Virus record (IMG/VR): IMGVR_UViG_3300046482_000313
Span: 1 to 34,579 of that record
DNA length: 34,579 nt
From: a virus
Strand: one strand, 5' to 3'
The position numbers and the translations under genes were made by a program. The notes below the pieces were generated by a model. It was given only the letters and a program-made list of their open reading frames with translations, was not told where the DNA came from and searched no databases. Shown one piece after another: positions 1-34,579 of the stretch. Numbering within the stretch: position 1 is the stretch's first letter; each line of letters starts with the position of its first letter.

Positions 1-578
1 CCGTTGGTCGTGGCAAAGCTCACGGTGCAGTTGCTCGTCACACTGAGCACGCGACTATTGACCGGCGCCAGGTTCGCCGCCGTGAGCACCGCCGCGCCGT
101 TCGTCGCCGTGACCGTGACCTGCGTTTGCTGCACGCTGAGGAGCAGCCCCAGGGTGGCGCGCATAGTGGCGGCGTCGGGGTCATCGAGGAGCGTGCGCGC
201 AAACGCCGTGAGGGTGAACAGCGCGGCAATGTCGGTGCCCGTAAAGACGATGCCCGTGTTCGCCGTGCCGGTCAGGGCCTCGATGGTGGTCAGCGTGGGG
301 CCGAGCGTCGCTGGAGTGCCTGGCTCACCCTGCGGTCCTTGCGGCCCCGGATCGCCTTGCGGGCCTTCCGGGCCAATGGGGCCTTGCGGACCAGTGTCAC
401 CCTGGGGGCCAGTCGGACCCGTAGGCCCTGCCGGGCCGGTCGGACCTGGCGGACCAGGGGCACCGGCGTTGCGGCGGAGCTGCTCAAGCCACCGTATCCA
501 TGTTGCGGCAAACAGGCGCGCATCATTGGGGAACAGGGGCTCTCTACTGGGCACAGGCTCAACAAACGTCTCTGCCAC
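1..578 (-). CDS. Collagen-like tail fibre protein, 3' end cut by the window edge
   Basis: The gene starts at a GTG at 578, seven bases after a GGAG in the end of the upstream gene, and reads open to the left edge, so about 192 residues are visible and the C-terminus is missing. Residues 1-40 are a non-repetitive head ending in [11 protein letters not shown]. They are followed by roughly 20 uninterrupted Gly-X-Y triplets ([17 protein letters not shown] type) and then a Thr/Ala-rich beta-like region. Collagen-like triplets are a known trimerising shaft in phage fibres. Its place directly after a fibre-type gene at the end of the late block supports a receptor-binding or fibre role. Fibre type and receptor cannot be told. 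Confidence 0.85.
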
Positions 579-581
579 GCG

Positions 582-1259
582 CTAACTCCAATTCGTCATC
601 GACGACCAAAAACCACGGCACGTCAAACTTCCACTAGTATCAAATGTACCATCTATAGCGCTGATCAGGCACACGTAACTGGTCGCGGCGATGGGCCGAG
701 AGGCATCGCGAAAGCTCTGCTGCGTGGTCTGCGTGCCCACGGTCAGGCCCGCGAGGCCCCACCTGTCCGTGGCGGTACTATCTCCCACGCTCAGGCCCGT
801 GAGCCCGGTACTGGTGCCGAACTCGGTATCCACACGGATCAAAATTCCTTCGCAGCGATACCCGGCAGGCACCAACCCGGGCACCTGGATGACCCCCGTG
901 CCGGTGGTGGGGGTCACGCCCGTGACTTCGGTCATGCCACTGACCAGGCCGGCGGTGGGGGTGGGTATCCCCGTTTCCCAGGCATAGTTGTCCACCTCCC
1001 ACAGTTGCGAACCTTCCGCATCGGTCAGCACGAGGCGATACGTCCCGTTGAGATAGACCAGGGCCTGCCCGTCTGCTGAAAGCACAACCGGGTTGGGATT
1101 GCTGACCAAGAGGAAGGCATCGCTGTAGGAGGCCTTGGGCATCAGCGTGCCGGCAGCGTAGGTAAAGAGCTTGCCGCCTTCCAGGGGCGTGCCGTCCACG
1201 TCCCGCACGGTGAACAAGGGCCAGGCGGTGATGACGATTGGTTCCACGGCTGGTGCCAT
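582..1259 (-). CDS. Tail fibre/tailspike-like protein with head-binding-type N-terminus
   Basis: This 225-aa protein has an N-terminal region (about residues 1-100) of the kind used to attach podovirus fibres to the tail. It carries [11 protein letters not shown], the [10 protein letters not shown] turn, a [10 protein letters not shown] strand and WEVDNYAWE. The rest is beta-rich and Gly/Thr-rich and resembles fibre C-terminal modules ([15 protein letters not shown]). There is no catalytic signature of a depolymerase. The start is the ATG at 1259, with only a weak ribosome-binding site (AGAAAG). The gene is followed after 3 bases by the collagen-like fibre, suggesting the two form adapter and distal parts of one appendage. 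Its 3' end is lower in GC than its 5' half. Confidence 0.75.
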
Positions 1260-1303
1260 CGCTGCGCTTTCTGGTTAAGTGTGGTCGCGGACCTGCCGAT
1301 AAA

Positions 1304-1315
1304 AGAGTATACTCT
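1304..1315. promoter_or_regulatory. Palindromic double TATACT promoter box (site B)
   Basis: The 12-bp perfect palindrome AGAGTATACTCT lies between the divergent genes at 1259 (minus) and 1419 (plus). Read on either strand it presents a TATACT hexamer at a proper distance to start transcription outward. No good -35 is seen for either direction. Transcription to the right would begin near 1320, at the foot of the structured leader. Confidence 0.45.
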
Positions 1316-1321
1316 GCTGCT

Positions 1322-1387
1322 GCCGGGTAGGGCCTTGCTAGCCCTCGCCAAGTGCAGCAGGCGCCAATCCGCTGGCTGCGGCCCGGC
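1322..1387 (+). ncRNA. Structured 5' leader of small-gene island, three-way-junction type (leader B)
   Basis: The predicted closing stem is GCCGGG (1322-1327) with CCCGGC (1382-1387). Inside it are a hairpin AGGGC/GCCCT (1329-1333 with 1341-1345) and a hairpin GCAGC..GCG/CGC..GCTGC (1354-1363 with 1370-1379, with a 2x2 internal loop). The element starts just downstream of a TATACT box and ends about 20 bases before the ribosome-binding site of the 1419 gene. It shares the word GGTAGGGCC with the analogous leader at 9954. Folding was done by eye and it matches no RNA family I recognise. Confidence 0.45.
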
Positions 1388-1418
1388 GCTGTCCCTCAAC
1401 CTGATTGGAGGTTCCCTC

Positions 1419-1568
1419 ATGCACATCGACTGGATCACGTTCATCTTCGTCGTCGCCATCCTTGGCACCACCCTCTTCCGTATCCATAAAGAGAGTCTGC
1501 GCGCGCATGCCCATACCCAGGAGATGCTGCGTGACATTGCCCGCTTCCTCGGCACGGACAGGAGGTAG
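1419..1568 (+). CDS. Small single-pass membrane protein
   Basis: A 49-residue protein with one clear membrane segment near the N-terminus (WITFIFVVAILGTTLF) followed by a charged, helical tail (HKESLRAHAHTQEMLRDIARF). The ATG at 1419 is preceded by TTGGAGG at proper spacing. It lies on the strand opposite to all surrounding virion genes and is followed four bases later by another membrane-anchored gene. The size and topology would suit a holin-, spanin- or superinfection-exclusion-type protein, but no family was recognised, so the function is open. Confidence 0.65.
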   Translation: MHIDWITFIFVVAILGTTLFRIHKESLRAHAHTQEMLRDIARFLGTDRR

Positions 1569-1572
1569 GGCC

Positions 1573-1887
1573 ATGGACCCACTGTTCACCATCATCGTGT
1601 TGCTGACGCTCGGCCAGATCGCGCGGGCCACCGCCGCCGCGCACCAGGAACTCCGCACGCTGCGCCAGCGCCAGGACCCGCCGCCCCCCGTGTCCCGCGC
1701 CGAGCACTTTGCCCGTGCGAAGGCGGCGCTGGCCCGCCTGGACGCCGAGGGCAAGACCCAGGATGCGGCCTGGCTCCGGGCCGAGTGGGGCACGGCACTG
1801 CTGGCCGACGCCCGGGCCCAGGGGCGCTTTCCGCTGTCCCCAGAGGCGATTGCCCGGCAACCACGGCCGAGCCCGAAGGTCGATTAA
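1573..1887 (+). CDS. N-terminally anchored small protein with coiled-coil tail
   Basis: A 104-residue protein with an N-terminal hydrophobic anchor (LFTIIVLLTLGQIARATAAA), then a charged helical stretch to about residue 35, a proline run (DPPPPV) and a helical domain (SRAEHFARAKAALARLDAEG). The ATG at 1573 follows AGGAGG, which overlaps the stop of the preceding gene, so the two are translationally coupled. Its stop overlaps by 4 bp the stop of the convergent lytic transglycosylase gene. An inner-membrane spanin role would fit this shape, but no outer-membrane partner is visible. Unassigned. Confidence 0.65.
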   Translation: MDPLFTIIVLLTLGQIARATAAAHQELRTLRQRQDPPPPVSRAEHFARAKAALARLDAEGKTQDAAWLRAEWGTALLADARAQGRFPLSPEAIARQPRPSPKVD

Positions 1888-4388
1888 CGCGTGTTCCGCG
1901 TCTCCCGCTGCATGGCCTGCTTCTCCGCAGGGCTCAGTGTCGCCTGCAGGACGCCATACACGCGCCGGTCCAGCCGCCCCTGGCTATCCAGAGCCGCCTG
2001 CATGAGTCCGCGCCGTTTGGGGTCCAGGAGCGCATGGGACAGGAGCCAGCGGGCCTGCCGCTGCGTGACATGCGCGGCCCCAATCGCCGCAGTGGTCGCG
2101 GTGATCGAGGCGGGGACGCCCATAGCCGTCATCGTCGCCAGGATCGCCCCCCAGGTGCCTGCCCGTGGTCCCGCAAACGCCGGCCGCTCGCCCAGGGCTT
2201 CACGTGGCGTGACGGGCGGTGGCTCGGGCGGGATGTCAGGCCCGCGCCGTCCAGGACCAGCCCCACCGGGCAACGCCTCCACCCGTGGCCGTGGTATCTC
2301 CGCCGGGATCGCTGGAGGCCCTGGGGGCTCCTGCAACCGTGCCGGGACATCCGGCGCACTCCCTGGCAGCAACGCTGGCCGTGGCGCCGGCGGCGTCTGC
2401 GTCGGCATGCGGGGCGTGCCGGCGAGCCGGCCAACATCCTGCCGCAGCGCCTGCACCTCGTCTGGCGCAAAACTCTTCGCAAAGAGGCTGTCGTCGCCGA
2501 GGTGCTTTTCCAGCCGTGTCAGCAACGCCCCGACGTTGAGGGTTTCTCGCCCCTGCGGGTCAATCCGCACAATGCCATGGCCCGGCCTGAGCCACTCCTG
2601 CACGTCCTGCAACGCCATTTCCCGTCGAAAAGTGGCATTGGCCTGGCGCAGCAGATCGGTCGCGACGGGCGAGCTTTCCAGCGCGTCCGCGTACACCCCA
2701 TAGAGCTGCTTCGCCGCCCCGCGCACGTTGCCATCGCTCGAGCGCGTGAGTGGCCCGAGGCGCCGCAGTTCCTCCCGAATCGTCTGCACCGACACCGCAC
2801 CCTCAGCCTTCTCCAGACTCGTGGCGATGCTTTCCACGGCCTGCGGGAAGGGGCGGACCGTGCCATCCGGGAGCACCCCACGACTGGCGCGCACCTCGGC
2901 GAGAGCCGTCTTCGCTGGTGTCATATCGACCGTGGCATCCTTCGCTGCGTCGCCAAATTTCTCGTAGAGCACCCAGGAAGGCGTCTCTGGCGTATAACGG
3001 CCAGGAATGGCCCGGGCGCTGCGGATGGCCTGCTGCTGCGCCGCGACATCGGCCGCCTGCTGCTGCACCTGTCCCTGATACCGCGCCTGTGCTCCCGCGA
3101 TGGTGCCGGACTCCTGGCGGTACGCCTGCTCCCGGGCCTGCCGCACCTCCTGCTGATACTGCGTCAGGGCCTCATCGTAGCCCTGCTGATTGGCGGTGAT
3201 GGTGTCCGCACGCGCCTGCACCCGTCGCTGATAGCGGGCCTGGGCATCGAGGGCTTTGCGCTCGGCCGCCTGATAGGCCTCGCGGCGACCGGCCTGTTGC
3301 GCGGCCCGGGCCTCCTGCACCGCCCCTTGCCACTCCTGGTGCGCCACGCGCGTGGCCTCGTCTGCAGCACGAATCGCACGCCCGGCTTGCGTCTTACTGA
3401 GGACCGACTTGACAATATCCGGCGTGCCGAGGAGCAAGCTGAAGCCCGCGTTGAGCAGATCGCTCTGGTAGACATTCAGCGGTCCAAGCTCAAAGACGGC
3501 CTGCTCCTTGGGCCGTATCCCGAGCTGCATACGGGCACGGTCAAGGGCACCCTGCGCGATGACCTGCCCGGCGATCATGCCAGGAATGCCCCCGGTGGCC
3601 CCCCCAAGCACCGTGCCCGCCGCGCCATAGCCGACATCCAGGGCGGTATCGACCCACTTCTTTGCCGGGTTTTGCTCTTCCAGCGGGGCTTCTTGCGCCG
3701 GGGCCTCCAGGCGCGGGCGGGCCGAGGCGGGGAGATAATCGTAGGGCGAGCCGGCCCCCACCCCCGTGGGTGGCGGCGTCACCGGCCCGGGCGGACTCGT
3801 CTTCTCAATATCGATCACCAGGTCACTCGGCGGCTCAGGTTGCCCTGGGGCGCGTCCTGGGGCAGCCCCTGTCTGGGACACGGGGGCAGGGGCCGTCGTG
3901 CCCTGTGGGGCCTGCTGGGCGTCTCTGCGGGCTAGTTCCGCCTCGATCTCCTCCAGCCGACTGCGGGCGGGCTTCGGGGCAGGGGTCGCGGCCTCGGCCC
4001 TGGCTGGCCCCAGTTTGTGCAGAATCCACGCCACATAGTTCTGCGTCTCTGTGAATGGCGGCACCCCGCCATGCTGCTTCACGGCGCCGGGCCCGGCGTT
4101 GTACGCGGCGAGTGCAAGACGGGTATCGCCGCCGTGGGCATCGAGTTGCTGCTTGAGGTAGCGGATACCTCCCTCGATGTTCTGGCCCACATCGTAGCGG
4201 TTGACGCCGAGGTCTTTGGCGGTGCTCGGCATCAGTTGCATCGGGCCATAGGCCCCGGCAGGCGAGGTCAGGGCAGGCTGAAAGCGCGATTCCCGTTCCG
4301 TCACCGCCAGCGCGAGCTGCGGGTCGACCCCCTGGAGTTGGGCCTCCACTTCGATCAGGCGCTTGATATCGTCGGTCTGCCAGGCCAT
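1884..4388 (-). CDS. Internal virion protein with lytic transglycosylase (SLT) domain
   Basis: An 834-aa ejection-type protein. Residues 1-130 form a lysozyme-like SLT transglycosylase domain: the catalytic glutamate lies in TERESRF (about residue 32), followed by AYGPMQLMPSTA, the GGIRYLKQQL helix and LALAAYNAGPGAV. This domain cleaves peptidoglycan so that DNA can cross the wall during infection. Residues 130-220 are Pro/Ala-rich, about 350-480 are Gln/Ala-rich coiled coil, and the C-terminus is helical. The ATG at 4388 overlaps the stop of the upstream gene (ATGA) behind GGAGG; a TTG one codon earlier is less likely. By position it is the counterpart of P22 gp16 or T7 gp16. Confidence 0.85.
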   Translation of the reverse strand: MAWQTDDIKRLIEVEAQLQGVDPQLALAVTERESRFQPALTSPAGAYGPMQLMPSTAKDLGVNRYDVGQNIEGGIRYLKQQLDAHGGDTRLALAAYNAGPGAVKQHGGVPPFTETQNYVAWILHKLGPARAEAATPAPKPARSRLEEIEAELARRDAQQAPQGTTAPAPVSQTGAAPGRAPGQPEPPSDLVIDIEKTSPPGPVTPPPTGVGAGSPYDYLPASARPRLEAPAQEAPLEEQNPAKKWVDTALDVGYGAAGTVLGGATGGIPGMIAGQVIAQGALDRARMQLGIRPKEQAVFELGPLNVYQSDLLNAGFSLLLGTPDIVKSVLSKTQAGRAIRAADEATRVAHQEWQGAVQEARAAQQAGRREAYQAAERKALDAQARYQRRVQARADTITANQQGYDEALTQYQQEVRQAREQAYRQESGTIAGAQARYQGQVQQQAADVAAQQQAIRSARAIPGRYTPETPSWVLYEKFGDAAKDATVDMTPAKTALAEVRASRGVLPDGTVRPFPQAVESIATSLEKAEGAVSVQTIREELRRLGPLTRSSDGNVRGAAKQLYGVYADALESSPVATDLLRQANATFRREMALQDVQEWLRPGHGIVRIDPQGRETLNVGALLTRLEKHLGDDSLFAKSFAPDEVQALRQDVGRLAGTPRMPTQTPPAPRPALLPGSAPDVPARLQEPPGPPAIPAEIPRPRVEALPGGAGPGRRGPDIPPEPPPVTPREALGERPAFAGPRAGTWGAILATMTAMGVPASITATTAAIGAAHVTQRQARWLLSHALLDPKRRGLMQAALDSQGRLDRRVYGVLQATLSPAEKQAMQRETRNTR

Positions 4389-5902
4389 CAACCGCCTCCC
4401 TTGCGCAGGCGGTCGCGCTCCGCTAAGAGTTCCTCACGGGACATCTGCGCCACGGGCTTGCCGGTCGTCGAGGCCTTGGCCGCCGTGGAGCCCGTCTCGA
4501 GCACCACATTGGCGGGATTCCCCCCCAGGCGTGTCGTGAGATCGCGGTATTGCTGCTTCACCTGCCCATAGTCCTTCTCGTATTGCTCATAGAGCTTGCG
4601 GCTCCGGGTCAGCAAATCGGCGCGCATCGCCTCGGACAGCCGCTCCCCACTTTGCACATAGCCGAGCCGAGCCTTCACCTGTTCGTAAAAGCCCCCGGCG
4701 CTCGCGGCATTCTTAAACTCGATATCTCTCACCCCGGTGGTCGGGTCGAGCATCTTCATAAACGCCGTGATCAACGCGAGATCCCCCGCCGCCGAGGGCT
4801 CGACCCCCGAGGCCTCAATCCGGCCCATCGAGTCGCGCACGGTATAGTAATCCGTCAGGAGTTTATCGACATGCGTGCGCAACTCGTTTTCCTGCGTGCG
4901 GATCTGCGTCTGCTGCTGCTGCGTCAGCTTCTGGCCTTCGAGCGACTTGATCGGCTGGCCATCGGCGCCAAGCACGGGCCGTGCCTGGAGCGTCGTGCCA
5001 TTGGCGTATTCCGGCACGGCGACAATGTTACCCTGGGCGTCCGTCTGATAATTGAGTTTGCCGCTCTGCTGCTGGAGCTTGAGCATGTCCACATCCTGGC
5101 CACGCACGAGGGCCTGCATCTTCTGTTGCTCGAGACGCGCCTGAAGGCTGTCTTTGACACTGAGGGCCTGGTCGATAAAGGGCTGCATGGCCTCCTTGCT
5201 GTACACCTGCGGCAACCGCGACACATACTGCCCCAGCCCCAGGCGCTGCAGATCGTCCTTCATCTTCTCCAGGCTGGCCTGATCGGTCACCCCCTGCGCC
5301 ATCTGCCCGAGCGACTCCATGACCTTCTCGCCCATCACCAGGCGTTGCTCCTGGCGCTTGAGCGTGGCGTCCTCCATCTGCTGCTGCCGTTGGTACAGGG
5401 CCAGTGCGGCAGTGGGGTCGCGCCGCGCCAGGGCGAGCAGCGGGTTGTCCTGCGGCTGATTGAGTGTGCCGAGCGTGCTCTGCGGGGGCGTCACCGTCGG
5501 CATCACCTGGCGCGCCAGGTCCGGCGGGATGGGGCCCCCGCTCTCCGGCGACACGCCCGCATAGCGGCTCGCGTCGGGAGAAGCGGGAATGGTCTGCGTG
5601 GCACCCGCACCGCCAGGGCCAAAGGCCTGTTGCGTCATCGCGCCAGCGGGACCACCCGCGTTCAGGCTGGCGAGCGGGCTCTGCCCCATGCCACCGCCAC
5701 CAAAGATAAACTCGGGGTGCTGCTGGAGAAAGGCGCGCTCCTCGGCCGCGGTTGCCTGCTGGCGCTGGAGGTCCTGCAAGGCCATCAGGGCGCTCTGGTT
5801 CTGGAGCATGCCCCCGGCCGCGTTGATCGCCTGCGTGGTACTGCGGCCCAGATCGAACGGTCGTATCTCGGGCAGGAGCAGCCCGCCCAGCACCGTGCCC
5901 AT
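4388..5902 (-). CDS. Internal virion / DNA-ejection protein, protospacer-bearing
   Basis: A 504-aa Gln/Ala-rich helical protein starting at an ATG behind AGGAGG. The N-terminal 30 residues are hydrophobic-rich (MGTVLGGLLLPEIRPF). Then come a Gly/Pro-rich stretch and long coiled-coil segments (about residues 160-330 and 340-470). No enzyme motif is seen. It lies between two other large helical virion proteins, the position of P22 gp20 in the ejection set gp7/gp20/gp16. The segment at 4524-4552 is identical to the last spacer of the CRISPR array at the right end of the window. Confidence 0.75.
   Translation of the reverse strand: MGTVLGGLLLPEIRPFDLGRSTTQAINAAGGMLQNQSALMALQDLQRQQATAAEERAFLQQHPEFIFGGGGMGQSPLASLNAGGPAGAMTQQAFGPGGAGATQTIPASPDASRYAGVSPESGGPIPPDLARQVMPTVTPPQSTLGTLNQPQDNPLLALARRDPTAALALYQRQQQMEDATLKRQEQRLVMGEKVMESLGQMAQGVTDQASLEKMKDDLQRLGLGQYVSRLPQVYSKEAMQPFIDQALSVKDSLQARLEQQKMQALVRGQDVDMLKLQQQSGKLNYQTDAQGNIVAVPEYANGTTLQARPVLGADGQPIKSLEGQKLTQQQQTQIRTQENELRTHVDKLLTDYYTVRDSMGRIEASGVEPSAAGDLALITAFMKMLDPTTGVRDIEFKNAASAGGFYEQVKARLGYVQSGERLSEAMRADLLTRSRKLYEQYEKDYGQVKQQYRDLTTRLGGNPANVVLETGSTAAKASTTGKPVAQMSREELLAERDRLRKGGG
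4524..4555 (-). other. Protospacer matching the terminal CRISPR spacer, with flanking AAG
   Basis: Bases 4524-4552 are identical to the 29 visible bases of the last spacer (34551-34579). If that spacer has the usual 32 bases, the protospacer spans 4524-4555. The next three bases, 4556-4558 (CTT), read AAG on the minus strand, immediately 5' of the protospacer. AAG is the canonical interference PAM of type I-E systems. The other flank (CCC at 4521-4523) is not a known type I-E PAM. Confidence 0.8.
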
Positions 5903-5912
5903 GCGTGTCCTC

Positions 5913-8435
5913 CTACCGGTTCAGGTTTGCGAGCAGACTGGTGAGCTGGTTCTGGAAGTTCATGTTCCCGAAGGCCCCCTGCGCCGCGTTCCCCACATTG
6001 CTGAGCGCATTCGTCCAGGCATTGCCCTGGGAGAGTTGCCCTTGGGCCTGCCCGGCGCCCAGCGTTTGCAGCAGGTTCGCCATGGCGTTGGCCTGGTTCT
6101 GGCCCCCCGTGCCCAGTTGCCCGACCGCCGTTTGCCCAATCCCCGCCAGCCCGGCCAGTTGATTCCACTGCGTCCCCAGGCCCTGGCGTTGCGCATTGTA
6201 GAGGTCCATCAAGCGCTGATTGGCGGCCTCGCGCTCTTGCCAGTCGCGCGCGTACTGGAGCTGGTGCTGTTGCAGCCCCCGGTTGTACCACGTGTCAAAC
6301 CAGTTCTGGAACTCGCCCACCGTCTGCTGGCGCCCTTGCAGTCCCTGCTGAAAGGCCGTCTGCTGCCCCTGGAGGGCCTGCTGCCAGTTCTGCGCCCCGG
6401 CCTGTTGGGCGAGCTGCTCACGGAAGGCCGCCTCGGCCTGGGCCTGCCCAAAGCCGAGCTGTGAGGCCGTCTGCGCCCACTGCTCACGCATCTGCGCTTG
6501 CTGCGCCGCGCGCTGCCAGGCGTTGCCGTACTCCTGACTCGCCAGGTCCTGCCCTTGCCGCTGGAGCGCGGCGAGCGTCGAGCCACTCAGTAAGCCGCCC
6601 CGGGCGGCGGCACTGGCTTCCAGGGCTTTGCGCGCTTCCTCCTGGCGAAACTGCACGCCCGGATCGTTGGCCAGCAGCTCGGCGCCGCGCACGGTGGGGA
6701 CGGCCCCTGGGGTATACCGATAGTCCCCTGCCCGGGGTCCCTGCCCGGGCGTATAGCGATAGGCGGCCGCGTCGAGCGGCGCCGGCCCCTGGAACACCGC
6801 CGGATTCCAGCCCGGCATGACGCCCGGCATGGCATAGTCCGCGCCACGGATCGGCGCCAGTTGCCCGAGCGTGGGTTGCCCCTGCCCGGCGAGCTGTTGG
6901 AGCTGGGGTAACGCCTGCTGCCCCGCCGCCAGCCACGGCGCTTGATTGGCCTGCTGCTGGAGCCATTGCGCGGTTTGCAGCTCCAGCGCCCGATTGAGCG
7001 CGTCGCTCTGCGCCCCCGCCGCGTCCCGAGACGCCTGCGCGCCGAGGGCGCCGGCGCCCAGGCCCGTGAGCCCACTCACGGCGGGGCCCAGCCACCCGGC
7101 GTTTTTGCCCAGGAAGCTGCCGACACTGCCCAGGGTCCCGAGCACACTGGAGAGCCAGCCGCCGTCCGTGGCGCCGCTCCCAGAGGACCAATTGTCGTAG
7201 GGCGTCTCCCTGCCCCAGTCGTTACTATAATCCCAGCCGCCGTCCGGCGATGCCCCCGCGTCCCAGGACCAATTGTCGTACGGCGTCTCCCTGCCCCAGT
7301 CGTTACTATAATCCCATTCGCTCATCGCCCCTCCCGTCCCCGCGTCGCCCCATCCCTGTGTCGCCCCCGCCTGCACGTCCTGCGCGGCCTGGAACAGCTC
7401 CCCCGCGCCACCCCCGGCCCGGCCCACCTGCCCGGCCAGCCCGAGATAGCGCCCCGCCTGGCGCAGCGGATCGGCGCCAGGAATGGCCCCGAGCGCGCCC
7501 GTCACCCGCCCCGTACTCTGGAGCAGGCGCCCGACATCACTGACGTTCTGCACCCCACTGGCGGCCAGATTCCCCAGCCCGGCGGCCCCGCCGGCCAGCC
7601 CACTCGCCGCCCCGAGGGCGCCGGCGAGGCGTGTCAACCATGGTTGCTTGAGGGCCGTGCCGAGCATGCCGGCGCCTTGCGCGCCGTAGCCGCCCACCGT
7701 GCCGATGGTCCCGAGCGTCGAGGTGGGCACCCCCAGGATACTGCCGCCCGCCCCGGCCCCGGCACCCGCCGCCCCCGCCGCGCCAAAGGCCCCGAAGGAC
7801 CCGGCGCCCCCCACGGCCATCGTCAGGGCATTGAGGGCCTGAAAGAACTGATCACCCAGGGGGCTAAAGGCATCGCTGGGCTGGGGCACACTGGCGCGCC
7901 AGTCCTGGTCGCGCATCTGCGCCAGGAAGGTATCAAACAGCTGCCGCTCCTGCCCGGTGGCCTGGCCGCTGCGGATGCGCTCGTCCAGCTGGAGCATGAT
8001 GGCCCCAGCGTCCGGCGACGACGGCGTGAGGTAGTGGCTCCAGTCGCCCTCCTCACCGGGATAGCCCGCCTGCAACTGCGTCCAATCCCGCGTCGGGATG
8101 GCAAGCGCCTGCTGGCGCATCGTGTCGTACTGCTCACGCTCGAAGTCCGCGAGCGTCCCCGCCCGCGCCGCCTCGCCCCAGTCGATCAGTTGCGGGATAT
8201 AGCCCACGGCGTATTCGGACAGGCCGGGCGCCCATTCCTGCGTCGCCGCGTCGGGCCGCCACTGAAAGCGCTGCGTCCCAAACTGCGCCGGGAGCTGATA
8301 CTCCGGCACGCGCGCAATGCCCGGCACGCCCCAGGTGATTTTCGAGCCATCAGGTAAGGCCAGTTCCCCGTATTCGGGGATGTCCTCGGCCTGATCGTCG
8401 ACGATGCCCTGGCCTGGCACATACCACAGGGTCAT
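5913..8435 (-). CDS. Large internal virion / ejection protein
   Basis: An 840-aa protein starting at an ATG (8435) that overlaps the stop of the gp10-like gene (ATGA), behind GGAGG. The N-terminal ~220 residues are mixed and aromatic-rich. Residues about 220-370 are a Gly/Ala-rich hydrophobic region able to form amphipathic or membrane helices (GAFGAAGAAGAGAG). The C-terminal 350 residues are Gln/Ala-rich helix. Two tandem copies of a 27-residue unit (WDYSNDWGRETPYDNWS plus linker) lie near the middle. With the next two genes it forms a three-gene ejection set, in the place of P22 gp14/gp7/gp20. Individual equivalence is uncertain. Confidence 0.7.
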   Translation of the reverse strand: MTLWYVPGQGIVDDQAEDIPEYGELALPDGSKITWGVPGIARVPEYQLPAQFGTQRFQWRPDAATQEWAPGLSEYAVGYIPQLIDWGEAARAGTLADFEREQYDTMRQQALAIPTRDWTQLQAGYPGEEGDWSHYLTPSSPDAGAIMLQLDERIRSGQATGQERQLFDTFLAQMRDQDWRASVPQPSDAFSPLGDQFFQALNALTMAVGGAGSFGAFGAAGAAGAGAGAGGSILGVPTSTLGTIGTVGGYGAQGAGMLGTALKQPWLTRLAGALGAASGLAGGAAGLGNLAASGVQNVSDVGRLLQSTGRVTGALGAIPGADPLRQAGRYLGLAGQVGRAGGGAGELFQAAQDVQAGATQGWGDAGTGGAMSEWDYSNDWGRETPYDNWSWDAGASPDGGWDYSNDWGRETPYDNWSSGSGATDGGWLSSVLGTLGSVGSFLGKNAGWLGPAVSGLTGLGAGALGAQASRDAAGAQSDALNRALELQTAQWLQQQANQAPWLAAGQQALPQLQQLAGQGQPTLGQLAPIRGADYAMPGVMPGWNPAVFQGPAPLDAAAYRYTPGQGPRAGDYRYTPGAVPTVRGAELLANDPGVQFRQEEARKALEASAAARGGLLSGSTLAALQRQGQDLASQEYGNAWQRAAQQAQMREQWAQTASQLGFGQAQAEAAFREQLAQQAGAQNWQQALQGQQTAFQQGLQGRQQTVGEFQNWFDTWYNRGLQQHQLQYARDWQEREAANQRLMDLYNAQRQGLGTQWNQLAGLAGIGQTAVGQLGTGGQNQANAMANLLQTLGAGQAQGQLSQGNAWTNALSNVGNAAQGAFGNMNFQNQLTSLLANLNR
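7184..7315. repeat. 81-bp-period direct duplication inside the ejection-protein gene
   Basis: Bases 7184-7234 and 7265-7315 are about 51-bp copies differing at one base. They encode two copies of the peptide WDYSNDWGRETPYDNWS. The duplication is in frame with a 27-codon period. Recent slippage or unequal crossover is the simplest cause. Confidence 0.85.
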
Positions 8436-9907
8436 CCAACCTCCACACGCGCCCCCAGGAGGCTCACCGGCACGGGATCGGTCACGACGACCTTGAAGCA
8501 GCGCTGACTGGCAGAGCGCCCAATACGCCGCCACGTGACGCGCTGGGCATAGGCACCGCGCCGCCCAAAGGACCGCGCCAGGGGGTAACTATAGGTCAGC
8601 CCGCCGTCATCGGAATAACTCAGCCGGATCTGCGGGTCGGCGCCAGGCGGCTGGGCGCCCAACTCCCCTGTGGCAAAGCCCTGTTGCTCCAGCGGGCCTG
8701 GCAGGGTGAGGCCGTCGAGGCCCACACCACACTGCATCACGAGCTCAAACAGGCCATAGGAGACCGGCTGTTGATCGTTGCGAATATGGGGAGAAATCCG
8801 CTCGCGATAGATCGGCCGCGTGCCGTACTGGTAATAGTGCTCGTCGAGGAGGTACAGTTGCCCGGTCTCGCGGTCGCCTAAGACATGCTCGCCGGCACTA
8901 TAGGCATGGGTGGCGCAGCGGTAGGCATCGAGCGCGCCATCGTCGCCCAGGTCGGCCAGTTCGCACCAGGACTGCGTATTGGTATCGTAGAGCCAGGTGG
9001 CATTGCCGGTGGGAAAGTGCCAAAGCATCCACGAATGCCCACTAAAGGAGATGGGGAAGGCGATGCAGTCGCCCACGGTGGCCATGCGGCTCATGGCCGT
9101 CTCGATAGCGGCGGTGGAGATGCGCTCCGGGGTGTACCCGTTCAACATCCACACCGGCCCTTCGCCGCGTGCAGACCCGCCAAGCCAAAAGAGCGTGTTA
9201 TTCGCCGCTGCCACGGCCCAGCGCGCTTCGCCGCCCTGCTCGATAAACGCCGCGTTGTTGCGCACGAAGGGGAAGGCCACATCGCCGGTGCTGTGCCAGA
9301 TTTCCGTGCTCTGGGTGCCGAGGAGGTACACCTCCCTATGGTCCGTGAGGAGCGTCACAATGGGGTCCGGCTTGCCCTCTGCGGAGGCCGTGGACGTGCC
9401 CAGCCAGGTGGTTGCGGCAAAGGGCTCAGACCACCAGAACTGCCGCGTGCCAGGTTCGTGGGTGAGGATACGCCCATCGACAAAGCCGAGGCGGCCAAAC
9501 GTCTGCGGACCTGTGAGCGGGAGGTTGGCCAGGGTATTCGTCGCCAACTCCAGCGCCAGGCCCGTGTTCTCCACCGACAGAACGAGGTGGAACCCATCAT
9601 CCACCATCGACACAGGCTGTGTGCCTGTGGGGACGGTCCCACGATTCGTAAACGTGCCACCACTAAACAACTCAAACAGGGTCGTCGAGGTCACGGCGAA
9701 GGTGCGGCCCACGGTGGACTGGTACAAGCCGCGCACGGGGGCGGACGGGAGGGTCAACAATGGCCTGAGCCCTGGCATGGTCATCAGGGCATACGTGCCG
9801 CGCTGATTGGGCAGCTCGTCGAGGTACCAATTAAGAGTTCTCTCTGAGCTAATAGCAGGGGCTCGCATAGTTCCACTTGGCCCAATAAACCCTGGAAATG
9901 GTGGCAA
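8432..9907 (-). CDS. P22 gp10-like packaged-DNA stabilisation / tail protein
   Basis: A 491-aa protein of the P22 gp10 type, which closes the portal channel with gp4 and forms the base for fibres and needle. The start PPFPGFIGPSGTMRAP followed by ERTLNWYLDELP is the typical opening of this family. It forces a TTG start at 9907, because the next ATG (9868) would cut the conserved part. No Shine-Dalgarno sequence is evident before TTG. The body is beta-rich (GRTFAVTSTTLFELF, LTDHREVYLLGTQSTEIWH), and RSFGRRGAYAQRVTWRRIG near the C-terminus is also a family trait. It overlaps the next gene by 4 bp. Confidence 0.85.
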   Translation of the reverse strand: MPPFPGFIGPSGTMRAPAISSERTLNWYLDELPNQRGTYALMTMPGLRPLLTLPSAPVRGLYQSTVGRTFAVTSTTLFELFSGGTFTNRGTVPTGTQPVSMVDDGFHLVLSVENTGLALELATNTLANLPLTGPQTFGRLGFVDGRILTHEPGTRQFWWSEPFAATTWLGTSTASAEGKPDPIVTLLTDHREVYLLGTQSTEIWHSTGDVAFPFVRNNAAFIEQGGEARWAVAAANNTLFWLGGSARGEGPVWMLNGYTPERISTAAIETAMSRMATVGDCIAFPISFSGHSWMLWHFPTGNATWLYDTNTQSWCELADLGDDGALDAYRCATHAYSAGEHVLGDRETGQLYLLDEHYYQYGTRPIYRERISPHIRNDQQPVSYGLFELVMQCGVGLDGLTLPGPLEQQGFATGELGAQPPGADPQIRLSYSDDGGLTYSYPLARSFGRRGAYAQRVTWRRIGRSASQRCFKVVVTDPVPVSLLGARVEVG

Positions 9908-9919
9908 GGTCTATTCTAC

Positions 9920-9945
9920 CTATAGTATCATTGTTCTGTTATACT
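9920..9945 (+). promoter_or_regulatory. TATACT promoter with extended -10 (site A)
   Basis: TATACT at 9940-9945 is preceded by TGT (extended -10, TGn). Transcription would start near 9952-9954, exactly at the first paired base of the RNA leader. An oppositely oriented AGTAT (9924-9928) gives the site an inverted-repeat look and could serve the minus-strand gene at 9907. No consensus -35 is present. Confidence 0.5.
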
Positions 9946-9953
9946 CATCGCCT

Positions 9954-10018
9954 GGATGGTAGGGCCAACGGTTCGCGACCGTTGGATGTCCCCTACTGAC
10001 ATCCGGGCTCTGCCATCC
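9954..10018 (+). ncRNA. Compact three-way-junction RNA leader (leader A)
   Basis: A 65-base segment pairs almost completely. The 13-bp closing stem is 9954-9966 with 10006-10018 (11 Watson-Crick and 2 G-U pairs). Hairpin 1 is AACGGT/ACCGTT (9967-9972 with 9978-9983, loop TCGCG). Hairpin 2 is GGATGTC/GACATCC (9984-9990 with 9998-10004, 7-base loop). Only base 10005 is unpaired at the junction. It starts at the predicted transcription start and is followed by AGGAGG at 10029 for the gene at 10041. It could be a riboswitch-like leader, a stability element or a processed small RNA. It is not a canonical tRNA. Confidence 0.6.
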
Positions 10019-10040
10019 ACACCTAAGTAGGAGGTGTCCC

Positions 10041-10298
10041 ATGCCTGTGACTTTTGACACGCACAAATTGATTACCCGCCTGCAACACGGTCAGATGAGC
10101 CTCGAACAGGCCGAAGCGGTGTCCGAGGCACTCCAGCAAGCCTTGGAAGGCAGCCTCGGCCACCTGGCCACCAGGCCCGATCTCGACACGCTGCGGACGA
10201 CCCTCCAGCAGGACCTGAAACACGTCAAGTGGATGGTCGGCGTCAACATGACCCTCGTGGTGCTCGTCCTTGGCAAACTCCTCTTGTTTATGCCCTAG
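10041..10298 (+). CDS. DUF1640-like coiled-coil protein with C-terminal membrane anchor
   Basis: An 85-aa protein: MPVTFDTHKLITRL, then a helical region rich in Gln/Glu/Ala (SLEQAEAVSEALQQALEG), an ATRPDLDTLRTTLQQDL heptad segment and a terminal membrane helix (WMVGVNMTLVVLVLGKLLLF). This order is typical of the short bacterial and phage DUF1640/CCDC90-like proteins, which are tail-anchored coiled coils of unknown phage role. The ATG follows AGGAGG by six bases. It lies on the plus strand between the minus-strand gp10-like and gp4-like genes, behind the structured RNA leader. Confidence 0.75.
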   Translation: MPVTFDTHKLITRLQHGQMSLEQAEAVSEALQQALEGSLGHLATRPDLDTLRTTLQQDLKHVKWMVGVNMTLVVLVLGKLLLFMP

Positions 10299-10306
10299 GA
10301 GGCCCT

Positions 10307-10468
10307 ATGGACTGCTGTTGCCCCTACCCCACAACGCCCTGGTATGTCCTCCTCGTGCCCCTCGCCATGCTCGTCTTGTGGCACGTCGACGGCTATTGCT
10401 GGCGCCACACGGGCCTGTTCCTGCACGAGTATCTCTGGCGCCAATGGCGAAGCCGCTGGCGTCAATAG
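10307..10468 (+). CDS. Small Trp/Cys-rich membrane protein
   Basis: A 53-aa protein with an N-terminal Cys cluster (MDCCCPYP), one membrane segment (YVLLVPLAMLVLWHV) and an Arg/Trp-rich tail (EYLWRQWRSRWRQ). The ATG at 10307 follows TAGGAGG, which overlaps the previous gene's stop, so it is coupled to the DUF1640-like gene. The stop overlaps by 7 bp the stop of the convergent gp4-like gene, the same convergent layout as the island at 1419-1887. No family recognised. The basic amphipathic tail suggests a cytoplasmic membrane-surface contact. Confidence 0.6.
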   Translation: MDCCCPYPTTPWYVLLVPLAMLVLWHVDGYCWRHTGLFLHEYLWRQWRSRWRQ

Positions 10469-11172
10469 CGTCCCGCCAGAAAGTCGGCCAGCCCGGAGGA
10501 CGGCACCCCCGCTCCTGGGTTCAGCCGTAAGCGGCCAATATCCGTATTGATCGGGTAAATCGCCCGCTTCGCTTCATCGGCGTTCCTCACGAGCACGGGA
10601 GAGGGCTGTACCCCATACGATGCAGAGGCTTCCAGCGCAAGGGCTAATCGTAGTGCTCTCGGATAACCGGGAGGAAAATCTAGCTCTGTATCTAAACTCG
10701 GAAATTGACGTAATGGTTGCCATGGGTAAACAACCAAAGTGATATCAACCGTAGGGATTGGCCATAGAAATACCTCCCCTAGGGGCACCTGGGGCGCATA
10801 GTACACCGCGATGGGCAGCGTCGATGTCATCGCCTTCCAACTGATCCCCGCGTACTGTTCCTGCCGCTCCAGCACCTCTAAGGGATAGTCGTAGGCGTCG
10901 AACGTGTACGTGGCGTGACTCGCCAATTTCAACGGCCGCGGCGAGGGAATCATGCCGCCAGGCCCCCACGTCAGCATCGCACTGCCGGCAGGCCAGACAA
11001 TCGGCGTGGGGGGCAGGTAGTAGATCAAGAGCCGCTCCGTACTCCAGGCGTCGAGCAGGTCGTTGAGGAGCGCCAGGCCGTCGTCCGCCATGCTGGCCTC
11101 TATCGGTTGTTCTGCGCTCGCCACCTGAATGTCCTGCAAGGCCAGACGCACGAGCTGCCGTGCGGTCGTCAT
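10462..11172 (-). CDS. P22 gp4-like tail accessory / head-completion protein
   Basis: A 236-aa protein beginning MTTARQLVRLALQDIQVA at 11172 behind GGAGGAG. The N-terminal helix followed by DDGLALLNDLLDAWSTERLLIYY is characteristic of the gp4 family, which binds the portal first after DNA packaging and recruits gp10. The C-terminal part (FPPGYPRALRLALALEASASYGV) also fits. The start overlaps the upstream stop (ATGA). The 3' half, about 10540-10780, is clearly less GC-rich than neighbouring genes, suggesting a recombined segment. In P22, gp4 also has muramidase activity; no catalytic residue can be assigned here. Confidence 0.8.
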   Translation of the reverse strand: MTTARQLVRLALQDIQVASAEQPIEASMADDGLALLNDLLDAWSTERLLIYYLPPTPIVWPAGSAMLTWGPGGMIPSPRPLKLASHATYTFDAYDYPLEVLERQEQYAGISWKAMTSTLPIAVYYAPQVPLGEVFLWPIPTVDITLVVYPWQPLRQFPSLDTELDFPPGYPRALRLALALEASASYGVQPSPVLVRNADEAKRAIYPINTDIGRLRLNPGAGVPSSGLADFLAGRY

Positions 11173-11621
11173 GGGGTCTCCTCCGTGACAGGGCGGCGCC
11201 TCCTCTGGCACCAGAAGGCCGGATCTTCTGCGTCAACACCCTCCCGTATAAGCCTGTAGCGATACGTCCCGGTCGCATCCTGCGCTTCGTAGACATTCGG
11301 ATTATAGGGCGAGGTCCAGGTCAACTGGAGAAAGTGCTCCGGGCCAATATCCGTGCCCCAGATATAGCGGCAGGCCCCAGCAATCGTACTCGTCACACAT
11401 GCAACATGGGACTCCTGGTCCTCCTCGTCTGGCTCGGCATGGCACAGCAGCACCCAGACATGCAGCCCATGGTAGCCGGTAGGCTCGCGCCCACCGGACT
11501 GATCGAGCGCCCGGCTCCGCTGCGTCCACAACTCCGTCAAATCGGCCGCCACGGCTTCACACACCGTCTCCTGGTCCTCCTCGCTTGTCGGGATGGGCCT
11601 CGCCTCGATGCTGATCAGCAT
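11169..11621 (-). CDS. Unknown late protein between coat and gp4-like genes
   Basis: A 150-aa protein starting at 11621 behind AGGAGGT. Its start MLISIEARPIPTSEEDQ is followed by an acidic helical region, a central YHGLHVWVLLCHAEPDEE, and a C-terminal segment with FLQLTWTSPYNPNVYEAQDATGTYRYRL. The mix of strands and the position between coat and tail-accessory genes would suit a head-tail connection or minor head protein, but I do not recognise the family. It overlaps the gp4-like gene by 4 bp, so translation is coupled. Confidence 0.7.
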   Translation of the reverse strand: MLISIEARPIPTSEEDQETVCEAVAADLTELWTQRSRALDQSGGREPTGYHGLHVWVLLCHAEPDEEDQESHVACVTSTIAGACRYIWGTDIGPEHFLQLTWTSPYNPNVYEAQDATGTYRYRLIREGVDAEDPAFWCQRRRRPVTEETP

Positions 11622-11631
11622 GGCATACCTC

Positions 11632-11988
11632 CTAGAGGCCGCCGCGCACCGTCACGAGTTTCCCCGTGAGCCGTGCCCCTTGCGGCAAGCCCTCGTCCAC
11701 GACCAGCGCCAGCGTGCCGGCGTGCGCCTCGACGACCGGCGCAATCCCCAGCATCGTTGCGGGCAGCGGCCCGGCGCCGACGGTCGAGCCCATGACCTCG
11801 GGCAGCGAGCCAGCCGGGGTAAACAGGAGATGCACGGTAAACGGGCCAGCGGCGCCCGCAATGGCCAGCGTGCACTGGCTCTCCAGCAGACGGCTGCCGG
11901 GCTCCACGGTGCCCAGGGGGACACCGGCGGGGCCAGGGAGGGCACTGCTGAGGGTCACGTCAATATCCTGGGACATGGTGATGTTCAT
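11632..11988 (-). CDS. Small beta-rich late protein, possible head decoration
   Basis: A 118-aa Gly/Ala/Leu-rich protein. The start MNITMSQDIDVTLSSALPG at 11988 follows AAGGAG. It has a strand-like pattern throughout (LAIAGAAGPFTVHLLFTPAG, GTLALVVDEGLPQGARLTG) and no cysteines other than one near residue 38. It lies two genes after the coat gene, where decoration or head-fibre proteins are common, and overlaps its upstream neighbour by 4 bp. That role is inferred from position only. Confidence 0.65.
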   Translation of the reverse strand: MNITMSQDIDVTLSSALPGPAGVPLGTVEPGSRLLESQCTLAIAGAAGPFTVHLLFTPAGSLPEVMGSTVGAGPLPATMLGIAPVVEAHAGTLALVVDEGLPQGARLTGKLVTVRGGL

Positions 11989-12245
11989 CGTCGACTCCTT
12001 GGGGTAGGGGATTCGCTCGGCTCCTCGGCTGGGGCAGGGGCCTGGCCAGCGGCGTCGGCCTCGGCCTGACTCCGGTGCCACTGCTCGCCGGTGGCGTCGG
12101 CATCCGCTTGGGACGCGAACTGTTGGGGCGGACCACCGTGGCGGAATAAAAATCTGGGCCAGGGTGGCGGCTCATACGCTTCGGTCATACCGGCTCCTTC
12201 TGGGGGCACCAGGCCCCCGTGTGCGGGAAGAATCACATTGGCCAT
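11985..12245 (-). CDS. Small Pro/Ala-rich late protein
   Basis: An 86-aa low-complexity protein: a short N-terminal core (MANVILPAHGGLVPPEG), then PPPWPRFLFRHGG, then an Ala/Asp/Glu-rich tail (QADADATGEQW, AGQAPAPAEEPSE) ending in SPTPRSRR. The ATG at 12245 follows AGGAG; that site is made by the last codons of the homing endonuclease gene just upstream. Before that insertion this gene would have followed the coat gene directly. No family recognised. The disordered composition resembles phage linker or accessory head proteins. Confidence 0.6.
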   Translation of the reverse strand: MANVILPAHGGLVPPEGAGMTEAYEPPPWPRFLFRHGGPPQQFASQADADATGEQWHRSQAEADAAGQAPAPAEEPSESPTPRSRR

Positions 12246-12253
12246 CTCGGCTC

Positions 12254-12859
12254 CTAGGGCAGATGCTTCCAGGTCTTACGAGCAATGATATTTTGCACGG
12301 TTGGTAACGGCGCATGAAAGAGCCGTGCAATCGTCCGTAGCGACAAGCCATTATCATGATAGCGCCGCATTTGAAGTACCTGCGCTGTTGTAAAACGCGC
12401 TTTATTGTTCTCTTCGCCACGTCGCAGATGGATTAAGCCCGTCTCAATCGCATGAGCCGTATTGCCCTGAGGCGTTGTCCATTCTAAGTTCTCTGGACGA
12501 TTATCTCGTTTGTCTCCATTCAAGTGATTGCCAAGATATCCTGGCGGTCGTCGACCAATAAAGGCCTCAAGGACAAGGTGGTGCACACGAACATAGCGGC
12601 GCGTCCGCATGTGTTGGATGCAAACCTCCAGGTATTGCTCTTTCGAATCCACTTTCGGGGACAAGACCTGCCCTGAAAAGTGCCTTGTGACAACCTGGAG
12701 TATCCCACGACGCAGGCGTTGCGTCGTGGTCGAATGTGCCACACTCCGTACCTGCCCCAGATTGGAGACCTCGTAGAGTCCTTCCCAATCGAGAACAGGT
12801 CGCCATACTTCAAACGACAAGGCCAATTGGAGTGGTGTGGTAGAATCAGAGGTAGCCAT
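12254..12859 (-). CDS. HNH homing endonuclease with NUMOD4 motif
   Basis: A 201-aa free-standing homing endonuclease. A NUMOD4-type motif (EVWRPVLDWEGLYEVSNLGQ) lies at about residues 18-40. The HNH core is about residues 95-145, with VHHLVLEAFIG and the GNHLNGDKRDNRPENLEW segment carrying the catalytic H-N-N-E pattern. A C-terminal helix-turn-helix (SLRTIARLFHAPLPTVQNII) gives target specificity. Such enzymes cut a cognate gene lacking the insertion and spread by repair. The ATG follows AGGAG. It is much richer in A+T than its neighbours, a sign of transfer. It sits after the coat gene, its probable target, and has its own promoter. Confidence 0.9.
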   Translation of the reverse strand: MATSDSTTPLQLALSFEVWRPVLDWEGLYEVSNLGQVRSVAHSTTTQRLRRGILQVVTRHFSGQVLSPKVDSKEQYLEVCIQHMRTRRYVRVHHLVLEAFIGRRPPGYLGNHLNGDKRDNRPENLEWTTPQGNTAHAIETGLIHLRRGEENNKARFTTAQVLQMRRYHDNGLSLRTIARLFHAPLPTVQNIIARKTWKHLP

Positions 12860-12890
12860 GCGTTCACTCCTATTGAACGTAGGGTCAGCG

Positions 12891-12920
12891 CTGTCGCTCC
12901 TGTCGCAAGCAGGAGCACAG
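12891..12920 (-). other. Hairpin in the 5' untranslated region of the coat-linked homing endonuclease
   Basis: CTGT-c-GCTCCTG (12891-12902) pairs with CAGGAGC-ACAG (12910-12920) around a 7-base loop. It lies between the endonuclease promoter and its ribosome-binding site. No T-run follows, so it is not an obvious terminator. A similar hairpin precedes the second homing endonuclease. Confidence 0.5.
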
Positions 12921-12940
12921 TGCGTTGGGTGTGCTTTCTC

Positions 12941-12953
12941 TTATTATACCACA
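12941..12953 (-). promoter_or_regulatory. Extended -10 promoter of the coat-linked homing endonuclease
   Basis: On the minus strand the segment reads TGTGGTATAATAA: a perfect TATAAT (12948-12943) with TGG directly before it, an extended -10. Exactly the same 13 bases precede the other HNH gene (18991-19003). No consensus -35 is visible. Confidence 0.65.
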
Positions 12954-12982
12954 CTGGAACAACCTCTATAGTTCATTTAGTA

Positions 12983-14209
12983 TCATAATACTGGAGGCAC
13001 AGACCACACCCTCGTCGCCCACTCTGGCCTTGTGATCGCAAAACCAAAGGCAATGTCGCTGCGTGATAAATGTGCATCATTCACAATGTCCGATGCCTTC
13101 CAGGTCCGAATCGCGACGCCAGAGGTTGTATCCACCGAGTACGACGCTTCCCCGCTAAAGGGGTCTTGCAAGCGGCACATGGCCATCGCCGCGAACTGTT
13201 TTTGCAGGGTCAGATTCTGGTGATACACCGTGTTAGCGGTCCCCAGAAAGGTCAGCGGCGCGCTGGCGGTGGGCAGCACCGTCACGGTCTGTTGCGGGGT
13301 GCCCGGGCCAATGATCGCGGGGTAGATTTGCAGCGTGGCATTGCCCGAGGCGTCCCCGTTGGCATCGGCCAGGACGGTGAATTGCCGCAGTTGCCCCGTG
13401 GACGCCAGCGACACGGGATTCACGGCATAGACGTTGGCAATGGTGAAAATATCGCCCTTCTTCACCCGCAACGCCGCTGCAGCGGTCCAGCCGCCCGTCA
13501 CAATGGACGTGCCCCCCGCACCCGTCGAGGTATAGGTCGGTGTTCCGCCTCGCGGGCCAGTCGTATGGGCCGCAACATTTTGATCCCAATACCATTCGAA
13601 TCCACCCGAAATCCCCATCAGCCCGCGTTTATACTGCTGGGAGATTTGCGTACTGTCCTGCATCAACCCTTTGTTCTCATTAATCACTGCGGCTTGCTCA
13701 TACTGATTGAGAATGGCTGACCACTGCCCATCATAGGGTGCGCCATTATCGGCCATAATCGCCCCGGCATTGAGATAGGCCAGCCACTTCGCATTGCCAG
13801 GCACCGGGGAAATGATGGCATTCGGGCATTTCCAATAGAGCCCGAGCCCATACGCATCGACCTTATTCGACAGCACAATACTGGCAGGATTGCCGACCCG
13901 ATTGCGCCAGTCGTCCATACTGAGCGTGAGCTCAAAACTGGTGAAGGAGAGCGGCACTTTTTCCTGCTGATCAATGGTCAGCGGGACCGACTCTTCCTTG
14001 TAATCCTGCGGCGTCATCACGGGGCCACTGGTGGCCGCAAGGCGTGCCGGCAACCGAATGGATAACGTCGGCCCTATTTTTGAGCCAGACACCGCGTACT
14101 CGCTGGAATATTCATTCATGATGCGTTTACTAAACACGCGGTTGGTGTCGAAGGCATCGAGCATTTCCTGCGTAATCATGCCGATGCTGAGGATGGTATT
14201 CGTGGGCAC
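12983..14209 (-). CDS. Major capsid (coat) protein, P22 coat type
   Basis: A 408-aa coat protein starting at GTG (14209) behind GAGGTGG. The N-terminal arm, MITQEMLDAFDTNRVFSKRI, leads to a GPVMTPQDYKEESVPLTI strand region. An inserted Gly-rich domain (about residues 225-340, KKGDIFTIANVYAVNPVS) resembles the I-domain of P22-type coat proteins, and the C-terminus FGFAITRPEWATRVWS is typical. It follows the scaffold gene in transcription order. Both terminal thirds are lower in GC than the middle, so the gene looks mosaic, possibly reshaped by the homing endonuclease next door. Confidence 0.85.
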   Translation of the reverse strand: MPTNTILSIGMITQEMLDAFDTNRVFSKRIMNEYSSEYAVSGSKIGPTLSIRLPARLAATSGPVMTPQDYKEESVPLTIDQQEKVPLSFTSFELTLSMDDWRNRVGNPASIVLSNKVDAYGLGLYWKCPNAIISPVPGNAKWLAYLNAGAIMADNGAPYDGQWSAILNQYEQAAVINENKGLMQDSTQISQQYKRGLMGISGGFEWYWDQNVAAHTTGPRGGTPTYTSTGAGGTSIVTGGWTAAAALRVKKGDIFTIANVYAVNPVSLASTGQLRQFTVLADANGDASGNATLQIYPAIIGPGTPQQTVTVLPTASAPLTFLGTANTVYHQNLTLQKQFAAMAMCRLQDPFSGEASYSVDTTSGVAIRTWKASDIVNDAHLSRSDIAFGFAITRPEWATRVWSVPPVL

Positions 14210-14283
14210 AGTGCCACCTCATAAGCACAAAGGTCATCAGTCAGGCCTCTGAGGCGGCAGAAGCGGAGAATAGGCGGCGGTTG

Positions 14284-15327
14284 TTAGCGTTGTTTCCAGA
14301 CCGGCAGCGTACTCGTCTGCTGGCGGTACCTGCGATAGTCCTCCTGGGGCATGCCCTCGCGATAGCCCGGCGGTGGCGTGGTCCCCTGCCCGTTCACCCC
14401 ACTGAGCGGTGGCGGCAAGGGGGGAGACGCGGCGACGCCAGGACGCGGCGACGCGGGGAGGGAGCCTCCTGTCGCCGTGTCCCCGTGTCCCCGTGTCGCC
14501 GCGTCAGTTCCCTGGCCAGCAGGCGGGCTGGTGGGGGCGCCAAGGCGTCCGAGTTCGAGAAACACGAGTGGCGGTGGTAACTGATTGAGGCGCTGCACGG
14601 TCTCGGGCTGCTGCGCCAGCGCGTAGGCCAGGGCCGGGCCGTCGGGGAGCAGCATGAGGGCCTGCTGGAGATGCGGCGCCACCTTCCCGGCGAGCTGGGT
14701 GCGGACCACCTCTTGATAATCGGCGTGCTCGCGGGCAAACGCGGCTTCGCGCTCCAGGAGGGCCTGCTGCGCCTGCTGCGCCTGCGTCTGCTGGCGGTCG
14801 CTGTCGCGCACCTGCTGGGCTTCGTAGCGGGCGGCGGCGCGCACGTAGTCGTCGGAGCTCTGAAACTGCTCGGCCTGTGGCGGCCCGTCGGGCGGCGGCG
14901 GCAGGTCCGGGGCAGCACCCTGGAGCATGCGCACCATCAGCTCGTTCTGCGCGCGCAGGGCGGCCAGTTGCTCACTGGTCTGCTGACGTTCGGCCTGGAG
15001 CGCCCGTTCACTTGCACGGCGCTGGGCCGTGAGGCGGCGAATGCGGCGCTGCACGTAATCCATGGTGGCCACTTCGGGCTCGGGCTCGTCGTCGTCGTCC
15101 CCCGGCGGCGTACCGTCCTGTGCCGCCTGCACGGGCGGCGTACCAGCCGGGGACTCAGAGGGTGGCGCTGATCCCACACCGGGCTGACTGGGGGTTGCAG
15201 GCCCCTGGTCAGTAGCAGCTGGCGCATCTGTTGCGGCCGAGTCCGGACTCGTGCCGTTGGGCGATGCGTCCCCAAGTCTGACGAACTGGCCACTATCGGC
15301 CAGACGTTCATAGGTTTCGATGGGCAT
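14284..15327 (-). CDS. Scaffolding protein
   Basis: A 347-aa protein of scaffold layout: an acidic, Pro/Ala-rich disordered N-terminus with DDDDEPEPEVAT (about residues 75-90), a long coiled coil (about 95-240; RRASERALQAERQQTSEQL and QQTQAQQAQQALLEREAAF) and a basic C-terminus ending in YREGMPQEDYRRYRQQT. Scaffolds fill the procapsid and bind coat through a basic C-terminal hook. It sits between portal/ABA-sandwich and coat genes as in P22. A GC-rich palindromic repeat (14426-14505) is embedded in frame near residues 275-300, probably tolerated because the region is disordered. Confidence 0.85.
   Translation of the reverse strand: MPIETYERLADSGQFVRLGDASPNGTSPDSAATDAPAATDQGPATPSQPGVGSAPPSESPAGTPPVQAAQDGTPPGDDDDEPEPEVATMDYVQRRIRRLTAQRRASERALQAERQQTSEQLAALRAQNELMVRMLQGAAPDLPPPPDGPPQAEQFQSSDDYVRAAARYEAQQVRDSDRQQTQAQQAQQALLEREAAFAREHADYQEVVRTQLAGKVAPHLQQALMLLPDGPALAYALAQQPETVQRLNQLPPPLVFLELGRLGAPTSPPAGQGTDAATRGHGDTATGGSLPASPRPGVAASPPLPPPLSGVNGQGTTPPPGYREGMPQEDYRRYRQQTSTLPVWKQR
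14426..14505. repeat. GC-rich palindromic dispersed repeat, copy 1 (inside scaffold gene)
   Basis: The left arm has iterated GACGCGGCGACGC units and the right arm iterated GTCCCCGTGTCGCCGCGTC units around a short non-palindromic centre, so the two arms are imperfect inverted copies. The 19-base word GTCCCCGTGTCGCCGCGTC is shared exactly with the copy at 29552-29637. It is read in frame as a Thr/Arg/Gly/Asp- and Ser/Pro-rich peptide. Confidence 0.75.
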
Positions 15328-15330
15328 ACA

Positions 15331-15696
15331 TCAATCCTCGCGGAATTGCAGAAAGGCTCGACACACAGCGAGCGCCAGCGTCGCCCCAGAGGCTTCCGCA
15401 TACCAGTCATCAGGGACAGACCCTTCCATCCGACAGGTCCACGCCTCGACATCCGCACAGCCAGCATTGCGCACGCGCAGCGTCACAACCCATGGCGTTT
15501 TCATCCAGAAGGGCGAACTGAGCTCCGCGATGAGGGACAGGGCCAACAGGCTCTTCTGTGACCAGCGGCTTGCGTTTGGTGGTCTCCGGTGCTCGCGGCG
15601 GTGCTCGCGGCGGAGTTCCGCCGCCATCAGGGCATCGAGTTGACGGCCAGCCGGCAAGGCACAGATCTCAGCATAGGAGGGATGTGACTCGCTCAT
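15331..15696 (-). CDS. Phage ABA-sandwich-like small protein
   Basis: A 121-aa protein opening with SYAEICALPAGRQLDALMAAEL and ending with a PDDWYAEASGATLALAVCRAFL helix. This opening helix, central Trp-rich strands and closing 'ATLALAVCRA' helix resemble the phage ABA-sandwich family, often found as small accessory proteins of unknown role. A basic HRREHRRPP stretch lies near residue 33. The ATG overlaps the portal stop (ATGA) and lies in the usual portal-scaffold gap. Family call is from pattern memory and moderately certain. Confidence 0.6.
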   Translation of the reverse strand: MSESHPSYAEICALPAGRQLDALMAAELRREHRREHRRPPNASRWSQKSLLALSLIAELSSPFWMKTPWVVTLRVRNAGCADVEAWTCRMEGSVPDDWYAEASGATLALAVCRAFLQFRED

Positions 15697-17810
15697 CGCG
15701 TCTCTTCCTGCCCCGTGCCGTTGCTGGCAGCCATCTCTTGCGCATGCTGTGCGGCACTCTGGGCGAGCTCCGTGGCCTGGAGCCCATACTTCGCCTGGAC
15801 CTCAGCCATCTTGATCTGATTGGCCAGCATCGCCTCTTCGTGGTCCCACTTGGCTTTCTGGGTCTCCACGGCAATGTCACGGCGCTTGTCACTGAGCTGC
15901 GTCTTGAGCCGGGCATTCTCCTGTTCCGTCAGCGCCAATTGTTGCGTGGCGACCTGCGTCTGCTGCTGCATCTGCTGGAGGGCCTGCGTCACCTGCTGGA
16001 GCTGCTGCTGCGCCTGCTGCACCTGGTTCTGGAGCATCGCGACTTTGTGCTCAGGCGCGCCGCCTTCCGTGGCCTGGAGCGCTTCGGGCGGCACGAGGGT
16101 CTTCAGGCGCGCCGCCATTTCGTCGGCCTGGGGCACATCGAGCGAGCCCGCGTACAGGTCGAGCAGGTACGGCCCGATCTGCTGCCCCAGGGGCGAGCCC
16201 AGGAGCATGCCTAAGCGCTCGTTCATCATCTCGCGGGAGGTGTCGTACGAGGGGCCTGTAGAGACGACACACTCATACACCCCCTGCCCGAGCTGGTGCT
16301 GCTGGCCGTCTGGCAAGGGCTGGTTCACCTTCGCCATGGACACCGCGCCATCCTTGCCCACCTGGCGCAGTTCGGTGGGCCCAGGATACAGCTTCGGGAG
16401 GATGTCCAGGATTTGTCGGCCACACGCCTCGATACTCCATGCCAGGTTCGCCGTGAAGCCGGCGGTGGTCTGTTCGCCCTCGCGCTTGCGGGCATCAATC
16501 GCCGCGCCGCTCTGTTCGTTGGACGGGGCGCCCACGCTCGCCTCATACTGGCCCACGGTGGCCTGAATGTCCTGCGCGGCCATCATGCGGGCCTGGGTGA
16601 TGGCCTGCACGGCTGGTTCGGCCACTTCCCGGCGTGGTGGGGGGAGCAACGTGCCCCCACTGGTCACGGCTTTGATGGGCAGGTAGGGCAGGTGCGCGTC
16701 GTTGGCCTGGTTCCAAAGTCCTTCATACCCGGCAATCTGCTCCACGTACAGGATGTACGGCGCTTTCGGGGCCAGGGCAATGGCGGACATCTCCGCGGAG
16801 GCATAGGCATCATAGGCGAGTTGGCTCGACGCCGAGGCCTGCACAATGCCGGTGCGCCGGGCGCGGCCGTCCAGGTCGAGCCGGCGGCCCTCGCAGCGAA
16901 TGATGGGAATATACATGCTCGGCCAGGTGGTCTTGTCCAGGATGGCGTAGCCGCACATGGTGACGCCGTACACGCGGGGCACGAGCGTGGTGCGGGTCGG
17001 CCACTCCGGTGGCAGGTCGCCTAAGTCCTCGCTGGGCAGCACGGTGCCATCGGGCATCTGCACCAGCTCCAGCTTCTCATAGACCTTGTACCAGTACTCG
17101 GCCACCTTCACGAGATCCCGCGTGACCCACTCCTGATTCGGGTACGTCGCCCACTGGCCGACGTCCACGGGCTGTACCTCGTACTTCGCACAGAAAGAGG
17201 CGTGGGTCATGGTTGAGATCACGAAGGCGAAATCCATGTCCAGGCCGGCGGGGTGGGTGCTGGCGGGGTCACAGAACACGGCGAAACGATCCGCGATAGG
17301 CTTGATTTTCAGACACTGTTGAAACGAATACGGACTCTCATACTCCAGGGTCAGGCGGAAAAAGCCTTCGCCGGTCGTAATCGCCTGCGTCAAGGCATTA
17401 GTATAGGCTATTTCGGCCTGACTATCTGCCTCAATGTCTCTCGCCTTCCCTTCAAGCACAACTGCCGTCTGCTGCGTCGCTCCAGACGATTTTGGCCTAA
17501 CCCTGATTCCAAGAGGATTACGCCTATATGAATTAACTATCTGGTTGACGTACTGCTGGAGTCTATCGATAGTGAGGCAAGGCGCCTCCGCTCCCGGCTG
17601 TGAGCGTTGCCGCACGAGGTACTCAGGCCAGTGCTGACCGGAATAGAACTTTAATGCCTCATATTGCTGTTGACGCTCATCGCGCTCCCAATCTTCAACG
17701 GCAGCAAATCGCGCCCTCGCTTCACTGAGAACGTCTTGGTCTGAACGCGGGTCGAGCGCGGTACGTTGGTCCCGGGTGAGGGGGCGCAGGGTCTGGAGAT
17801 GCTCAGCCAT
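15693..17810 (-). CDS. Portal protein, P22 type
   Basis: A 705-aa portal, the 12-mer ring through which DNA enters and leaves the head. N-terminal WERDERQQQYEALKFYSGQHWP, then PCLTIDRLQQYVNQIVNSYRRNPLG and TTGEGFFRLTLEYESPYSFQQ, are strong P22-portal family features. The C-terminal 130 residues are Gln-rich coiled coil (QVQQAQQQLQQVTQALQQMQ) that would form the barrel inside the head. The ATG at 17810 overlaps the upstream stop (TGATG). A low-GC tract at about 17370-17740 covers the N-terminal part and suggests recombination with a lower-GC relative. Confidence 0.9.
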   Translation of the reverse strand: MAEHLQTLRPLTRDQRTALDPRSDQDVLSEARARFAAVEDWERDERQQQYEALKFYSGQHWPEYLVRQRSQPGAEAPCLTIDRLQQYVNQIVNSYRRNPLGIRVRPKSSGATQQTAVVLEGKARDIEADSQAEIAYTNALTQAITTGEGFFRLTLEYESPYSFQQCLKIKPIADRFAVFCDPASTHPAGLDMDFAFVISTMTHASFCAKYEVQPVDVGQWATYPNQEWVTRDLVKVAEYWYKVYEKLELVQMPDGTVLPSEDLGDLPPEWPTRTTLVPRVYGVTMCGYAILDKTTWPSMYIPIIRCEGRRLDLDGRARRTGIVQASASSQLAYDAYASAEMSAIALAPKAPYILYVEQIAGYEGLWNQANDAHLPYLPIKAVTSGGTLLPPPRREVAEPAVQAITQARMMAAQDIQATVGQYEASVGAPSNEQSGAAIDARKREGEQTTAGFTANLAWSIEACGRQILDILPKLYPGPTELRQVGKDGAVSMAKVNQPLPDGQQHQLGQGVYECVVSTGPSYDTSREMMNERLGMLLGSPLGQQIGPYLLDLYAGSLDVPQADEMAARLKTLVPPEALQATEGGAPEHKVAMLQNQVQQAQQQLQQVTQALQQMQQQTQVATQQLALTEQENARLKTQLSDKRRDIAVETQKAKWDHEEAMLANQIKMAEVQAKYGLQATELAQSAAQHAQEMAASNGTGQEETR

Positions 17811-18019
17811 CAGTAGCTCGCTTTGCTCCCACGTTTTTTCGCCGGCTTCTCGGGCACATCCGCACCTGCTGCTCTGGCCTTGCTCAGTCCTATTGCGACC
17901 TGCTGTTTGCGTTTCGCCTCACCCGTTTTGCCGGGCTTTACGGTGCTCGGGGGATTGTCAAACACTTCGCGCATCGAGCGCTCCACGATCTTATCTGACT
18001 TGCTTTTCGTCTTCGCCAC
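17810..18019 (-). CDS. Small basic DUF6496-like protein
   Basis: A 69-aa Lys-rich protein starting at GTG (18019) behind AAGGAG. The pattern IVERSMREVFDN, then VKPGKTGEAKRKQQVAIGLSKARAAG, resembles the short DUF6496 family (a helix, Gly/Lys linker, then Q-A-I-A-L-S-A-R helix) found in phages and bacteria with no assigned role. Its stop overlaps the portal start. The charge and size would allow nucleic-acid binding, but this is not shown. Confidence 0.65.
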   Translation of the reverse strand: MAKTKSKSDKIVERSMREVFDNPPSTVKPGKTGEAKRKQQVAIGLSKARAAGADVPEKPAKKRGSKASY

Positions 18020-18233
18020 GGTGCTCTCCTTGCCAACTGGCCTGTGCCCACTGGAGGCGATATAAATGGCACTGGCAAAATTCCATCGGCCAGTGCGCGT
18101 AGCAGCGTCGGATAGCCCAGGTCGGCAGCCGCCCCCGGTAGCCCCATTGCCGGAGCAGCACCGCCCAGCCGCGCAACGTCTCGTGATGCCAGATGGGCTC
18201 ACAGGGCCAGATGGTGGGGGCGGTGTCAGGCAT
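17991..18233 (-). CDS. Small Trp/Arg-rich protein of unknown function
   Basis: An 80-aa protein beginning MPDTAPTIWPCEPIWHHETL at an ATG five bases after GAGG. It has eight or more tryptophans and several cysteines and ends in a charged tail (EHRGEDEKQVR). It overlaps the start of the next gene by 29 bp. Its ribosome-binding site directly abuts the stop of the relic terminase tail, showing that this gene once followed the intact terminase gene. No family recognised. Small Trp-rich peptides at this place occur in other phages, but this could be a weakly translated ORF. Confidence 0.5.
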   Translation of the reverse strand: MPDTAPTIWPCEPIWHHETLRGWAVLLRQWGYRGRLPTWAIRRCYAHWPMEFCQCHLYRLQWAQASWQGEHRGEDEKQVR

Positions 18234-18241
18234 ACGCACCT

Positions 18242-18328
18242 CTACCGGAACCAGAAGCCCTGGCGCAAGCCGGTGGGCATCGCCCCCTCCTGGCGCGGCG
18301 GGCTGTGGATCACCACGCTGTCCTGCAT
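18242..18328 (-). pseudogene. Relic 3' end of the large terminase gene
   Basis: Read in frame, this 29-codon stretch encodes a peptide matching 22 of the last 28 residues of the large terminase, including the final MPTGLRQGFWFR, with an in-frame stop. It is separated from the full terminase gene by the HNH gene. Its codons are GC-rich like the rest of the phage, while the terminase 3' end at 19026 is AT-richer. It begins with ATG directly after the HNH stop, behind AGGAGG, so it might still be translated as a 28-aa peptide. Best read as the original terminase terminus displaced by the homing event. Confidence 0.85.
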
Positions 18329-18925
18329 CTAGCCTCCTGGAGCCTGCTTCGCCTTCTGACGCTGTCGATAATCCCGCGTACGCTTCCGGCTACATGCACG
18401 ACAACTCCGATTCCCATTCGTCCTGATAGCAAGATTATCCCCATCAAGGAGATGTCCATGTGCACAGTGGATCTTGCGTTTATTCTCCGCAGCAGCCCCT
18501 TCTCCTCGAAGGATATTCACCGCGTGAGACACCGCTTCAAGATGAGCTGGATTGCAGCACGCACGATTCCGGCACAAATGATCGAGCGTTAATCCAAAGG
18601 GAATAGGACCAACAAAGCGCTCATATGCATAGCGATGCGTAAGCAAATACTTGCCACTGCGCACCGCGCGACTGCGAAGAGGAATCCTGCCATACCCATC
18701 ATGGCCCATAACACCATGCCATATCCAACACGTGTCTGTACGTTCAACATACTTTTCAAAACACAGTGCTGAACTGCATTCCTCTGAACAACCGCTAGGA
18801 ACGCCTCCAGGAGAGAGAAAAACTTGTTGACAATTTGGACAGATAAGAAAAGGACGTCTCCCACGTGGATGGCGTATTTTTTGCCAGACAGCGGACGGAA
18901 AAAGCCGTAGATTCTTGTCAGACAT
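18329..18925 (-). CDS. HNH homing endonuclease inserted after the large terminase
   Basis: A 198-aa HNH endonuclease. An N-terminal Cys pair region (CPNCQQ, CSEEC; about residues 25-50) is likely zinc binding. The HNH core, about residues 90-140, has HRYAYERFVGPIPFGLTLDH, then CRNRACCNPAHLEAVS with the H/N/H residues. A C-terminal Cys-rich basic tail (CAHGH, CRACSRKRTRDY) follows. I chose the ATG at 18925 (GGAG seven bases upstream) over an earlier in-frame ATG at 19021, which would lie upstream of the promoter. It is AT-rich against its surroundings and flanked by two terminase 3' ends, so the terminase gene is its likely target. Confidence 0.9.
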   Translation of the reverse strand: MSDKNLRLFPSAVWQKIRHPRGRRPFLICPNCQQVFLSPGGVPSGCSEECSSALCFEKYVERTDTCWIWHGVMGHDGYGRIPLRSRAVRSGKYLLTHRYAYERFVGPIPFGLTLDHLCRNRACCNPAHLEAVSHAVNILRGEGAAAENKRKIHCAHGHLLDGDNLAIRTNGNRSCRACSRKRTRDYRQRQKAKQAPGG

Positions 18926-18961
18926 GCTGCGACTCCAATCCAGTTGCAGTGTGGTTAGGGG

Positions 18962-18985
18962 CGTGTCAGGCACCACCCTGGCACG
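18962..18985 (-). other. Hairpin in the 5' untranslated region of the terminase-linked homing endonuclease
   Basis: CGTGTCAGG (18962-18970) faces CCTGGCACG (18977-18985) around a 6-base loop. The stem is 9 bp with one imperfect pair. It lies between the extended -10 box and the ribosome-binding site, the same place as the hairpin before the other HNH gene. No T-run follows. Confidence 0.45.
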
Positions 18986-18990
18986 TCTCG

Positions 18991-19003
18991 TTATTATACC
19001 ACA
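18991..19003 (-). promoter_or_regulatory. Extended -10 promoter of the terminase-linked homing endonuclease
   Basis: The minus strand reads TGTGGTATAATAA, with TATAAT at 18998-18993 and TGG before it. The 13 bases are identical to those before the coat-linked HNH gene. This supports a start of transcription near 18985 and a protein start at 18925. Confidence 0.65.
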
Positions 19004-19025
19004 TGAATCTGCGCAATACATTGAT

Positions 19026-20396
19026 TTACCTAAACCAAAAGCCTTGCCGTAAGCCTGTCGGCATCATGCCTTCTGGACGCACGGGGCTATGAATCTGCAC
19101 GGCATCTTGATCCTGATATGTAGTACAGAATGTTCTAAGAGAATCTGCAGCGTGTGAAGACCAATCGTGTAATGGATGGTTTAACCAGTCCTTCCTTGTT
19201 TCGCTCCATTCCCGTCTATACGCACGCAGCGCTTGCAACCCTTCATGGCATTTATCCTGGTCAAAGATGAAGCGAGGAAACAAGGTTCTCACGGCCTGGA
19301 TGCCGTCGCCAAGATTGCCCTGTGTGGCCACGACAGACGGCTTTAGCCCTAAACTCTCGGCAATCGCTAAGCGTGAACGACCATCAGAAGAAAAATCACG
19401 GGCCTGGATGTCATGGGGCCAAAAAAAACGTCCGTATATATACGGCTTCTCTCGAATGACTTTGGCATACCATTCTAAACCATGATCCGACGCCTCTAAA
19501 TAATCAATCACGTGGATCATCCGCCCCACCGCCTGATAAAACCAAATAGCGGTAGCATCGCCAATTCCAATGTCGAAACTGACGTGCACCGGCACACTGG
19601 GGTCATGCGGCACACGCGTCAGGCGGCCCTCCTCCTGCGCGGTCTGGAGATACGCGGCGTAATAGGCGCCGATCAGGGCGGACTCGAAGCTGCAGAGAAA
19701 CTCTTGCGAAAATTGCTCCGGGCTCATGACCTGGCGCGCGGCCTCGAGTTCAGCGGGATCGACAATGCCTGTTTCATCGGCGCGGTAGAGTGCGGTATGC
19801 CAGCCCTCGAGCCCTTGCGCGTCTTGATACAGATCGTAAAAGTGGTTATGCCCAAGGGGTGTCGAGATAAAGACCGCCCATCCCTGGCGATCGGCCAGGG
19901 CCGGCCGCACCACTTCCGTCCAGGTCCTGGGGCGCATCTGGGCGTATTCATCGAAGACCACACCATCGAGATACATCCCGCGTAAGGCGTCGGGGTTATC
20001 GGCCCCGAACAGTTGGATACGGCTGCCCCGCGCCAGATCAACGCGGAGTTCGGCTTCGTTCACGCTGACGCCTGGCCAGTCCTGCGTGGTGCGCTTGAGC
20101 ACATCCCACACAATCGTTTTGGCCTGGTTGCGCAGTGGGGCGACATAGGCAAAGCGCGGGTAGGGGGCCTGGCAATGGAGGGCATCGTAGAGCAAGCAGT
20201 AGAGGGAGAGAAACGTTTTGCCAAAACGGCGATGCGCGACCCACACATTAAAACGGGTGCGGTCGTCATAGAGGCGTTGTTGGTGCAGGCGGAGAGGATA
20301 CAGCAGGGTCGTTGACGGGCGCGCGTGCGCCAGGAGCAGCGCTTCCGCTTCCAGTAACGTTAGGAGTTCGACTTCCTCACGCAGGCTCAGGGACAT
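19026..20396 (-). CDS. Large terminase subunit (packaging ATPase/nuclease)
   Basis: A 456-aa terminase that translocates DNA into the head and cuts it. Numbering from the upstream ATG at 20402, Walker A is VAHRRFGKT (55-63), Walker B is VVFDEY (D151, E152), and coupling motif STPLGHNHFYD is near 180-190. RNase H-like nuclease acidic residues are in SFDIGIGD (D277, D282) and SSHAADSL (D420). A GCGGA at good spacing favours the ATG at 20396; it overlaps the small terminase gene by 20 bp. From about 19600 to the stop the gene is AT-richer than its 5' half, consistent with replacement of its 3' end together with the HNH gene. Confidence 0.92.
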   Translation of the reverse strand: MSLSLREEVELLTLLEAEALLLAHARPSTTLLYPLRLHQQRLYDDRTRFNVWVAHRRFGKTFLSLYCLLYDALHCQAPYPRFAYVAPLRNQAKTIVWDVLKRTTQDWPGVSVNEAELRVDLARGSRIQLFGADNPDALRGMYLDGVVFDEYAQMRPRTWTEVVRPALADRQGWAVFISTPLGHNHFYDLYQDAQGLEGWHTALYRADETGIVDPAELEAARQVMSPEQFSQEFLCSFESALIGAYYAAYLQTAQEEGRLTRVPHDPSVPVHVSFDIGIGDATAIWFYQAVGRMIHVIDYLEASDHGLEWYAKVIREKPYIYGRFFWPHDIQARDFSSDGRSRLAIAESLGLKPSVVATQGNLGDGIQAVRTLFPRFIFDQDKCHEGLQALRAYRREWSETRKDWLNHPLHDWSSHAADSLRTFCTTYQDQDAVQIHSPVRPEGMMPTGLRQGFWFR

Positions 20397-20775
20397 GACC
20401 ATTCCGCCGTGCTAAGAGGGCTGCAATCCGTTGTTGGCGTTCGTCACTCGAGAGCTCATGCTGGATAATCTGGCGTCCATACTCATCAGGATACCGCCGC
20501 TCAAGCTTCCAGGCTGCCGCTTGCCAGGAGCCCTCCCCTGCCGCCTGCTCAATGTGCTCGAGCCATCCCACCGCGGCCGTCCCTTCCGCCTTTTTGAGGG
20601 CCTCCCAGAACTCCCGATACGGATGACGGCCCTGCCCACCCAGCCGCAGCCACCGATACAAGGTCTCTTCGCCAATACCGGCATACTGACACGCCAATTT
20701 ATGCGTTGCCCCCGTACGGATCGCCTTGAGAAGACGGTTCTTGAGTACCGGGGTCAGTTTCAAGGGGCGCGGCAT
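20377..20775 (-). CDS. Small terminase subunit
   Basis: A 132-aa DNA-recognition subunit. The basic N-terminus MPRPLKLTPVLKNRLLKAI leads into a helix-turn-helix (THKLACQYAGIGEETLYRWL, about residues 23-42), then an oligomerisation helix (FWEALKKAEGTAAVGWLEHI) and a charged C-terminus that binds the large subunit. The ATG at 20775 follows GGGGGA. It is directly upstream of, and overlapping, the large terminase and is the first gene of the late block, about 135 bases below the TATACT promoter at 20914. Confidence 0.85.
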   Translation of the reverse strand: MPRPLKLTPVLKNRLLKAIRTGATHKLACQYAGIGEETLYRWLRLGGQGRHPYREFWEALKKAEGTAAVGWLEHIEQAAGEGSWQAAAWKLERRYPDEYGRQIIQHELSSDERQQRIAALLARRNGHVPEPA

Positions 20776-20870
20776 AGGTCCCCCATCCGTACGCCGGGGG
20801 TGCCACGACGTACGGCGGGCGTGGAATATCACTAGAGAGTCCCGGATGTATGCGAGAGTAGACTAGAGAA

Positions 20871-20907
20871 GGATGGACTACAGGTGAATAGACGCAGTAA
20901 TCCATCC
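20871..20907 (-). other. Hairpin at the predicted start of the late transcript
   Basis: On the minus strand GGATGGATTAC (20907-20897) pairs with GTAGTCCATCC (20881-20871) over 11 bp around a 15-base loop. It begins at the expected transcription start of the TATACT box at 20919-20914. Leader A at 9954 also starts with GGATGG and closes with CCATCC. Confidence 0.5.
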
Positions 20908-20910
20908 AGG

Positions 20911-20938
20911 ATTAGTATATAACTACATATATACTAAT
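20911..20938. promoter_or_regulatory. 28-bp palindrome with outward-facing TATACT boxes (site C)
   Basis: ATTAGTATAT (20911-20920) and ATATACTAAT (20929-20938) are perfect inverted copies around 8 bases. They give one TATACT on each strand, pointing outward. The minus-strand box (20919-20914) would drive the terminase and late genes, and a CCTGGATGG word follows it as in site A. The plus-strand copy would transcribe against the repressor operon. Further out lie an imperfect inverted pair (20868-20878 and 20942-20952). Confidence 0.55.
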
Positions 20939-20968
20939 ACCCTCTAGACTACCACGCAGCGTAAGGGT

Positions 20969-20991
20969 AAAAAAGTGACGCGCGGGTGTCA
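20969..20991 (-). terminator. Possible weak terminator after the repressor operon
   Basis: On the minus strand a short stem TGAC..GTCA (20991-20976) is followed by six T residues (20974-20969). The stem is only about 4-5 bp, so termination would be weak. The rest of the gene-free gap 20776-21075 holds the palindromic promoter and hairpin described separately, and nothing else recognisable. Confidence 0.25.
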
Positions 20992-21075
20992 AGGGGAAAA
21001 TGTCTCCTCGTGTATCCACGCCACGGCGCCTTCGGGACTGGCGTGCATACTGGCGGTCACAGGCATATGGGCATC

Positions 21076-21381
21076 CTAGTGCCCATTGGGTGGGCGCTGG
21101 AGCAGCTCCTTGATCGCCGCCAGGGTCGCATCGAGGCGCGCGTTGATGGCATCCTGGCGCGTGTTGATCTCGCGTTGCGAGGCGATGAAGCGCAGGAGTT
21201 GGTCTTCCACTTTGCTGTTGGTCTCGGCCAGGTCAATCATGATGGTGCGTAAGGTCTCCAGGTCGTGGTCGGCGCGGGTCAGGCGGGCCTCATGGGCAGC
21301 ATGCCGGTCGTCATGGGCCGCCAGCGTCCGTTGCACGAGCTGGCGGAATTCGTCATCGGTCATGGCTGTGGCGTCAGGCAT
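21076..21381 (-). CDS. Small coiled-coil protein in the repressor operon
   Basis: A 101-aa all-helical protein with heptad-like spacing through most of its length (DHDLETLRTIMIDLAETNSK, QREINTRQDAINARLDATLA), ending in ELLQRPPNGH. The ATG at 21381 overlaps the end of the CI-like repressor gene and uses a GGAG within it, so the two are co-translated. A role as repressor partner or antirepressor is possible from this coupling but is inference. No family recognised. Confidence 0.65.
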   Translation of the reverse strand: MPDATAMTDDEFRQLVQRTLAAHDDRHAAHEARLTRADHDLETLRTIMIDLAETNSKVEDQLLRFIASQREINTRQDAINARLDATLAAIKELLQRPPNGH

Positions 21382-21607
21382 GCGTCATCTCCTCCCGCAA
21401 GCCGAGGAGATAGTCGGCACTCACACCAAGCACCGTAGCCAGACGATGCAACCGTGGCAAGGTTGGCTGGCTCTGGCCACGCTCATACTTACTAATATCG
21501 GTCTTAAATACGTGTGCTTTCTCAGCCAGTTCCCCCTGGCTCAACGCCCGTCGGCGCCTGGCGAGTAACAATCGTTCTTGAAAGATCGGTAAGCGTTCAC
21601 GCTCCAT
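21374..21607 (-). CDS. CI/Cro-like XRE-family repressor
   Basis: A 77-aa single-domain helix-turn-helix protein. The recognition region is SQGELAEKAHVFKTDISKYE, followed by RGQSQPTLPRLHRLATVLGV and the typical ADYLLGL ending. The ATG follows AGGAGGTGAAC. It faces the early genes across a short AT-rich region with overlapping promoters and inverted repeats, the standard layout of a lysis-lysogeny or early-gene switch. With no C-terminal dimerisation or cleavage domain it is closer to Cro or small plasmid-type repressors than to lambda CI. Confidence 0.85.
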   Translation of the reverse strand: MERERLPIFQERLLLARRRRALSQGELAEKAHVFKTDISKYERGQSQPTLPRLHRLATVLGVSADYLLGLREEMTHA

Positions 21608-21625
21608 TGTTCACCTCCTACTCTC

Positions 21626-21654
21626 ATGATAGCAAGAGATGAAAATTATTTCAA
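21626..21654 (-). promoter_or_regulatory. Repressor promoter with overlapping operator
   Basis: The minus strand has TTGAAA (21654-21649), a 17-base spacer and TATCAT (21631-21626), a good sigma70-type promoter for the XRE gene. The near-perfect palindrome TGAAAATTATTTCA (21640-21653) overlaps the -35 and spacer and is a likely autoregulatory operator. Confidence 0.65.
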
Positions 21655-21665
21655 ATTTTTGCTAT
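21629..21665. promoter_or_regulatory. Inverted repeat between divergent repressor and early promoters
   Basis: ATAGCAA (21629-21635) and TTGCTAT (21659-21665) form a 7-bp inverted pair 23 bases apart, flanking the inner palindrome. Such nested repeats between an XRE gene and its divergent target are typical operator sites. Confidence 0.45.
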
Positions 21666-21672
21666 TATTCAC

Positions 21673-21701
21673 TTGATTAGGTAAGCGAGTTAGGCTACAA
21701 T
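21673..21701 (+). promoter_or_regulatory. Early promoter
   Basis: TTGATT (21673-21678) and TACAAT (21696-21701) are separated by exactly 17 bases, giving a strong sigma70-like promoter for the plus-strand early genes starting at 21786. It lies next to the repressor operators. Confidence 0.7.
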
Positions 21702-21785
21702 ATTTATAGAGACAGCATGACGGTGGCCACCCCGCACGAGAGACCACCGCCACACACGAACCCACTCCCGCACAGGAGACGAGTT

Positions 21786-22046
21786 ATGCAGACCGTAGCA
21801 CAGCGTCCCACGAAGATCCAGCACTACGCGAGTTATGTCATCCATGGCCAGGAGGTGTACGGCATCGCCACCCTGCTCAGTGGCGGGTACTCCTTTGTCC
21901 CGGACGTGGGCGAAGGCCGCCTGGTCTCGTACAAAGATGTCGATCTGACCTTGTACGGCCACGTCGCCACCGCCGAGCAGCAGTGGGCCGCCGATCAGGC
22001 CCAGGGCGGGCTTGTCAGGACCACCAGCCGCACCCTGGCGGCGTAA
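21786..22046 (+). CDS. First early gene, unknown 86-aa protein
   Basis: The protein reads QHYASYVIHGQEVYGIATLL, then a short strand/loop region (YSFVPDVGEGRLVSYKDVDL) and a charged C-terminus. The ATG at 21786 follows CAGGAGAC. The same ACAGGAGAC ribosome-binding word precedes the genes at 22198 and 22441, marking a set of early genes. It is the first gene behind the early promoter facing the XRE repressor, where Cro-like, anti-host or antitermination factors often sit. No domain was recognised. Confidence 0.65.
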   Translation: MQTVAQRPTKIQHYASYVIHGQEVYGIATLLSGGYSFVPDVGEGRLVSYKDVDLTLYGHVATAEQQWAADQAQGGLVRTTSRTLAA

Positions 22047-22057
22047 GGAGCCGCCCC

Positions 22058-22150
22058 ATGGCCCAGCCCTACGATCCCTGGACGCAGGAAGAAGACGACC
22101 AGGCCCTGTGGCCCGACGACGCGGACGACGCGGACGACGGCCCCTATTAA
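22058..22150 (+). CDS. Tiny highly acidic peptide
   Basis: A 30-aa ORF, MAQPYDPWTQEEDDQALWPD then DADDADDGPY, with more than a third Asp/Glu. AAGGAG precedes the ATG by eight bases and the gene fits between its neighbours without overlap. The acidic tail comes from a 9-base repeat (GACGCGGAC twice). Acidic peptides of this kind can act as DNA mimics, but this is speculation. It may also be an untranslated spacer. Confidence 0.4.
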   Translation: MAQPYDPWTQEEDDQALWPDDADDADDGPY

Positions 22151-22197
22151 CACCCACTACCCCGGGCGCCCCCGTGGCGCCCCGACAGGAGACGACG

Positions 22198-22383
22198 ATG
22201 CACGACCATGTTACCTATCAGTTGACCCAGGACGAGACCGATATGTTTCTGGCCCAGGAGCCGTCAGCGCTGGACGCGCTGCGCATGCGCATTGCCCAGG
22301 TCCTGCGCGAGGCGGGCGATCCCCCCCACGTCGATGTGCTGCTCGTGGGTGGCACCGTCGGCTGGACGATAGATATCCGGTAA
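22198..22383 (+). CDS. Small early protein of unknown function
   Basis: A 61-aa protein, HDHVTYQLTQDETDMFLAQE then an amphipathic helix (LDALRMRIAQVLREAG) and a beta-like end (VDVLLVGGTVGWTIDI). The ATG follows ACAGGAGACGACG, the common ribosome-binding word of this early cluster. The helix-strand pattern suggests a compact folded domain. No family recognised. Confidence 0.6.
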   Translation: MHDHVTYQLTQDETDMFLAQEPSALDALRMRIAQVLREAGDPPHVDVLLVGGTVGWTIDIR

Positions 22384-22440
22384 CTGCACCCACACCAAGG
22401 GGAGCACTGCGCTCCCCTGCCCAACCAACAGGAGACACAG

Positions 22441-22770
22441 ATGGCAGAGCCACAGACGTACAGTATCCACCTGTTACAAGCCCTGGTCCGCTATGGCTGG
22501 TTTGCGGTCGAAGCCAGCAGCCCCGAACACGCCCTGGCACTGTTCTGGCACGTCTACGCCTGCTGCAAACGAGACGTTTTCAGCACACACAGCACAACAC
22601 CAGCCGAATCAAGCTCTTACACGTCAAGGATTTTTTCTGGTTGCGCCTGGGTTGCAGATCAGGCCTCTGCTTCATCGGGAAAGACGACGGGCGAGGGGTC
22701 CTCCCCTTGGACCACATCGCGCATGCGCCCCCAGCTCTCCAGCAACCGCTCAATGTCCTGCGGGCTATAG
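22441..22770 (+). CDS. Early protein with a probably foreign or truncated C-terminus
   Basis: The ORF codes for 109 residues. The first ~45 (YSIHLLQALVRYGWFAVEAS, PEHALALFWHVYACC) look like a real small phage fold of the type often seen with 'VEASSPEHALAL'. After about residue 50 the composition becomes Ser/Thr/Arg-rich, and from 22659 the ORF runs antisense to the minus-strand genes. The gene has probably lost its proper 3' end by recombination near 22575, or the true stop was removed. The ribosome-binding word ACAGGAGACACAG precedes the ATG. Confidence 0.5.
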   Translation: MAEPQTYSIHLLQALVRYGWFAVEASSPEHALALFWHVYACCKRDVFSTHSTTPAESSSYTSRIFSGCAWVADQASASSGKTTGEGSSPWTTSRMRPQLSSNRSMSCGL

Positions 22771-23095
22771 TTGCCGAGGACCACCACGCCCGGGTTGGAG
22801 ACCCACATGCGCACCTCCCCCGGCGTGTGGTGGTGATGAATCGTCGTGCCCTGCGGCGGCCCCCGCACATCTCTTCCACGGTGAGGTGAAACACCGCGGA
22901 CAGCGCCAGTGCCGTATCGAGCGAGGGCTGCCGCTCGCCCGTCTCCAGTTGCGAAATCGCCGAGCCATCTTTGAGCCCCGCCCGCTGCGCCAGTTGCGTC
23001 TGCGTCAAGCCCCACTGCTCGCGCAATTCCCGCAGCCGTCGCGCATACACCCGCATCCGCTGATTGCGTTGCCCCGTCCGCTTCCGTGGTGCCAT
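22580..23095 (-). CDS. XRE-family regulator, probably frameshifted after the DNA-binding domain
   Basis: From ATG 23095 the first ~80 residues form a clear helix-turn-helix domain: RLRELREQWGLTQTQLAQRA, then GSAISQLETGERQPSLDTAL and a HLTVEEMCGG end. Beyond that the frame becomes Arg/Cys/Ser-rich and unprotein-like to the stop at 22580. The sensible continuation lies in another frame (the 22659-22808 ORF). Adding one base to the run of five C at 22860-22864 (five G in the coding strand) would join them into a ~145-aa protein. Either a real inactivating indel or a sequencing slip. A divergent XRE gene starts at 23312. Confidence 0.65.
   Translation of the reverse strand: MAPRKRTGQRNQRMRVYARRLRELREQWGLTQTQLAQRAGLKDGSAISQLETGERQPSLDTALALSAVFHLTVEEMCGGRRRARRFITTTRRGRCACGSPTRAWWSSATIARRTLSGCWRAGGACAMWSKGRTPRPSSFPMKQRPDLQPRRNQKKSLTCKSLIRLVLCCVC
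22659..22808 (-). CDS. 49-aa ORF: C-terminal piece of the XRE regulator or separate small gene
   Basis: MWVSNPGVVVLGNYSPQDIE, then LLESWGRMRDVV, ending PSPVVFPDEAEA. It has good protein-like composition and its own GGGGGAGG six bases before the ATG at 22808, so independent translation is credible. The upstream codons in this frame (GTTIHHHHTPGEVR) also look protein-like as far as the G-run, which supports the idea that it was once part of the XRE protein. Function unknown. Confidence 0.5.
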   Translation of the reverse strand: MWVSNPGVVVLGNYSPQDIERLLESWGRMRDVVQGEDPSPVVFPDEAEA

Positions 23096-23311
23096 GGCTG
23101 TGTACCCTTGCTCAAAGCGCAAGTATGTCTTTTTTTCAACAGCAGATAAGTATTCTTTCTGCTTACGATTAGAGGAGTACAGTATTGCATAGAGGTTGAC
23201 AAAATGTAAAGATCGGAGATTTTTCAGCTTGCAATAGGGTAAAGGCGTGATTAAGGTAGCAAAAAACAGTCGTTGGAGTGATGGAGAGGCCCCTGCTTGG
23301 AGGGAGGGTGC
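23096..23311. promoter_or_regulatory. AT-rich divergent control region between two XRE genes
   Basis: These 216 bases carry no gene and are far more AT-rich than the flanks. A consensus -35 TTGACA on the plus strand (23196-23201) has no convincing -10 at 16-18 bases. A second plus-strand candidate is TTGCAA/TAAGGT with 17 bases between. On the minus strand TTGTCA lies near the same place. The region probably holds operators for the two regulators, but no clear palindrome was found. Confidence 0.45.
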
Positions 23312-23635
23312 ATGTTCCTGCGTCATCTCGTCTATTCGTTACGTCACCGCAAAGGTCTTACGCAGCACGAACTCGCCACGAAAGCCCAGACAACCGATTC
23401 CACCATTTCCCATATCGAGCAGGGGGACCGCACCCCCTCGACGAAACTGGCGACCCGCCTGGCCTGTGCGCTGGAGGAGCCGCCCGAGACGTTTGTGCGG
23501 GCGCTCGCTGCCGAGCACTGGTGTGGCGAGCTGCGCTGTCCGCAACTGGGGCTCAAGGGCCGCAAGCGGCGCCTCGATCGCGACCCGGGCGTGCCGCTGC
23601 TGCTGCTCGTGGCGCTGCTGCCGTGGCTGGGGTAG
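23312..23635 (+). CDS. XRE-family regulator with hydrophobic C-terminus
   Basis: A 107-aa protein starting at ATG 23312 behind GGAGGGAGGG. The helix-turn-helix spans about residues 8-62: LVYSLRHRKGLTQHELATKA, TTDSTISHIEQGDRTPSTKL. A short Cys-containing region (HWCGELRCPQLGLKGRKRR) follows. The C-terminal VPLLLLVALLPWLG is hydrophobic enough to associate with membrane. It starts the operon with the ParB-like gene and faces the other XRE gene. It may control the switch between the two early blocks. Confidence 0.75.
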   Translation: MFLRHLVYSLRHRKGLTQHELATKAQTTDSTISHIEQGDRTPSTKLATRLACALEEPPETFVRALAAEHWCGELRCPQLGLKGRKRRLDRDPGVPLLLLVALLPWLG

Positions 23636-23651
23636 GGGGGAGGGAAGAGCG

Positions 23652-24512
23652 ATGCAATGTCCCATTGCGACGATTACGGTCGGGGAGCGCTACCGGCGTG
23701 AGATGGGGGATCTACATCCCCTGGCAGCCAGCATGCACAACGTTGGGTTACTGCATCCGGTCGTACTCACTCCAGACTATCGCCTCGTCGCTGGCGCCCG
23801 TCGTCTGGCTGCAGCGCAGCACCTCGGCTGGACGCATATTGAAGCGCGGATCATCGACCTGCCATCACTCCTGCAAGCCGAGCAAGACGAGAATACGCTC
23901 CGAGAACCGTTCTTGCCGTCGGAAGCCGTAGCTATTGGGCGTGCGCTGGAAGAGGAAATTGCGGCCAGGAATGCCCAGAAACAGCAGGACGATGGGCGTC
24001 ACGCTGGCAACCAGGGAGGGAGGGGGAAGAAAAAAACCCTTACGACAAATAATAGTAAGGGTTTATCCCATGATCGCAATGCCCGTAGCACCGCGGCCCA
24101 GGTGAGTAAGTCCGTCGGCATGGGTGGCACCACCTACACCAAAGCCAAAGCAGTCGTCGAGGCTGCAGAACAGCAGCCAGACGCCTACAGCGATCTGGTC
24201 ACGCAGATGGATACCACGCGCTCGGTCGATAAAGCGTATCAAACGCTGCAGCGACGCAAAAGTGTGGAGGGGCTCGACGGCCCCAGTCCCCACCAACACT
24301 CCCACGACGATCCAGCGCGGCGCTGGACGCAATCCTTCCACGATCTCTACAAACTGATGAACAGTGTCCGTCATTTTGCGGACAACGATCTCCGCACCCT
24401 GACAGCGACATGGAGCCAGACCTACCGGACCCAGAGTGCGGCGGAGCTGCGCCGTATCCGTGCCATTATGGACGAGTGGATTACTGCCCTGGAGGAGCAC
24501 AGTCATGAGTGA
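23652..24512 (+). CDS. ParB-like nuclease-domain protein
   Basis: A 286-aa protein. The N-terminal ParB/sulfiredoxin-like domain (residues 1-75) shows ITVGERYRREMGDLHPLAAS, GLLHPVVLTPDYRLVAGARR and LGWTHIEARII, the boxes seen in ParB CTP-binding/nuclease folds. A linker of Lys/Asn (KKKTLTTNNSKG) is encoded by a perfect inverted repeat. A helix-turn-helix-like segment (AAQVSKSVGMGGTTYTKAKA) and a helical C-terminus follow. In phages such proteins act as transcription or replication regulators as often as partition factors. No ParA is present, so plasmid-like partition is unlikely. It overlaps the next gene by 8 bp. Confidence 0.8.
   Translation: MQCPIATITVGERYRREMGDLHPLAASMHNVGLLHPVVLTPDYRLVAGARRLAAAQHLGWTHIEARIIDLPSLLQAEQDENTLREPFLPSEAVAIGRALEEEIAARNAQKQQDDGRHAGNQGGRGKKKTLTTNNSKGLSHDRNARSTAAQVSKSVGMGGTTYTKAKAVVEAAEQQPDAYSDLVTQMDTTRSVDKAYQTLQRRKSVEGLDGPSPHQHSHDDPARRWTQSFHDLYKLMNSVRHFADNDLRTLTATWSQTYRTQSAAELRRIRAIMDEWITALEEHSHE
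24034..24064. repeat. Perfect 10-bp inverted repeat inside the ParB-like gene
   Basis: AAACCCTTAC (24034-24043) and GTAAGGGTTT (24055-24064) are exact inverted copies around 11 AT-rich bases. The element stands out from the GC-rich coding sequence and encodes the linker between the two protein domains. It could be a binding site for the protein itself or an mRNA hairpin. Confidence 0.7.
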
Positions 24513-24897
24513 ACTGGAGGATTTTGATGGACTCACCAGCCAACGCGGCTTTCACCACATCGACGATATCGTGGACACCCTCGACGATGCTGGCTTTTGG
24601 AAAGACTCGTGGCTCTCTGAGACGACGCGGCGCGCCAAGAAAGCCAAGGTTCGTAGCCTCCTGCGGCAGTCGAAAGGCCCGGACGGCTGGCCCAATTGGG
24701 CGAGTATCGTGATCGCCAATCCCGACGGCACTACGGATCGTTTGTACCAGCAAGAACGCCTCTTTGCGGTAGAAGACTACCAGCAGGTCATTCGCTATTG
24801 GGTGGACTATGCCCAGCACGGGCAGCGGATGGCGGAGGGCTACCGGGACCGGATGGTAAAACGCGGCGGGGAACAACTCACCTTGCCGTGGGAATGA
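24505..24897 (+). CDS. Unknown protein coupled to the ParB-like gene
   Basis: A 130-aa soluble acidic/basic mixed protein: GFHHIDDIVDTLDDAGFWKD, LSETTRRAKKAKVRSLLRQS, ASIVIANPDGTTDRLYQQE, and an end GGEQLTLPWE. The ATG at 24505 lies inside the last codons of the ParB-like gene, behind GGAGG, so the pair is translationally coupled and probably works together. I do not recognise a family. The basic RRAKKAKVR helix could contact nucleic acid. Confidence 0.65.
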   Translation: MSELEDFDGLTSQRGFHHIDDIVDTLDDAGFWKDSWLSETTRRAKKAKVRSLLRQSKGPDGWPNWASIVIANPDGTTDRLYQQERLFAVEDYQQVIRYWVDYAQHGQRMAEGYRDRMVKRGGEQLTLPWE

Positions 24898-24900
24898 TGC

Positions 24901-24949
24901 GCCTGGATGCAGGGCATGCATGACGGGGGCCGCCACCTCCCCTCCAGGC
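24901..24949. other. Hairpin between convergent ParB-operon and Arc-like genes
   Basis: GCCTGGA (24901-24907) pairs with TCCAGGC (24943-24949), with smaller internal pairing. It lies just after the stop at 24897 and before the convergent gene end at 25022, a usual place for a bidirectional terminator. No T-run follows on either strand, so termination would have to be Rho-dependent or structural. Confidence 0.3.
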
Positions 24950-25021
24950 TGGCAGGGAGTATAGCACACAGCGACGCCTAGTCCCGCCCCACACGGGCCC
25001 GGCGGGGGGCAGCGGGGGGGG

Positions 25022-25213
25022 CTAGGCCGAGGTAGCGGTTGGGCGGTGTTCCTCGATGGGATGCTCCTCAGCCCACTGCCGCACGATGTGGACGAGCGTG
25101 CCATTGACACTGCGGTCCTCTTCATGGCTGAGGGCTTCGAGATAGCGGCGCAGGAGTTTCGGCATACGAATCAACATTTTTTCATAGTCGTCGGCAGCCA
25201 TCCGAGTTGCCAT
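25022..25213 (-). CDS. Arc/CopG-like ribbon-helix-helix repressor
   Basis: A 63-aa protein with the Arc pattern: a short strand (EKMLIRMPKLL), helix A (RRYLEALSHEED), a turn and helix B (SVNGTLVHIVRQWAEEH). Such proteins dimerise and bind operators through the antiparallel strand. The ATG follows AAAGGAAC. It points away from the replication operon across an AT-rich region containing an inverted repeat over the operon promoter. It is therefore the likely regulator of replication-gene expression, and no toxin partner is adjacent. Confidence 0.8.
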   Translation of the reverse strand: MATRMAADDYEKMLIRMPKLLRRYLEALSHEEDRSVNGTLVHIVRQWAEEHPIEEHRPTATSA

Positions 25214-25224
25214 ACAGGTTCCTT

Positions 25225-25253
25225 TTGATAGAAGGATATATCTGTGATATACT
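25225..25253 (+). promoter_or_regulatory. Promoter of the replication operon
   Basis: TTGATA (25225-25230), a 17-base spacer and TATACT (25248-25253) form the best sigma70-like promoter in the window, 57 bases before the HNH gene at 25310. Confidence 0.75.
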
Positions 25254-25289
25254 TGTGTTATCCGTATGTATCATAGAAAGCATATCACA
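25243..25289. promoter_or_regulatory. Likely operator of the Arc-like repressor
   Basis: TGTGATAT (25243-25250) and ATATCACA (25282-25289) are perfect 8-bp inverted copies. Between them lie related half-sites (GTGTTATC, ATCATAG). The left arm overlaps the -10 of the replication promoter, so binding of the neighbouring ribbon-helix-helix protein would block it. Confidence 0.5.
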
Positions 25290-25309
25290 ACTAGCAGAAA
25301 GATGTCAGT

Positions 25310-25948
25310 ATGGCCCTCGGACCCAAACCCTACAGTGTGATCCACCAGGAACGTCCACTGCCCCCGGATCTCACCAAAGGGCAGACCTTGATTGCCCTCT
25401 ATGCCATGCAGCAGTGGGAATGTCTCAAGCAACCGCACCTCAGTCCCTACAAGCCCGGCTATTTCTATAACGCCATCCAGGGCATCCTACGCGGGCTGGA
25501 AACGCCCTCACGCGGGACGGCCCTGCGCCATCTCGCCACGAGTGCCTGTATCGCGTGCGGCGAGCCCATCAATCCCCTGCGCTCCTCCTTCGACCATATT
25601 ATTCCAACATCGAAGGGTGGCCCGGAAGACCTCGGCAATGCCCTGGTCTTGTGTCCACCCCATAACAGCTCGAAAGGCACCAGAGACTTGATCGACTGGT
25701 GGTTACGCAAAGACTACGATGCGCTCCTGCTCCCCCGCGAGGTGCTCTGCCTGTACTGTCGCATCCACTGGCAACATTACGGCCCGGAAGTCCTCAGCGA
25801 GCCGACCCCGCCGTGTCTCGCGGCGTTTCTCTGTGCCCGCGCTGCAGCCCTCCCCAGCGATGACTACCGCATTGCTCTGATCGGTGCAGCCTTTGCCGCC
25901 AGTGGCTTTATGCGCTGGCTGAAGGAGCCTCCACGCCATGGCACGTGA
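25310..25948 (+). CDS. HNH endonuclease-like protein at head of replication operon
   Basis: A 212-aa protein with a central HNH zinc finger: CIACGEPINPLRSSFDHIIP, SKGGPEDLGNALVLCPPHN, and SSKGTRDL (about residues 79-125), carrying the paired cysteines, the D-H catalytic pair and the closing N/H. Flanking parts are helical. The C-terminus (DDYRIALIGAAFAASGFM) is hydrophobic but short. Unlike the two homing endonucleases it has phage-like GC and sits as the first gene of an operon, so it probably serves DNA metabolism (packaging or recombination). It overlaps the primase gene by 11 bp. The ribosome-binding site is weak (AGAAAGA). Confidence 0.8.
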   Translation: MALGPKPYSVIHQERPLPPDLTKGQTLIALYAMQQWECLKQPHLSPYKPGYFYNAIQGILRGLETPSRGTALRHLATSACIACGEPINPLRSSFDHIIPTSKGGPEDLGNALVLCPPHNSSKGTRDLIDWWLRKDYDALLLPREVLCLYCRIHWQHYGPEVLSEPTPPCLAAFLCARAAALPSDDYRIALIGAAFAASGFMRWLKEPPRHGT

Positions 25949-28478
25949 CACTTCGACCAACGATCTCCTCGCCGCGGCCGTGACGTATGCCCAGCGTGGC
26001 TGGCGCGTCATCCCCCTGTGGGGCCTGCGCCAGGGGCACTGTATGTGCGCGCGGCGCGGCGCCTGTCCCACGCCGGGAAAACATCCGCCCCTGGCCGGGT
26101 GGGTCACTGTTGCCACCCTTGACCCGGCACAGCTTGCGCACTGGTGGCACCGCTGGCCCCAGGCCAATGTGGGCATCGTCACCGGGCAGGCTTCAGGCCT
26201 GATCGTTGTTGATGTTGATCCCCGCCATGGCGGCCATATCGCCTGGGACGAACTCCAACATCACCATGGCACCATCCCTACCTCGCCCCAGGTGCTCACC
26301 GGGGGAGGCGGCACCCATGACTATTTTGCCACGACGGAAGCCCTTGGCAGCATTGACCTGGCGCATGGCATTCAATTCCAGGCGGAAGGCCGCCTCGTCG
26401 TGGCGCCGCCGAGCCTGCACGTCTCCGGGCAGCGCTATACCTGGGAGAGTGCCCACGATCCCGATGACATCCCACTTGTCCCTCTGCCGGACTGGATACG
26501 CGGGCTCGTCCACGCCCATGCCGCCCAGGACGGGCAGGACCCTGGAACGTCCCTGCCCCTCATCGAAAGTCCGCCCGTCCATCTGCTGCGCATCTCTACC
26601 CGCATGAAGTACGTGATCCACACAGGCACTGATCCCGACAATCCCACCCGCTATCCAAGCCGCTCCGAAGCCCTCTTTGCCGTGATCAGTGCCCTCATCC
26701 AGGCTGGCTATGATGACGCCACGATTGCCGCCATTGTGCTCAACCCCCATCACGGCATCAGCGACAAACCCCGCAGCCAGCGCGACCCACGCAGCCCCAG
26801 ATACGAGGCGTCGATTCGGAGTTGGACGGCCAAAGAAATTGCCCGCGCCCGGGCCAAAGTCCGCCCGGCCAGGAACGGCACCGACCCCACCTCAGGGATT
26901 AAATTCCTAGATTCCTCGCATTTAATTCCTAATTTTGAAGTGCCTGCAACTGATTGTTTTGATAGTGAGTTGAACGATAATGCCGGATTTAATTCCTTTA
27001 ATTCATTAAATTCCTGCCCCACCCCATGGCCTGTGCTCGCACCTGAGGCGTACTACGGGCTGGCTGGCCAGATTGTGCACACCATCGAGCCCCATAGTGA
27101 GGCAGATCCCGTCGCGCTGTTGTGCCAGCTCCTGACCTATTTTGGTGCCATCGTTGGCCGCAGCGCCTACTATCAGATCGAAGCCACCCGCCACTATGCC
27201 AACCTCTATACCTGCCTGATTGGCCCGACGGCCAAAGGCCGCAAGGGCACCGCCTACGATCATATCGAGGCGCAGATGAAAACCGTGGATACCTCGTGGA
27301 GTGCCAACAACCGGAGCGGCGGGTGTGGCTCAGGCGAAGGACTTATTGCCGCCGTCCGCGATCCCGTCATCAAGCGCGAAGCGATCAAACAACGGGGGAA
27401 GGTCACCGGATACGAGGATGTCGAGGTCGATCAGGGCGTCATCGATAAGCGCCTGCTGGTCTATGAAAGCGAATTTGCCTCGGTACTCAAGATTGCGTCG
27501 CGGGAAGGCAATATCCTCAGCGTCATCTTGCGCCAGGCATGGGAGACGGGCGAGTTACGCAACACCGTCAAAACCAGCCCCATGAAAGCGACGGGCGCCC
27601 ATATCGCGCTGATTGCCCATATCACCATCGAAGAGTTGCAACGCTTGCTCACGAGTACCGAGGCGGCCAATGGCTTTGGCAATCGCTTTGTCTGGTTCCT
27701 GGTCCGACGCTCCAAGTTGTTACCGGATGGTGGCCAGCTGGAGACGGTCAACGTGCAGCCCCTGGTGCAGGGACTCACCACTGCAGCCCGGGCAGCCCGG
27801 GCGGTCACGGCCATGCGCCGCGACGGGGCATCAGCGGCCGCGTGGCGTGCGGTCTATCCGTTGCTCTCAGAAGATCGCCCGGGCCTTGCTGGCGCGCTCC
27901 TCGCCCGTGCGGAAGCCCAGGTACTGCGCTTCTCGATGCTCTACGCGCTCCTGGATGGGAGCGCCGTGATCACGCTGGATCATCTGTGTGCGGCCCTGGC
28001 CCTGTGGGAGTATGTCGAGCACACCATCACGTATATCTTTGCCGAGACGTTAGGGGAACCCCTGGCCGATGCCTTGCTGGTGTTGTTGCGAGAGCAGGGG
28101 GAGGAGGGCTTAACCAAGACGCAGATCTTCAGTCAAGGCATGTTTCACAATCGGCGTGCCGACGAAATTGACCGGATCATTCGCCTGCTCGTCGACCGCG
28201 AGTTGGCGACGGTGACGGTGGTCCCCACCGGGGGGAAGGGTCGCCATACGGAAAAGATCACCGCCAGGGGGCAGGAATTTAATGAATTAAAGGAATTAAA
28301 TCAGGGAATGTACGTGAACCTCGCCAAAAACAAAGGCTTAGAGGAGAGATCAAAACAGGAATTAAATGGCAGAACTTTAGGAATTAAATCCCAGACAGGG
28401 GCTGGCTGCACCCATGAGACCACCGTCCAGGATGGTGAGAGTCTCGTCTGTCGGCACTGCGGAACAGTCGTTTTTTAA
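25938..28478 (+). CDS. Primase-polymerase / DUF3987 helicase fusion (replication protein)
   Basis: An 846-aa replication protein. Residues 1-200 form a bifunctional primase-polymerase (AEP) domain: YAQRGWRVIPLWG, PTPGKHP near 45-50, catalytic DVD at 92-94 in IVVDVDPRHGG, and VVAPPS. A helical domain follows (ALIQAGYDDATIAAIVLNPH, about 250). A DUF3987-type ATPase domain spans about 365-700, with Walker A-like GPTAKGRKGTAYDH (about 430) and Walker B-like LLVYESEFA. The C-terminus has a winged-helix-like part and a final zinc ribbon (CTHETTVQDG, CRHCGTVVF). The helicase domain is bracketed by inverted repeats that encode NSFNSLNS and NELKELN. AAGGAG precedes the ATG. Confidence 0.88.
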   Translation: MARDTSTNDLLAAAVTYAQRGWRVIPLWGLRQGHCMCARRGACPTPGKHPPLAGWVTVATLDPAQLAHWWHRWPQANVGIVTGQASGLIVVDVDPRHGGHIAWDELQHHHGTIPTSPQVLTGGGGTHDYFATTEALGSIDLAHGIQFQAEGRLVVAPPSLHVSGQRYTWESAHDPDDIPLVPLPDWIRGLVHAHAAQDGQDPGTSLPLIESPPVHLLRISTRMKYVIHTGTDPDNPTRYPSRSEALFAVISALIQAGYDDATIAAIVLNPHHGISDKPRSQRDPRSPRYEASIRSWTAKEIARARAKVRPARNGTDPTSGIKFLDSSHLIPNFEVPATDCFDSELNDNAGFNSFNSLNSCPTPWPVLAPEAYYGLAGQIVHTIEPHSEADPVALLCQLLTYFGAIVGRSAYYQIEATRHYANLYTCLIGPTAKGRKGTAYDHIEAQMKTVDTSWSANNRSGGCGSGEGLIAAVRDPVIKREAIKQRGKVTGYEDVEVDQGVIDKRLLVYESEFASVLKIASREGNILSVILRQAWETGELRNTVKTSPMKATGAHIALIAHITIEELQRLLTSTEAANGFGNRFVWFLVRRSKLLPDGGQLETVNVQPLVQGLTTAARAARAVTAMRRDGASAAAWRAVYPLLSEDRPGLAGALLARAEAQVLRFSMLYALLDGSAVITLDHLCAALALWEYVEHTITYIFAETLGEPLADALLVLLREQGEEGLTKTQIFSQGMFHNRRADEIDRIIRLLVDRELATVTVVPTGGKGRHTEKITARGQEFNELKELNQGMYVNLAKNKGLEERSKQELNGRTLGIKSQTGAGCTHETTVQDGESLVCRHCGTVVF
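26899..27020. repeat. Inverted repeat, left arm, in primase-helicase gene
   Basis: About 120 AT-rich bases carrying five TTTAATTCC/TTAAATTCC-type sites (26899, 26921, 26988, 26997, 27005). Bases 26986-27020 are a perfect 35-base reverse complement of 28268-28302. The spacing of the two outer sites also mirrors the right arm. Confidence 0.85.
28268..28389. repeat. Inverted repeat, right arm, in primase-helicase gene
   Basis: The reverse-complement partner of 26899-27020, with five GGAATTAAAT-type sites (28274, 28284, 28292, 28358, 28380). The inner 35 bases (28268-28302) match exactly. The outer part is diverged but keeps site order, and its spacings (66 and 22 bases) compare with 67 and about 21 in the left arm. 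The arms enclose 1.25 kb of the helicase-coding sequence. Confidence 0.85.
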
Positions 28479-28510
28479 GGAGAAAAGAGAGTAGATATAT
28501 CTCAAGTATA

Positions 28511-28520
28511 TTGCTATAAT
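28511..28520 (+). promoter_or_regulatory. Extended -10 promoter after the primase gene
   Basis: TATAAT at 28515-28520 preceded by TGC (extended -10) in an AT-rich gap. Only a poor -35 (TAGATA) lies 17 bases upstream. It would drive the paired small genes at 28575 and 28767 and the following operon. Confidence 0.55.
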
Positions 28521-28533
28521 ATACGATAAGGTA

Positions 28534-28577
28534 GGTAGAAACGACGACAGCCCCCCTGGCGAAGGAGCCCTAGCATG
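28534..28577 (+). repeat. 44-bp direct repeat carrying ribosome-binding site and start, copy 1
   Basis: Identical to 28726-28769 except for one base. It contains GAAGGAG and the ATG of the following small gene. The two copies are 192 bases apart. Confidence 0.9.
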
Positions 28578-28730
28578 ACGCCCCTGGATGATCACGCGGA
28601 CCGCTTGCAGCAGCACGAGGCCCGCATCCGCTTCCTGGAAGACCTGATGGCGCGGGTTATTGTGCTCAACGAAGTGGTGGTGGAGTTATTACAGCGCCAA
28701 CGCAGAGATGATGAGGCCAATGGCCGGTAG
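28575..28730 (+). CDS. Small coiled-coil peptide, first of a repeated-leader pair
   Basis: A 51-aa helical peptide, MTPLDDHADRLQQHEARIRF then LEDLMARVIVLNEVVVELLQ, ending in RQRRDDEANGR, with heptad spacing of Leu/Val. The ATG lies in the first copy of the 44-bp repeated leader behind GAAGGAG, and its stop codon lies inside the second copy. The peptide is only loosely similar to the next one, so leader duplication or a swapped coding part explains the pair. Function unknown. A dimerising or adapter role would fit. Confidence 0.6.
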   Translation: MTPLDDHADRLQQHEARIRFLEDLMARVIVLNEVVVELLQRQRRDDEANGR

Positions 28731-28769
28731 AAACGACGACAGCCCCCCTGGCGAAGGAGCCCTGGCATG
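28726..28769 (+). repeat. 44-bp direct repeat carrying ribosome-binding site and start, copy 2
   Basis: Second copy of the leader at 28534-28577, with G at 28764 in place of A at 28572. It begins within the last codons of the preceding peptide gene. Confidence 0.9.
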
Positions 28770-28928
28770 GACACGGATGAGCGCCTGGAAGCACGCATTG
28801 AGCGCCTGATGGAGACGTTGGCAATGACGCACGACCGCCTGGTGGAGATCCAGGCGGACACGACGGAAAGTTTACAGCACATCGAAGGGCTGCTCAGGCA
28901 GATCCTGGCGGCCGTGACGAAGGACTAG
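28767..28928 (+). CDS. Small coiled-coil peptide, second of a repeated-leader pair
   Basis: A 53-aa acidic helical peptide, MDTDERLEARIERLMETLAM then THDRLVEIQADTTESLQHIE, ending LLRQILAAVTKD. It has a continuous heptad-like pattern and shares the 'D..ER/DR L..LE.R I..LE' style of its neighbour, without clear sequence identity. It uses the duplicated ribosome-binding site. No family recognised. Confidence 0.6.
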   Translation: MDTDERLEARIERLMETLAMTHDRLVEIQADTTESLQHIEGLLRQILAAVTKD

Positions 28929-29011
28929 ACCCACGACAGCCCGTGCCCCCTGGCATGGATGAGCACGGGCTGCCTGGCGTTACAACCCTCCCCTACGAGG
29001 AGAATCGCACC

Positions 29012-30301
29012 ATGAGTACCACCATTCTTCCAGAAGTGCAACAGATCATGGATGACCGCGAAGAGCGTGAACTGTGGATAGTAGGAAAAGAACATGAGCG
29101 GCCGCCGTATTTCTTCCCGGATGAAGGGATGGGCAATCGCCTGGGCCGTGCCCTGCGCGTGGTCAGTGAGGGCCGCTGCACCCCACACAGCGACGGGAGT
29201 TACACGGTCGAGGGCTCCGAGGGCCGTACCTACCGCGTCACCGACAGTTGTAGCTGCCCGAACAGCCAGAAGGGCAAGAGCAAGTGGTGTTACCACGCCG
29301 TGGCCGTGGCGCTGTACATCGAATGGCGCACGCGCTGTGCCTCGCTCACCGGCCAGCCTGCCCTGCCCCTCCCGCCGAGTACCCCCGACGCACGGCTGGC
29401 GCAGCCGCCCGCGCTGCCCACCCGCTGCGCGGCCTGTGGCCAGCCCGACTCCGAGCAGGCGTATCTCGGACACCTCGCCTGCGGCCATGTCGTGTGTACC
29501 CGCTGCCACCGGGACCAGTGCCCCTGCTGTGTCCCCCAGACGCCTGGGGAGGACGCGGGGACGAACCCCGACGCGGGGACGCGGCGAGGGGATCCGGATC
29601 CTGTCTCCGCGTCGCCGCGTCCCCGTGTCGCCGCGTCTGCCCCCTCTCTCACGCCCCAGGAGGCCCCTATGACCGAAGACCCTGACCCGTATATCCCCGA
29701 ACCCGCCGTGGCCGTCCTCGAGCCGCCGGTGGCGGAGCCGGTGCCGCTGCGCATCCCGAAGGAATACACCGTCTCGATCAAAGGCAGAACGCACGTGCTC
29801 TATACCGGCCTGGTGCTGGTGGCCCGCAGCCAGGGCCTGATGACGCTCAGCGCCGACTGGACCTACAACGATGCCGACCTGTCGCTGGCGCATGCCGTGT
29901 GCACCTTTGCCGATGGCCGCCGCTATGAAGACAGCGGCGATGCCACGCCCAGTAATGTCAGCAAGGGCATTGCCAGCCACTTTCGCCGCGTCGCCCTGAC
30001 CCGGGCGAAAGCACGCTGCCTGCGGGATGCGCTGGGGATCAGTGAGTGCAGCGTGGAGGAGCTGGAGGACGACGCCCACCGGCGCGAGACGCCCGACCTG
30101 AGCGCGGCCGTGCCCCCGCCCACGACGCCCACCACGCAGGACCTGCGTAGCCAGATCTGGGCCATCGTCAAGGGGCGGGCGCCGCAGACCGTGGGGAGCC
30201 GTGAGGCCGTGGCCGCCTGGGTGCAGCAGCAGACGGGCTATGCGCTGGTGCCTGCCAACTATGGCGCCATCGTGCACAGCCTGGAAACACGGGAGGGGTA
30301 G
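29012..30301 (+). CDS. SWIM and RING-like zinc protein fused to a putative DNA-annealing/binding domain
   Basis: A 429-aa protein. Residues 50-100 form a SWIM zinc finger (C80, C82, C93, H95; SCSCPNSQKG, WCYHAVAVAL). Residues 139-173 have C3HC4 RING-type spacing (C139, C142, C157, H159, C162, C165, C170, C173). Residues ~180-212 are encoded by a GC-rich palindromic repeat. From M220 a second module begins: IPKEYTVSIKG, YTGLVLVARSQGL, and GDATPSNVSKGIASHF followed by LTRAKARCLRDALGI. This pattern is known from phage proteins of uncertain function, sometimes suspected to bind or anneal ssDNA. AGGAGG five bases before M220 (29669) shows that the second module was or still is a separate start. 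Confidence 0.75.
   Translation: MSTTILPEVQQIMDDREERELWIVGKEHERPPYFFPDEGMGNRLGRALRVVSEGRCTPHSDGSYTVEGSEGRTYRVTDSCSCPNSQKGKSKWCYHAVAVALYIEWRTRCASLTGQPALPLPPSTPDARLAQPPALPTRCAACGQPDSEQAYLGHLACGHVVCTRCHRDQCPCCVPQTPGEDAGTNPDAGTRRGDPDPVSASPRPRVAASAPSLTPQEAPMTEDPDPYIPEPAVAVLEPPVAEPVPLRIPKEYTVSIKGRTHVLYTGLVLVARSQGLMTLSADWTYNDADLSLAHAVCTFADGRRYEDSGDATPSNVSKGIASHFRRVALTRAKARCLRDALGISECSVEELEDDAHRRETPDLSAAVPPPTTPTTQDLRSQIWAIVKGRAPQTVGSREAVAAWVQQQTGYALVPANYGAIVHSLETREG
29552..29637. repeat. GC-rich palindromic dispersed repeat, copy 2 (joins two modules)
   Basis: Left arm GACGCGGGGAC units, a GGATCCGGATCC centre, and right-arm GTCGCCGCGTCC and GTGTCGCCGCGTC units make an imperfect long palindrome. It shares exact 17-19-base words with the copies at 14426 and 32501. 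It lies in frame between the RING-like cysteines and the internal start at 29669. Confidence 0.8.
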
Positions 30302-30303
30302 CC

Positions 30304-30489
30304 ATGTCCCTCGCCTACCACCTGTTCACCGCGCTGTGCGACGTAACGACCCAGTTCGAGCGCCGGCGCGAGCGCTATGACCCGGGCAGCGATGCCTGGG
30401 TCGCGCTGACCCAGTTGGTTGCCTGGCTCGATATGTGGATTGATGCGCTCGTCGAGACGGACGGGCTCGCCGAGGAGGACACGCCATGA
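30304..30489 (+). CDS. Small acidic early protein
   Basis: A 61-aa helical protein, MSLAYHLFTALCDVTTQFER, then RRERYDPGSDAWVALTQLVA and WLDMWIDALVETDGLAEEDTP. GAGGGG precedes the ATG, two bases after the previous stop, and its own stop overlaps the next start (ATGA). It resembles the 54-aa peptide at 32313 in layout (helical, 'L.ALIDALF/IDALVE' end), so the two may be distant relatives. Function unknown. Confidence 0.6.
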   Translation: MSLAYHLFTALCDVTTQFERRRERYDPGSDAWVALTQLVAWLDMWIDALVETDGLAEEDTP

Positions 30490-30710
30490 GCGACCTCGTG
30501 CGCGTGCGCTTTCAGTTTGGGATTGGCCAGCCGGTGCGCTGGGCGGACGACCCGGAGCACCCCTACGTCGTGGTGTGGCGGCGCTACCACGAAGGGCAGG
30601 CCACGCGCCACTGCGCCTACGGCCTGACCTCCCGGCGCAGTACGGGGGTGCACCCGCCACTCGTGCACCTGGCCTATGAAGCGGATCTCGAAGAGGACAC
30701 CAAGCCATGA
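30486..30710 (+). CDS. Small basic protein of unknown function
   Basis: A 74-aa beta-rich protein, VRVRFQFGIGQPVRWADDPE, HPYVVVWRRYHEGQATRHCA, ending LVHLAYEADLEEDTKP. The 'F.IGQ.V.W..DPE.PYVV..R.Y.EG..' pattern suggests a small barrel-like (SH3/Tudor-type) fold, as in many phage accessory peptides, but this is only a pattern guess. It is coupled by ATGA overlaps to both neighbours. Confidence 0.6.
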   Translation: MSDLVRVRFQFGIGQPVRWADDPEHPYVVVWRRYHEGQATRHCAYGLTSRRSTGVHPPLVHLAYEADLEEDTKP

Positions 30711-31132
30711 TTCACTACCTGCCCACCCTGCACGCCCCCACGGCCGCCTGTGGGGACCGCACCTCCCAGTTGGCGACGCGGGATCCCGGCCGCGTCACGT
30801 GCCCCCGCTGCCTGCGTGCCCAGCCCCAGCCCGGCATGCCGGAAGCGGCGCTACTCCAGCAGGTCCGGGCACTCGCCCGCGAGGCAGGCTATGCGCTGTG
30901 GTATCATACGCACCGCTCGGACCATAGCCCGGCGGGGTTTCCCGATGTCATCCTGGTCCGGCCTGAGCCTGGACGTGGCGCGGTCTACGCCCTGGAGTGC
31001 AAAACGCGCACGGGCAAAGTCTCGCTGGCGCAGCAGACCTGGCTCGCGGCCCTGGACGGGAAAATGGTGCACGCCCGCGTGGTCAGGCCCGCGGATCTGG
31101 CGGACGTACAGGCCCTGTTCCGTGGAGCATAA
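30707..31132 (+). CDS. VRR-NUC domain nuclease
   Basis: A 141-aa nuclease. An N-terminal Cys pair (CPRCLRAQ) with C19 may bind zinc. From about residue 43 a VRR-NUC domain follows: EAALLQQVRALAREAGYALW, GFPDVILVRPEPGRG with the catalytic D, YALECKTRTGKVSLAQQTWL with the E-x-K pair and the Q. VRR-NUC enzymes in phages serve as Holliday-junction or branch-cleaving nucleases in recombination and DNA packaging. The start overlaps the upstream stop (ATGA). Its neighbour at 29012 carries a possible annealing domain, so the two would fit one recombination module. Confidence 0.85.
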   Translation: MIHYLPTLHAPTAACGDRTSQLATRDPGRVTCPRCLRAQPQPGMPEAALLQQVRALAREAGYALWYHTHRSDHSPAGFPDVILVRPEPGRGAVYALECKTRTGKVSLAQQTWLAALDGKMVHARVVRPADLADVQALFRGA

Positions 31133-31146
31133 CGGGAGGAGGAAAC

Positions 31147-31815
31147 GTGACGACACTGCATCCGAGTATTGCCCATATCGAACGGCCTAACCGCATCGCC
31201 CGGTTGCCGCTGGACCACCGCGGGTATCCGGTCCCGTACTTTGTCGCGCGGGTGGCAGGCCAGCCGGACCACCGGATTGTCGACAATGCCAAGTTTGCGC
31301 CCGCCGTGAAGGAGCATCGCTGCTGGATCTGTGGCGACATCCTGGGGCGCTACCTGACCTTTGCGCTGGGTCCCATGTGTACGATTACGCGTACCGTGTC
31401 TGAGCCGCCTTCGCATCTGGAGTGCCTGCGGTATGCCGTCCAGGCCTGCCCCTTCCTGGCCAGGCCGCATGCGCACCGGCGCGAGGCCGGATTGCCTGAG
31501 AGCTTCGAGGAGGCCCCTGGCCTGCCCATCCAACGCAACCCTGGCGTGGTCTGTCTCTGGACGACGCGAACCTTTCGTCCGTTCCTCGATCATCAGGGCG
31601 GCGTGCTCTTCCAGGTGGGCGACCCGACCACCACCGCGTGGTACGCCGAGGGACGCACGGCCACGCGGGCGGAGGTACAGGCCTCGCTGGACAGTGGCTT
31701 GCCCGTGTTACAGGAGATGGCGGCGCAGGAAGGGGCGACGGCCGTGGCGGCGCTCATGGCGCAACTGACACGGGCCATGACCTATCTGCCGCCAAAGGCA
31801 GCAGGCACCGCATGA
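31147..31815 (+). CDS. Conserved phage protein with CxxC zinc site, unknown function
   Basis: A 222-aa protein starting at GTG (31147) behind GGAGGAGG. The pattern RGYPVPYFVARVAGQPDHRI, then CWICGDILGRYLTFALGPMC, then SEPPSHLECLRYAVQACPFL is that of a widespread phage/bacterial family of unknown role (C-x2-C, GPMC, EPPSH..C, ACPFL). The cysteines and histidine (about residues 60-100) probably bind one zinc. The C-terminal half is mixed alpha/beta (FLDHQGGVLFQVGDPTTTAW). No catalytic motif seen. Family recognition is from memory. Confidence 0.7.
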   Translation: MTTLHPSIAHIERPNRIARLPLDHRGYPVPYFVARVAGQPDHRIVDNAKFAPAVKEHRCWICGDILGRYLTFALGPMCTITRTVSEPPSHLECLRYAVQACPFLARPHAHRREAGLPESFEEAPGLPIQRNPGVVCLWTTRTFRPFLDHQGGVLFQVGDPTTTAWYAEGRTATRAEVQASLDSGLPVLQEMAAQEGATAVAALMAQLTRAMTYLPPKAAGTA

Positions 31816-31875
31816 TGGCTGGTATCGGCGACCGGTGACCACGGCGATGGTGCGGGAGGGCGACGACGCGAGCCC

Positions 31876-31906
31876 CCCGCCAGCCCTCACGCCGAAAGCT
31901 GGCGGG
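31876..31906 (+). other. Stable hairpin in the 31816-31977 gap
   Basis: CCCGCCAGC (31876-31884) pairs with GCTGGCGGG (31898-31906), 9 bp around a 13-base loop. No T-run follows, so it is not a classic terminator. It may partly separate the upstream operon from the genes at 31978 onward. A second weaker stem-loop (31918-31956) follows. Confidence 0.45.
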
Positions 31907-31977
31907 TGATGCATTGGCGTTGCCTACCCACGAGGCAGGCAGACGCATCATAGCACCATGGAAGAGGAGACACAAGC

Positions 31978-32316
31978 ATGTCGACGAGCCATGCGGCCTA
32001 TGCCCAGGCGAAAGCCGACGGACGCTGCGTGCACCATCCCCGCCAGGCCGCCGCGCTGCCCGGCCAGGTCCAGTGTGCGGCCTGCCGTGCCAAACAGCAC
32101 GCCTATCGGGCGCTCAATCGCTCGCCCGCCGCCCAACGCGCCTACGATCTGCGCCAGCGCATGCGTGAGGCCGGCATGCGGGTGGTGCCTCCCCCGCCCG
32201 TGCCCACGCCCGTCGCATCGTTCCTGCTGTGCTGTGGGCAGTGGTGGACGATTACCCATCTCCCGCTGGTGGTGCCCTGCTGTGGCCGCCGCTGGCTGGT
32301 GGAGGACACGCCATGA
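31978..32316 (+). CDS. Small zinc-ribbon-like protein
   Basis: A 112-aa protein. The N-terminal module SHAAYAQAKADGRCVHHPRQ followed by VQCAACRAKQHAYRALNR resembles the short 'C..H/C..CxxC.AKQR.Y' zinc modules common in phage and HNH-linked proteins. The C-terminus has a second Cys set (FLLCCGQWWTI, VPCCGRRWLVEDTP). Paired CC motifs suggest metal binding. GAGGAG precedes the ATG by nine bases. The stop overlaps the next start (ATGA). Function unknown. Confidence 0.6.
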   Translation: MSTSHAAYAQAKADGRCVHHPRQAAALPGQVQCAACRAKQHAYRALNRSPAAQRAYDLRQRMREAGMRVVPPPPVPTPVASFLLCCGQWWTITHLPLVVPCCGRRWLVEDTP

Positions 32317-32477
32317 CCAAACTCGACCTTGTAACCCAACTCTGCCAGATCCGTGAGGACCTGGAAACCCTGCGCCTGGACCTGCACCTGGAGGCGGCCA
32401 GTGCGGCGCGCCTGCTTGACCTGGGCGCCAGGCTGGATGCCCTCATTGATGCCCTGTTTGTTCTGGAGGATCGCTGA
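32313..32477 (+). CDS. Small helical peptide
   Basis: A 54-aa amphipathic helical peptide, MTKLDLVTQLCQIREDLETL, RLDLHLEAASAARLLDLGAR, LDALIDALFVLEDR, with Leu at heptad positions. It is coupled to both neighbours (ATGA and TGATG overlaps). It joins the group of short coiled-coil peptides (28575, 28767, 30304) scattered in this operon. Possibly adapter subunits, but nothing specific can be said. Confidence 0.55.
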   Translation: MTKLDLVTQLCQIREDLETLRLDLHLEAASAARLLDLGARLDALIDALFVLEDR

Positions 32478-33955
32478 TGCCACACCCGCTGCTTCTGCCA
32501 TCGCCGTCCCTCGCCGCGTCCCCGTGTCCCCGCGTCCCCGTGTCTCCCTGGCTGTTCCTACTCTGTCTGCTCCTGCCGCTGACGGCCGGCGCCCAGACCA
32601 CCTACCATACCCGCCAGGCCGAGGAGGTGCTGGCCGGTACCCGTCGCCTGAAGGGCAGCGACAGCCACAGTTGCACCCAGGCCACCAACCCGGCCACGCC
32701 CAAGGCCTCGATCAACGCCGGGATCGCCTGTCTGGCTCCCGGCGACACGCTCGCCATCGGCCCGGGCCACTATGACGAGCTGCTCCAGGGCCAGATGAGC
32801 GCCAGCCGCACCTGTCCGAGCGCCGATCAGACGATACAGCCGGGCTGTGCCGTCATCCCCAATGGCGTGAGCGCCGAGCGCCCCACCACCCTGACGGGCA
32901 CGGCGACGAACGTCGTCATCTCCCCTCGTGGACGCGCACTGTCGGGTGGCGGGGGCATCCTGACCTATTACGACGCCTCGAAGTACCAGCACCTCGAGGG
33001 CCTGCACTTTGTGGCCGATAGCGCGCCGGGGAGTGCCAGCGGCGTGCATCTGGGCAACACGTATGGCGTGCTGTTCACCCGCAACGAGATTGCCTACGGC
33101 ACGCTCAACAGCTCACACCACAGCCAGTATCACGCCATCCTCGGCAACGACGTGCACCACGCTGGTGAGGGCTGTGACCGCCGCACCCAGGGTTCGCCCC
33201 CCTGCCCGCATGGCATGTACATCTGCGGGCAACACCATGTCGTGATGTCCAACTACGTGCATCACAACAGCAACTACGGTATCCAGATCTCCTGCGAGCA
33301 GGGCGGTATTAGCGATGTGCGCGTGGAGCGCAACCGGGTGGCGTACAATAAGGGCGTCGGCATCCGCATCCAGGGCAGCGGCATGACGGCGGTGGCGAAT
33401 CTGCTCATCGCGAATGGCGTGGGCATGACCACCGGCGGCAACGGGCTCATCGCCCACAATACGTTCGACGGGTATGACGCGGACATGGATGATCCGTTTG
33501 GGATCTGGTACGAGGGCAATTTTCAGATTGTCAACAACGTCTTCACCCGCATGAAATCGGCCTGGCTGATGGTGCGCCGCCGCTCGGGGAGTACCTATGT
33601 GGACCCGGATCCCCAGGTGGTGCACCACAACGGCTGCGATCTGGCCGGCAACGTCGGCTGCACGCTGGTCCAGCCCACCGACACGTGGTACCGGGATCTG
33701 GCCAGCGGGGACTATGCCCTGGCGGCGCAGAGTCCGGCGCAAGGGGCCGGCGCGTCAGGGGTGCCGGTCACGCAGGATATCCAGTATGCCACGTACCCGC
33801 AGCCGGACCAGGGCGCCTATGCCTGGCAGGGGAGTCCGCCCATCCCGCCCGAGCCGCCACAGCCCGGACCCGTGACGGCATGGCGCTGCGAGGGGGATCT
33901 GTTGGCAGGAGGCAAACTGGCCATGACCTGCGTGCCACAGGAGGACAGGCGGTAA
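32477..33955 (+). CDS. Secreted right-handed beta-helix protein (probable cargo gene)
   Basis: A 492-aa protein. Residues 25-41 (PWLFLLCLLLPLTAGAQ) are a Sec signal peptide with a likely cut after AGA. The mature part has repeated Asn/His/Gly rungs of a parallel beta-helix (about 130-400): LEGLHFVADS, VLFTRNEIAYG, AILGNDVHHAG, VVMSNYVHHNSNYGIQISCE, VRVERNRVAYNKGVGIRIQG, NGLIAHNTFDGYD. This fold is shared by pectate lyase-type polysaccharide lyases and host-surface proteins. The Sec signal is odd for a virion protein and points to a host-altering cargo gene. A GC-rich dispersed repeat supplies the ~18 residues before the signal. The start overlaps the upstream stop (TGATG). Confidence 0.8.
   Translation: MPHPLLLPSPSLAASPCPRVPVSPWLFLLCLLLPLTAGAQTTYHTRQAEEVLAGTRRLKGSDSHSCTQATNPATPKASINAGIACLAPGDTLAIGPGHYDELLQGQMSASRTCPSADQTIQPGCAVIPNGVSAERPTTLTGTATNVVISPRGRALSGGGGILTYYDASKYQHLEGLHFVADSAPGSASGVHLGNTYGVLFTRNEIAYGTLNSSHHSQYHAILGNDVHHAGEGCDRRTQGSPPCPHGMYICGQHHVVMSNYVHHNSNYGIQISCEQGGISDVRVERNRVAYNKGVGIRIQGSGMTAVANLLIANGVGMTTGGNGLIAHNTFDGYDADMDDPFGIWYEGNFQIVNNVFTRMKSAWLMVRRRSGSTYVDPDPQVVHHNGCDLAGNVGCTLVQPTDTWYRDLASGDYALAAQSPAQGAGASGVPVTQDIQYATYPQPDQGAYAWQGSPPIPPEPPQPGPVTAWRCEGDLLAGGKLAMTCVPQEDRR
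32501..32548. repeat. GC-rich dispersed repeat, copy 3 (one arm only, in beta-helix gene)
   Basis: Iterated TCGCCGCGTCCCCGTGTC and CCGCGTCCCCGTGTC units, sharing a 17-base word with copy 2. The opposite arm is absent. It encodes SLAASPCPRVPVSP just before the signal peptide, lengthening the N-terminus beyond that of a usual signal. Confidence 0.7.
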
Positions 33956-34293
33956 GCAACTGCTGGCACTCACGTGCCGCAGCTTTGCCACTACCGGTAC
34001 AACCGCCACTTTTCCAAGGTGGCCCGGCGCGACTGATGAGGCGGGCTTACAGGCCGCCCTAGCGCCAGTGCTGATCCTGACGCGTGTGGAGATGCCGTTG
34101 AACTGCGTCGACAAGTATGGTGGCATAAGACCGTGCCCAAACCGTGCTGCTCCGCAGAGCGAGTGTCTCAGGGCATCGACAGAGTGTACCTAGTATTTTG
34201 TACCCTATGCAAGCGAACGGCGGCTGAAGCCGGGGAACGCTCCTCTGCTGGCATTGAAATGCCGCAGTTTCCGCGCCTTGAAAGGGATGTTCG
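33956..34293 (+). other. 338-base gene-free stretch with two copies of a bulged hairpin
   Basis: No convincing gene: short ORFs lack ribosome-binding sites. Two hairpins of the same design occur at about 33963-33985 and 34240-34262. Each has CTGC, a bulged T, GGCA, a 6-base loop (CTCACG or TTGAAA), then TGCCGCAG. Stems are identical while loops differ, and short outer pairing is possible in both. Other stems (GGCGG/CCGCC near 34041) occur. It could be a structured RNA, a recombination site pair or a remnant of a duplicated module. No -10/-35 of quality was seen. Confidence 0.5.
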
Positions 34294-34455
34294 ATGACGA
34301 CCTGTACGATCTGCGGCAGCCCCTGTGCCGGCAGCGACGAGACCAGCAACCCGTTCTGTACCGATTGCCAGATGCTGAATTTCCACGGCCAGACGGTGCC
34401 GGATCTGGCCCTGGGCGGAGCCGGGTGGGACCTGCCCCTGCCCCCGCCCAGGTAG
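34294..34455 (+). CDS. Zinc-ribbon peptide next to the CRISPR array
   Basis: A 53-aa peptide with a treble-clef or ribbon-type metal site: CTICGSPC near the N-terminus and CTDC at residues 22-25, then a Gly/Pro-rich tail (LALGGAGWDLPLPPPR). AAGGGATG precedes the ATG by six bases. It ends six bases before the first CRISPR repeat. It is not a Cas protein. Similar tiny zinc peptides are common in the early genes of this phage (31978), which argues that phage DNA extends up to the array. Confidence 0.65.
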   Translation: MTTCTICGSPCAGSDETSNPFCTDCQMLNFHGQTVPDLALGGAGWDLPLPPPR

Positions 34456-34460
34456 CAGGC

Positions 34461-34579
34461 GTGTGTCCCCCGCGCGCGCGGGAGGAACGACACACGGTTG
34501 TGCGCTACTGCTCATTGCCAAGTGTGTCCCCCGCGCGCGCGGGAGGAACGCCCAGGCGTGTCGTGAGATCGCGGTATTG
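34461..34579. CRISPR. Two-repeat CRISPR array, type I-E-like, cut by the window edge
   Basis: Two identical 29-base repeats (34461-34489 and 34522-34550; core CCCGCGCGCGCGGG, ends GTGTGTC and GGAACG) enclose a 32-base spacer (34490-34521). A second spacer starts at 34551 and is cut after 29 bases by the window end. The 29/32 geometry and the GTGT..CCCCGCG..GCGGG..GAAC pattern fit type I-E. No leader-like AT-rich tract lies on the left, and no cas gene is in the window. The second spacer equals 4524-4552 of this phage. The PAM position suggests transcription from the right, so this spacer would be leader-proximal and newest. Spacer 1 has no match that I found here. Confidence 0.85.

Follow-up and report, generated by a model that had tools for sequence, protein, structure and literature searches.

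The right end of the phage contig

The window, by which we mean the whole stretch of 34,579 nucleotides that was analyzed, is a complete IMG/VR record (34,579 bases, linear), so the array at its right end is cut by the contig end. Structural genes lie on one strand and an early operon on the other, and the portal protein shares approximately 30 to 35% identity with the nearest annotated phages. Positions 12661 to 20169 are 99.99% identical to a 7.5-kb contig of IMG sample 3300045968, which indicates that the same phage was assembled in that sample too. The features considered below are as follows.

Structural genes, minus strand: P22-type portal protein, P22-type coat protein, scaffold, large terminase, head-closure and DNA-ejection proteins
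Early operon, plus strand: ParB-like, HNH, primase-polymerase, SWIM and VRR-NUC genes
4388 to 5902, minus strand: ejection-protein-like ORF containing the protospacer; match to phrog_13634 (unknown function), E 9e-22
4524 to 4555, plus strand: protospacer matching spacer 2 (29 nt visible, extended to an inferred 32 nt), within the preceding ORF
33956 to 34293, plus strand: noncoding stretch with two similar hairpins (33960 and 34245) and a conserved element (34085 to 34214)
34294 to 34455, plus strand: 53-aa ORF with two CxxC motifs, a small zinc-ribbon; its stop lies 5 nt ahead of repeat 1
34461 to 34489, plus strand: type I-E-like CRISPR repeat 1, GTGTGTCCCCCGCGCGCGCGGGAGGAACG, by exact match to repeat 2 and type I-E profile score
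34490 to 34521, plus strand: spacer 1, 32 nt, between repeats 1 and 2
34522 to 34550, plus strand: CRISPR repeat 2, equal to repeat 1 in 29 of 29 nt
34551 to 34579, plus strand: first 29 nt of spacer 2, ending with the contig; 29/29 identical to 4524 to 4552

The ORF at 4388 to 5902 probably encodes an ejection protein, judging from its position by a phrog_598 DNA-ejection gene and a transglycosylase virion gene. The long DNA-ejection-like ORF at 5913 to 8534 contains 57-nt direct copies (7184 to 7240 and 7265 to 7321) that are 95% identical and 81 nt apart. In the primase ORF, ATTTAATTCCT-type inverted repeats (26878 to 27020 and 28268 to 28409; at most 97% complementary) are separated by about 1.3 kb and are possibly origin-related.

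The array is genuinely present in the sequence and belongs to a known kind of feature. The earlier note had described two exact 29-base repeats, a 32-base spacer and a second spacer matching the phage, and all three hold at the positions listed above. A chance origin has negligible probability both for the 29-nt match of spacer 2 and for an exact 29-nt repeat pair in 34.6 kb. Furthermore, the identity between spacer 2 and the phage sets in with the base that directly follows the repeat, and its leftward extension is 0 bases. Since identity would seldom start at the repeat/spacer border in a random chimera, the natural reading is that spacer 2 was derived from this phage lineage, wherever the array resides. 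For spacer 1, we found no target at 23 or more of 32 positions among the comparison loci and no near-full match in the phages collection, and its first 24 nt were absent from viral_contigs. The protospacer of spacer 2 likewise had no counterpart at 23 or more of 32 positions in relatives among the comparison loci.

The assignment to type I-E, also made in the earlier note, is supported at the level of a type I-E-like array by the geometry (29-nt repeat and 32-nt spacer, with one complete spacer visible) and by the resemblance of the repeat to repeats from 11 annotated cas loci. Only 2 of 200,000 composition-preserving shuffles scored as high against type I-E. As in cellular type I-E arrays, the repeat is 29 nt and the spacer 32 nt long, and the repeat ends and stem resemble those of the 11 reference loci. 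Unlike them, the array adjoins phage genes and has neither cas genes nor a leader-like gap, and the repeat tail after the perfect stem is 7 nt as read from the sequence, not 8 nt.

No Cas1 or Cas6e was found in the six frames of the record, no leader-like gap precedes repeat 1, and Rfam matches at the array were all far below the gathering scores. No sigma-70-like site was found in 33900 to 34579; if the array is phage-borne, its transcription would come from the early operon. The repeat was not found, exactly or with free positions, in viral_contigs and genome_contigs (84,980 species), and thus no host or sister array is known. Within 3 mismatches, it occurred in 0 of 26 related phage records, many of them short fragments. 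A plasmid match (H21, Roseovarius) was discarded as a host lead and attributed to chance: its E value was 0.3, the gene next to it is of the ParB family, and cas genes are not annotated in that region.

Strand of the array and the PAM side

To orient the repeat, we used 11 type I-E repeats located beside annotated cas genes, those of E. coli K-12 and ten plasmid loci. The ten plasmid arrays lie downstream of the cas genes and are GNNTTCCCC...GGGGATGAACCG-like in the operon direction; for E. coli, the one array found in the fetched K-12 stretch was read on the cas-gene strand. On the leader-to-array strand, the 11 repeats have roughly the form GTGTTCCCC...GGGGATGAACCG. Against this profile the window repeat scored 14.8 bits forward and 5.2 bits in reverse. 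The left-one-out reference repeats scored 19 to 39 bits, above the window repeat, and the reversed references −4 to 9. With fixed boundaries, the repeat ends alone gave +3.7 forward versus −6.4 backward. In an ungapped comparison, the plus strand scored 198 and the minus strand 109, and the minus strand shifted by one base scored 197. The palindromic core is thus nearly symmetrical, and the strand signal resides only in the repeat ends, where the informative motifs are GTGT at the start and GAACG at the end. Altogether, the plus strand was preferred by about 9 to 10 bits in the gapped whole-repeat comparison and by about 10 bits at the ends, and the orientation test placed all 11 reference repeats correctly. 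By this comparison of repeats, the crRNA strand is very probably plus, even with the AAG described below allowed for.

With a plus crRNA strand, the PAM position (4521 to 4523) is CCC, and neither AAG nor ATG lies 5' of the protospacer on the spacer-sense strand. The far side of the protospacer (4556 to 4558) reads CTT, which is AAG on the minus strand and the Lys449 codon of the ejection-protein ORF. The earlier note had taken this AAG for the PAM. The trinucleotide is indeed present, but by the repeat orientation it is PAM distal, and the proposal that the host had recently acquired immunity does not follow as stated, since AAG is on the wrong side for a plus crRNA. Two of the three bases of CCC are within the Gly461 codon, and relatives that keep the glycine would consequently have CCN at this place, never AAG. 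In the type I-E system of E. coli, AAG and ATG are consensus PAMs, and less than half of the naive spacers come from AAG sites (PMC6568314); CCC was not found by name as a PAM in that source. The missing canonical PAM bears on spacer function and less so on the identity of the array.

AAG makes up 0.9% of the trinucleotides in the window and is unlikely to occur by chance at that site. Its location directly beyond the 32-nt protospacer would be accounted for if the array were on the minus strand with an unseen leader to the right; AAG would then be the real PAM, as the earlier note took it to be, and the spacer would guide the cutting of this phage. The palindromic core taken alone would allow this, as it leaves the strand unsettled (197 versus 198), but the repeat ends and the gapped comparison both favor the plus strand in a test that was right for 11 of 11 references, and we consider a minus-strand array very unlikely. 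Still less probable is a plus-strand array in which spacer 2 was acquired from the AAG site but integrated in the flipped direction, as an inert record of a phage encounter in either host or phage. Such an event would reconcile the orientation of the repeat with an AAG on the far side, and flipped insertion has been described (PMC5059440, citing Shmakov 2014). However, it is rare, accounting for <0.5% of spacers in type I-F data (PMC5059440), and the end of spacer 2, which would tell a 32-nt from a 33-nt spacer, is missing from the contig.

The left flank and the join between phage and array

For the location of the array, three alternatives had been listed earlier: a phage mini-array, a prophage/host junction and an assembly overlap. 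This was the right set, with the qualification that a prophage junction, in which the right end would be host DNA, is unlikely, because the record yielded neither an integrase nor a tRNA nor any host gene.

The sequence to the left of the array is phage-like, and as far as about 34.2 kb it resembles that of this phage family. In trinucleotide composition, positions 33957 to 34456 rank at the 16th percentile of 500-nt stretches by distance from the phage mean, i.e., closer than most, and the last ORFs have the same GC3 as the early genes. CxxC motifs, which are common across the early operon, are missing from most structural genes, and the 53-aa CxxC ORF fits the early operon. The array is codirectional with this operon. 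No relatives were found for the 53-aa ORF in viral_contigs or phages, for the beta-helix gene (32477 to 33955) in the phage collections, or, as confirmed hits, for the SWIM gene in a pattern scan of viral_contigs. A GC-rich simple repeat (CGCGTCCCCGTGTC-like) is present at four sites (14418 to 14521, 29546 to 29645, 32506 to 32568 and 7332 to 7378). One of these copies falls in the N-terminal region of the beta-helix ORF, which ties this gene to the rest of the contig.

The conserved element of about 130 nt at 34085 to 34214, within 250 nt of the array, is also present in related contigs at different places (L004:7802-7927, 73%; G022/L089:14191-14309, 73%), with a partial copy in a third (G013:C1:13121-13151). 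Its conserved blocks are AACAAGTATGGTGGCATAAGACC and GTGTACCTAGTATTTTGTACCCTATGCAAGC. It had no match in Rfam, and its consensus fold contains six pairs with two-sided changes, as derived from three sequences only. The two similar hairpins on either side of the element in the window suggest that it is a small mobile element. If so, it supports a phage origin of the flank without proving it.

A tail-fiber gene lies at window position 1. Early-type genes adjoin the tail operon in the related contig G012, and window positions 582 to 1259 have a homologue in the gene at L093:3957-4646. These last two observations indicate that early and tail genes of this phage family meet at the right end of the window. 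In the related contig G022, an IS200/IS605-like pair (L089:17511-18963; TnpB-like and TnpA-like ORFs, judged by eye) is located past the early genes, roughly at the site occupied in the window by the beta-helix gene and the array. An end-to-end closure of the contig was tried and rejected: no 16-mer from its last stretch was found in the first 2 kb.

Almost as likely as a phage-borne array is a false join, in which the assembler would have attached a host CRISPR locus with an anti-phage spacer to the phage contig. Host spacers against a phage of the same sample are the commonest cause of such a spacer match. The contig would then break off at the point where the spacer and phage paths merge. 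A de Bruijn contig that enters a shared node ends with one k-mer shared, and in this contig the shared end measures exactly 29 nt. MEGAHIT has 29 among its default k values, which would bear on this contig only if such an assembler was used. In line with this, the 29-nt visible match starts a presumed 32-nt spacer, no related phage record has an array, and self-identity is unusual among phage mini-arrays. A false join, however, leaves the left side of the array unexplained: at 34,455 to 34,461 there is no known shared stretch long enough for an assembly overlap, the flank is phage-like, and repeat 1 follows the ORF after only 5 nt, without a leader. A 9-mer, CAGGCGTGT, occurs both at the left border of the array and in the protospacer; it was dismissed as the cause of an assembly join because it is too short.

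We favor, at a probability of about one-half, a phage-borne, leaderless and cas-less type I-E-like mini-array. For this reading we counted the phage-like composition, the shared element, the direction of the operon, and the lack of a leader-like gap, of Cas1, of Cas6e and of an integrase. Against it we counted the lack of an array in relatives and of the repeat in any other record, the identical 29-nt self target, the 53-aa ORF and beta-helix gene without relatives, and the end of the contig inside spacer 2.

A possible mini-array and its carrier

Leaderless phage mini-arrays have been described (PMC6858448). According to the same source, mini-arrays are directed at relatives, with the carrier's own targets mutated or deleted. 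Mini-CRISPR arrays of phages and archaeal viruses are reviewed in PMC11656645. As in these, one or two spacers are visible in the array, cas genes are lacking, one spacer matches the lineage of the virus itself and, as in the phage examples, there is no leader. Unlike them, the window phage carries an identical target (29/29, with no canonical PAM on the plus reading), and only the PAM could spare it; moreover, the contig ends within the array, whose full length may be greater, and the searches turned up no host that has this repeat. The window also shares the presence of repeat units without cas genes with RNA anti-CRISPRs, solitary repeat units of which type I-E examples inhibit a type I-E system (PMC10651486). 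It differs from these in having two perfect repeats and a full-length spacer rather than a solitary repeat behind a promoter, and no promoter-like site precedes the array.

If the mini-array is physically linked to the phage, it would lie at the convergent end of the early operon of a P22-like phage, and read-through on the same strand could yield an array precursor RNA. As expected from type I-E biology, host Cas6e would cut this precursor and host Cascade would load the product. Spacer 2 would be a piece of the lineage's own ejection gene, and the carrier copy, with CCC at the PAM position, would escape cutting. If it has any activity, the unit would target other phages such as sister phages, prime acquisition, or, like the RNA anti-CRISPRs (PMC10651486), serve as a repeat decoy for host Cas proteins. 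The linkage, the transcription, the use of host Cas proteins and any function are inferred here. The full proposal, in which a leaderless type I-E mini-array on a P22-like phage holds a self-identical spacer that is harmless to the carrier through the PAM side only, and that the phage keeps either as an inert guide or Cas decoy or for use against sister phages, seems to us rather unlikely.

Should the join be false, it would still connect the phage with a host that carries a type I-E-like system, and the repeat would be a handle for finding that host. If the linkage is true, this is a virus-borne array with a spacer matching its own carrier, a situation said to be avoided in published cases. 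Such a case would point to the PAM side as sufficient for protecting the carrier and to recombination with host arrays as the way in which phages gain spacers.
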